A stretch of DNA of 64,000 bases from Anadara kagoshimensis (lineage: Eukaryota > Mollusca > Bivalvia > Arcoida > Arcidae). Each line of letters begins with the position of its first letter. Position 1 is the stretch's first letter. The DNA lies in NCBI GenBank assembly GCA_021292105.1, contig CM037868.1, forward strand, positions 27,610,139 through 27,674,138. The letters run 5' to 3'. The position numbers were made by a program, and so were the translations under genes. Of the stretch, positions 1 through 64,000 are shown piece by piece. Under the pieces are notes generated by a model, which made no database searches, was not told the origin of the DNA, and saw only the letters and a list, made by a program, of their open reading frames with translations.

Positions 1-575
1 TATTGTGTATACATGAACCAGACCTCTTGTGTATATATGGACTGGACTTACTGTGAATACATGTACCAGACTTATTGTGAATACATGTACCAGACTTATT
101 GTGTATACATGTACCAGGCTTAATGTGTATACATGTACCAGACTTATTGTGTATATATGTACTGGACTTATTGTGTATACATGTACCAGACTTAATGTGT
201 ATACATGTACCAGACTTATTGTGTATATATGTACTGGACTTATTGTGTATACATGTACCAGACTTATTGTGTATATATGTACTGGACTTATTGTGTATAC
301 ATGTACCAGACTTATTGTGTATATATGTACCAGACTTATTGTGTATACATGTACCAGACTTATTGTGTATACATGTACCAGACTTATTGTGTATATATGT
401 ACTGGACTTATTGTGTATTCATGTACCAGACTTATTGTGTATACATGTACCAGACTTATTGTGTATACATGTACCAGACTTATTGTGTATACATGTACCA
501 GACTTATTGTGTATACATGGACTGGACTTATTGTGTATACATGGACCTGATTTATTGGTATACCATGTATACATG
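1..575. repeat. Minisatellite, 24-bp unit (about 24 copies, cut by the window edge)
   Basis: The unit alternates 'tattgtgtatacatgtacca' with a 'gact' joint and variants 'tatatgtactg' and 'acatggac'. As 24 is a multiple of three, all three plus frames stay open and give repetitive peptides; none looks like a real protein. Confidence 0.95.
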
Positions 576-732
576 GAACAGTTTTGTGTATATGTATACA
601 CAATCAGTGTATGTTAAGTATACATTTCATGACTACTTTTTGACAGAATTTTGATTACAGGTGGTCATAAATTAGAGGGATCAGCAAATGAACCAATAAC
701 TAAAAAAAGTATACATGTGTATGATCAGCTAA
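576..732. other. Unique AT-rich spacer
   Basis: No gene or repeat seen. It ends in GCTAA, which is the target-site duplication of the next element. Confidence 0.5.
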
Positions 733-1132
733 CAGGGTTTTTTCTGGGTATCCACAGGGTCCGGTAAAGGGACCCATTCCCAATGCAAAAAAACATACAT
801 TATTCCCAATTTTGTAGTAAAAAATTCCCAATTAGCTATGTTTATCAATTTTTTGAAAAAAAAAATAAAAATCACAAGAGCATCAAAATCATATTCGGAG
901 GATATCTCTTTCTGATAACGATTTCGCTCTATATTAACCCACATTTTGCTTAATGATTTATATAGAGACAAAGGGGACAGCACTATTTTGCTGTGAAACC
1001 GATATAATTTGTTCAATTACCAGTATTCTAGTGGTCTAGAATTTCTAATTTTTCCCAAAATTACATTTTTGTTGAGCATTTTCCCAATTTCATCCCAAGG
1101 TCCTTTTCCCAAAAAGGTCAGAAAAATCCCTG
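733..1132. mobile_element. hAT-like MITE with 5-bp target duplication
   Basis: The ends are inverted: CAGGGTTTTTTCTGG on the left and the reverse complement of CAGGGATTTTTCTGACC on the right. GCTAA is duplicated at 728-732 and 1133-1137. No transposase is coded. The same family recurs at 54180-54492. CAGGG ends are usual for hAT elements and some hAT clades make 5-bp duplications, so the assignment is inferred. Confidence 0.8.
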
Positions 1133-1176
1133 GCTAATGAACAGGAAAATAGAACATTACTACAGGTATACTATTA

Positions 1177-1247
1177 GTTATTCGAGATTTTCCCGGGTAT
1201 ACGGGACGGTCATACCATCCCGTATACTCCGGGAAAATCTCGAATAA
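1177..1247. repeat. Palindrome with 30-bp arms
   Basis: The arms 1177-1206 and 1218-1247 (GTTATTCGAGATTTTCCCGG and complement) are near-perfect inverted copies around a loop of about 11 bp. It would form a stable hairpin. It may be a small hairpin element or the tip of a larger one. Confidence 0.85.
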
Positions 1248-1250
1248 CGA

Positions 1251-2503
1251 ATTTATTACCACTTTGGTCTGATCTCGACCAACATTTGAAAATTTAAGCT
1301 TATGCTGCATTTACTGGAATATTGTAATGTGGTTTAAAATATTAGTATAAAATAATTAAATTGGAACAACTCAACAAGTTAATCTTTTCTATCAAATTTT
1401 AATTAATATTGAAAATACGGAAATATTAAATTTATTAAACATTTCTGAGATAAGTAAGTTTTAAAAAATGTCATTTATCCTATTAAAAATTATAACTCTT
1501 CAAACTGGAGCTACCCTTCATTGTACCCCTTGTGCACAAAGAATAAATTCTTCCGTCATCATTACGTCACACGAAAGACACCGCCATTTTGTCAAAATGT
1601 TTACCATTGTAAACATCCATCCAAAATACGCTTTGGTGTATTAAAGGAGTTATAATGTATGGACTACACTATGTAGATCGAAATTAGGATTGTTAGTAAC
1701 GACTCGCCTCATGTAAGTAAATGATTAATTGATTTTTAACCGTGTCATTCAAATCTTTAAAATATTAGCGTTGTTCCTTTCTCTCCAGCAGAGTAAACGG
1801 ACATGTACTTTTCGTAGGAAGCTACAGGACACATTGTCATTGGCGTGTTGTCAGCAGGCATTATTCCTGTGTTTCTCTCCTTTTCATTTTCGCGACGATT
1901 TTTTGTTAACTCTACAGTTTTCTTCACAAATTTGGCCCCTGTAGAGGATCTGTAGCCACAGAAAAAGTAGATTTCGACATTTCAAGAATTTTCACCACCC
2001 CGACGACAGAAATATAAACGTTATTCAAAATGTACTTTATTAAACAGTCCCGTGGGCGTATTTGGATTCATGTGAATGCTAGAATATAATTTCCCTAAAT
2101 CGTCATCACTGATCTATCTGCATTTGCAAACGACGTTCTATGCGAGTTGTTCCCCTTTAGCCGCAGATACGAACTTTTAACTTTCGAGTTTTGAATCTTA
2201 TTTTTAAACGCTAGACACAAAATTTTAATTTTAAAATATTCTGTAATTTATAAATTAAAAATCTTATGTTACTTTTAATACTTTTTTGAAAACCAACAGG
2301 TTAAAAATATACTGCAATACTTGAAGCGGACCATGGGGGCGGCCATAACCCGACAGGTTTGAAGCTCCGTATTACCCGATCACGTGGTATCCGTATTACC
2401 CGTTCAGGCGACCGTATTGCCTTGGAAAATTAAATATATGGGATTGTATAAATAAGGTTTTAACCAATCAGATTGTAAGTATTTTACCAAAGTGGTAATA
2501 AAT
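1251..2503. mobile_element. Probable DNA-element remnant with 18-bp perfect inverted ends
   Basis: ATTTATTACCACTTTGGT at 1251-1268 is matched exactly in inverted orientation at 2486-2503. No transposase is visible. A 'ccgtattaccc' motif is repeated near 2368-2420. An open frame at 1729-1944 has no recognisable features. A TA target duplication is possible but not clear. Confidence 0.5.
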
Positions 2504-2532
2504 GAATATATACATATATATATAAAACTTAC

Positions 2533-2592
2533 ATGTGGCAGAGTGCCGCCAGACGAGCCACCTGTGTTACTTTTACCTAGAAGATTAGCCAT
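2533..2592 (-). CDS. Orphan 60-bp internal exon of an unidentified gene
   Basis: A pyrimidine tract and acceptor (TTATTCTATTTCAG) precede 60 coding bases and a consensus donor (GTAAGT at 2532). The exon reads MANLLGKSNTGGSSGGTLPH. It is GC-richer than its surroundings and keeps phase (20 codons). No partner exons were found, and the rest of the gene would lie left of the window or be unrecognised. I do not recognise the protein. Confidence 0.45.
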
Positions 2593-2603
2593 CTGAAATA
2601 GAA

Positions 2604-3147
2604 TAATTACACAATACATAAAGTAAGAGGTTAATAAATGCAAAATTATACACATTTGAAAAAAGTAATAGAATCAAAGAGACTTGTATTGGTTTCGATT
2701 AGTTATGTAAAATTTTCCTACAAAATCCAGTGCATTTCATATATTTCACTCACCTGAGCTTAGCCTTTACAGGCAATCACTATTTGAGCATCCAGGATTA
2801 CAATAGAAAATCTGGTGAATGTTAGATCCTGTAGTCACATTGGTGCATAATGCATATGGCACAATATGTCAGCACAAGTATCACCATGTCAAAACCATCA
2901 TTTCATAACAAAATCATTGTTGCAATATTTTCCTTTTTAGAGACATATTTGATGGTAGTAGAGGATGTCAATTGAGATTTTCAATTACAACTAGACTCGA
3001 ATAAGTGACCAGTAACAAACTTCATTCAAGTTTGTTCAGATTTATAGGAAGACTATGGTAGCTAGATGTAGGAAGGAATTATGATTTATAATACATTAAT
3101 ATTTACAGTAGCCTTTACCATTGCAACATCTCTCCACGATCAAAAAC
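2604..3147. other. Unique AT-rich sequence
   Basis: No exon, RNA gene or repeat that I can support. Confidence 0.4.
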
Positions 3148-4735
3148 CACTGCGGTAGCTCAGTTGGTAGAGTGCTCGCTCCGTAAGTGGAAGGTTGTGG
3201 GTTAGAACCCTGGCCGGGTCTGACCCACAGGGCCAGTTTCATAATAAAATTTAAAAAATACCGATAAGTATATAAAAAAGAGTAAAGGGGAACAACGAAT
3301 CAGATCTTTCACTTGTAGGTGCTCCGACAAAACTCTACATTACTTTTTTAATTTGTGTCCGATCATCGTGATCTTGGTGTCATTTTGTTCCCAGATAAAT
3401 ATTCTTTAAGTTGGCATTCAATTTTTGGACATAATTTAAAATCTAAATAAAATGTTCAAACGAAAAACACAGAAAAACAGTGTAATTTTGTCCGATGTAG
3501 CTAAGCCCGTCCATGTAAAGTAGCTTAAAATTCGCATTACGCTCATGTTTTTCACTACCAGCGTCCTTGTCAACTACAAATGCTGATGTGGATCGAAGAA
3601 CTAAATAAAAAGCAATAAATTTCAAAGGTAACCGTTACTCACTTCTAAATCTACAAGCTATTATATCCTATTTTGTCCCAACACGGACCAACTTTCCTCT
3701 ATCATGCCTCCATTTTGAGCTCATACATAAAGCATGTACCGCGCATGTGTTATAGCTGTTATTCGATTGGTTAAAAATATTTCAATATACTCTGTATTTA
3801 TGAAAATTTAAGAAAATGAAATTACATTAACTTATTTGATTTCTTTCTTAAGTATAAATCATTATAAAGTCATTTTGATAGAAAGTTTGATACATTGACA
3901 AAATTCTACAAATGCCAACGGAGGGGTGAAATATTTTTAACCAATCAAATCGCAGCTTAAAATAACTGCATATATAATAACAAGATGGAGGCATGATAGA
4001 GGAAAGTTGGTCCGCATTGAAACAAAATAGGATATAATAGCTTGTAGATTTAGAAGTGAGTAACGGTTACCTTTAAATTTATTGCTTTTTATTTAGTTCT
4101 TCGAACCACATCAGCATTTGTAGTTGACACGGACGCTGATAGTGAAAAACATGATTGTAATGTGAATTTTAAGCTACTTTTACATGGACGGGCTTAGCTA
4201 CATCGGACAAAATTACACTGTTTTTCTGTGTTTCCGTTTGAACATTTTATTTAGATTTTAAATAATGTCCAAAAATTGAATGCCAACTTAAAGAATATTT
4301 ATCTGGGAACAAAATGACACCAAGATCACGATGATTGGACACAAATTAAAAAAGTAATGTAGAGTTTTGTCGGAGCACCTACACTTGAAAGATCTGATTC
4401 ATTGTTCCCCTTTACTCTTTTTTATATACTTATCGGTATTTTTTAAATGTTATTATGAAACTGGCCCCTGTGGTCTGACCCATGACTTGAAAATGGGTAG
4501 TGAATGTTCTTTCGCAAAGCACTTGGCATTACGAAATGAAAGTCACGGTTCTTTCGGATGGGAACTTAAAATAAACGAGGTGGGCTTGGCACACTAAAGA
4601 ACCCTGCTGTATAATGCCATCAGCGCAACGCACAGGCAAAATTTCTGCACCTTCGCCTAGAGCTGGCAACGTCTCGATATAAGTGAAATATTCTTGACTG
4701 GGACGTTAAACACCATTACTCACTCACTCACTCCA
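3148..4735 (+). mobile_element. tRNA-headed SINE, split by a 1.25-kb MITE
   Basis: The head at 3148-3210 has an A box (GTAGCTCAGTTGGTAGAG) and a B-box-like GGTTGTGGGTTAG. The body resumes after the inserted element at 4473 and runs to the tail 'gacgttaaacaccattactc' followed by CACT repeats. It is the same family as 8883-9206. The anticodon region reads like a decayed tRNA and no intact tRNA gene is present. Confidence 0.9.
3226..4472. mobile_element. Foldback MITE with arms of about 490-560 bp and an 8-bp target duplication
   Basis: The ends are CACAGGG(G)CCAGTTTC in inverted orientation. The target GTCTGACC is duplicated at 3218-3225 and 4473-4480, and its removal restores the SINE sequence. 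The arms match almost to the middle (about 3226-3785 against 3920-4472). Each arm can be read as a short open frame (MKFIAFYLVLRSTSAF...), but this is arm sequence, not a gene. An 8-bp duplication and CAGGG-type ends suggest hAT. Confidence 0.9.
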
Positions 4736-5786
4736 CCATCGATATTTAACAGTGTAAAATGCAATAATATTGGGAAGAGGGGGAGTGTTAGAGTAAAACT
4801 AAAAGATTGGAGGCAGGACTGGAGTAGATTTAATTTTTCTTTATTATATCTGACCTACAGTAACCTTAACTGGTCTACCACCACCCCCCCATCCCCCCCC
4901 ACCACCACCTCCTTTTTTTCAATATGATCATGTGGACAGAAGATGACAAAATGTAAAAAATGCAAATATTATCTGAACTTGAAAAGTAAAATGTCATACC
5001 TCTGTTAGCTGTTTACAGAGACTAAGTCGGTTTAAAAATTTAAAAAACAATCCGTCCGGACGAAATACGCTGACCAAATATACAGAATTAATGGTCCACT
5101 GTGTCTTAAAGACTCTTTAAATTTATCTGATTATATTCGACTTCTATCCGTCCTGTACACTTCCGGGGATTTTTCAAGGTCGTATGACTGACCACGCCCC
5201 CTTTGTGGAAGTGGGTGTCGACATTCAACCCACGTATACAAAACCACGTGTGTGTTGCGGTGTGATCAATAAATCAGAAAATATCCGTCATAAATACTTG
5301 ATTAAAATATATCTCGATAAAATTTGGCTAAATATTATGTACAGTGTACTTGGGCGCCATATTTAACCTTGTTTATGTGGTAATTATCCAGAGTGTGGCA
5401 GTTATATAATTGTTATTAACTGCGTTTAGTTTACCATCAAACAATAATGACAAAACCCAGAAAGATAAAAATAATTTTTTATATATGTTTCGATAAATCA
5501 GAACGAAATGTTTAGAAGGTCTCGTGTGATTTGAAGTCAACTAAACTCCTTTCGTCGATGGGCAGGAAAATAATCTTGGAAAATGCATAAAATACAGATA
5601 TATATGTATCCGAACAACTTAGAACGGACAACATGCTGTGAATGTTAATGGAAAAACAAAAACAGAATCAATAAACAATCAATTCAAATTGAGACTCTCT
5701 TTAAGTATGACGGGATTCTCTTACCTAAGGAAGCCAACAACCTTTGACAAAACTTTGCCACGGTTGTTTCGAAAAAAAACCACATA
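4736..5786. other. Non-coding flank
   Basis: Contains a C-rich CCACC run at 4877-4910. No exon or repeat element is recognised. Open frames here are short and lack coding character. Confidence 0.4.
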
Positions 5787-5788
5787 TA

Positions 5789-6271
5789 CAGAGACGTGCA
5801 AAAAGTATTCGGTCACTTTGTAAAATCCTTCCTTATTTCATATAAAACATGTGTTTTTAAAAAATTGTCAAAAATTTATTTCTTTGTCAATTTCCATGAT
5901 TTTTCACTGTTAAATGTAAAATTAGTTGAAGTTTGTTCTAAAAATAATTAGAAAGGTAATTTCGTTGTTTTTAATAGTTAAACATTTTGAATTCAACAGA
6001 TTTGTTTTTAAAAAATGAAATCTACTATATAATCATGCTTTATATCTCTGTTAAAAATTTAGCATGCTGTTCACCTTATGTTTTCTTAAATGTTATAAGA
6101 CGGACAATAATTTCAAAATTAGTGAAAGAAACTACAACTAATTTTTGATTATCAGTGAAAATTTTATAAAAAATGACAGAGAAATCAATTTGAGAATTTT
6201 TATATACATACAGTTTTATATGAAATAAAGAAGGATTTTACAAAGTGACCGAATACTTTTGTACGTCTCTG
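5789..6271. mobile_element. Tc1/mariner-like MITE, 483 bp
   Basis: Inverted ends of about 60 bp start CAGAGACGTGCAAAAAG and include the shared block ATTCGGTCACTTTGTAAAAT. The insertion is flanked by TA at 5787-5788 and 6272-6273. No transposase is coded. Confidence 0.9.
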
Positions 6272-6544
6272 TACATGCGGTACATTTGAACATGAGGCAT
6301 CCAAAGAGGTCTCTTCCGACATTGCTTAAAAAATTGTCACTGTCGGTTTAACAAGACCAGGTCAGGATTCGAACCCAAACTGTCCACATCGTGACTCTTA
6401 CAAATGTTCTCAGCCTGTGGAGAGGTATGTCACACTCGTATGTGAATTAACGTCGGAGATTATAAAATAAATTTATCAACGGCCGCAACCTGCCGATAAT
6501 CCACATGCTGTGACAAACTTTACATGGTATATTCTTGATTTTAA

Positions 6545-6550
6545 AACAAC

Positions 6551-6614
<64 letters not shown>
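6545..6614. repeat. Trinucleotide (TAA/AAT)n microsatellite
   Basis: About 23 near-perfect triplets, with one GAT interruption. Confidence 0.95.
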
Positions 6615-7604
6615 TCTTCAGGATATATCCTATTCTATATTAAACTATAATAAAAATTTCGACAAATTATTGACAACAAAATCCCTCACGACTGAGAGCA
6701 TGCAACATACGTTATAAACTTCACTTGAACTCAGTGAAGTGGTGTTATACCGGCGTCCTCTGCGTCAGGAATACTTTAGGATTCTTCAAATTTCTCCAAA
6801 ACATAAAAAACATCAGCATTTTTCATTTTGATTCGGTAAGCTTCCATTTGGCTGTCATGTCATTTTACGATGCAAATGACGTCATCTGAAATTACGTTCA
6901 CGTAATTATGTTTACAGTGACGTCATCCATTCATTCCCCCATCATTAATTTTAGTAATTTGATCTTATCCGTTTCGATCAATTTTATCCGTTAATCTCTT
7001 CACTATCGTGGAGCCATAGGACCCCGGGCTATATAGTAATGTAACCAAGCCGGATTCGTCTCAGGTTGTACACCACACCTCTCACTGGCTAACCTTCACT
7101 TTATTTCACTTCACCGGCCAAATTGTACGTCATTTGAAATACCCGCTATGCTAGATACCAGACAGTACAGGCAGACTATTTCTATCCGTTTACTCTGCTG
7201 CAGAGACAAGAACAACGCTAATATTTCAAAGATTTGAATGGCACGGTTAAAAATCACTTACTAATGAGCCGAACTGTTGCTAATAACCCTAATTTCGATT
7301 TAATCCATGCATTATATAACTCCTCCGACGCGATTTGAAAATCCGACACCAAAATGACAAGCCGACGCCATAGTTTCATGACGTGAATTCCTTGGACAAA
7401 TCATGACGTCATGGAAAAGCAATTGTTTTGCAGATCAGCTAATGAATTAATTTAAGCACTTTATTTTAAGTAAACTACTCAAATTGACGACCTGTTTCAA
7501 CTTTATATTGCAGTCACATATTCATATATTGCAAACTAAAATTCTAATAAATACATAGATCTATGTGCAAAATTAATTTGCATCACACATAAAAACACAC
7601 ACAC
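6615..7604. other. Non-coding sequence with an inverted partner of 1632-1803
   Basis: The segment at about 7190-7330 is an inverted, diverged copy of 1632-1803. Shared landmarks are GGAGTTAT, TCGAAATTAGG, TTTTTAACCGTG and AGCAGAGTAAACGGA. Otherwise nothing recognised. Confidence 0.55.
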
Positions 7605-7606
7605 AC

Positions 7607-7660
<54 letters not shown>
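7605..7660. repeat. (AG)n microsatellite
   Basis: About 25 uninterrupted AG dinucleotides, preceded by a short AC run. Confidence 0.97.
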
Positions 7661-7663
<3 letters not shown>

Positions 7664-7873
7664 TATGATTTTTAAAAAAGTAGATAATTTTTTTCTTCCC
7701 GTTATTTATGGAAATTGGATTAACGACAAATCCATACGTTGTAGATGATTCATTCTTTTATATTTATTTTACATTCATATTTATACTAAGTAGTAATATG
7801 TAAATGAAATCCTACCCTGTTTCCTGTGCCCTGTGCCAATCCAAAGTGGGGGGCGAGGTCACGAAGACGTTGG

Positions 7874-8327
7874 AGGCACCTGTCCTTTTTATGGGTAGGG
7901 CACTCACCTGACCTCTCGATGGACGTGGGAGGCACCTGTCATATTGATGGATGAGGCACACACCTGTCTCTTTATGGGTAGGGCACTCACCTGACCTCTC
8001 GATGGACGTGGGAGGCACCTGTCCTCTTGATGGATGAGGCACGCACCTGTCCTCTTTATGGGTAGGGCACTCACCTGACCTCTCGATGGACGTGGGAGGC
8101 ACCTGTCATATTGATGGATGAGGCACGCACCTGTCCTCTTTATGGGTAGGGCACTCACCTGACCTCTCGATGAACGTGGGAGGCACCTGTCCTCTTGATG
8201 GATGAGGCACGCACCTGTGCTCTTTATGGGTAGGGCACTCACCTGACCTCTCGATGGACTGGACACCCACCTGTCCTCTTGATGGATAGACCATGCACCT
8301 GTCCTCTTGATGGACGGGGCACGTACT
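7874..8327. repeat. Minisatellite, 28-bp monomer in 84-bp higher-order units
   Basis: Three 28-bp variants, each beginning CACCTG, follow each other in fixed order (…TTTATGGGTAGGGCACT, …TCGATGGACGTGGGAGG, …TTGATGGATGAGGCACG). The trio repeats about five times. Minus-strand open frames here are products of the repeat. Confidence 0.93.
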
Positions 8328-8636
8328 TGAGACAAATTTCTGCACATTCGCCTATAGCTAGCGCAATGGATAAGGACGACCCGGGTTTGAACCTAGCTGA
8401 AGGCGAATAATTTTTTTTTTTTTAATAAGGTTTTAGCTAAATCGAGGCACGTGATATCTAAAACTCGCGGGATTTTCAAATTTGAAAAAAAACTGTAATC
8501 TGATTGGCCGAAACTTTAAACGGTTCTAACTTCTTTATTATTCCACTTAGAGGGACGAAGGAGGTAGCGTTAGATTCGGACGGATGAGCCCCATGAGTTG
8601 TGGTAAAATTACATATTATACCAGTTTTAATTTTAC
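8328..8636. other. SINE tail scrap and tRNA-Arg-like fragment
   Basis: 8333-8366 matches the SINE body (ATTTCTGCAC.TTCGCCTATAG). It is followed by TAGCGCAATGGATAAGG and GGGTTTGAACCT, which resemble the A and B boxes of an arginine tRNA but with the middle missing. Probably a decayed SINE, not a functional tRNA. Confidence 0.45.
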
Positions 8637-8682
8637 AGCACTAGACGGCCGTTTCGGAATACAATTCCTCATCAGTAGTGCT
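8637..8682 (-). ncRNA. Hammerhead self-cleaving ribozyme, copy 1
   Basis: Read on the minus strand: stem I AGCACTA, core CTGATGA, stem II GGAAT-tgt-ATTCC, core GAAA, a very short stem III (CG-GC-CG), GTC as the cleavage triplet, then TAGTGCT closing stem I with 7 perfect pairs. All invariant core bases are present. Short stem III hammerheads are known from Penelope-like elements and animal retrozymes. It sits in a repeat of about 130 bp shared with 62574-62700. Activity is inferred from the fold. Confidence 0.85.
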
Positions 8683-8882
8683 TGGACCAAAATTATGAAA
8701 CCAAAATTATTTTGAAGATGTTAAAAAGCTACCCAAAGGACCAAAATATATTTTACCACAGCTCTAACATTAATTTTGTGTAAATAAAACACTACTTGTC
8801 CTGATAATGACATCATAAATATTTAAGAAACATGAGCGTGTAATAATTTTATTATAAGGATAATCCCTTTCAGTCAAGCTAT
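8683..8882. other. Rest of the ribozyme-bearing repeat and flank
   Basis: 8683-8745 matches the sequence upstream of the second ribozyme (TTTTGGTTTCATAATTTTGG). The rest is unassigned. The last 16 bases are the left target duplication of the next SINE. Confidence 0.55.
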
Positions 8883-9206
8883 ACCACTGCGGAAGCTCAG
8901 TTGGTAGAGTGCTCACTCCATAAGTGGGAGGTCGTGGGCTCCATCCGTAGCCGGTTCTGACCCAAGACTTAAAAGTAGGTAGTGACTGTTCTTTCGCCAA
9001 GCACTCGGCATTACGAAATAAAACTCACGGTTCTTTCGGATGGGAACTTAAAATAAACGAGGTCCCATGTCACGGTGAGCTTGGCACGCTAAAGAACCCT
9101 GCCATCAGCGCAACGCACAGGCAAAATTTCTGCACCTTCGCCTATAGCTGGCGACGTCTCTATATAAGTGAAGTATTCTTGACTGGGACGTTAAACACCA
9201 TTACTC
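8883..9206 (+). mobile_element. tRNA-headed SINE, full length (324 bp)
   Basis: The A box is AAGCTCAGTTGGTAGAGTG and the B-like box GGTCGTGGGCTCC. The body has CACGGTTCTTTCGGATGGG and GGCACGCTAAAGAACCCTG, and the tail 'gactgggacgttaaacacc'. It is flanked by 16-bp duplications with two differences (CTTTCAGTCAAGCTAT at 8867, CTTTCTGTCAAACTAT at 9207), as LINE-driven insertion gives. Confidence 0.92.
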
Positions 9207-9722
9207 CTTTCTGTCAAACTATCATTTTGTTCTAGCAGATTTCACTGATCTTCCTAAAATTTCCAGAAAATATCTGGATATGTATAGTCTAATCTTAATA
9301 TTAAATATTAATTTCAAAATTATACGAAATTTATATGAAGTATGATTTCAATTTAATTTCATCAAATATGGTACTGAAGTAGTCACGTGAGATGACGTTA
9401 TGTAATGTACTTGACTAAGATACTAGAACTTAACATACTGGTATATATGGACCATAAAACAAGGTAATACAAACACAATATACAACTCCAATTAACTTTT
9501 TCTGAAGGGAGCCTGGAAGGAGAGGGTGGTTCATCTGGTAATTTAATTTTGCTAATAAAATAAAACAAGGCTGATATATCTATTTAAAAATACAGTATTT
9601 AATATTCTAGCTTCTTTTATGTCATCTTAACAACAAGGACAGAAGGATCTGTAAAAACAGAACACAAAATAAACTGAAAACCTGTCTAAACTCAACTATG
9701 TATTAACCTGTGTAAACTGACT
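9207..9722. other. Unique AT-rich flank of the giant array
   Basis: A GC-richer stretch at 9506-9536 (GGAGCCTGGAAGG...) has weak splice-like borders on the plus strand and could be a 30-bp microexon, but this is not supported further. Confidence 0.35.
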
Positions 9723-12700
9723 ACCTGTATAATGTGAACAGTATCTACAGTTCAGAAGGTGTTATGTTAGGACAGGTCCCTCTGTATAATGTGAACAATA
9801 CCTACAGTTCAGGTGTTATGTTAGGACAGGTCCCTCTGTATAATGTGAACAATATCTACAGTTCAGGTGTTATGTTAGGACAGGTCCCTCTGTATAATGT
9901 GAACAATATCTACAGTTCAGAAGGTGTTATGTTAGGACAGGTCCTCTGTATAATGTGAACAATACCTACAGTTCAGGTGTTATGTTAGGACAGGTCCCTC
10001 TGTATAATGTGAACAATATCTACAGTTCAGGTGTTATGTTAGGACAGGTCCCTCTGTATAATGTGAACAATATCTACAGTTCAGAAGGTGTTATGTTAGG
10101 ACAGGTCCCTCTGTATAATGTGAACAATACCTACAGTTCAGAAGGTGTTATGTTAGGACAGGTCCCTCTGTATAATGTGAACAGTATCTACAGTTCAGAA
10201 GGTGTTATGTTAGGACAGGTCCCTCTGTATAATGTGAACAATATCTACAGTTCAGAAGGTGTTATGTTAGGACAGGTCCTTCTGTATAATGTGAACAATA
10301 TCTACAGTTCAGGTATTATGTTAGGACAGGTCCCTCTGTATAATGTGAACAATATCTACAGTTCAGGTATTATGTTAGGACAGGTCCCTCTGTATAATGT
10401 GAACAATATCTACAGTTCAGAAGGTGTTATGTTAGGACAGGTCCTTCTGTATAATGTGAACAATATCTACAGTTCAGGTGTTATGTTAGGACAGGTCCCT
10501 CTGTATAATGTGAACAATATCTACAGTTCAGGTATTATGTTAGGACAGGTCCCTCTGTATAATGTGAACAATATCTACAGTTCAGAAGGTGTTATGTTAG
10601 GACAGGTCCTTCTGTATAATGTGAACAATACCTACAGTTCAGGTGTTATGTTAGGACAGGTCCCTCTGTATAATGTGAACATATCTACAGTTCAGGTATT
10701 ATGTTAGGACAGGTCCCTCTGTATAATGTGAACAATATCTACAGTTCAGAAGGTGTTATGTTAGGACAGGTCCTTCTGTATAATGTGAACAATACCTACA
10801 GTTCAGAAGGTGTTATGTTAGGACAGGTCCCTCTGTATAATGTGAACAGTATATACAGTTCAGAAGGTGTTATGTTAGGACAGGTCCCTCTGTATAATGT
10901 GAACAATATCTACAGTTCAGAAGGTGTTATGTTAGGACAGGTCCCTCTGTATAATGTGAACAGTATCTACAGTTCAGGTGTTATGTTAGGACAGGTCCCT
11001 CTGTATAATGTGAACAGTATCTACAGTTCAGAAGGTGTTATGTTAGGACAGGTCCCTCTGTATAATGTGAACAATACCTACAGTTCAGGTGTTATGTTAG
11101 GACAGGTCCCTCTGTATAATGTGAACAATATCTACAGTTCAGGTGTTATGTTAGGACAGGTCCCTCTGTATAATGTGAACAATATCTACAGTTCAGAAGG
11201 TGTTATGTTAGGACAGGTCCCTCTGTATAATGTGAACAATACCTACAGTTCAGAAGGTGTTATGTTAGGACAGGTCCCTCTGTATAATGTGAACAGTATC
11301 TACAGTTCAGAAGGTGTTATGTTAGGACAGGTCCCTCTGTATAATGTGAACAATATCTACAGTTCAGAAGGTGTTATGTTAGGACAGGTCCTTCTGTATA
11401 ATGTGAACAATATCTACAGTTCAGGTATTATGTTAGGACAGGTCCCTCTGTATAATGTGAACAATATCTACAGTTCAGGTATTATGTTAGGACAGGTCCC
11501 TCTGTATAATGTGAACAATATCTACAGTTCAGAAGGTGTTATGTTAGGACAGGCCTTCTGTATAATGTGAACAATATCTACAGTTCAGGTGTTATGTTAG
11601 GACAGGTCCCTCTGTATAATGTGAACAATATCTACAGTTCAGGTATTATGTTAGGACAGGTCCCTCTGTATAATGTGAACAATATCTACAGTTCAGAAGG
11701 TGTTATGTTAGGACAGGTCCTTCTGTATAATGTGAACAATACCTACAGTTCAGGTGTTATGTTAGGACAGGTCCCTCTGTATAATGTGAACAATATCTAC
11801 AGTTCAGGTATTATGTTAGGACAGGTCCCTCTGTATAATGTGAACAATATCTACAGTTCAGAAGGTGTTATGTTAGGACAGGTCCTTCTGTATAATGTGA
11901 ACAATACCTACAGTTCAGAAGGTGTTATGTTAGGACAGGTCCCTCTGTATAATGTGAACAGTATCTACAGTTCAGAAGGTATTATGTTAGGACAGGTCCC
12001 TCTGTATAATGTGAACAGTATCTACAGTTCAGAAGGTGTTATGTTAGGACAGGTCCCTCTGTATAATGTGAACAATATCTACAGTTCAGAAGGTGTTATG
12101 TTAGGACAGGTCCCTCTGTATAATGTGAACAATACCTACAGTTCAGAAGGTGTTATGTTAAGACAGGTCCCTCTGTATAATGTGAACAATACCTACAGTT
12201 CAGAAGGTGTTATGTTAGACAGGTCCCTCTGTATAATGTGAACAGTATCTACAGTTCAGAAGGTATTATGTTAGGACAGGTCCCTCTGTATAATGTGAAC
12301 AATATCTACAGTTCAGAAGGTGTTATGTTAGGACAGGTCCCTCTGTATAATGTGAACAGTATCTACAGTTCAGGTGTTATGTTAGGACAGGTCCCTCTGT
12401 ATAATGTGAACAGTATCTACAGTTCAGAAGGTGTTATGTTAGGACAGGTCCCTCTGTATAATGTGAACAATATCTACAGTTCAGAAGGTGTTATGTTAAG
12501 ACAGGTCCCTCTGTATAATGTGAACAGTATCTACAGTTCAGAAGGTATTATGTTAGGACAGGTCCCTCTGTATAATGTGAACAATATCTACAGTTCAGGT
12601 GTTATGTTAGGACAGGTCCCTCTGTATAATGTGAACAATATCTACAGTTCAGGTGTTATGTTAGGACAGGTCCCTCTGTATAATGTGAAAGTATCTACAG

Positions 12701-15700
12701 TTCAGAAGGTGTTATGTTAGGACAGGTCCCTCTGTATAATGTGAACAATACCTACAGTTCAGAAGGTGTTATGTTAGGACAGGTCCCTCTGTATAATGTG
12801 AACATATCTACAGTTCAGAAGGTGTTATGTTAGGACAGGTCCCTCTGTATAATGTGAACAATACCTACAGTTCAGAAGGTGTTATGTTAGGACAGGTCCC
12901 TCTGTATAATGTGAACAGTATCTACAGTTCAGAAGGTATTATGTTAGGACAGGTCCCTCTGTATAATGTGAACAATATCTACAGTTCAGGTATTATGTTA
13001 GGACAGGTCCCTCTGTATAATGTGAACAATATCTACAGTTCAGAAGGTGTTATGTTAGGACAGGTCCCTCTGTATAATGTGAACAGTATCTACAGTTCAG
13101 AAGGTGTTATGTTAGGACAGGTCCCTCTGTATAATGTGAACAATATCTACAGTTCAGAAGGTGTTATGTTAGGACAGGTCCCTCTGTATAATGTGAACAG
13201 TATCTACAGTTCAGAAGGTATTATGTTAGGACAGGTCCCTCTGTATAATGTGAACAATATCTACAGTTCAGAAGGTGTTATGTTAGGACAGGTCCCTCTG
13301 TATAATGTGAACAGTATCTACAGTTCAGAAGGTATTATGTTAGGACAGGTCCCTCTGTATAATGTGAACAGTATCTACAGTTCAGAAGGTGTTATGTTAG
13401 GACAGGTCCCTCTGTATAATGTGAACAGTATCTACAGTTCAGAAGGTATTATGTTAGGACAGGTCCCTCTGTATAATGTGAACAATATCTACAGTTCAGA
13501 AGGTGTTATGTTAGGACAGGTCCCTCTGTATAATGTGAACAATACCTACAGTTCAGAAGGTGTTATGTTAGGACAGGTCCCTCTGTATAATGTGAACAGT
13601 ATCTACAGTTCAGAAGGTATTATGTTAGGACAGGTCCCTCTGTATAATGTGAACAATATCTACAGTTCAGAAGGTTATGTTAGGACAGGTCCCTCTGTAT
13701 AATGTGAACAATACCTACAGTTCAGAAGTGTTATGTTAGGACAGGTCCCTCTGTATAATGTGAACAATACCTACAGTTCAGAAGGTGTTATGTTAGGACA
13801 GGTCCCTCTGTATAATGTGAACATATCTACAGTTCAGAAGGTGTTATGTTAGGACAGGTCCCTCTGTATAATGTGAACAATACCTACAGTTCAGAAGGTG
13901 TTATGTTAGGACAGGTCCCTCTGTATAATGTGAACAATATCTACAGTCAGAAGGTGTTATGTTAGGACAGGTCCCTCTGTATAATGTGAACAAATCTACA
14001 GTTCAGAAGGTGTTATGTTAGGACAGGTCCCTCTGTATAATGTGAACAATACCTACAGTTCAGAAGGTGTTATGTTAGGACAGGTCCCTCTGTATAATGT
14101 GAACAATACCTACAGTTCAGAAGGTGTTATGTTAGGACAGGTCCCTCTGTATAATGTGAACAATATCTACAGTTCAGAAGGTGTTATGTTAGGACAGGTC
14201 CCTCTGTATAATGTGAACAATACCTACAGTTCAGAAGGTGTTATGTTAGGACAGGTCCCTCTGTATAATGTGAACAATACCTACAGTTCAGAAGGTGTTA
14301 TGTTAGGACAGGTCCCTCTGTATAATGTGAACAATACCTACAGTTCAGAAGGTGTTATGTTAGGACAGGTCCCTCTGTATAATGTGAACAATATCTACAG
14401 TTCAGAAGGTGTTATGTTAGGACAGGTCCCTCTGTATAATGTGAACAATACCTACAGTTCAGAAGGTGTTATGTTAGGACAGGTCCCTCTGTATAATGTG
14501 AACAATACCTACAGTTCAGAAGGTGTTATGTTAGGACAGGTCCCTCTGTATAATGTGAACAATACCTACAGTTCAGAAGGTGTTATGTTAGGACAGGTCC
14601 CTCTGTATAATGTGAACAATACCTACAGTTCAGAAGGTGTTATGTTAGGACAGGTCCCTCTGTATAATGTGAACAATACCTACAGTTCAGAAGGTGTTAT
14701 GTTAGGACAGGTCCCTCTGTATAATGTGAACAATATCTACAGTTCAGAAGGTGTTATGTTAGGACAGGTCCCTCTGTATAATGTGAACAATATCTACAGT
14801 TCAGAAGTGTTATGTTAGGACAGGTCCCTCTGTATAATGTGAACAATACCTACAGTTCAGAAGGTGTTATGTTAGGACAGGTCCCTCTGTATAATGTGAA
14901 CAATATCTACAGTTCAGGTGTTATGTTAGGACAGGTCCCTCTGTATAATGTGAACAATATCTACAGTTCAGAAGGTGTTATGTTAGGACAGGTCCCTCTG
15001 TATAATGTGAACAATATCTACAGTTCAGAAGGTGTTATGTTAGGACAGGTCCCTCTGTATAATGTGAACAATATCTACAGTTCATGTGTTATGTTAGGAC
15101 AGGTCCCTCTGTATAATGTGAACAGTATCTACAGTTCAGAAGGTGTTATGTTAGGACAGGTCCCTCTGTATAATGTGAACAATATCTACAGTTCAGAAGG
15201 TGTTATGTTAGGACAGGTCCCTCTGTATAATGTGAACAATACCTACAGTTCAGAAGGTGTTATGTTAGGACAGGTCCCTCTGTATAATGTGAACAATATC
15301 TACAGTTCAGAAGGTGTTATGTTAGGACAGGTCCCTCTGTATAATGTGAACAATACCTACAGTTCAGAAGGTGTTATGTTAGGACAGGTCCCTCTGTATA
15401 ATGTGAACAATACCTACAGTTCAGAAGGTGTTATGTTAGGACAGGTCCCTCTGTATAATGTGAACAATATCTACAGTTCAGGTGTTATGTTAGGACAGGT
15501 CCCTCTGTATAATGTGAACAATATCTACAGTTCAGGTGTTATGTTAGGACAGGTCCCTCTGTATAATGTGAACAGGATCTACAGTTCAGAAGGTGTTATG
15601 TTAGGACAGGTCCCTCTGTATAATGTGAACAATACCTACAGTTCAGAAGGTGTTATGTTAGGACAGGTCCCTCTGTATAATGTGAACAATATCTACAGTT

Positions 15701-18700
15701 CAGAAGGTGTTATGTTAGGACAGGTCCCTCTGTATAATGTGAACAATACCTACAGTTCAGAAGGTGTTATGTTAGGACAGGTCCCTCTGTATAATGTGAA
15801 CAATATCTACAGTTCAGTTGTTATGTTAGGACAGGTCCCTCTGTATAATGTGAACAATATCTACAGTTCAGAAGGTGTTATGTTAGGACAGGTCCCTCTG
15901 TATAATGTGAACAATATCTACAGTTCAGAAGGTGTTATGTTAGGACAGGTCCCTCTGTATAATGTGAACAATATCTACAGTTCAGGTGTTATGTTAGGAC
16001 AGGTCCCTCTGTATAATGTGAACAATATCTACAGTTCAGAAGGTTATGTTAGGACAGGTCCCTCTGTATAATGTGAACAGTATCTACAGTTCAGAAGGTG
16101 TTATGTTAGGACAGGTCCCTCTGTATAATGTGAACAGTATCTACAGTTCAGGTGTTATGTTAGGACAGGTCCCTCTGTATAATGTGAACAATATCTACAG
16201 TTCAGGTGTTATGTTAGGACAGGTCCCTCTGTATAATGTGAACAATATCTACAGTTCAGAAGGTGTTATGTTAGGACAGGTCCCTCTGTATAATGTGAAC
16301 AATATCTACAGTTCAGAAGGTGTTATGTTAGGACAGGTCCCTCTGTATAATGTGAACAGTATCTACAGTTCAGGTGTTATGTTAGGACAGGTCCCTCTGT
16401 ATAATGTGAACAATATCTACAGTTCAGAAGGTGTTATGTTAGGACAGGTCCCTCTGTATAATGTGAACAGTATCTACAGTTCAGAAGGTGTTATGTAAGG
16501 ACAGGTCCCTCTGTATAATGTGAACAGTATCTACAGTTCAGAAGGTGTTATGTTAAGACAGGTCCCTCTGTATAATGTGAACAGTATCTACAGTTCAGAA
16601 GGTGTTATGTTAAGACAGGTCCCTCTGTATAATGTGAACAGTATATACAGTTCAGAAGGTGTTATGTTAGGACAGGTCCCTCTGTATAATGTGAACAATA
16701 CCTACAGTTCAGGTGTTATGTTAAGACAGGTCCCTCTGTATAATGTGAACAGTATCTACAGTTCAGAAGGTGTTATGTTAGACAGGTCCCTCTGTATAAT
16801 GTGAACAATATCTACAGTTCAGAAGGTGTTATGTTAAGACAGGTCCCTCTGTATAATGTGAACAATATCTACAGTTCAGAAGGTGTTATGTTAGGACAGG
16901 TCCCTCTGTATAATGTGAACAGTATCTACAGTTCAGAAGGTGTAATGTTAGGACAGGTCCCTCTGTATAATGTGAACAGTATCTACAGTTCAGAAGGTGT
17001 TATGTTAGGACAGGTCCCTCTGTATAATGTGAACAGTATATACAGTTCAGAAGGTGTTATGTTAGGACAGGTCCCTCTGTATAATGTGAACAGTATCTAC
17101 AGTTCAGAAGGTGTTATGTTAGGACAGGTCCCTCTGTATAATGTGAACAATACCTACAGTTCAGGTGTTATGTTAGGACAGGTCCCTCTGTATAATGTGA
17201 ACAGTATCTACAGTTCAGAAGGTGTTATGTTAAGACAGGTCCCTCTGTATAATGTGAACAATATCTACAGTTCAGAAGGTGTTATGTTAAGACAGGTCCC
17301 TCTGTATAATGTGAACAATATCTACAGTTCAGAAGGTGTTATGTTAGGACAGGTCCCTCTGTATAATGTGAACAGTATCTACAGTTCAGAAGGTGTTATG
17401 TTAGGACAGGTCCCTCTGTATAATGTGAACAGTATCTACAGTTCAGAAGGTGTTATGTTAGGACAGGTCCCTCTGTATAATGTGAACAGTATATACAGTT
17501 CAGAAGGTGTTATGTTAGGACAGGTCCCTCTGTATAATGTGAACAGTATCTACAGTTCAGAAGGTGTTATGTTAGGACAGGTCCCTCTGTATAATGTGAA
17601 CAATACCTACAGTTCAGGTGTTATGTTAGGACAGGTCCCTCTGTATAATGTGAACAGTATCTACAGTTCAGAAGGTGTATGTTAAGACAGGTCCCTCTGT
17701 ATAATGTGAACAATATCTACAGTTCAGGTGTTATGTTAAGACAGGTCCCTCTGTATAATGTGAACAATATCTACAGTTCAGAAGGTGTTATGTTAGGACA
17801 GGTCCCTCTGTATAATGTGAACAGTATCTACAGTTCAGAAGGTGTTATGTTAGGACAGGTCCCTCTGTATAATGTGAACAGTATCTACAGTTCAGAAGGT
17901 GTTATGTTAGGACAGGTCCCTCTGTATAATGTGAACAGTATCTACAGTTCAGAAGGTGTATGTTAGGACAGGTCCCTCTGTATAATGTGAACAGTATCTA
18001 CAGTTCAGAAGGTGTTATGTTAGGACAGGTCCCTCTGTATAATGTGAACAATACCTACAGTTCAGGTGTTATGTTAAGACAGGTCCCTCTGTATAATGTG
18101 AACAGTATCTACAGTTCAGAAGGTGTTATGTTAAGACAGGTCCCTCTGTATAATGTGAACAATATCTACAGTTCAGAAGGTGTTATGTTAAGACAGGTCC
18201 CTCTGTATAATGTGAACAATATCTACAGTTCAGAAGGTGTTATGTTAAGACAGGTCCCTCTGTATAATGTGAACAGTATCTACAGTTCAGAAGGTGTTAT
18301 GTTAGGACAGGTCCCTCTGTATAATGTGAACAGTATCTACAGTTCAGAAGGTGTTATGTTAGGACAGGTCCCTCTGTATAATGTGAACAGTATCTACAGT
18401 TCAGAAGGTGTTATATTAGGACAGGTCCCTCTGTATAATGTGAACAGTATATACAGTTCAGAAGGTGTTATGTTAGGACAGGTCCCTCTGTATAATGTGA
18501 ACAATATCTACAGTTCAGAAGGTATTATGTTAGGACAGGTCCCTCTGTATAATGTGAACAATACCTACAGTTCAGAAGGTGTTATAGTTAGGACAGGTCC
18601 CTCTGTATAATGTGAACAATATCTACAGTTCAGAAGGTGTTATGTTAGGACAGGTCCCTCTGTATAATGTGAACAATACCTACAGTTCAGAAGGTATTAT

Positions 18701-19737
18701 GTTAGGACAGGTCCCTCTGTATAATGTGAACAGTATCTACAGTTCAGGTGTTATGTTAGGACAGGTCCCTCTGTATAATGTGAACAGTATCTACAGTTCA
18801 GGTGTTATGTTAGGACAGGTCCCTCTGTATAATGTGAACAATATCTACAGTTCAGAAGGTGTTATGTTAGGACAGGTCCCTCTGTATAATGTGAACAATA
18901 TCTACAGTTCAGGTGTTATGTTAGGACAGGTCCCTCTGTATAATGTGAACAGTATCTACAGTTCAGGTGTTATGTTAGGACAGGTCCCTCTGTATAATGT
19001 GATGAACAATATCTACAGTTCAGAAGGTGTTATGTTAGGACAGGTCCCTCTGTATAATGTGAACAATATCTACAGTTCAGGTGTTATGTTAGGACAGGTC
19101 CCTCTGTATAATGTGAACAATATCTACAGTTCAGAAGGTGTTATGTTAGGACAGGTCCCTCTGTATAATGTGAACAATATCTACAGTTCAGAAGGTGTTA
19201 TGTTAGGACAGGTCCCTCTGTATAATGTGAACAATACCTACAGTTCAGAAGGTGTTATATTAGGACAGGCCCCTCTGTATAATGTGAACAATACCTACAG
19301 TTCAGAAGGTGTTATGTTAGGACAGGTCCCTCTGTATAATGTGAACAGTATATACAGTTAGAAGGTGTTATGTTAGGACAGGTCCCTCTGTATAATGTGA
19401 ACAATCTACAGTTCAGAAGGTGTATGTTAGGACAGGTCCCTCTGTATAATGTGAACAATATCTACAGTTCAGAAGGTGTTATGTTAGGACAGGTCCCTCT
19501 GTATAATGTGAACAATACCTACAGTTCAGAAGGTGTTATGTTAGGACAGGTCCCTCTGTATAATGTGAACAATATCTACAGTTCAGAAGGTGTTATGTTA
19601 GGACAGGTCCCTCTGTATAATGTGAACAATATCTACAGTTCAGAAGGTATTATGTTAGGACAGGTCCCTCTGTATAATGTGAACAATACCTACAGTTCAG
19701 AAGGTGTTATGTTAGGACAGGTCCCTCTGTATAATGT
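9723..19737. repeat. Giant minisatellite, 57/54-bp units (about 177 copies, 10 kb)
   Basis: Each unit contains GGACAGGTCCCTCTGTATAA and CTACAGTTCAG(AAG)GTGTTATG, the 3-bp AAG being present or absent. Both lengths keep one plus frame open, reading MLGQVPLYNVNNIYSSEGV per unit. Single-base indels break the frame about every 0.3-1.2 kb. Most unit-to-unit differences change the amino acid (N/S, I/T, V/I, P/L, G/R), so there is no sign of selection on a protein. Blocks with similar variants cluster, as expected of segmental amplification. Confidence 0.97.
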
Positions 19738-20218
19738 ACATCTATGTTTGATTGTTGATTATATAAAATACAGATTATATTTACAGGTTATACCTATTAT
19801 GTAAAAATGATTTAAATGATATAACATTTATCTATATAATATTACATGCTGCTAATGATTGATTATGACACCTTATAAACAGGTGCTTGGATATAATTAC
19901 AACCCATTTATAATTAACTTTGTTTACAACATTATTAATGATTTGATAACCATGTCATGGCTGATGCTATACAAACAATCAATCAGAAATCAATGATGAT
20001 CATTAATAGTAGGTGGGTGTGTATGGTTGATTCGCTTGTTCTTAAATGATTTTACACAAAATTAAAAAAGTTAATCAGAACAAATACAATACAAAAGTGT
20101 ATCAAGTAATGCCATCATCACAAGCAGGAATAATTATTGAAGATATAAAACAGTAGATGACAGAAGACAATAGGACAATTGTCCGTACTTATAGTGCATA
20201 ATAAAACTCTAACAATAA
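19738..20218. other. Unique AT-rich spacer
   Basis: Nothing recognised. Confidence 0.4.
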
Positions 20219-20925
20219 ACATCATGTGGGATATCCCAACAGCAAGCTAGATGACATCACCATGTGGGATATCCCAGCGGCAAGCTGAGTGACATCACCA
20301 TGGCTCCCATAACATCATGTGGGATATCCCAACAGCAAGCTAGATGACATCACCATGTGGGATATCCCAGCGGCAAGCTGAGTGACATCACCATGGCTCT
20401 CCTCATAACATCATGTGGGATATCCCAACAGCAAGCTAGATGACATCACCATGTGGGATATCCCAGCGGCAAGCTAGGTGACATCACCATGGCTCTCCTC
20501 ATAACATCATGTGGGATATCCCAACAGCAAGCTAGGTGACATCACCATGCAGGATTTTCCAACGGCAAGCTAGGTGACATCACCATGGCTCTCCTCATAA
20601 CATCATGTGGGATATCCCAACGGCAAGCTAGATGACATCACCATGTGGTATATCCCAACGGCAAGCTAGGTGACATCACAATGGCTCTCCTCATAACATG
20701 ATGTGGGATATCCCAACGGCAAGCTAGGTGACATCATCATGTGGGATATCCAAACAGTAAGATAGGTGTCATCACCATGTGGCATTTTCCAACAGCAAGC
20801 TAGGTATGTCACTATGGCTCTCCTCATAACTTCATGTGGGATATCCCAGCGGCAAGCTAGATGACATCACCACGTGGGGTATCCCAGCGGCAAGCTAGGT
20901 GACATCACCATGGCTCTACTCATAA
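20219..20925. repeat. Compound minisatellite with GGGATATCCC palindromes
   Basis: Sub-units of about 43 bp (CATGTGGGATATCCCAACGG, CAAGCTAGGTGACATCAC) come in pairs followed by TGGCTCTCCTCATAA, making units of about 95-110 bp repeated seven times with decay toward the right end. Confidence 0.93.
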
Positions 20926-21235
20926 CATTAAACTTGGAGGAATAATAAACAGTTATGATATAAACTAAAACAATATAAAATATTTCAACTTATAAAGTCA
21001 CCTTTAATCTGAAATGATAAGGTTGTAACATGGGGTTTCTCACATTTTTACAATTTAACACTGGAATTGTCCTGTCCAAAGCTTACACTGTTTAGTATGA
21101 ATTAATTAAGATTAATTAGTAAATATATGGCACATACTAACAAAAATACTGATCATAGTAAAATGTTAAAAAATAGTTATGTACTAACTACCAGCTATAT
21201 ATAAAGCTTTATAAATTATTATGTCCCAAAACAAC

Positions 21236-21273
<38 letters not shown>

Positions 21274-23676
21274 CGGCAATTATACTGGAGTGACAAAAGG
21301 TACTGATTAATTATGTCTTTGATGGTAAAATTATAATAAAAAACTAATTATATTTACTTATTTCATGTTGAAGTTGATAAGAATAGAACAAGAAAGTCTT
21401 AGCCTTAGTATACATATCATTTTATTGCTAATTTTTAAAGAATTTCCAACTTCTGAAATTTGTAAATTGGAAAAAATGCATGTTATTAAACACATTTAGA
21501 ATTTAATTAAAAATAAAAAAATATTATTCCTTAATGGCAGAATAATGCATATTTAATCTTTAAACAAACTATATTATGACAAATAATAATTCCATTTGAT
21601 TTTAGAAAATGTTAAAAAATATCCAACATTTACTCAAGGGAGGGAACAAGAAAACTCATCAAAGGATTCTCATTATCTCCCTTTGATAATATTGCAGATG
21701 GATTTAAAAATGTGACTTTAAAATATGAACTGTTCATTAATTATCTTAATATATATATATTTGATAAAGTTTAAACATGTAGACAAAAGTCGCTTTCCCA
21801 TTTACCACATACACACACACACACTAAAAAAATTTCATCAGTATAAAATTATATCACATACATATTAGAGAATTAATGCACCAATTAGGTTATTTATTAA
21901 AATTTGATTAAGACAGCACCACAAATGATAAGATGATATATATTGTTACATAAAAATAACTAAAATTATAATTATAACACTTCTGTAACACACAATATAT
22001 GATATATACATGCACAACTAACTTGTTGTGTAACATCATTAAAACTGAAATACAATGTATACAATGGTAATAGATATCCTGTAAACTACAATACATAAAA
22101 AATATTTCTGCAGAAATAATGTTTCCATCCCAATTTTCATTGATCCAAAATTTAAATTAGAAAGGTAGAAGGAGGTATCAAGGAATCCAAACAAATCAAC
22201 CCTTATATAAATTGTTACTTAACTTGTTAAATCTATGTACAAACAGACAGTGTTCAGCATTGAAGTATAGTATAAGCCCATTGTACTATATTCAATCAAA
22301 AACTCTGATATCCTTACAAAATCTACAATCAAAATAAAACTAATATTGTATAAGAAACATTAGCCATAATAAACTTTAATTTTGTAGGACTATTACAAGG
22401 TAAGAATTTTTCATGATTTCGACTGCAAGGAAAATGTACCAAGGGAATATATATAATTTATTAAATCAATTCACCAAAGTGTGACACACGAGGAAGATCA
22501 ACTACACTTAATATGGTTATAACTAGGTGAACTAGCCAAGTAGTGTGAGAGAAGATTTTCAAAATTCAGCAACATATTACACCTCAATTGTATATTTTAT
22601 GGGGCTAATCAAATACTCCACTGAAAAACCAGTTACATATGATCTCCCAATATACATTTTCTACATTTCAAATTTAAACAAATTCTGAAAAGTTAGTCCA
22701 CAATGGCTATTAAACGGTATATGAAATTAAAAATTACTTATATTGCTCATAAAGAGCAGTACTTAGTAAATATGCAAGACAAAAAATATAATTACATAAA
22801 TGAGTTCTACATGAATGGATTTTCTGAGCAATAAATGACTAGCAAGCAGGAAATGTACATAGAATTACACTGACTATAGTATATATATCACATCTATATA
22901 GGTGACTGACCAACATCCTCACAGATCACCAGGATCTTAAGCCAACACATTGAAGTAAAAATAAAACTCAATAACATGAGGGTTTTTGCAGAACAGCTAA
23001 TAAACATGACAGATTTAAAAAATTGAAAATTACTTGTTATAAAACTAATTTGAATTTGAATTTAAAATAATTTTAATGACATGGCAGACTAAGGTTTAAC
23101 CAGCATGATGATGTATAAATATTTTACTTAAAACCTGATGGACTCTAAATTATAGCTCTGGATTATAGAATACATATACAACTGTAAACAGACAATAACA
23201 CCTGGATAAACTGGCTGATAGATATATAATAATCAGACCAATTTATTTCAAAAACTGTCACAAACTTGTCAGTGGGACTGGCTGTTATTCCCAGAATAAC
23301 ATTGTTTTTATGGGAAAATGTGAACCAATATGATTCCATATCCAATGGACATAAGTGTTCCGCACAAACATTAAAGGGTCTCATGTGGTACAGCGACAAA
23401 CCCTATTACGATAAATTACAAGAAAATAAAATTCCATTATTTAGATTATCCTCGTTTTGTTGTTGTTAATAGAGATGATACATTGAGGAGTATTTATTTA
23501 AACCCAAAACTTAAAGTGTAATATCATTGTACATTGTATAAGACAATTTGGCTATAGTTTAACAAGATTTCTGTTCACTGGTCTGGATAATAATAATAAT
23601 AAACAAAGTCACCCTCAGACCATATACCGGTAACTGCCTGCAGACATTGCATAAGTTAAAACAATTTACATGTATT
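20926..23676. other. AT-rich non-coding region downstream of the FAS1 gene
   Basis: Contains an (AC)n microsatellite at about 21237-21268 and a shorter one near 21811. No exon with coding character was found on either strand. Small open frames are A/T-driven. Confidence 0.45.
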
Positions 23677-24056
23677 ACAGTGGTTACCAAATAGCATAAG
23701 GGTACTCTTAGACAAGTCACTTTCAGTGGTTACCAAATAGCATACTGGGTACTCTTAGACAAGTCACTTTCCGTGGTTACCAAATAGCATACTGGGTACT
23801 CTTAGACAAGTCACTTTCAGTGGTTACCAAATAGCATACTGGGTACTCTTAGACAAGTCACTTTCAGTGGTTACCAAATAGCATACTGGGTACTCTTAGA
23901 CAAGTCACTTTCGGTGGTTACCAAATAGCATACTGGGTACTCTTAGACAAGTCACTTTCAGTGGTTACCAAATAGCATACTGGGTACTCTTAGACAAGTC
24001 ACTTTCAGTGGTTACCAAATAGCATACTGGGTACTCTTAGACAAGTCACTTTCAGT
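23677..24056. repeat. Minisatellite, 47-bp unit (8 copies)
   Basis: Near-identical units contain TGGTTACCAAATAGCATACT and CTCTTAGACAAGTCACTTTC. Very low divergence suggests recent expansion. Confidence 0.95.
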
Positions 24057-24863
24057 ATTTTAATCTGAACTGCATATCTTGATCAGCTTTAAAAGACTTA
24101 TACATGTAGTATATGCCATTGCTTAAACAAAGTTTATAATTACACAAAACCATTAATGGTCAATGGCAAATATACAGTTTGTGTGAAAATTCCAGCAAAT
24201 ATTTTTTTCTTGCAAAACTTTGGTTATGATCCATGAATATTGTATTCTTGATCACTATAGAAATTTTATTATTTTTTCTCGTTGTTATGGAAGTATGAAA
24301 GAATTGGACATTTTGCACACTGAGTAATCAGATAGTAATTCTTTTATACATGTACTTCTATAACAAAAAGAAAAAATATGTTATTTTTTATAATTCCATT
24401 TGTAGAACTTTTTAAACAAAAACAATCAACAGTTTAAACAAAAATTGCATCATTAGCAAGTAAAATTATACTGACGCTATGGTGTAGGAATTCAAATGTC
24501 TCTGTGTATTGTCCATAATAAAATGATGTCAATGAAAGTCAATCCATTCAAGCAAATTTAACGGAAAAGATCTGATCAATCAAAATGCTTGAAACAAAAA
24601 AAAATTGAATTATAATGAAATGACTGCTAGAAGAAAACAACAGAAAAATGAATTTGTAAAAACTCCTCAGACTACATAACAAATACATTTTATAATTATT
24701 TCCATTGTGTCCAACGAGCCAGTCTTCTTAATAGTGTTTTGATAACATGGTTTTAATTCAAGTCAGAAATGATATGTCTATAAAATGTTTATTTACATAT
24801 GAAATATAATAATGAAGTAAAAAGTCTGTTCCTGAGAAGTTTGTTTATGATTTAATTTTTATT
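24057..24863. other. AT-rich non-coding region
   Basis: Nothing recognised. Confidence 0.4.
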
Positions 24864-24869
24864 TAAACG

Positions 24870-25025
24870 TCGAGACATGAGTACCCCACCCTAAATTGTG
24901 GGGAGACATGAGTACCCCACCCTAAATTGTGGGGAGACATGAGTACCCCACCCTAAATTGTGGGGAGACATGAGTACCCCACCCTAAATTGTGGGGAGAC
25001 ATGAGTACCCCACCCTAAATTGTAA
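24870..25025. repeat. Minisatellite, 31-bp unit (5 copies)
   Basis: The units are identical (AGACATGAGTACCCCACC, TAAATTGTGGGG). Each can fold on itself through CCCCAC/GTGGGG. It lies just beyond the candidate poly(A) signal of the FAS1 gene. Confidence 0.95.
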
Positions 25026-25057
25026 TGACGGAACTCATTGGTTGACATGTTGGTCAT

Positions 25058-25063
25058 TTTATT
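25058..25063 (-). promoter_or_regulatory. Candidate polyadenylation signal AATAAA of the FAS1 gene
   Basis: This is the first AATAAA on the minus strand after the stop codon, about 275 nt downstream. The region is AT-rich, so chance matches are common. Confidence 0.35.
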
Positions 25064-25288
25064 GGTTTGTTGACTGACAAACTGGTTTGTTGATTGGTTG
25101 ATGTCTCACTTGGTTTATATTAGACATAAACAGTAAGGAACAAAACCTTAAAATAACAAACATGTAGGTATGTATTAAAATATACATAAAAGTCAAAATA
25201 ACAAACATGTAGGTATGTATGAAAATATACATAAAAGTAAAAAACTAGCTGTGTGTCGCACCCCTTCAAAACAAAACATGGATGGAGA

Positions 25289-25313
25289 GGGGGGGGGGGG
25301 GGGGGGGGGGGGG
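25289..25313. repeat. Homopolymer of 25 G (poly-C in the FAS1 mRNA)
   Basis: An uninterrupted run of G on the plus strand lies about 25 bases past the FAS1 stop codon. It would be a poly-C tract in the 3' untranslated region. The exact length may be affected by sequencing error. Confidence 0.9.
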
Positions 25314-25337
25314 CACAAACATGTATCTTCATAACTC

Positions 25338-25546
25338 TTAACCTCTGTTTAATAACACTAATGATAAAAGTAATCCAAGAAGAATGAGATAGGTGTTCCA
25401 TGTAATGTAAGAACTTCTGCTGACATCTCTATCCAGGTCTGATCTGTCATATAACAAGTCACTTATGATATGTATAACTCCATTTGTAGCGGCTTGGTCT
25501 GCATGTATCACTGTCGCTCGACTCTGTTTATATATTATTTCATAGT
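25338..25546 (-). CDS. FAS1 gene exon 13: end of FAS1 domain 4, GPI-type tail and stop
   Basis: Residues 655-723 and TAA. TVIHADQAATNGVIHIISDL is the closing H2 motif of domain 4. A short Asp/Ser/Arg spacer (DRSDLDRDVSRSS) with candidate omega residues leads to the hydrophobic run YLILLGLLLSLVLL and ends NRG. That is too short a cytoplasmic tail for most receptors and typical of a GPI signal. A single-pass membrane anchor is the alternative. Confidence 0.9.
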
Positions 25547-28500
25547 CTGAAAATGAAAAATAATGCTAGTTTAATAAAAAGTATAAAAAATTACTGATAG
25601 TGTAAAATATGTACAGGACATCACTAAACGCCTAACACTAGAACAATAACCCCGTATCATATCTTAGTTCTATTATATAGAGTTTTGTAGAGTAGCACAA
25701 AAAACCAAAGTCAGGAATATTGTTGCAGCATACAAAGTCAATATTTTATAATACTATTTCATCATTTGACTATTTAGAAATGATATTTATAGTGCTATAA
25801 CTTCCATTGTTGTGTAAAGCACATTGAATAACATGTGCTAGTGCTAGTGTTTTGTAATTCTGAAATAAATCAAAAACACTGTCGTGTATGACATGCATTT
25901 TCAATCGCTGAAACAGCCCTTCAATGACTATTCGTATAGACATACACAATAACTGAGTGACGTCAAAATAGCAATGGTAATTGTAATCCTATAATAATTC
26001 CATTTGCCCTCAAACTGAGTTTAATACATACATATTATATACTCAGTGTGTAGGTACAACCTTCAGTATCAGGTCGAGTCCTTTTTTCGTAAAAAAGCGT
26101 GACTCGTAGTGATACGGCTACGAAAAAAGGACTCGACCTGATACGAAGGGTTGAACATACACACTTTGATATTATATTTTTATCTAACATTTCCAACTTG
26201 GTAATTTAAACAAAAACAAGAGGCCCATGGGCCTTAACGCTCACCTGAGGAAGAGTACATATCTTATGCAGAGGTTCAATGGCCAATGACATTAATAAAA
26301 GAGAATATCAAAATTTTCAGCAGTAAAGGCCAATAATATGCAAGTATTTTTGCAAATGAATTATAATAATTATTATATAAGTATGCTTATATAACATATT
26401 TAAAGTCTAGCTACAATATATTATTTATAAACAGCTAAAACATCTGTATATTAAAATGTGCATTAGGCCAATACCTACAATATTCCAATATACATGTCTA
26501 TACAAAGAGTTTATAGTTTTTGAGATAATTAACCATTTAAGTATTCGTTTGCATCTATAACCTTGACCTTTGAACCTATGACCTTCATTCATATATCAAA
26601 ATGATTGTTGTGCAAATGCCTACAATATTCCAATATACATGCCTATACAAAAAGTTTATAGTTTTTGAGATAATTAACCATTTAAGTATTCATTTGCATC
26701 TATGACCTTGACCTTTGAACCTATGACCTTCATTCATATATCAAAATGATCGATAGGCATATACCTACAATATTCTAATATACATGCCTATACAAAAAAT
26801 TCATAGATTTGCAGATAATTAACTATTTTGGTATTCTTGGACATCTGTGACCTTGACCTTTGAACCCATGAACCTGATCTATGTATCAAAATGATCGTCA
26901 TGTCAATACCTACAAATAACTGAAAATCCTATGCCATTGTCACAAGAAATGTTAAAAAAAATAGCATTTTTTATCAAAGGTCAAAAACTGGGACATGACC
27001 TTGACCTTCGACCTTGACATCAATTGGAAGAAAATTGCAAGACAAGATCAACAGTGAAAACTCCATACAATTATCTTCAGCCGTTATGAAGTTATAACAA
27101 TAAATGTCTCATTTTAAAAATTACGTAATTTTACGCAAAAAAGGCGTAACCTATTTTTCGTCTAATTTTCATAAAAAACATAATTTTATGTTCCCAGGTA
27201 TGCTGAATCCAAATATCCAATCAAAATTTGCCTGCACCTTTTGGTTTCAGAGAAGAAGATTTTTTGTCCTTTTGCTATTTTTAGTAACAGCGGCCATCTT
27301 GTTGGGGTGGCCAAACCCGAACACAATTTTGAAAGGCTGTTACCTAGGCATGATAATCACCAAGTTTCATCAAATATTGCCCAGTAGTTTTGGAGGAGAA
27401 GATTAAAATGTAAAGTTTACACACTACGCACGACGGACGACGACGGTGATAGATTGCAATAGCTCATCTGAGCCTTTGGCTCAGGTGAGCTAAAAAAACA
27501 CTTGATGTGAAAAAATTATATATTACCACAGAAAAACACTGAACTATGTATGACATATGTTCTGTAGCAATGACGTCATTATTTACATTTGACAAATCGG
27601 AGATTCCCCAATGATGTCACAATGAGAAATCTAACTAAAAGTGCATGTGTACTTTACAGCCAATGTTGTATCACCACAAGATTCTGTCATGCGTGTTCGA
27701 TAAAACTTGTATTTCATAGAAAAACTAGTCTAATGTTAGATAAAATAAAATATCATAAATGTAAATATATTATGGACACCATCACCCCAACTACCTGAAT
27801 AATAAAACATCATAATGAAGTAAATAATTAACGCCATCCTTCCCTCCTCCATTCTTTCTATCCCTCCCTTTCTTCCATCCTTCATTCTTTCACCTTTCCT
27901 CATTAATTCTTTCTTTCTCTCTTTACTCCTTCATTCCTCCCTCCTTCATTTTCTCTCCCTCCCTCCCGTCCATCCTTAATTTTTCTCTTCTACACTCCTT
28001 CCATCCTTCATTAATTCCCTCCCTTTCTTATTCTTTCTCTCCCTTCCTCCATTCATTCCTTCCCTCCTTCATTCTTTCTCTCCCTCCCTTCATCCTTCAT
28101 TTTTCAATTCTACAATCCCTCCCTTCATTATTTCTCTCCCTTCTCCATTCATCCTTCCACTTCATTTTTCTCTTCTACACTCCCTTCATCCTTCACTTTT
28201 CTCTTCTACACTCCTTCCATCCTTCATTCTTTCCCTCCCTTCTTCATTCTTTCTCTCCTTTTTCCATTCATTCCTTCCATCCTTCATTTTTTCTCTTCTA
28301 CACTCCCTTCCATCCTTCATTCTTTCCATCCCTCTCTTCCTTTCTTCATTCTTTCTCTCCCTTCCTCCATTCTATCCTTCCCGTTTTCATTCTTTTTCTC
28401 TCCCTCTCTCCATTTCATCCTTCCTTCCTTCATTCTTTCTCTCCTTCCCTCCTTATTTCCCTCTCTCCTTCCTTTCTTCCTATCTTACTTCTTCTAGTTG

Positions 28501-31500
28501 ATTTTGTAATTGTAACATAGTCTCCGTTATGAGCTATCTGTGTCTTTGATGAACCATCTGACATGTCACCTAAAATTATTCTTGTCGGAAATAACAATCT
28601 ACGAAACAGCTGAAATAAGAACATAAACAAGAATTAATCAATGGCTCAATTGATTTACAACTTGATCTGGGTAAAATATAGTAAAACACTGCAAAGTAAA
28701 GTGAAGAACTGTCTAAACTCAACTACTTTATTTGTATTAATAATGTTTGTTAAATTAAACTGTATAAACAAAACAAAACTTCAGTCAAGAAAGTGTTACA
28801 GACATCGATATCATTATTCTATGTTGCAGCAAGTTAATTACTCCTCTATTTTGAATGACTGACTGACCAATTTGATGTAATATAAATTTGTATGAGCTAA
28901 TGGCTTTGTTTTATATATAACTTACAAACTGAAATCTGGGATAGTCTTGCATTATAATTTGACCCTCTCGTCTGGCTTGGAATTTGTCAATTGCTGTAGA
29001 ATTGGGAACAAAAAATGTGAAGGTACATCCAACACGATTTTGTCCACAGAATCCCATGTTATGTGCATTGGTGTTGACTTTAGATCTTTGTGTGGTAGTT
29101 GGTGGATTCCAGAATTGTGGATAAGGAGCTTGTGTGACATACTGATTATTGTTACCCCAGTTTGGTGGATATCCATACTGCTCAAAGTAACATTTCTTGG
29201 CATCAAAACGTCTGTCTTTTATATAGTTTGTCATTTCTAGTGTTTTTATGTAATCATATGTTTTCCTGAAAAAAAAGGTTCAGCCTATAGAAGCCACATA
29301 TCATCACAAATTAACATGGGTATATATGAATATGGTAGGTCACTAACAAAAGCCACATATCATCACAAATGAACATGGGTATATCTAAAAATGGTAGGTC
29401 ACTTACAAAAGCCACATATCATCACAAATTAACAAGGGTATATCTAAAAATAGTAGGTCACTTACAAAAGCCACATATCATCACAAATCTAAATATGGTA
29501 GGTCACTAACAAAAGCCACACATCATCATCACAAATTAACATGGGTACATCTAAATATGGTAGGTCACTTACAAAAGCCACATATCATCACAAATTAACA
29601 TGGGTATATCTAAAAATAGTAGGTCACTAACAAAAGCCACATATCATCACAAATGAACATGGGTACATCTAAATATGGTAGGTCACTTACAAAAGCCACA
29701 TATCATCACAAATGAACACGGGTACATCTAAATATGGTAGGTCACTTACAAAAGCCACACATCATCATCACAAATTAACAAGGGTATATCTAAATATGGT
29801 AGGTCACTTACAAAAGCCACATGTCATCACAAATGAACATGGGTACATCTAAATATGGTAGGTCACTTACAAAAGCCACACATCATCATCACAAATTAAC
29901 AAGGGTATATCTAAATATGGTAGGTCACTTACAAAAGCCACATATCATCATCACAAATGAACACGGGTATATCTAAACATGGTAGGTCACTTACAAAAGC
30001 CACATATCATCATCACAAATTAACATGGGTATATCTAAATATGGTAGGTCACTTACAAAAGCCACATATCATCACAAATTAACATGGCTATATCTAAATA
30101 TGGTAGGTCACTTACAAAAGCCACATATCATCACAAATGAACATGGGTACATCTAAATATGGTAGGTCACTTACAAAAGCCACATATCATCATCACAAAT
30201 TAACATGGGTATATCTAAATATGGTAGGTCACTTACAAAAGCCACATATCATCACAAATGAACATGGGTACATCTAAATATGGTAGGTCACTTACAAAAG
30301 CCACATATCATCATCACAAATTAACATGGGTACATCTAAATATGGTAGGTCACTTACAAAAGCCACATATCATAATCACAAATTAACATGGGTATATCTA
30401 AATATGGTAGGTCACTTACAAAAGCCACATATCATCACAAATTAACATGGGTATATCTAAATATGGTAGGTCATTTACAAAAGCCACATATCATCATCAC
30501 AAATTAACATGGGTACATCTAAATATGGTAGGTCACTTACAAAAGCCACATATCATCATCACAAATTAACATGGGTATATCTAAATATGGTAGGTCACTT
30601 ACAAAAGCCACATATCATCACAAATTAACATGGGTATATCTAAATATGGTACACCTAGAACTGCATCAATGTAGTTAACTTGGCCATTTGTACATGCTAC
30701 ATCAGGATCAACCACTTTAGCTTTAACACCACCAAGTCCTCTTGGTCCTCCTTGTACCCAACTCTCTAAAAAACAAATATAATTATTATTTCTAATTTGT
30801 ATGAATATTTTAAATACTGAAAGAGTATACAATTACAGTTGACAAGGAGGGGTCAGTTATTATAGGGAAGAGATACAATTACTAGGCTTGAGATTGGGAG
30901 GCAATGCAGTTAATAAGGGAAAGTTTCAGTTACTAGGAAAGAGATACATTTACTAGGTTGGATATTCAAATACCTGGGGGTGGGTAGGGGAGAGATTAAA
31001 TTACTAGGGTAGAGATACAGTTACTGGGGAGAAGATAAGCTACTAAGAAGGAAATATATTTACTAGGGTAGAGATACAGTTACTAGGAGTAGATAGGTTA
31101 CTATAATAGGTGGATATACAGTTACTAGGGAAAATACACCATTACTAGTTGGAGATACAGTTACTAGGGAGGAGATACAGTTACTAGGGTTGAGATTCAG
31201 TTACTAAGGAGAATATGTGATTACTAGGTGGAGATAGTTACAAGGAAGGAGATAAAGTTACTAGGGTGGAGATTCAGTTACTTTTACTAGGGAGGAGATA
31301 CTCTGAGATACTCAGGTGAACATAGTTACAAGGGAGGGGATACAGTAACTAAGGTAGAGATACAGTTAATATGGAAAGATACAGTTACGAGGGTTGAAAT
31401 TCAGTTACTCGGGTGAACATACAGTTACTAGGGAGGAGATGAAGTTACTCAGGTGGACATACAGTTACTAGGATGGAGATTAAGTTACTCAGGTGAACAT

Positions 31501-34500
31501 ACAGTTACTAGGGAGGAGATACAGTTATCAGAGAGGATATATACGGTTACTAGGTGACGATACAGTTACTAGGGAGGAGATACACTTACTAGGGTGGAAA
31601 TTCAGTTACTCAGGTAAACATACAGTTACTTTGGAGGAAATTTAGTTACAAGGGAGAATATATGATTACTATTGTTCGTTTTTTCTACTTAGAGACAGTC
31701 ATTAACTAAAATTGCTATATTATCATTTGGTGTCTAATAAAATAACCACAATATTTGTGTTTAAAAACAAAAATACTAACAAGGAAAAATACATGAAAAA
31801 TTGAAATAATTACATTTATTTCTGTATATAGAGAAAAAATCAGCAAATTTACAAATATCGTGATTAGACTAAGAACTAAGACACCCGTATTGGACCCTAT
31901 GTTCTAAAACATTGATATTCATGCCTGAATCACGCCTGTGTAATAGACTTAATCAGTTTGTCCACTTCCACATAATGTGATCCTAATGCTTTTTTACAAA
32001 CCAAAACACTTCAAAACTTCAAAATTACATACTTCACGTAATCTCAAATGGATATTTTGTGAAAACCGATTTCAATAACAAGTGTAATATATAAGTGATT
32101 TGCATTGTAATTGTTGACCTTAGTTGAACCTTTTAATATAATGCATATGGGGTCACCAAGGGAACATCATACAGCTGATTTTTAGTAAAAATTGTAAAAT
32201 TTTCTCTATGTAGGAGAATGACGGAAAAAGTAAAAATAAAACTAAAAATATTTTAGTTGCGCTTTTTGTTTTCAAAATAAAATATCAATATTAGGTTTCA
32301 AAAAATTTTAAAAGTATAAAAGTTATTTATGAAAACGACTGTCTCTAAACATTAAAGATGAACAATAGGTAGATATACAGTTACTAAGGACAAGATTCAT
32401 TTACTTTAGACAGAGTTACTAAGCTAGAGACACAGTAACTAGGGTGGAAATACAGTTACTAGTTGTTGATCAAGTTACTAGGGGAGAAGATAGAGATACT
32501 TAGGGTGGAGTGACAAATCAAATCATGTGAAGTAATAAGTGTGACAAAACAAATGAAGTAGAAAGTTTGATGAAGTATATCTAGTTAAAAGTAACAGAAC
32601 AAGTGAAATAAAAAGTGTGACAAAACAAGTGAAATAAAAAGTGTGACAAAACAAGTGAAGCAGAAAGTTTGATATAACAAGTGAAGTAGAAAGTGACAAA
32701 ACCCGTGAAGTAGAAAGTGTGATATAACAAGTGAGGTAAATGTGTGACAAAACATGTGAAGTAGAAAATGTGATAAAACAAGTGAAATAGAAAGTGTGAT
32801 AAAACAAGTAAAGTAGAAAGTGTGATATAACACGTGAAATTGTAAGTGACAAAACAAGTGAAGTAGAAAGTGTGATAAAATAAGTGAAGTAGAAAGTGTG
32901 ATAAAACAAGTGAAATTGAAAGTGACAAAACAAGTGAAAGGGAAAGTGTGACAAAACAAGTGATACTGAAAGTGACAAAACAAGTGAAAAGGAAAGTGTG
33001 ACAAAACAAGTGAAGTAGAAAGTGTGATATAACACGTGAAATTGTAAGTGACAAAACAAGTAAAGTAGAAAGTGTGATATAACAAGTGAAATTGTAAGCG
33101 ACAAAACAAGTAAAGTAGAAAGTGTGATATAACAAGTGAAATTGTAAGCGACAAAACAAGTAAAGTAGAAAGTATGATATAACAAGTGAAATTGTAAGTG
33201 ACAAAACAAGTGAAGTAGAAAGTGTGATAAAATAAGTGAAGTAGAAAGTGTGATAAAACAAGTGAAATTGAAAGTGACAAAACAAGTGAAATAGAAAGTG
33301 ACAAAACAAGTAAAGTAGAAAGTGTGATATAACAAGTGAAATTGTAAGTGACAAAACAAGTGAAGTAGAAAGTGTGATAAAATAAGTGAAGTAGAAAGTG
33401 TGATAAAACAAGTGAAATTGAAAGTGACAAAACAAGTGAAAGGAAAGTGTGACAAAACAAGTGATACTGAAAGTGACAAAACAAGTGAAAAGGAAAGTGT
33501 GACAAAACAAGTGAAGTAGAAAGTGTGATATAACAAGTGAAATTGAAAGTGACAAAACAAGTGAAGTAGAAAGTGTGATAAAATAAGTGAAGTAGAAAGT
33601 GTGATAAAACAAGTGAAATTGAAAGTGACAAAACAAGTGAAAGGGAAAGTGTGACAAAACAAGTGATACTGAAAGTGACAAAACAAGTGAAAAGGAAAGT
33701 GTGACAAAACAAGTGAAGTAGAAAGTGTGATATAACAAGTGAAATTGAAAGTGACAAAACAAGTGAAATAGAAAGTATGATATAACAAGTGAGGTTAAAA
33801 GTGTGATATAACAAGTGAAGTAGAAAGTGACAAAACAAGTGAAGTAGAAAGTGTGAAAAAACAAATGAAGTAGAAAGTGACAAAACAAGTGAAGTAGAGA
33901 GCAGAGCTCCAGATAAGCTGCGTATCTGCGTATTTTATGCATAGATTTTATTTAAATATGCCAAATATTTCAATAAGAGGCGTACTACTTACGCATGGTT
34001 ATGGACACTTACGCATAATCAGTTAAATCCCCGCGTATCGATGTCAACAACTTGAAAATGAAAACGAAAGTAGAAACTCCCAGTCTACAGCCAAGTCATG
34101 TAGACGCTTGATAATAACAATAACATGACCTGGATTCGAAATCGCTTTTGTGACAATGATGAACCTCGTGGTATCACACGTACGTCAGTGTCAGCCAATC
34201 AAAGTTCTTCTAATGACAGATGCCGCGGAATATGGCCAAGTCAAAACAAACAAGTTTGCTTGCTTTTTGACGACAAATCGTCAGGTCCCGAATTATTTGT
34301 CAAACAAATTGTTGAAAGTTTAATTACTTGTTCTATCAACGAGTCTAAGAAAAACAGGATGGACAGAATGTGAAAAAGAAACAATGGCAGGCACAATACC
34401 CGTGGTTGGTTGTCGAATTGTCAGGAAGCGAAACAGGCCTCAAATGTGAAATTTAATTGAAATTTGTCAATAAAAGTGGATTTACTCCTCTTTGATAAAT

Positions 34501-37500
34501 TTGATGAGTACTTTTACTCATCACTAAATTGCTTTTACTCATAAAATTAAAATTTGATGAGTGAATACCCATGACACTTAAAAATTATCTGGAGCTCTGA
34601 GAGAGTGTGATATAACAAGTGAAATTGAAAGTGACAAAACAAGTGAAGTAGAAAGTGTGATATAACAAGTGAAGTAGAAAGTGTGATATAACAAGTGAAA
34701 TTGAAAGTGACAAAACAAGTGAAGTAGAAAGTGTGATATAACAAGTGAAGTAGAAAGTGTGATATAACACGTGCAGTAGAAAGTGACAAAACAAGTAAAG
34801 TAGAAAGTGACAAAACAAGTGAAGTAGAAAGTGTGATATAACAAGTGAAGTAGAAAGTGTGATATAACAAGTGAAGTAGAAAGTGACAAAACAAGTGAAG
34901 TAGAAAGTGACAAAACAAGTGAAGTAGAAAGTGTGATATAACAAGTGAAGTAGAAAGTGTGATATAACACGTGAAGTAGAAAGTGACAAAACAAGTGAAG
35001 TAGAAAGTGTGATATAACAAGTGAAGTAGAAAGTGTGATATAACAAGTGAAATTGAAAGTGACAAAACAAGTGAAGTAGAAAGTGACAAAACAAGTGAAG
35101 TAGAAAGTGTGATATAACAAGTGAAATTGAAAGTGACAAAACAAGTGAAGTAGAAAGTGACAACACAAGTGAAGTAGAAAGTGTGATATAACAAGTGAAA
35201 TTGAAAGTGACAAAACAAGTGAAATAGAAAGTGACAAAACAAGTGAAGTAGAAAGTGTTATATAACAAGTGAAGTAAAAAGTGTGATATAACAAGTGAAA
35301 AAGATGGGGTCGTACCGATCGGAAGTTAATTACTTTATTTTTTTGTTCCCATGTTTATCATCTCCTTAGATTCACATTAACTGTCTATAGTGTGGTATTC
35401 TTTATTTAATAAAAATCTGTTATTTGAAGAACTTTAAAAATAAAAAAGTTTTGTCTCTATTCTGTTCACACTGTTGATATTGTGATCACTTTATACACAG
35501 GTCATTTTGATTTAAAAATCATAGTCATCCAGGACAAGAACGTGCTAAGCTCCCAAAGTAGTTAAAATAAAATTTTATGTAAAATTAACAGACCGCAAAT
35601 AGTAACATTTATATTTGTTTTTAATTTTATCACTAAAGAGATCATTTTATTTAACAAGTACTCAAGTATTCGATCAGTAAGATGTTCGAGTAACCAGTTA
35701 GTGATTTTCATCCAAGTTGACATCCGTAGTAAATAACTACAAGGTTTATGCTTGAAATAGATGAAATAAGTTACCCAAACCCTTCATGATTTAAGTGGCA
35801 TAGCCTTTGATCAAGAATATGATACACTATATTTACTATAGACATCATATACATGTATGTTAAATTATATACATGATATAAGTAAGTACAATGGGTTAAG
35901 GTACAAAACATTTTTACAAATGTATACTGTGACCTTGAACTTTAGAACAAATGTTCATGGTGTACCTTGAAGATGATGGGTTATGTTTGATACAAGCTTA
36001 CCATTCCTTTCATTATAAACATAAAGCATTGCTCCACTTTCTTGAGATTCTAGAGGTTGTCTGCTTTCATATCCTCCTGTTAATGCTGACATGTCTACCA
36101 GTAATCTGTTGTAAAGCATGTGTAGTCTTAATATCTGAAAATAACAATTTGATTTGACACATAAAAACTTGGTTCAATCCAGCTTGATTATGTAACCCAT
36201 AAAGTCATAAAATAAGGGGATTCATTTAATGATAACTTGTCAATCTGATAAGAAATTATGCAATCTGTCAACATTTTATTATAGAAAACACACTTGATCA
36301 GTTAACCCCCTTACCCTCCCCATGTTAACTCAAATCAGATTGAAATGAAACTTACCGTAATGTTGGTAGACCCGTATTTTATACAATGCTGAACAGATTT
36401 TAACAGATGCTGAACAACTGTACAAAGTCTGCAAAAATCTTTTTATCTGTTCTCAAGTTATCATCTGGAAACCATCAGGGAACTGGCAGACAAAAGTCTG
36501 TCAGTGTAAACAATACTTGGAATTTGTAACAGAGTATATAGCAGAAAGAAACAAGTTAAATGTCACCAGTATTAATGTAATGATGGATACATTATTACAA
36601 AAAAGGCACTAAAACAAATAAGTGGCAAACCCCCATGTTGGAAATTTTAAGCCTTAAAATAAGTTCTATGCTATATAATCTTTCTGTAAAATTTCATTGA
36701 ATTTGGAGCACTTTTAATTTACTTGCCTTTTTTCCATTTCATTGGCAACAATTGCCATTTTAAAAGTTTGAAGCCAAAAAATAAATTCTAAATTTCCTAT
36801 ACAAACTTTCTGCAAAATTTCATTTAATTTGCAGCACTTTTAATTTTCCCGCCTTTTTCAGTTCCCATGGTAAAGGGTGCCATTTTGAAAATTCTAAGAG
36901 CCCAATGGGTCATCTCTGGATGGGGATCATTCTTCCTGTGGTAAAGATTAGACCAACATCTTCGAGAAAATTGTTGTACAAGTTCATGGTAAGAAGAAGA
37001 AGAGGAATAAGAAGAAGTAGAAACGGCACAAAAACAAAAAGTCTCCACACTTTATTTAGGCACCTTAATTAACAGCAGACATGTAGTAAGTAATATAATG
37101 ATTACCATATTAGTAACATTCTGATTCATGCTGTTTATATTGATCCAAGGTAGATTTGCTATTTTTTGGAATGCCTCATTTGTCGGTACAAATACTGTGG
37201 TTTGTGACTGATCTGTAAGACCTTTTACAATGTCAGGATTGGCCCTGTTAATTATCTGATCAAACTGGCTACAAAATAAAAAAAAATATACACTTCATCA
37301 TTAATAATTTTAACAGATGATAAAGCATTGTTGTGTACTATGATATAAACATTTACAGTTTTCACTTTGTCATTCATCATGCAGAATAAATTGAACGAAT
37401 AATAAATATCCATGTGTCTCACTTTAATTTGGAAAAAGTGAAAATGTTTTAGATACCAAAAATTGTGAAAAAAAATTACTATCAAAATCTTCTTGATACC

Positions 37501-40500
37501 ATGTACAGCACATGCAGCAGTGTCCTGCACATGTGGCAGTATCCAGCACATGTAGCAGTATCCAGCACATGTAGCAGTATCCAGCACATGTAGTGGTATC
37601 CTGCACATGTGGCAGTATCCAGCACATGTAGCAGTATACAGAACATGTAGCGGTATCCAGCACATGTAGCGGTATCCAGCACATGTATCAGTATCCAGCA
37701 CATGTAGTGGTATCCAGCACATGTAGCAGTGTACATCACATGTAGTAGTGTCCTAGCACATGTAGCAGTATCCAACAAATGTAGTAGTGTCCCAAACATG
37801 TGGCAGTTACCAGCACATGTAACAGTATGCAGCAAATGTAGTAGTGTCCCAAACATGTAGCAGTTACCAGCACATGTAGCAGTATCCAGCATATGTAGTA
37901 GTGTCCCAAACATGTAGCAGTTACCAGCACATGTAGCAGTATCCAGCATATGTAGTAGTGTCCCACAAATGTACCAGTATCCAGTTTATGTAGTGGTATC
38001 CAGCAGTATCCAGCACATGTAGCAGTTACCAGCACATGTAGTGGTATCCAGCACATGTGGCAGTATACAGCACATGTAGTAGTGTCCAGCACTTGTAGCA
38101 GTTACCAGCACATATAACCATATCCAGCACATGTAACAGTATCCTGCAAATGTTCTTCAAAATAAAGTGTTATAAGACAAAAATTTTATGACTTACCTGC
38201 CATATTTAGAGATTTCTTCTCGGACTGAATAAAACACATATCCAAGTAATTTGTCAATGATATGGACTACACCGTTACGACATGTCAAATTTCCATTTGT
38301 TATTTCTGCTGTTACTCTCAAACTGTTGACATACACTGAAAAATAACAAAAATATATTGAGTATTCTACTACCTATCCAAACAAGTTTATGTTTATCCTC
38401 GACATTAACCAGAGCTATCAGCCCTAAATACTGATAGTTGTCAGCCCTAAACTGATAGATGTCAACCCTAAATACTAAAGTCAGCCCTAAACTGATATAT
38501 GGCAACCCTAAATACTGATAGATGTCAGCCTAAATAACAATAGATGTTAATTATGTTATTATGGACTAATTGTTCAATGTACCTGATTTTTACACTGAAA
38601 CAATGTGTATGGATTATGAATGAATCCCCCTTCTATCTATATTTTACCAGAGTACTGCTAAGCAGTAAATAACATTCCTGCCACTCAAAACAACCTGACA
38701 AAATTCAAAGCCAATTTTTAATTTAAAATGATTCAGTTTGAATGCTGATATTTAAAATGATATGTCTGAATTCTGATACAAGATGAGCAATAGGAATGAG
38801 GGATGAATTGCCTATATATTCATCTAGCACTTTGCTTGACATAAAATTTAAGACAGCCAGGCATGCCTTACATAATTTCCAATCTGCATCATTAAGATAA
38901 TTCACACTTAAAATAATCCAGATTTTGAAAGTCTCAGCTAAAAATAGAACATCAGCATAACAACTTTACCATGATCTAAGTTTGGTTTCCTGATAATGAC
39001 TCTGTTCTCTTTAGTGTTACTGACAGCAGGATAGCCATCTCTAAAGCCGTGATTATGAACAGTAGGTTCTGTAAATACAGCTTGTCCAGGTATAATATGG
39101 GCATATAACCTGAAATAGTAAATTTTGTAATACAGTAAAACAATGAAAATTAAATACATTATTTTAGTCCTGTCAAAGTGGTCCTAGATTGAGAGAGTGA
39201 GTTTTCGTAGGAAATCAAAATCCTATTTAAAGAAATGGATCCCTCTCCCAGAACAGGTTTAGTCTGGATAAGTCTAACTCTTTTTTAAAAAGTCTGGAAT
39301 TACTGTATTTTCAAAAATTGAGTGCACATGCTTTTTATTATTTATTTCTTTTAATTGAAAATGTTTCCATTAAACTACGTGTATCAATAAAATGCATTTA
39401 AAATGCACTGACCTAATTATATTTTTAATTAAAAACAAATTTGGAAATTTGATCAAGTTTATACACCAATTGGGCCGCATTCAAAGTTACATGGGCTATT
39501 TGGTGTCAAGTAGGTCATTGTTGTTCGGATTTTTTCCAGGTGTGATCATCATGAATATTCCAATTATGACATAACGTTTATAGTTGTTCCAAGTAAGAAG
39601 GTACAAAAGGGATCATTTTGACGTAGTCATACATGTATTTGTTGTTTTGTTAAAGTGTTCAAAAATTGCTCATTGTACAGAATTAAGCTCAGTTTTTCAT
39701 AATTGAAAAATATTTTTCCTATTAGGTCAGTATATTTTGTATTAAGTTTTGAGAAACTTTTTGTGAGTTTGTTGGAAAATACGACTTTATTATTGCATTT
39801 TCCTTGTGCACTGAATTTGTGGAAATACAGTAGTTACTCTTCATTTAGCCAAAATAGGTTCAGTTATCTCGAACTCGGATATCTCAAAATTTCAGATAAG
39901 TCACATTCATTTTCAGGTCTCCTGAATGAAAATTCAACAAAAAAAGTGTTCATAAACTCGAACTTAAAAGTTTTCAATCAACTCAATTTGATAAAATTTA
40001 ATTTTAGCTACTGCCGGGAGCTTTGCTCTTCATGTCATAAATAGTCATGATTTTTATCTCAAACTGACCTCATTGCTTCTGTGAATTATTGTCTTTTCAC
40101 AAATAAATAATTAAACAGATAGAAAACCTGATATTGATCAAGAGTGATGGTCAAACAGAAGTAAGGAGTGATTATATATAATATCCTAATCATAACAAGA
40201 ATAGAGACAAAACGGGATGATTTTTTTGTCTGCAAAATAGAAAAAAAATGAAAAGAGAAAAAGTTTTAAAACTAAATCTTAGATAAACAAAACCACACAC
40301 TAAACGGTTAATGTGTAGAAGATGATCAACATAGGAGTGAAAATGAAGTAACTTAGTTTCAGTCGGCAAAAGTACTAACACCCCCCATCCCCATGACTGC
40401 CATCCACAACTTCATTTATCTTAAATTTCTGATAAACCGCGCTATTTCCTCATGGAGTTTGAGATAACAAGATATTTTGAGTTTTGATAAATCTAAACAG

Positions 40501-43500
40501 ACCATTCCTGTTTCCTCTGATCGTTAATAAAAGCGTATCAGATGAACACAAGTCATTTATTATTCAAATTTTAGTGCACCTTTTCACTTATCATGCATTA
40601 ATTTTTAACTAGCACTCTCTCTTGAGAGCTAATAACTCCACCCCCTCCAAACATCAAATGTTTTCCCACAGACTTGACCTTTGACATATGCACAAAAATT
40701 TGGTATGCAACACATCGTTTTATGTGTTTACATTTGTATTAAGTTTGATCAAATCCATCCATAGACATAGAAGATATGGAGCAGACATGATATTGGGACA
40801 GACAGGTAGACAGAAAGACAGACCGATAGACAGGGAGATTCTTATATACTCCTTAACTTTGTTTGTGGGGTATAAAAATATGCAGGATGGACGTCGGCGC
40901 GACATTCTGACCAACTAATAAATGATAATGATGGTAATGATATATCAAACCTTATACAGAGTTTCTTCTTCCCTTTCCAATCGATCTCTAAAAGAGCTGG
41001 GTATTTTTGCCATAGCTTTATCTGAGGGTACAAAAAGTGTTAAAGTTGTATCAATATCCTGCATGGTATGTACAGGATCAAAATAGCTCAATGACAATGA
41101 GTCCACCAATTTCTTAAAAAGTCTGTAACAAATAAAAAATATAACCAACATTATATAGTCATTGTCACAAATATAACCAACAATATATAGTTACTGTCAC
41201 AAATATAACCAACATTATACAGTAACTGTCACAAATATAACCAACATTATATAATAGTCATTGTCACAAAATTAACCAACCAACATTATATATAGTCATT
41301 GTTACAAATACAACCAACATTATACAGTCGCTGTCACAAATACAACCAACATTATACAGTCATTGTCACAAATATAACCAACATTATACAGTCACTGTCA
41401 CAAATACAACCAACATTATACAGTCACTGTCACAAATATAACCAACATTATATAATAGTCATTGTCACAAATATAACCAACATTATACAGTCATTGTCAC
41501 AAATATAACAGACATTATACAGTCACTGTCACAAATATAACCAACATTATATAATAGTCATTGTCACAAATATAACCAACATTATATACTCATTGTCACA
41601 AATACAACCAACATTACATAGTCATTGTCACAAATATAACCAACATTATATAGTCACTGTCACAAATATAACCAACATTATACAGTCATTGTCACAAAGT
41701 AACCAACATTAGTTACTGTCACAAATATAACCAACATTTTACAGTCATTGTCACAAATATAACCAATATTATACAGTCACTGTCACAAATATAACAAACA
41801 TTATATAATAGTCATTGTTACAAATATAACCAACAATATATAGTTACTGTCACAAATATAACCAAAATTATACAGTCATTGTCACAAATATAACCAACAT
41901 TATATAGTCATTGTCACAAATATAACCAATATTATACAGTCACTGTCACAAATATAACCAACATTATATAGTCACTGTCACAAATATAACCAACATTATA
42001 CAGTCATTGTGACAAAGTAACCAATATTATACAGTCATTGTCACAAATATAACCAACATTATATAGTCATTGTCACAAATATAACCAATATTATACAGTC
42101 ACTGTCACAAATATACTCAATATTATATAGTCACTGTCACAAATATAATCAACATTATAGTCACTGTCACAAATTACTAACAAATATCTGTAGTTAACCT
42201 TGCCAATAATGACTAATAATGCATTGAAATGATAAAACGCTACCTTGTGGGTTCACTGACACCATCTTTGTTGTCCTGTGATAGATACATATAGGCACTC
42301 TCAGCTATAGGAACATGCATAACATCAAGTAGACCATGTAAATAACCATTTCTACAGTACTTGTTCTTATAATGGTTATTTATCTCTGCACCGTTCACAT
42401 AGTATAAAGTTGCTCCAAAGGTACCCTGAAAGTTCTACAAAAAAACAGGTTGGAATATTGTTTCTTTGTTTTTTCATCTACATAGTAAAATATAAAGTGA
42501 TTTCAAAGTTGCCTTTGTGTTTTCATCTACACAGTAAAGTATAAAGTGATTTCAAAGTTGCCTTTGTGTTTTCATTTACAAAGTAAAGTATAAAGTGATT
42601 TCAAAGTTGCCTTTGTGTTTTCATTTACAAAGTAAAATATAAAGTGATTTCAAAGTTGCCTTTGTGTTTTCATTTACAAAGTAAAGTATAAAGTGATTTC
42701 AAAGTTGCCTTTGTGTTTTTATTTACATAGTAAAGTATAAAGTGATTTCAAAGTTGCCTTTGTGTTTTCATCTACAAAGTAAAGTATAAAGTGATTTCAA
42801 AGTTGACTTTGTGTTTTCATCTACAAAGTAAAGTATAAAGTGATTTCAAAGTTGCCTTTGTGTTTTCATCTACATAGTAAAGTAAAAAGTGATTTCAAAT
42901 TGCCTTTGTGTTTTTATTTACATAGTAAAATATAAAGTGATTTCAAAGTTGCCTTTGTGTTTTTATTTACATAGTAAAATATAAAGTGATTTCAAAGTTG
43001 CCTTTGTGTTTTCATCTACAAAGTAAAGTATAAGGTGATTTCAAAGTTGCCTTTGTGTTTTTATTTACAAAGTAAAGTATAAGGTGATTTCAAAGTTGCC
43101 TTTGTGTTTTCATCTACAAAGTAAAGTATAAAGTGATTTCAAAGTTGCCTTTGTGATTTTATTTACATAGTAAAATATTAAGTGATTTCAAAGTTGCCTT
43201 TGTTTTCATCTACAAAGTAAAGTATAAAGTGATTTCAAAGTTGCCTTTGTGTTTTCATCTACATAGTAAAGTATAAAGTGATTTCAAACTTGACTTTGTG
43301 TTTTCGTCTACAAAGTAAAGTATAAGGTGATTTCAAAGTTGCCTTTGTGTTTTCATCTACAAAGTAAAGTATAAGGTGATTTCAAAGTTGCCTTTGTGTT
43401 TTCATCTACATAGTAAAGTATAAAGTGATTTCAAAGTTGACTTTGTGTTTTCGTCTACAAAGTAAAGTATAAGGTGATTTCAAAGTTGCCTTTGTGTTTT

Positions 43501-46500
43501 CATCTACAAAGTAAAGTATAAAGTGATTTCAAAGTTGCCTTTGTGTTTTCATCTACATAGTAAGTATAAAGTGATTTCAAAGTTGACTTTGTGTTTTCGT
43601 CTACAAAGTAAAGTATAAAGTGATTTCAAAGTTGCCTTTGTGTTTTCATCTACAAAGTAAAGTATAAAGTGATTTCAAAGTTGCCTTTGTGTTTTCATCT
43701 ACATAGTAAAGTATAAAGTGATTTCAAAGTTGACTTTGTGTTTTCGTCTACAAAGTAAAGTATAAGGTGATTTCAAAGTTGCCTTTGTGTTTTCATCTAC
43801 ATAGTAAAGTATAAAGTGATATCAAAGTTGCCTTTGTGTTTTTATTTACATAGTAAAATATAAAGTGATTTCAAAGTTGCCTTTGTTTTCATCTACAAAG
43901 TAAAGTATAAAGTGATTTCAAAGTTGCCTTTGTGTTTTTATTTACATAGTAAAATATTAAGTGATTTCAAAGTTGCCTTTGTGTTTTCATCTACAAAGTA
44001 AAGTATAAAGTGATTTCAAAGTTGCCTTTGTGATTTTATTTACACAGTAAAGTATAAAGTGATTTCAAAGTTGCCTTTGTTTTCATCTACAAAGTAAAGT
44101 ATAAAGTGATTTCAAAGTTGCCTTTGTGTTTTCATCTACATAGTAAAGTATAAAGTGATTTCAAAGTTGACTTTGTGTTTTCGTCTACAAAGTAAAGTAT
44201 AAGGTGATTTCAAAGTTGCCTTTGTGTTTTCATCTACAAAGTAAAATATTAAGTGATTTCAAAGTTGCCTTTGTGTTTTCATCTACAAAGTAAAGTATAA
44301 AGTGATTTCAAAGTTGACTTTGTGTTTTTATTTACATAGTAAAGAATAAAGTGATTTCAAAATTGCCTTTGTGTTTTCATCTACACAGTGAAGTATAAAG
44401 TGATTTCAAAGTTGCCTTTGTGTTTTTATTTACATAGTAAAATATAAAGTGATATCAAAGTTGCCTTTGTGTTTTTATTTACATAGTAAAGTATAAAGTG
44501 ATTTCAAAGTTGCCTTTGTGTTTTCATCTACATAGTAAAGTATAAAGTGATTTCAAAATTGCCTTTGTGTTTTCATCTACAAAGTAAAGTATAAAGTGAT
44601 TTCAAAGTTGCCTTTGTGTTTTCATCTACATAGTAAAGAATAAAGTGATTTCAAAACTGCCTTTGTGTTTTCATCTACACAGTAAATTATAAAGTGATTT
44701 CAAAGTTGCCTTTGTGTTTTCATCTACATAGTAAAGTATAAAGGGATTTCAAAGTTGCCTTTGTGTTTTCATCTACAAAGTAAAGTATAAGGTGATTTCA
44801 AAGTTGCCTTTGTGTTTTCATCTACATAGTAAAGTAAAAAGTGATTTCAAAGTTGCCTTTGTGTTTTCATCTACAAAGTAAAGTATAAAGTGATTTCAAA
44901 ATTGCCTTTGTGTTTTCATCTACATAGTAAAGTATAAAGTGATTTCAAATTGCCTTTGTTTTCATCTACAAAGTAAAGTATAAGGTGATTTCAAAGTTGC
45001 CTTTGTGTTTTCATCTACATAGTAAAGTAAAAAGTGATTTCAAAGTTGCCTTTGTGTTTTCATCTACAAAGTAAAGTATAAAGTGATTTCAAAATTGCCT
45101 TTGTGTTTTCATCTACATAGTAAAGTATAAAGTGATTTCAAATTGCCTTTGTTTTCATCTACAAAGTAAAGTATAAAGTGATTTCAAAGTTGACTTTGTG
45201 TTTTCATCTATATAGTAAAGTATAAAGTGATTTCAAAGTTGCCTTTGTGTTTTCATCTACACAAAGTAAAATATAAAGTGATTTCAAAGTTGACTTTGTG
45301 TTTTCATCTACATAGTAAAGTATAAAGTGATTTCAAAATTGGCTTTGTGTTTTCATCTACATAGTAAAGTATAAAGTGATTTCAAAGTTGCCTTTGTGTT
45401 TTCATTTACAAAGTAAAGTATAAGGTGATTTCAAAGTTGCCTTTGTGTTTTCATCTACATAGTAAAGTATAAAGGGATTTCAAAATTGGCTTTGTGTTTT
45501 TATTTACATAGTAAAATATAAAGTGATTTCAAAGTTGCCTTTGTGTTTTTATTTACATAGTAAAATATAAAGTGATTTGAAAGTTGCCTTTGTGTTTTCA
45601 TCTACAAAGTAAAGTATAAGGTGATTTCAAAGTTGCCTTTGTGTTTTATTTACATAGTAAAATATAAAGTGATTTCAAAGTTGCCTTTGTGTTTTCATCT
45701 ACAAAGTAAAGTATAAGGTGATTTCAAAGTTGCCTTTGTGTTTTTATTTACATAGTAAAATATAAAGTGATTTCAAAGTTGCCTTTGTGTTTTCATCTAC
45801 ATAGTAAAGTATAAAGTGATTTCAAAATTGGCTTTGTGTTTTCACCTACATATTAAAGTATAAAGTGATTTCAAAATTGCCTTTGTGTTTTCATCTACAT
45901 AGTAAAGTATAAAGTGATTTCAAAGTTGACTTTGTGTTTTCATCTACAAAGTAAAGTATAAGGTGATTTCAAAGTTGCCTTTGTGTTTTTATTTACATAG
46001 TAAAATATAAAGTGATTTCAAAGTTGCCTTTGTGTTTTCATCTACAAAGTAAAGTATAAGGTGATTTCAAAGTTGCCTTTGTGTTTATTTACATAGTAAA
46101 ATATAAAGTGATTTCAAAGTTGCCTTTGTGTTTTTATTTACATAGTAAAATATAAAGTGATTTCAAAGTTGCCTTTGTGTTTTCATCTACATAGTAAAGT
46201 ATAAAGTGATTTCAAAATTGCCTTTGTGTTTTTATTTACATAGTAAAATATAAAGTGATTTCAAAGTTGCCTTTGTGTTTTCATCTACAAAGTAAAGTAT
46301 AAAGTGATTTCAAAGTTGCCTTTGTTTTCATCTACAAAGTAAAGTATAAAGTGATTTCAAAGTTGACTTTGTGTTTTCATCTATATAGTAAAGTATAAAG
46401 TGATTTCAAAGTTGCCTTTGTGTTTTCATCTACACAAAGTAAAATATAAAGTGATTTCAAAGTTGACTTTGTGTTTTCATCTACATAGTAAAGTATAAAG

Positions 46501-49500
46501 TGATTTCAAAATTGGCTTTGTGTTTTCATCTACATAGTAAAGTATAAAGTGATTTCAAAGTTGCCTTTGTGTTTTCATTTACAAAGTAAAGTATAAGGTG
46601 ATTTCAAAGTTGCCTTTGTGTTTTCATCTACATAGTAAAGTATAAAGGGATTTCAAAATTGGCTTTGTGTTTTCATCTACATAGTAAAGTATAAAGGGAT
46701 TTCAAAATTGCCTTTGTGTTTTCATTTACAAAGTTAAGTATAAGGTGATTTCAAAGTTGCCTTTGTGTTTTCATCTACATAGTAAAGTATAAAGTGATTT
46801 CAAAATTGCCTTTGTGTTTTTATTTACATAGTAAAATATAAAGTGATTTCAAAATTGCCTTTGTGTTTTCATCTACAAAGTAAAGTATAAAGGGATTTCA
46901 AAGTTGCCTTTGTGTTTTTATTTACATAGTAAAATATAAAGTGATTTCAAAATTGCCTTTGTGTTTTCATCTACATAGTAAAGTATAAAGGGATTTCAAA
47001 GTTGCCTTTGTGTTTTTATTTACATAGTAAAGTATAAAGTGATTTCAAAGTTGCCTTTGTGTTTTCATCTACACAGTAAAGTATAAAGGGATTTCAAAGT
47101 TGCCTTTGTTTTCATCTACAAAGTAAAGTATAAAGTGATTTCAAAATTGCCTTTGTGTTTTCATCTACAAAGTAAAGTATAAGGTGATTTCAAAGTTGCC
47201 TTTGTGTTTTTATTTACATAGTAAAGTATAAAGGAATTTCAAAATTGCCTTTGTGTTTTTATTTACATAGTAAAGTATAAAGTGATTTCAAAATTGCCTT
47301 TGTGTTTTCATCTACATAGTAAAGTAAAAAGTGATTTCAAAGTTGCCTTTGTGTTTTCATCTACAAAGTAAAGTAAAAAGTGATATCAAAGTTGCCTTTG
47401 TGTTTTCATTTACATAGTAAAGTATAAAGTGATTTCAAAGTTGCCTTTGTGTTTTCATCTACATAGTAAAGTATAAAGTGATTTCAAAGTTGCCTTTGTG
47501 TTTTCATCTACATAGTAAAGTATAAAGTGATTTCAAAGTTGCCTTTGTGTTTTCATCTACATAGTAAAGTATAAAGTGATTTCAAAGTTGCCTTTGTGTT
47601 TTTATTTACATAGTAAAGTATAAAGTGATTTCAAAGTTGCCTTTGTGTTTTCATCTACATAGTAAAGTATAAAGTGATTTGAAAGTTGACTTTGTGTTTT
47701 CATCTACATAGTAAAGTATAAAGTGATTTCAAAATTGCCTTTGTGTTTTTATTTACATAGTAAAGTATAAAGTGATTTCAAAGTTGCCTTTGTGTTTTTA
47801 TTTACATAGTAAAGTATAAAGTGATTTCAAAGTTGCCTTTGTGTTTTCATCTACATAGTAAAGTATAAAGTGATTTCAAAGTTGCCTTTGTGTTTTCATC
47901 TACATAGTAAAGTATAAAGTGATTTCAAAGTTGCCTTTGTGTTTTCATCTACATAGTAAAGTAAAAAGTGATTTCAAAGTTGCCTTTGTGTTTTCATCTA
48001 CACAGTAAAGTATAAAGTGATTTCAAAGTTGACTTTGTGTTTTCATCTACACAGTGAAGTATAAAGTGATATCAAAGTTGCCTTTGTGTTTTTATTTACA
48101 TAGTAAAATATAAAGTGATTTCAAAGTTGACTTTGTGTTTTCATCTACATAGTAAAGTATAAAGTGATTTCAAAGTTGCCTTTGTGTTTTCATCTACAAA
48201 GTAAAGTATAAAGTGATTTCAAAGTTGCCTTTGTGTTTTCATCTACATAGTAAAGTATAAAGTGATTTCAAAGTTGCCTTTGTGTTTTCATCTACAAAGT
48301 AAAGTATAAAGTGATTTCAAAGTTGACTTTGTGTTTTCATCTACATAGTAAAGTATAAAGTGATTTCAAAGTTGACTTTGTGTTTTCATCTACATAGTAA
48401 AGTATAAAGTGATTTCAAAATTGCCTTTGTGTTTTTATTTACATAGTAAAATATAAAGTGATTTCAAAGTTGCCTTTGTGATTTTATTTACATAGTAAAA
48501 TATTAAGTGATTTCAAAGTTGCCTTTGTTTTCATCTACATAGTAAAGTATAAAGTGATTTCAAAGTTGCCTTTGTGTTTTCATCTACATAGTAAAGTATA
48601 AAGTGATTTCAAAGTTGCCTTTGTGTTTTCATCTACATAGTAAAGTATAAAGTGATTTCAAAGTTGACTTTGTGTTTTCATCTACATAGTAAAGTATAAA
48701 GTGATTTCAAAATTGCCTTTGTGTTTTATTTACATAGTAAAATATAAAGTGATTTCAAAGTTGCCTTTGTGTTTTGATTTACATAGTAAAATATAAAGTG
48801 ATTTCAAAGTTGCCTTTGTGTTTTCATCTACAAAGTAAAGTATAAGGTGATTTCAAAGTTGACTTTGTGTTTTCATCAACAAATTAAAATATTAAGCGAT
48901 TTCAAAGTTGCCTTGAAGGCTAGTTCTTTACTTGTCTACATGTATCACCTTCATACAAACTATGTATAGGTCACAAAGGTACATTGAGAGTCAAGAGTTT
49001 TTGTGTGACTGGAGTTTGTTTGAGAGCAGTTTTGTGGTGATTTTCACTGGCATGGTTGTAGTACTTAACACTCTGTAAATTATGATGAGCAGTATTTTAA
49101 TTATCTAATTTCAGTGAGTTTCTGAACTGGAAGTTAAGTGGCACTGTGATTATTGGTTTGTCGTCAGAAGTGAAACCAGTTGCCTTGACCAGGTTTTTTA
49201 TCAAATAAGCAAATTTATTAATACGGGCTTGCTTTTAGATTTCATAAAGGATTGTTTTGTATATGTACAAATGTAAAATTTGTACCCTGGTTTAGCCAGG
49301 ATTATTTCAGAAATATTAAGTAGAGCTTACTCAAGATTTTCAATGTTTATCTACATTTTTAATAATACATTTAATAATAATAATAAAAAGCTTTATTGGA
49401 AAACTGATGTTTCAGTGTTCATCCACATGTACAAATATCTACAATTTTTGTGTTTATTGGTCTAATGTTTTTGACGTTTGTTATGATTCCTTTTTTGTTA

Positions 49501-52500
49501 ATAAGAACACCATTGCTGAGTTTATAATGTAATTTTGTTAAGAACACACACAAATGTATATATACAGGTGACTCTTGTTATTTCGAACTCGATAGGGAAA
49601 TGCAAAAAGTTTGACTTATCCGGAGTTCGAGATAACCGATGTTAAAAACGGCAACAAAAGGGAAGTAACTCGTACACGCCTACCAGAAGTCACTTCCAGT
49701 TTTATCTTGTCAAAATGTATGTCATCGGCATTGACATTTTAAGATGCAATGATAAATGATTTGATTATGCATTTTATTTTATAAGATTTGCTTTAATTAC
49801 TCAAGTCAATAACTGATTGCGCTTATGTTATTAGCCGACAATTAGTGGAGTCCGCTTTGGTTTCCATACCAGTTTCGCTTTGTGTACTTTAATCACCCCA
49901 AGCTTCCGTTTGTATTGAGTAATGTTCACATCAAACGCTTTCGGCAGCCATGTTCAGCTTGGCAGTAATTATAACACCTGCTAATCTCCTTGATGGTTTA
50001 ATTGCTTACGCAAGGGATAATAATTCAGGGCTTAAGGAAATTGGGAGGACAGTGCAATGTTGTAATTTTAAAATCAACACGAGGCCGACAGTCAAATATT
50101 TTATTTATGTCGAAATGTGTTTTTTCTACCAAAAAATCTGTAGGCATTGACAAATTTGATTTTCCAAAATTTTTTGTTTGAGTTAACAAATTCAATTTTC
50201 CTAAATTTTTTGTTTGAGTTAACAATTTAATTTTCCTAAATTATTTGTTCGAGTTAACGAGTGTAATTTTCCGAGGATTTTCATTCAAGGGGACGAAAAT
50301 ATTGTTCAACATATCCGATAATTCGAGATATCCGAGTTCGAGATAACAGGAGTGATTTTGGTTTAATAAAGAACAACTCTGTTCGGACTTTTTAAAAAAG
50401 TTCGAGATATCCGAGTTCGAGATAACGCGATTCAACTGTATGTTGAACTCTTAGATTTTCATTAGTTATAAGGTTCTGTCTAATGTCTGGACGGTAGACA
50501 CTATGGTGTTTTTATTGTTGCTTATTTAGATGAGAATTATATTAAAATGTTTTTGTATTGAAAATGAAATGATTAAAATCTGTCTGAAAACTTGTACTTG
50601 TTTATTATGAATTAAAGGTAGACCCATGCCTTACAAAACGCTTGAAAACATATATTGAAATTTTGGTATGTTGTATTTAGGCATAAACCATTCAAAATGC
50701 CAAAATTTCAGGGTAAGTTTTCAGCTTACTTAAGAAGTTCTGAAGTGCCACCTGGTGACCATTACAGCAACATTTCTGAACAGTAACAGCAACAATTGGT
50801 TGTCTGAATGAACTTGGCTTCAGGCTATCCAGTCTTTTATTTTTTATTTGAAAAAGAGTTTTCTCTTGAAAAAAAACACCCTTGAATTTAACTGTTTAGG
50901 TTTAAGCCTTTAAAAACACTTGAATTTTGATAAAGATAAAGAAATAGAATATTTTGCCAGTAAAACTTGATACCTGCTAGTAAAAATGGCAATTATTGGA
51001 AAAAATTGGGTCTATTTGTTATGATGATCCAGTATTGTCCCTATCGTTTACCCTTTCTGTGTATTAGAATTGCAAGTCATCACAGTGCTTCATACACATG
51101 TTGATTGCATGTACTTTTATCCAAGTGTCTGTTTAACATACTAGCCACATTGTTTGAGGTGGGAGTCACCTCACTTCTAAATGGAAGTTGCATTGTAACC
51201 ACCGATGGTTGACTGAGCCATGCAACATGCACTGGACCAAAGAATTCAAAGGAAATAAACACATGGTATTATGTTGGGTTTTTTTTCAAATACAAAGTAA
51301 TTTATTTCAATTTATAACAAGAGGCCCATGGGCCTTAACGCTCACCTGTGACCTTTGAAGCCATGAGCTTCATTCAAATATCAAAATGATAATTCGGCCA
51401 ATATTCTAATATACATCCCTATACAAAAAGTTTATAGTTTTTGAGATAAATAATCATCTCAGTACTTGTTTGTATCTGTGATCTTGACATTTGAACCCAT
51501 GCTCTTCATTCATCTATCAAAATGACCACTGTGCCAGTACCAACAATATTCTAATATACATGCCTATACAAAAAGTTAATAGTTTTTAAGATAATTAACC
51601 ATTTAGGTATTCATTCGCATCTGTGACCTTGACCTTTGAACCCATGACCTTCATTCATATATCAAAATGATCATTAGGATAATACCTAAATAGTCTAATA
51701 TACATGCCTATACAAAAAGTTCATAGTTTTTGAGATAAATAATCATTTCAGATCTTGTTCACATCTGTGACCTTGACCTTTGAACCCATAACCTTCATTC
51801 ATATATCAAAATGGTTGTTAGGCTAATACCTACAATATTCTAATATACATGCATATCCAAAAAGTTAACAGTTTTCAAGATAATTAACCATTCAGGTATT
51901 CATTCACATCTGTGACCTTGACCTTTGAACCCATGACCTTCATTCATATATCAAAATGATCGTTAGGATAATACCTAAAATATTCTAATATACATGCCTA
52001 TACAAAAAGTTCATAGTTTTGAGATAAATAATCATTTCAGTACTTGTTTACATCTGTGACCTTGACCTTTGAACTCATGACCTTTATTTATATATCAAAA
52101 TGACCATTGGGCCATTACCTACAATATTCTAATATATATGCCTATACAAAAAGTTCATAGTTTTGCAGATAATTAACTATTTTGGTAAACTTGTACATCT
52201 GTGACCTTGACCTTTGAACCCATGAACTTAATCGATATATCAAAATGATCGTCATGTCAATACCTACAATTAACCAAAAATCCTAAGTCATTATCACCAG
52301 AAATGTTTAAAAAATAGCATTTTTTATCAAAGGTCAAAAACTGAGACATGACCTTGACCTTTGACCTTGACATCAATCGGAAGAAAATCGCAAGACAAGA
52401 TCAACAGTGAAAACTCCATACAATTATCTTCAGCCATTATGAAGTTATAACAATAAATGTCTCATTTTAAAAATTACATAATTTTACGCAAAAAACGCGT

Positions 52501-55500
52501 AACCTATTTTTCGTCCAATTTTCATGAAAAACACAATTTTAGTGTATCTAGGTATCCTAAATCCAAATATCCAATCAAAATTTGCCTGCACCTTTTGGTT
52601 TCAGAGAAGAAGATTTTTTTGTCTTTTGGCTATTTATAGTAACGGCAGCCATATTGTTGGGCGTGGTCAAACCCCGAACACAATTTTGAAAGCCTGTTAC
52701 CCAGGCATAATAATCACCAAGTTTCATCAAATTTGGCTCAGTAGTTTTGGAGGAGAAGATTAAAATGTAAAGTTTACGCACGACGCACGATGGACGACGA
52801 ACGACGGACGATGATAGATAGCAATAGCTCATCTGAGCCTTTCGGCTCAGGTGAGCTAAAAATGGTTGCATAAAAAATAATGCGCCATTCTAATTGAATT
52901 GCGTCATTCTTAAAATCATCGCTTCAAAAACGCAGGAAATGCACTCTGGAAAAAAACAATGTACAACTATAATACTTACAGTATTGGTCTGTGTTTTTTT
53001 ACTAAAGTATAAAGGACGTCCATTCATAGATTTATCCTCCAGGTACATTCCACTCATACTGTCCAACTTAAACTCTTTTTTGTACACTAAAATATAAATA
53101 TTCAGAGTACTGGAAACAGTCTCAATGAACACAAGGAAAACCAGAGTACTGGTAACACAGTCTCAATGAACACAAGGAAATTTACCAGAGTACTGGTAAC
53201 ACAGTCTCAATGAACACGAGGAAATTTACCAGAGTACTGGTAACACAGTCTCAATGAACACGAGGAAATTTACCAGAGTACTGGTAACACAGTCTCAATG
53301 AACACGAGGAAATTTACCAGAGTACTGGTAACACAGTCTCAATGAACACGAGGAAATTTACCAGAGTACTGGTAACACAGTCTCAATGAACACAAGGAAA
53401 TTTACCAGAGTACTGGTAACACAGTCTCAATGAACACGAGGAAATTTACCAGAGTACATGTACTGGTAACACAGTCTCAATGAACACGAGGAAATTTACC
53501 CATGTCAAATGTAATTATCATAGAACTATCAACAAAATACATCAGTATATAGCTTAAAAGAATGTATACAATAAAATGTGTACATGAGATTTTGGCCTTT
53601 GCAGTGCACTTAGGACAATGTTCAGGAGGGTTCTTTAACGTGCCACGCCTTTCTTGACACAGGGCATTGGTTTTTATAGCTTTTTCTAAAAGACTGTATG
53701 ACTTTAATTTCTAAATGCTAAGTGCTTGGCAAAAGAAGGTTAACAGTCACAACCTACTTTAATGTCTTGGTCAGACCCTGGCCAGTGCTTGAAACTCACA
53801 ACCTCCCACATACCAAGTGAGCACTATACTAACTGAGCTACTGTAACTCACAACCTCCCACATACCAAGTGAGCACTATACTTACTGAGCTACTGTAACT
53901 CACAACCTCCCACATACCAAGTGAGCACTATACTAACTGAGCTACTGTAACTCACAACCTCCCACATACCAAGTGAGCACTATACTAACTGAGCTACTGT
54001 AACTCACAACCTCCCACATACCAAGTGAGCACTATACTAACTGAGCTACTGTAACTCACAACCTCCCACATACCAAGTGAGCACTATACTTACTGAGCTA
54101 CTGTAACTCACAACCTCCCACATACCAAGTGAGCACTATACTAACTGAGCTACTGTAACTCACAACCTCCCACATACCACAGGGATTTATCAGGGTCTTT
54201 TGGGAAAAGGCCCCAAACTAAAAATTGGGAAAAACTATCAACTTTTTGCTCATTTTGGGACAACTTTGACATCATTTTTGATGTCATTAATGATTAAATC
54301 TAATGCTTTTAGTGTATTGAGTTGATTGAAGATTGAGTAAAGCAGCCACATTTATGGCAAGACTTCAGCTATGTATCTGTTACAATTTCCTAATTGGGAA
54401 TTTTCTCAGCCCATTTTGGGAAAAAAATCAATGTTTTTCCATTGGGAATGGGGCCGAATTTCGGCCCTAAATAGGCCCTTGATAAATCCCTGTACCAAGT
54501 GAGCACTATACTAACTGAGCTACTGTAACTCACAACCTCCCACATACCAAGTGAGCACTATACTTACTGAGCTACTGTAACTCACAACCTCCCACATACC
54601 AAGTGAGCACTATACTTACTGAGCTACTGTAACTCACAACCTCCCACATACCAAGTGAGCACTATACTAACTGAGCTACTGTAACTCACAACCTCCTACA
54701 TACCAAGTGAGCACTATACTTACTGAGCTACTGTAACTCACAACCTCCCACATACCAAGTGAGCACTATACTAACTGAGCTACTGTAACTCACAACCTCC
54801 CACATACCAAGTGAGCACTATACTAACTGAGCTACTGTAACTCACAACCTCCCACATACCAAGTGAGCACTATACTAACTGAGCTACTGTAACTCACAAC
54901 CTCCCACATACCAAGTGAGCACTATACTAACTGAGCTACTGTAACTCACAACCTCCCACATACCAAGTGAGCACTATACTAACTGAGCTACTGTAACTCA
55001 CAACCTCCCACATACCAAGTGAGCACTATACTAACTGAGCTACTGTAACTCACAACCTCCCACATACCAAGTGAGCACTATACTTACTGAGCTACTGTAA
55101 CTCACAACCTCCCACATACCAAGTGAGCACTATACTAACTGAGCTACTGTAACTTACAACCTCCCACATACCAAGTGAGCACTATACTTACTGAGCTACT
55201 GTAACTCACAACCTCCTACATACCAAGTGAGCACTATACTAACTGAGCTACTGTGGTGGTTTAATTTAAAATGTCTTGATCAACAGACAAAATCGGACAA
55301 TTCATTTTTAAGGATTATTTTGATTACAAAATTATAATGCATACTTGTATGGGCCCTGATAAATATCTGTGCATTTTCTAGTGATAGTTGATCAAGTTTA
55401 CGTCTTCTATCCAGTGACAGTCTGTCATATGCAGTATTTTGAAAAGCAAACAGAGTAAGCTTTGTCCTTGATCCTGAGAATTGTTCATTTAGCTGTGCCT

Positions 55501-58500
55501 TACGTAAAATGTTGAGAAACTGTAAATACAAAATTATACAAAATCATTTATACAGATCTTCAGTAACTGTATATAAAATTTTTATTAGAAAGTCTTGTCT
55601 CAAATATAAACCTAAATTCATATGAATGTATCAATATTTTCAATTTTTGTGGGGTATTTTAAAGGTGATTGAGCTTGCTAAGTAAACCCCTTACACTTAT
55701 TTAAAAATAATTGATATTTTTTAAGAATTTGGCCCTAGAAGAGTGTCAGATTTACAATGTTTAAGATAACCTATATATAAACTCCTATAGATCTGCTTCA
55801 CTAATATACAGAGCTAGAGAATTGTCAAGCCATAAATTAAGATTGAATTAGCTTCAAGGGCTCTCAGATACAACAGCTGATAAGCATGTCGGCAACTATC
55901 ATGTTATTTTCCCATGACAGTACAGGCATTGTTTTAGATACCCCCTCCACAAATGCCTTAGATCTTTGTCTTGCATGACCCTAATGCATGTGTTGAAGCT
56001 TAATGGTAAAATTTTGTTGTGTGTGTCTCATGGTGTTTATGAAAGCTTATTTTGCAAATTTTCATAGAAATTCAAATAAATTTAATATTTACATTTGCAA
56101 TGGCTTTGTTATATAAAACTTTAAAACTTCTTTTGAGACAAATGGTGTTTACATCAGCTTTGCACAGCAGTGGGAGTTATATAGCACTAAACACCATTTT
56201 TAGACAGGTCGTGGTTAAATGAGATTTTGGTAATAGAACTATTATACCTTGAACTCTGATATCTGGAATATCCCGATCAGATAACTAGTATAACCCTTAG
56301 AGATAACTTGTATACCCTGGACAGATAACTTGTATAACCCTTAGACCAGAGATAACCTGTATATCCAGGACAGATAACTTGTATACCCCAGATAGGTAAC
56401 TTGTTGCCCAAGACAACTTTTATACCTTGGACAGATAATTCATATACCATAACTTGTATACCCTGGAATGATAAATTGTATACCCTGAACAAATAACTCA
56501 TATACCTGTATCCTGGACAGATAGTGTGTATACCAAAGACGGTTAACTTGTGTACCTAGAGTGATAACTAGTATACCCCATGCAGATAACTCATATACTC
56601 TATACAGATAACTTGTGTACCTAGAGTGATAACTAGTATACCCCATGCAGATAACTCATATACTCTATACAGATAACTTGTGTACCTAGAGTGATAACTA
56701 GTATACCCCATGCAGATAACTCATATACTCTATACAGTTAACTTGTGTACCTAGAGTGATAACTAGTATACCCCATGCAGATAACTCATATACTCTACAC
56801 AGATAACTTGTTTACCTAGAGTGATAACTTGTATACCCCATGCAGATAACTCATATACTCTATACAGATAACTTGTTTACCTAGAGTGATAACTAGTATA
56901 CCCCATGCAGATAACTCATATACTCTACACAGATAACTTGTTTACCTAGAGTGATAACTAGTATACCCCATGCAGATAACTCATATACTCTATACAGATA
57001 ACTTGTTTACCTAGAGTGATAACTTGTATACCCCATGCAGATAACTCATATACTCTACACAGATAACTTGTGTACCTAGAGTGATAACTAGTATACCCCA
57101 TGCAGATAACTCATATACTCTATACAGATAACTTGTTTACCTAGAGTGATAACTAGTATACCCCATGCAGATAACTCATATACTCTATACAGATAACTTG
57201 TTTACCTAGAGTGATAACTTTTATACCCCATGCAGATAACTCATATACTCTATACAGATAACTTGTTTACCTAGAGTGATAACTAGTATACCCCATGCAG
57301 ATAACTCATATACTCTATACAGATAACTTGTTTACCTAGAGTGATAACTTGTATACCCCATGCAGATAACTCATATACTCTATGCAGATAACTCATATAC
57401 TCTATACAGATAACTTGTTTACCTAGAGTGATAACTAGTATACCCCATGCAGATAACTCATATACTCTATACAGATAACTTGTTTACCTAGAGTGATAAC
57501 TTGTATACCCCATGCAGATAACTCATATACTCTATACAGATAACTTGTTTACCTAGAGTGATAACTAGTATACCCCATGCAGATAACTCATATACTCTAT
57601 ACAGATAACTTGTTTACCTAGAGTGATAACTAGTATACCCCATGCAGATAACTCATATACTCTATACAGATAACTTGTATACCTAGAGTGATAACTAGTA
57701 TACCCCATGCAGATAACTCATATACTCTACACAGATAACTTGTGTACCTAGAGTGATAACTAGTATACCCCATGCAGATAACTCATATACTCTATACAGT
57801 TAACTTGTGTACCTAGAGTGATAACTAGTATACCCCATGCAGATAACTCATATACTCTACACAGATAATTTGTATACCTAGAGTGATAACTAGTATACCC
57901 CATGCAGATAACTCATATACTCTACACAGATAACTTGTGTACCTAGAGTGATAACTAGTATACCCCATGCAGATAACTCATATACTCTACACAGATAACT
58001 TGTGTACCTAGAGTGATAACTAGTATACCCCATGCAGATAACTCATATACTCTACACAGATAACTTGTGTACCTAGAGTGATAACTAGTATACCCCATGC
58101 AGATAACTCATATACTCTATACAGATAACTTGTTTACCTAGAGTGATAACTTGTATACCCCATGCAGATAACTCATATACTCTATACAGATAACTTGTTT
58201 ACCTAGAGTGATAACTTGTATACCCCATGCAGATAACTCATATACTCTACACAGATAACTTGTTTACCATAGATAGATAGCTTGTCTACCCCATGCAGAT
58301 AACTCATATACTCTACACAGATAACTTGTTTACCTAGAGTGATAACTAGTATACCCCATGCAGATAACTCATATACTCTACACAGATAACTTGTTTACCA
58401 TAGATAGATAGCTTGTCTACCCTAGGTAGACAACTTCATTAACTTGTATACCCTGGGAAGACTTGTATACTCCAGGCTGATAACTTGTTTGCCCTAGATA

Positions 58501-61500
58501 GATAACTTGTATACCATAGATAGATAGCTTGTCTACCCTAGGTAGATAACTTCAATAATTTGTATTGTATACCCTGGAAAGACTTGGATACCCCATGCAG
58601 TTAACTTGTATACCCTGGACAGATAACTTGTATACCCTAGATAGATAGCTTGTCTACCCTAGGTAGACAACTTCATTAACTTGTATATCCTAGATAGATA
58701 GCTTGTCTACCCTGGGCAGATAGCTTGTCTACCCTAGGTAGACAACTTCATTAACTTGTATACCCTGGAAGATTTGTATACTCCAGGCTGATAACTTGTA
58801 TATCCTGAACAGATAATTTGTATACCCTACATAGATACATGTAGCTTGTCTAACCTTGACAGATAACCTATATAACTTATATATATATATATATATATAC
58901 ACAGCCTTCAAAGTAAATGTCATGACCATGTGCAAAACAAGGGGAACAACTAGAAAAGCATTTTCCGATTGAATGATGGAAAATAATAAACTCACCCACA
59001 GAAACTAGAGTTGATGTGGCTGTCAAGACAATGTGCAAAACAAGGGGAACAACTCTGTCAGAGACAAAAAATCAATTTTTTTTTTGAAAACAAAAATTTT
59101 AACAAATTATTTTCCACATTTACATTGTAATCTAAGTAATATGAAAATTAATTTATTATGAAATGTTTATATCCAAATAATTTAATGACTTATCCTGATC
59201 AATTTTTTTTTATTTTTAAATCTTCAAATTTCAAATCACATCAATATTGTTGAACCCAACTAGTCTACATGTACATAATTCTACCAAAAATATATAAATA
59301 CTAGGTTTCCACAAATTCAAAATAATTAGTAGCCAAATTTCTAAAATTTGTGAAAATATAGTCCTTTTTAAAGTATTTTTCCACAAATTTGCTAAAATAG
59401 GTTACTTTTTGAAAGAATTCCTCAGAAATTAGTAGCCAATGGCAATTTTGGCTACCAGGAATGGAAACATAGTAAATATATAATAAATAAATAATATTGA
59501 AATGAAACAGGGAGATATCTTTAATTTGAGTAAAGAATTTTAAAATTGCAATTACATTGTAATTATATTTATACAATATGTAAGTCCAATGCAGTGATTT
59601 ACAGTAGAACATGCATGTAAGGGATATAATGGTATCAGGTACTGACCCTGGTTAACCTGATTCTGGTGTAAGGGATATAATGGTATCAGGTACTGACCCT
59701 GGTTAACCTGATTCTGGTGTAAGGGATATAATGGTATCAGGTACTGACCCTGGTTAACCTGATTCTGGTGTAAGGGATATAATGGTATCAGGTACTGGCC
59801 CTGGTTAACCTAATTCTGGTGTAAGGGATATAATGGTATCAGGTACTGACCCTGGTTAAACTAATTCTGGTGTAAGGGATATAATGGTATCAGGTACTGC
59901 CCCTGGTTAACCTGATTCTGGTGTAAGGGATATAATGGTATCAGGTTAAACTGATTCTGGTGTAAGGGATATAATGGTATCAGGTTAAACTGATTCTGGT
60001 GTAAGGGATATAATGGTATCAGATACTGACCCTGGTTAACCTGATTCTGGTGTAAGAGATATAATGGTATCAGGTACTGGCCCTGGTTAACCTGATTCTG
60101 GTGTAAGGGATATAATGGTATCAGGTACTGGCCCTGGTTAACCTGATTCTGGTGTAAGGGATATAATGGTATCAGGTACTGACCCTGGTTAACCTGATTC
60201 TGGTGTAAGGGATATAATGGTATCAGGTACTGACCCTGGTTAACCTGATTCTGGTGTAAGGGATATAATGGTATCAGGTACTGACCCTGGTTAAACTGAT
60301 TCTGGTGTAAGGGATATAATGGTATCAGGTACTGGCCCTGGTTAACCTGATTCTGGTGTAAGGGATATAATGGTATCAGGTACTGACCTAGGTTAACCTG
60401 ATTCTGGTGTAAGGGATATAATGGTATCAGGTACTGACCCTGGTTAACCTGATTCTGGTGTAAGAGATATAATGGTATCAGGTACTGACCCTGGTTAACC
60501 TGATTCTGGTGTAAGGGATATAATGGTATCAGGTACTGACCCTGGTTAACCTGATTCTGGTGTAAGAGATATAATGGTATCAGGTACTGATCCTGGTTAA
60601 CCTGATTCTGGTGTAAGGGATATAATGGTATCAGGTACTGACCCTGGTTAACCTGATTCTGGTGTAAGGGATATAATGGTATCAGGTACTGACCCTGGTT
60701 AACCTGATTCTGGTGTAAGGGATATAATGGTATCAGGCACTGACCCTGGTTAACCTGATTCTGGTGTAAGGGATATAATGGTATCAGGTACTGACCCTGG
60801 TTAACCTGATTCTGGTGTAAGGGATATAATGGTATCAGGTACTGACCCTGGTTAACCTGATTCTGGTGTAAGGGATATAATGGTATCAGGTATTGACCCT
60901 GGTTAACCTGATTCTGGTGTAAGGGATATAATGGTATCAGGTACTGACCCTGGTTAAACTGATTCTGGTGTAAGGGATATAATGGTATCAGGTACTGGCC
61001 CTGGTTAAACTGATTCTGGTGTAAGGGATATAATGGTATCAGGTACTGATCCTGGTTAACCTGATTCTGGTGTAAGGGATATAATGGTATCAGGTACTGG
61101 CCGTGGTTAACCTGATTCTTGTGTAAGGGATATTAATAGAATCTGTCACCTGTTTATGACCGATACCGGTTGATCTCAGTCGAGGGTGATGTGATGTAAC
61201 ATATATCCCAATCGAGGCTTTGCAGAGGTAAAAAAAAAGTAGCTTAAAATTCGCATTACGATCATGTTTTTCACTATCAGCGTCCGTGTCAACTACAAAT
61301 GCTGATGTGGACTGAAGAACTAAATAAAAAGCAATAAATTTCAAAGGTAACCGGTACTCACTTCTAAATCCACAAGCTATTATATCCTATTTTGTTCCAA
61401 CACGAACCGACTTTCCTCGGTTAAAATTTTAAGTTATGTCCAAAACTTTAATGTCAATTTAAAGAATATTTATCTGGGAACAAAATGACACCAAGATCAC

Positions 61501-62142
61501 GATGATCGGACACAAATTAAAGAAGTAATGTAGAATTTTGTCGGGGCACCTGCAAGTCAAAGATCTGATTCGTTGTTCCCCTTTACTCTTTTTTATAGAC
61601 TTAGGGATATTTTTAAAAATTTTATTATGAAACTGGCCCCTGTGGTGGAAACCTAGTTTAATGATTTACTTTCGTCACACCTGGGGTTCTTGTTCTCTTA
61701 ATTTAGATTAAAACAAAAGTCGACGGATAAATTTGGATAAAAGTATTACTTCTACCACGCCCCTAGTGTCCCAAACCCAAATAAAGTATTTACCAAAGAA
61801 CATTATTTATTTATCAACGCACATGTTTGTTTAAACAAAGTAAATAATAATGAAATAATGCAATTTTAACATATAGTGGTTAACCGACATATATCAAGGG
61901 ATCAAATATCGCCAACTGAATCAGTTACTGATAGGCTAGCGAGCAGCCATTACGGTTACCAAACATTTATGTTTACACCTGTAGTTTTATACAGGTAAAA
62001 TCCAGTTGTTACATACCCGTGAAAAGTTCCCGTTCTGTTCCAGTGTTTGTTTGATATCTAGCTCCTGTGCATTACAGAATTCCGTAAATAAAACTACTAA
62101 TATCACTAATACAATGCTTCTGTTTACACGTTCCATTTTCAT
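25338..62142 (-). CDS. Fasciclin I-like protein: four FAS1 domains, signal peptide, probable GPI anchor (13 coding exons, 723 aa)
   Basis: The exons, from 5' to 3' on the minus strand, are 62142-62017, 55519-55345, 53086-52980, 42434-42244, 41122-40958, 39109-38970, 38335-38197, 37268-37106, 36134-36002, 30765-30603, 29265-28926, 28609-28489 and 25546-25338. All introns are GT-AG, all junction phases agree, and the total is 2172 nt with stop. Residues 1-25 form a signal peptide (hydrophobic VLVILVVLF, cleavage after CNA). Four FAS1 domains follow at about 43-190, 200-335, 348-490 and 501-690. Each begins with the H1-type strand (LTLFAFQNTAY 63-73, LTLFVPSDKA 227-236, TTVFVPTNEAF 371-381, FTFFVPNSTAI 583-593) and ends with the H2-type NG..H.ID motif (NGYLHGLLDV, NGVVHIID, NGQVNYIDAVL, NGVIHIIS). 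The end, YLILLGLLLSLVLL plus NRG, resembles a GPI-attachment signal. FAS1 proteins act in cell adhesion and matrix binding. Insect Fasciclin I has the same four-domain GPI layout; periostin/TGFBI are alternatives but carry an EMI domain not seen here. The gene model is strong and the exact orthology is inferred. Confidence 0.92.
26047..26163. repeat. Palindromic hairpin element
   Basis: The perfect 25-bp arms 26067-26091 and 26119-26143 (TATCAGGTCGAGTCC...) are flanked by imperfect outer arms (GTGTGTAGGTACAACC against GGGTTGAACATACACAC). Located in FAS1 intron 12. Confidence 0.88.
26217..27493. mobile_element. Interspersed repeat with CACCTGAG/CTCAGGTGAGC ends, copy A
   Basis: Starts AAGAGGCCCATGGGCCTTAA, CGCTCACCTGAG and ends TCTGAGCCTTTGGCTCAGG, TGAGCTAAAA, so its ends are partly inverted. 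It holds about four diverged tandem modules of about 145 bp with TGACCTTGACCTTTGA. It shares its whole length with 51317-52860 in the same orientation. A small open frame (MSHFKNYVILRKKG...) occurs in both copies but looks like repeat sequence. It is probably a non-autonomous transposon, in intron 12. Confidence 0.8.
27494..27837. other. Unique intron 12 sequence
   Basis: Nothing recognised. Confidence 0.4.
27838..28488. repeat. Polypyrimidine tract of about 640 bp (CTCC/CTTC/ATTC repeats)
   Basis: The plus strand is nearly all C and T, with variants of CCTTCATTCTTTCTCTCC. In the FAS1 transcript it is a purine-rich tract beginning right after the exon 12 donor. Confidence 0.93.
28489..28609 (-). 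CDS. FAS1 gene exon 12: middle of FAS1 domain 4
   Basis: Residues 615-655. LFRRLLFPTRIILGDMSDG then QIAHNGDYVTITKS, a strand-turn-strand segment. Acceptor TTATTTCAG, donor GTAAGA, exit phase 1. A 640-bp purine-rich tract on the coding strand begins immediately after the donor. Confidence 0.87.
28610..28925. other. FAS1 intron 11
   Basis: The shortest intron, at 316 bp, and the only one with no repeat that I can see. Confidence 0.8.
28926..29265 (-). CDS. FAS1 gene exon 11: start of FAS1 domain 4 with a Pro/Asn/Gln/Tyr-rich insert
   Basis: Residues 501-614, the longest exon. It starts KTYDYIKTLEMTNYIKDRRF. A stretch of about 50 residues (about 530-580) rich in Pro, Asn, Gln, Tyr and Trp follows, which FAS1 domains 1-3 lack, with two cysteines (574 and 581). 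Then comes CTFTFFVPNSTAIDKF, the FAS1 H1 region with a sequon at N589. Acceptor TTTTTTCAG, donor GTAAGT, exit phase 0. Confidence 0.9.
29272..30655. repeat. Minisatellite, 59/62-bp unit (about 22 copies) built from the exon 10 donor junction
   Basis: It fills intron 10 nearly from end to end, and its first unit lies inside exon 10. Plus-strand unit landmarks: ACAAAAGCCACATATCATCA, TTAACATGGGTATATCTAAA, TATGGTAGGTCACTT. The segment CACTTACAAAAG is the reverse complement of the exon 10 5' splice site (CTTTT|GTAAGTG). About 18 units keep GTAAGT; others have GTTAGT or GTAAAT. Confidence 0.95.
30603..30765 (-). CDS. FAS1 gene exon 10: end of FAS1 domain 3; its 3' end is the first unit of the intron 10 minisatellite
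   Basis: Residues 447-501. GGVKAKVVDPDVACTNG and QVNYIDAVLGVPYLDIP close FAS1 domain 3. The donor GTAAGT at 30602 exits in phase 2, which fits exon 11. A GTGTAC near 30655 would leave phase 1 and break the frame. The last 50 or so bases of the exon, encoding VPYLDIPMLICDDMWL, are repeated about 22 times in the intron that follows. Confidence 0.85.
30838..31671. repeat. Degenerate minisatellite, 18-20-bp unit, left part
   Basis: Units of the type GAGATACAGTTACTAGGG with much variation, in intron 9. It continues beyond the inserted element to 32515. Confidence 0.9.
31672..32365. mobile_element. MITE of 694 bp with 29-bp ends and TA target
   Basis: The ends TTGTTCGTTTTTTC...AGAGACAGTC and their diverged inverted copy are flanked by TA at both sides. 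It lies inside the 18-bp minisatellite, so it is younger than part of the array. The termini and TA fit the Tc1/mariner group. Confidence 0.85.
32366..32515. repeat. Degenerate 18-20-bp minisatellite, right part
   Basis: Continuation of the array interrupted by the MITE. Confidence 0.85.
32520..33905. repeat. Minisatellite of 24/26-bp units, left part
   Basis: Units AAGTGAAGTAGAAAGTG followed by ACAAAACA or TGATATAACA alternate, with larger blocks (including GTGATACTGAAAGTG) repeated. All three minus frames stay open for more than 400 codons, reading 'TSLVLSHF', 'FTCFVTF' or 'LLHLFCH' repeats; this is low-complexity, not protein evidence. Confidence 0.95.
33906..34600. mobile_element. hAT-like element of about 695 bp inserted in the minisatellite, with an 82-codon open frame
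   Basis: The ends CAGAGCTCCAGATAA and TTATCTGGAGCTCTG are perfectly inverted, and AGAGAG flanks both sides. Subterminal motifs recur: GCGTA/TACGC near the left end and ACTCATC/GATGAGT near the right. The plus-strand frame 34125-34373 (starts MTWIRNRFCDNDEPRG) has normal amino-acid composition but I do not recognise it. It could be a transposase scrap or a captured host exon. Confidence 0.85.
34601..35305. repeat. Minisatellite of 24/26-bp units, right part
   Basis: Same units as 32520-33905, more regular. Confidence 0.95.
35306..36001. other. Unique 5' part of FAS1 intron 9
   Basis: AT-rich with no feature seen. Confidence 0.5.
36002..36134 (-). CDS. FAS1 gene exon 9: middle of FAS1 domain 3
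   Basis: Residues 403-447. ILRLHMLYNRLLVDMSALTG is the helix and short strand expected after the FAS1 core; GAMLYVYNERN follows. Acceptor TTATTTTCAG, donor GTAAGC, exit phase 1. Confidence 0.88.
36135..37105. other. FAS1 intron 8, with an imperfect direct duplication
   Basis: Two copies of about 130 bp lie at about 36640-36760 and 36770-36890, sharing AATTTCATT.AATTTG.AGC and ACTTTTAATTT. No large array. Confidence 0.6.
37106..37268 (-). CDS. FAS1 gene exon 8: start of FAS1 domain 3
   Basis: Residues 348-402. QFDQIINRANPDIVKGL followed by TTVFVPTNEAFQKIANL is the most canonical FAS1 segment in the protein. A sequon, NVT, lies close to the end. Acceptor ATTTTGTAG, donor GTAATC, exit phase 0. 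Confidence 0.93.
37505..38155. repeat. Minisatellite, 19-bp unit (about 34 copies) in intron 7
   Basis: Unit CAGCACATGTAGCAGTATC with variants. Open minus frames (CWIPLHVLDTATCAGY type) come from the repeat. Confidence 0.95.
38197..38335 (-). CDS. FAS1 gene exon 7: end of FAS1 domain 2
   Basis: Residues 302-348. VYVNSLRVTAEITNGNLT and CRNGVVHIIDKLLGYVF give a textbook FAS1 closing strand and H2 motif. A sequon, NLT, lies at 317. Acceptor TATTTTTCAG, donor GTAAGT, phases 1 in and 2 out. Confidence 0.92.
38396..38535. repeat. Short degenerate repeat in intron 6
   Basis: About six copies of AGCCCTAAATACTGATAG with shortened forms. Confidence 0.8.
38970..39109 (-). CDS. FAS1 gene exon 6: middle of FAS1 domain 2
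   Basis: Residues 255-302. It encodes LYAHIIPGQAVFTEPTVHN and a Gly/Asn-rich loop, then NRVIIRKPNLDH. Acceptor CTATTTCAG, donor GTAAAG, phases 2 in and 1 out. Confidence 0.9.
39828..40490. mobile_element. Decayed pogo-like MITE
   Basis: TTATCTCGAACTCGGATATC on the left and a diverged inverted match near 40460 (GAGTTTGAGATAACAAG) resemble the ends of the element at 49565-50438. The boundaries are uncertain. It lies in intron 5. Confidence 0.55.
40670..40880. repeat. Interspersed repeat fragment with GACAGACAG run
   Basis: TTGACCTTTGACATATGCAC, then AGTTTGATCAAATCCATCC and a GGACAGACAGGTAGACAG tail followed by CTTATATACTCC. This has the look of a widespread repeat consensus tail, recognised from pattern only. 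Confidence 0.45.
40958..41122 (-). CDS. FAS1 gene exon 5: start of FAS1 domain 2
   Basis: Residues 200-255. It encodes LFKKLVDSLSLSYFDP and TTLTLFVPSDKAMAKI, a FAS1 H1 region with the usual proline. The exit is at GTATAA (phase 2). A second GT seven bases downstream (GTTTGA) would put the next exon out of frame, so the upstream donor is chosen. The result reads TLLYAHIIPGQ across the junction, the expected FAS1 'HIVPG' strand. Confidence 0.9.
41129..42175. repeat. Minisatellite, 32-bp unit (about 32 copies) in intron 4
   Basis: Unit AACCAACATTATATAGTCAT TGTCACAAATAT, with C/T at 'cactgtc/cattgtc' and frequent ATAATAG length variants. It reaches to within a few bases of the exon 5 acceptor. 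Confidence 0.95.
42244..42434 (-). CDS. FAS1 gene exon 4: end of FAS1 domain 1
   Basis: Residues 137-200. It holds LYYVNGAEINNHY and CRNGYLHGLLDVMHVP, which match the closing FAS1 strand and H2 motif, with one cysteine. Acceptor TTTTTTTGTAG, donor AAG|GTAGCG, exit phase 2. The 49-bp array of intron 3 starts a few tens of bases upstream of its acceptor. Confidence 0.9.
42470..48915. repeat. Minisatellite, 49-bp unit (about 130 copies, 6.4 kb) in intron 3
   Basis: Unit landmarks: GATTTCAAAGTTGCCTTTGT, GTTTTCATCTACATAGTAAA, GTATAAAGT. Variants such as CTACAAAG, TTTTTATTTACATAG and GTTGACTTTG recur in blocks; for example, about 45130-45480 and 46270-46640 share the same succession of variants, which points to segmental duplication. 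Confidence 0.97.
48916..49562. other. Unique intron 3 sequence
   Basis: No exon seen between the array and the next element. Confidence 0.45.
49565..50438. mobile_element. pogo/Tigger-like MITE, 874 bp
   Basis: The left end CAGGTGACTCTTGTTATTTC and the right end (reverse complement CAGTTGAATCGCGTTATCTC) are inverted and flanked by TA. GAGATATCCGAGTTCGAGATA is repeated at the right end. No transposase is coded. Confidence 0.82.
50439..51316. other. Unique intron 3 sequence
   Basis: No exon or repeat recognised. Confidence 0.4.
51317..52860. mobile_element. Interspersed repeat with CACCTGAG/CTCAGGTGAGC ends, copy B
   Basis: Same family and orientation as 26217-27493, but with more internal modules of about 145 bp (about six). 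It ends in the small hairpin GAGCCTTTCGGCTC and CAGGTGAGCTAAA. Confidence 0.82.
52980..53086 (-). CDS. FAS1 gene exon 3: middle of FAS1 domain 1
   Basis: Residues 101-136. Acceptor ATATTTTAG, donor GTAAGT. It reads YKKEFKLDSMSGMYLEDKS and continues to a Lys/Thr-rich end. A 44-bp minisatellite begins about 15 bp upstream of the acceptor, so the array nearly touches the splice site. Confidence 0.85.
53100..53500. repeat. Minisatellite, 44-bp unit (about 9 copies) in intron 2
   Basis: Unit ACCAGAGTACTGGTAACACA, GTCTCAATGAACACGAGGAA, ATTT. It starts about 15 bp from the exon 3 acceptor. Confidence 0.95.
53590..53846 (-). mobile_element. SINE, minus strand, 3'-truncated
   Basis: On the minus strand: head TAGCTCAGTTAGTATAGTG and GGTTGTGAGTT, body CCAAGCACTTAGCATT and GGCACGTTAAAGAACCCT. 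It is the same family as 8883-9206 but diverged, and ends before the 'gacgttaaac' tail. Confidence 0.8.
53787..55256. repeat. Satellite of 52-bp units (about 22 copies) derived from the SINE tRNA head
   Basis: The plus-strand unit CACAACCTCCCACATACCAA, GTGAGCACTATACTAACTGA, GCTACTGTAACT is the reverse complement of the first 52 bases of the adjoining SINE, including its A and B boxes. It is interrupted at 54180-54492 by a MITE. Confidence 0.93.
54180..54492. mobile_element. hAT-like MITE, 313 bp, inside the 52-bp satellite
   Basis: Ends CAGGGATTTATCAGGG and (reverse complement) CAGGGATTTATCAAGGG. TACCA is duplicated at 54175-54179 and 54493-54497, and taking the element out restores a normal satellite unit. 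Same family as 733-1132. Confidence 0.93.
55345..55519 (-). CDS. FAS1 gene exon 2: start of FAS1 domain 1
   Basis: Residues 43-101. The acceptor is ATTTACAG. The exon opens with FLNILRKAQLNEQFSG, the typical first FAS1 helix, and the strand LTLFAFQNTAY. The domain lacks the usual proline of 'FAPTN' (here FAFQN). The donor GTATGC follows ACA A, so it exits in phase 1. Confidence 0.9.
55520..56239. other. Unique 3' part of FAS1 intron 1
   Basis: Nothing recognised. Confidence 0.5.
56240..58870. repeat. Minisatellite, 65-bp higher-order unit (about 28 copies) with degenerate flanks
   Basis: The core 56510-58420 repeats AGATAACTTGTTTACCTAGA, GTGATAACTAGTATACCCCA, TGCAGATAACTCATATACTC. The flanks are simpler, diverged units of about 18 bp of the type AGATAACTTGTATACCC, so the 65-bp unit probably arose by fusing four of these. 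Confidence 0.95.
58871..59604. other. AT-rich intron 1 spacer
   Basis: Contains an (AT)n run near 58878-58899 and a direct repeat of GTGCAAAACAAGGGGAACAA at about 58930 and 59032. No exon seen. Confidence 0.6.
59605..61128. repeat. Minisatellite, 51-bp unit (about 30 copies) in intron 1
   Basis: Unit GGTGTAAGGGATATAATGGT, ATCAGGTACTGACCCTGGTT, AACCTGATTCT. Very regular; two neighbouring units near 59940-60000 are shortened. Confidence 0.96.
61225..61644. mobile_element. Internally deleted copy of the foldback MITE of 3226-4472
   Basis: A part of the left arm (AGTAGCTTAAAATTCGCATT onward) joins directly to the right arm, which runs to the terminus GAAACTGGCCCCTGTG. The left terminus is missing. 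Located in intron 1. Confidence 0.85.
61645..62016. other. 5' part of FAS1 intron 1
   Basis: Unique sequence with no feature seen apart from the exon 1 donor. Confidence 0.5.
62017..62142 (-). CDS. FAS1 gene exon 1: start codon and signal peptide
   Basis: The exon encodes residues 1-42. It has two in-frame ATGs, at 62142 and 62136; I chose the first, but either leaves a good signal peptide (hydrophobic core IVLVILVVLF, then TEFCNA with likely cleavage before QE). An N-glycosylation sequon, NFS, lies at residues 39-41. The donor is GTATGT at 62016 and the exon ends in phase 0. It is followed by the 6.5 kb intron 1. Confidence 0.9.
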
Positions 62143-62573
62143 ACCTGACCTTATTTGAATTTCGTTTCCGCGGTGTGCGATGACAAAAGGGGAGATGATT
62201 CACTTCATTCACTCAGGTGTGACTCAGATCCAGGTAATTCGGATTATTTCCCCCTTAGCGATGGTTTTTAACGCATGGACTTTATTTATTTATTTATTAT
62301 TTATTTATTTATCATCTAAAGTCCCTTTAGAGACAAAAACCCATAAAAATAAAAAAGAGAAGGGTATGACTATATTGTATTAACGTAAAAATGTTCTCCG
62401 TGTTCTTGTTATTTTAACTTTACTGCTTTCTAGCTTTCTTTATAATCATTAAGATCATCCCACAGTTAGCATGTACACTTTGTGTCAGTTTACTTTACAG
62501 TTACCTTTGCTATTTTGATGAATACTCCTTATATACTGATTTTAATGAATTGTGTGGTGACGACAAATTTAAT
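62143..62573. promoter_or_regulatory. Presumed promoter and 5' UTR region of the FAS1 gene
   Basis: It lies immediately upstream of the start codon. No clear TATA box or initiator stands out. A (TTTA)n microsatellite runs at about 62280-62312. The assignment is by position only. Confidence 0.3.
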
Positions 62574-62630
62574 TATTGTTTTAGCTTTTCAACATCTTCA
62601 AAATAATTTTGGTTTCATAATTTTGGACCA

Positions 62631-62676
62631 AGCACTACTGATGAGGAATTGTATTCCGAAACGGCTGTCTAGTGCT
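62631..62676 (+). ncRNA. Hammerhead self-cleaving ribozyme, copy 2
   Basis: Stem I AGCACTA (62631-62637) pairs with TAGTGCT (62670-62676). Core CTGATGA 62638-62644; stem II GGAAT/ATTCC with a TGT loop 62645-62657; GAAA 62658-62661; two-pair stem III (C-G and a G-U) 62662-62667; cleavage expected after C69 of the GTC at 62667-62669. It lies about 490 bp upstream of and antisense to the FAS1 gene, inside a 125-bp repeat shared with copy 1. Confidence 0.85.
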
Positions 62677-62894
62677 GTAAAATTAAAACTGGTATAATAT
62701 GTAATTTATTGACTATAACAAATATTCAACCTTTTTAGCAAAATGTATTTTAAATATGAATAGCAGAAGAACTTGGGTTTTCTAATAGATTGTAATAATA
62801 ATAAGCAGTTTTTAATAAGATATCTTTTGATAGTATAGAAAATGTTTGATGTGTCTTTATGCCGAGTATGTAATAGTTTTTATCCCTTTTTTTT

Positions 62895-63046
62895 TAAGGA
62901 ATAACTGTGATATTATTTTTTTATTGGTGTATAAAAGAAAAAACGATTTGCACACTGGATAATGCGCGTAGCGCATTATTCAAAAGTGTGCAAATCGTTT
63001 TTTCTTTTATACACCAATAAAAAAATAATATCACAGTTATTCCTTA
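62895..63046. mobile_element. Near-perfect hairpin element (arms about 73 bp)
   Basis: The left arm AAGGAATAACTGTGATATTA... through ATTTGCACAC to TAATGCGC is matched inverted after a GTA centre (GCGCATTA). Only a few mismatches lie near the loop. It has no coding capacity and looks like a young foldback MITE. Confidence 0.9.
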
Positions 63047-64000
63047 TAATTTAATTTAGACATTCTTTAATTATTCAAAAAATTAAAAGAAAACCCCAAA
63101 AAATCTGAAACATTTAAATCAAGTTTAATTATATCTACATCGATAGTCATCATAAGGCGGATGAATATGACCCGATTGTTTTTTTTATAATCGTGATCTC
63201 ATTCAGTGATGAGTATTGCAGATGTAAACAATGAAGAAGTTCCGGTTAAATCCGCCAAAACGGGGCAAGTGGGCGGAGCTAATCTAAATTTTTTTATTGA
63301 GGTATAAAGAAAAAAAATTGGTCACGTGGTCTCCATTGTTTTGTATTGTGTTCTGTTGTATAAACAAATTTTAATTAAATTATAAAAAAATACATGTATT
63401 TTGAACTTGGGACTTGAAATGTATTGTTTCATGTCAGTTGTTACTTAGTGTTAAATGTCACAGTGACAGTTTATGATAACATTCAATGATTTTATAATCG
63501 TATTATAAAAAAACATCAAAGATCCTTAATAGCTAAAATGAGGCTAAGTGTTAAAATGCAACTCTTAGCTGTTAGAAATGGATTGCACCCCGAGTGAGCG
63601 ATATGTCTTCATATGTGTTTTGCAAGCCGATATTTAATGGTAGAATCTTATGTATCACGAATACAGCATGCGTATAATAGTACACCAGTAAACACTGGTA
63701 AAGCTGGTGTGAAATAATGCACCGGTGGTACCGCGATATGGGTTGCATGTATCGGCTATCCGGCGGTACGAAAATTGCCTGGACGTTTTACCGTACTGAG
63801 TTTGTTAATAGCGCCAAGATGATAAACACTCGTTTTCTCGTTCATTCTAGTCATGCCGTTTGAATGATGATTTGTTTTGTTAAGTCATTGAGGCTTGATT
63901 TTTCTAATTGCTGAAAATAAAAGGTTGTTATCAGAGTATTTCTTGCATATTTTATTTAAACTTAGGTCATTTATTGTTATAACTTTTTATGCTATGCATT
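63047..64000. other. Unique upstream flank
   Basis: No exon, RNA gene or repeat recognised up to the window edge. Confidence 0.4.

What the first reader, a model, noticed from the sequence alone, without database searches (positions are those of the whole stretch)
29272..30655. A minisatellite born from an exon-intron junction fills intron 10 with copies of its own 5' splice site
The last part of exon 10 (encoding VPYLDIPMLICDDMWL) and its donor CTTTT|GTAAGTG are the first unit of an array of about 22 units that occupies the whole of intron 10. About 18 units keep GTAAGT. The splicing machinery therefore meets a ladder of near-identical exon-end-plus-donor cassettes. The phase match of exon 10 and exon 11 supports the outermost donor as the true one.
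Basis: partly seen in the sequence, partly recalled or inferred. Interest (0 to 1): 0.78.

Follow-up and report, generated by a model that had tools for sequence, protein, structure and literature searches.

The report
Exon-end minisatellite filling an intron
In a cell-adhesion (Fasciclin-type) gene, the end of one exon together with its splice donor has been copied about 22 times in tandem and fills the next intron; this is real and striking, but structures of this kind are already described in amphioxus ('mirages') and in a human interferon-induced gene.

Summary
On the minus strand, exon 10 (30765-30603) ends inside the first unit of a 59/62-bp minisatellite that makes up 1312 of the 1337 nt of the intron; 18 of 22 donor positions keep GTAAGT. 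The gene is a Fasciclin-I-like FAS1 protein. The interpretation (array born from an exon-intron junction, outermost donor used) is strengthened in four ways. Fasciclin I (PDB 1o70) aligns without a gap across the exon 10/11 join. A recent pair of FAS1 paralogues in the same genome has an intron at the identical position and phase without an array, so exon end and intron look older than the repeat. Units diverge from the exonic unit with distance from the exon. All 21 downstream donors place the same TAA straight after exon 10. The unit was found nowhere else in the assembly. A second, unrelated case (115 bp, 5.4 copies, another FAS1 gene, L062) turned up among 50 FAS1 hits sampled. Structures of this kind are known: amphioxus 'mirages', human IFI6. 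Which donors are used in RNA could not be tested.

The parts
30603..30765 (-). Exon 10 (163 nt): C-terminal end of a FAS1 domain plus linker, ESWVQGG...VNYIDAVLGVPYLDIPMLICDDMWL(L)
   Evidence: Pfam PF02469 positions 99-121 of 123 (23.4 bits, cut-off 22) and PDB 1o70
30603..30651 (-). Exonic part (49 nt) of the first repeat unit
   Evidence: whole unit identical to unit 4
30597..30602 (-). Outermost 5' splice site GTAAGT, the probable true donor (phase 2)
29291..30651 (-). Minisatellite array, 59/62-bp units, 23 units including the half-exonic one and a partial last one; 18 of 22 donors GTAAGT
29266..29290 (-). Array-free 3' tail of the intron with branch-point-like CTGAAC (inferred), pyrimidine tract and AG
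28926..29265 (-). Exon 11 (340 nt to the candidate donor), linker and start of the next FAS1 domain
   Evidence: 3' end placed by eye

Best explanation
This is a 'mirage'-type minisatellite: a tandem repeat seeded on an existing exon-intron boundary of a Fasciclin-I-like gene. The last 49 nt of the exon plus the first 10 nt of the intron were duplicated and amplified into the intron until they filled it, leaving only the 25-nt acceptor end. The exon copy stays intact because it codes for protein and carries the working donor; the array seems to renew itself from, or be homogenised towards, the exon side, so near units are almost perfect copies and far ones are worn. Splicing most likely uses the outermost donor (right exon length, first transcribed, right phase). 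A slip to a downstream donor adds the in-frame TAA that lies in the donor itself (CTT TTG TAA), giving a truncated frame and presumably decay of the mRNA, so the ladder is tolerated rather than used. Shown: structure, order of events as judged from homologues, stops, gradient. Inferred: donor choice, decay, growth direction.
For: Array overlaps the exon. Fasciclin I (1o70, whole-chain E 5.4e-8) aligns ungapped over query 12-64 across the join, with GVPY, D-M and TY shared; the joined 698-aa model gives four FAS1 stretches, counted at a lenient E of 1, whole-protein E 1.1e-44. Paralogues L059 and L060 (near copies of each other, so one independent witness) have donor GTAAGT 53 nt after IDKVL, phase 2, exactly as the window; introns of about 1.0 and 0.8 kb with no TRF array. 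21 of 21 downstream donors give the same stop directly after DDMWLL. Substitutions from the exonic unit average 0.8 in units 2-11 and 2.6 in units 12-22; Spearman 0.73, 3 of 20,000 permutations as high. The unit was found only at this locus. Second case: L062, 115-bp units, exon end ...LAKGFSSAGIADIFE with five GTAGG donors, while paralogue L064 has its donor at the same distance (106 nt after the motif, same phase) with no array in that intron.
Against: No transcript was available, so donor use is inferred. No orthologue of a related species could be read; age is judged from paralogues and one distant protein. The gradient could come from block duplications: units are not independent, so the permutation figure is not a true probability. 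In L062 no such gradient is seen (8, 7, 9, 9 differences of 114 in units 2-5). The 17 intact downstream donors pair with U1 as well as the first, so nothing in the donor itself explains the choice. One search carries the tool's warning that its DNA search skips common words. Exon 10 alone is a marginal Pfam match (23.4 bits against 22), and the genome-wide FAS1 search did not list this gene.
Confidence: 0.86

Rival explanations
1. The donor ladder is a used regulatory device: downstream donors are spliced at some rate and give stop-containing isoforms that lower gene output, with copy number tuning the level, somewhat as several donors are used in human IFI6.
For: 18 of 22 donors are intact; every downstream choice gives the same stop; IFI6 is said to use two downstream repeat units as donors (introduction passage of PMC4526556).
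Against: Intact donors are expected from copying alone: the donor hexamer varies about as much as the rest (4 of 132 cells non-consensus against 33 of 1144 in the exon-derived part). In amphioxus such repeats are reported not to disturb splicing (passages of PMC3087553, and PMC3902484).
Confidence: 0.1
2. The intron itself was created by the tandem duplication (intron gain from repeated exon ends).
For: Tandem duplication over splice boundaries is a published route to new introns (passages of PMC3087553 and PMC2812944).
Against: A paralogue pair has an array-free intron at the identical position and phase, and another domain linker of the same gene has a phase-2 intron 47 nt after its motif. 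The acceptor tail is not part of the repeat.
Confidence: 0.03
3. An unrelated satellite or mobile minisatellite landed in the intron and overwrote or converted the exon end.
For: The window is full of other minisatellites.
Confidence: 0.02

Closest known systems
'Mirage' minisatellites of amphioxus genes (globins BflGb6/BflGb9, Adh3, TnC, PGBD5)
   Same: [quoted passage not shown] passage of PMC3902484).
   Different: Here the array fills 98% of the intron and has 23 units (6 and 3 in the two BflGb6 haplotypes), with a gradient from the exon. The species is not determined; the assembly is 1.1 Gb and the window is mostly 27-40% GC.
Human IFI6 (6-16) minisatellite with multiple splice donors (Turri et al. 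1995)
   Same: A minisatellite supplies repeated splice donors in one transcript (title and citing passage in PMC4526556); that it lies at the 5' end of an intron is recalled.
   Different: In IFI6 downstream units are used and give several mRNAs and isoforms (the 1995 paper is not held). Here each downstream donor adds an in-frame stop.
Internal tandem repeats at exon-intron boundaries of human segmental duplications (PMC2812944, passages read)
   Same: Minisatellite expansion at exon-intron boundaries that alters introns.
   Different: There they are linked with new introns and alternative splicing; here the intron looks older than the repeat.

Membership tests
Mirage-type minisatellite | Tandem repeat whose unit spans an exon-intron boundary | tested here: met
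   49 exonic + 10 intronic nt in unit 1
Mirage-type minisatellite | Many units keep splice signals | tested here: met
   18 of 22 GTAAGT
Mirage-type minisatellite | Regular splicing is not disturbed | not testable with these tools
   no RNA data; only the outermost donor keeps the frame open
Mirage-type minisatellite | Copy number differs between haplotypes or cells | not testable with these tools
   one assembly only
IFI6-type multiple-donor minisatellite | Downstream donors give other protein isoforms | tested here: not met
   21 of 21 downstream donors give an immediate TAA
Intron created by tandem duplication | Intron absent before the duplication | tested here: not met
   same intron position and phase in the array-free paralogue pair L059/L060; no outgroup species read
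FAS1 protein of Fasciclin I type | Four FAS1 domains | tested here: met
   PF02469, whole-protein E 1.1e-44, four stretches at a lenient E of 1, on an exon model joined by eye
FAS1 protein of Fasciclin I type | Signal peptide and C-terminal membrane anchor (recalled) | tested here: inconclusive
   hydrophobic ends visible in the exon model; no predictor was run

The most novel reading that the evidence does not exclude
The exon end is a selection-protected master copy that keeps re-seeding its own intron: the array grows from the exon side and is continually refreshed with perfect donors, and in this genome the process recurs, so donor ladders at exon ends are a standing challenge to, and a natural test of, how the spliceosome picks the first of many identical donors.
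Probability: 0.3. Interest if true: 0.62.

Novelty: new member of a known kind. Interest (0 to 1): 0.46.

Why it matters
It is a natural experiment on 5' splice site choice: 18 donors identical in sequence and near context, differing mainly in position. It adds a large boundary-spanning minisatellite with an inferred order of events (exon end and intron first, array later) and a second independent example in the same genome, and it shows how an intron can lengthen by copying coding sequence outward. It does not overturn anything known.

Tried and rejected
Intron gain by duplication: rejected on paralogue intron position. Structured RNA around the first donors: no (z +0.87). Genome-wide count of donor ladders as a sign of selection: not interpretable, because GTAA-type simple repeats are among the listed matches. 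Clustering of the gene's other arrays at exon edges: weak, 7 of 30 array ends within 100 bp of an exon edge against 4.0 expected, p 0.015, with several exon edges placed by eye and intron 10 left out. A base rate from cytochrome P450 exons gave places but no sequences.

FAS1 survey: 50 of the 84 hits had 300-bp flanks in hand; several are exons of one gene or of near-identical gene pairs, and this window's own gene is not among the 84. The automatic overlap test flagged one hit, L070, whose array is a CAT/CAC run just inside the intron, not exon-derived. Eleven hits had an array within 200 bp. I looked at the sequence of eight: L062, L067 (two), L075 (two), L078, L068, L064; only L062 is exon-derived. 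The three others (two in L059, one in L060) I did not inspect. Exons reaching further than 200 bp past the Pfam match would be missed.

Papers: searches. None of the titles and abstracts listed reports a boundary-spanning minisatellite in a mollusc, but one search listed 12 of 604 papers and most subscription journals are not held. One search (bivalve, minisatellite, intron, splice) gave 3 papers; I read passages of one (abalone, minisatellite inside an intron, no boundary overlap mentioned in them). Passages only were read of PMC3087553, PMC2812944, PMC4526556 and PMC3902484.

Full report
What is there. On the minus strand, tandem units of 59 or 62 bp (two or three GAT) run from 30651 down to 29291. 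The first unit is mostly exon: 49 nt of coding sequence, then GTAAGTGACC. I count 23 units, one of them shortened and the last partial. Donor positions: 18 GTAAGT, 3 GTTAGT, 1 GTAAAT, of 22. Exon 10 is 163 nt (30765-30603), the intron 1337 nt, exon 11 starts at 29265. The array is 1312 of the 1337 nt; a 25-nt tail holds the acceptor.

What gene. The joined exon model matches Pfam PF02469 (E 1.1e-44, four stretches at a lenient E of 1) and, in the PDB, periostin, TGFBI and Fasciclin I. That 1o70 is the Drosophila protein is recalled. It is best called Fasciclin-I-like; hydrophobic sequence at both ends fits a secreted, membrane-anchored protein (inference). The match of exon 10 and 11 alone is marginal in Pfam, and the genome-wide FAS1 search did not list this gene.

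Is the outermost donor the true one? Exon 10 joined to exon 11 aligns to Fasciclin I (1o70) without a gap over query 12-64, across the junction. In the same genome a pair of similar FAS1 paralogues on another contig (L059, L060) carries GTAAGT exactly 53 nt after the IDxVL motif in phase 2, as the window does; for L059 the next exon was joined and reads on in frame. No TRF array lies in those introns. Any of the 21 downstream donors adds TAA straight after DDMWLL. So only the first donor gives the full protein.

Which came first? The exon end has a homologue in Fasciclin I, the intron position is shared with the paralogues, and the repeat was found at this locus only in the 1.1-Gb assembly (the tool warns that it skips common words). 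Hence the array most likely grew in an existing intron from its 5' boundary. Substitutions from the exonic unit average 0.8 in units 2-11 and 2.6 in units 12-22 (Spearman 0.73, 3 of 20,000 permutations; units are not independent, and one change in unit 5 falls in an alignment gap and is not counted). This fits growth or homogenisation from the exon side, but block duplication could also give it.

A second case. Among 50 FAS1 hits with flanks in hand (of 84), L062 shows the same anatomy with an unrelated sequence: exon end ...NRPNLQTLAKGFSSAGIADIFE and donor GTAGG in 115-bp units, 5.4 copies, five donors. Its outermost donor joins in frame to EGGPFTLFAPTDEAF with one of two acceptors tried, and paralogue L064 has its donor at the same distance (106 nt) with no array in that intron. 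There units 2-5 differ from the exonic one by 7-9 of 114 positions without a gradient.

How it probably works. I think it has no function of its own: a boundary-seeded minisatellite, tolerated because the first donor is preferred and slips meet a stop at once. Equal U1 pairing at the intact donors (-5.6 kcal/mol against -1.7 and -1.6 for the two altered forms) means that position or context, not donor strength, must decide. The donor hexamer is no more conserved than the exon-derived part of the unit (4 of 132 against 33 of 1144 cells), which speaks against selection for the extra donors. These are inferences without RNA.

What is known. Tandem repeats over exon-intron boundaries were named 'mirages' in amphioxus and are reported there for globin, Adh3, TnC and PGBD5 genes, apparently without disturbing splicing (passages of PMC3087553 and PMC3902484). 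Human IFI6 has a minisatellite whose units act as splice donors (citing passage; original not held). Repeats at boundaries also occur in human duplicated genes (passages of PMC2812944). This finding is a new, large and well-ordered member of that kind. The species was not identified; that it might be a mollusc is only a guess from recall and was not tested.

Noticed in passing
L062 (G000 C6:18333000-18340500), minus strand positions 4598-5221: A second exon-end minisatellite: 115-bp units of a FAS1 exon end plus donor GTAGG, about 5.4 copies, in another gene.
   Followed up: yes
window 9725-19737 and 42464-48914: Very long minisatellites (57 bp x 178 and 49 bp x 132); the second ends about 30 bp from an exon of the same gene. 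The first holds many long open frames on the + strand, up to 429 aa (YNVNNIYSSEGVMLGQVPL-type repeats).
   Followed up: no
window 41137-42174, 37506-38153, 27837-28481: Other arrays of this gene end 8-44 bp from exon edges placed by eye; clustering at edges is weakly above chance.
   Followed up: partly
G000, contigs C6, C12, C14, C17, C19: Many FAS1 and P450 hits come as pairs with near-equal scores roughly 0.3-4 Mb apart on one contig (L056/L057 and L059/L060 look alike in sequence), suggesting large recent duplications or uncollapsed haplotypes.
   Followed up: no
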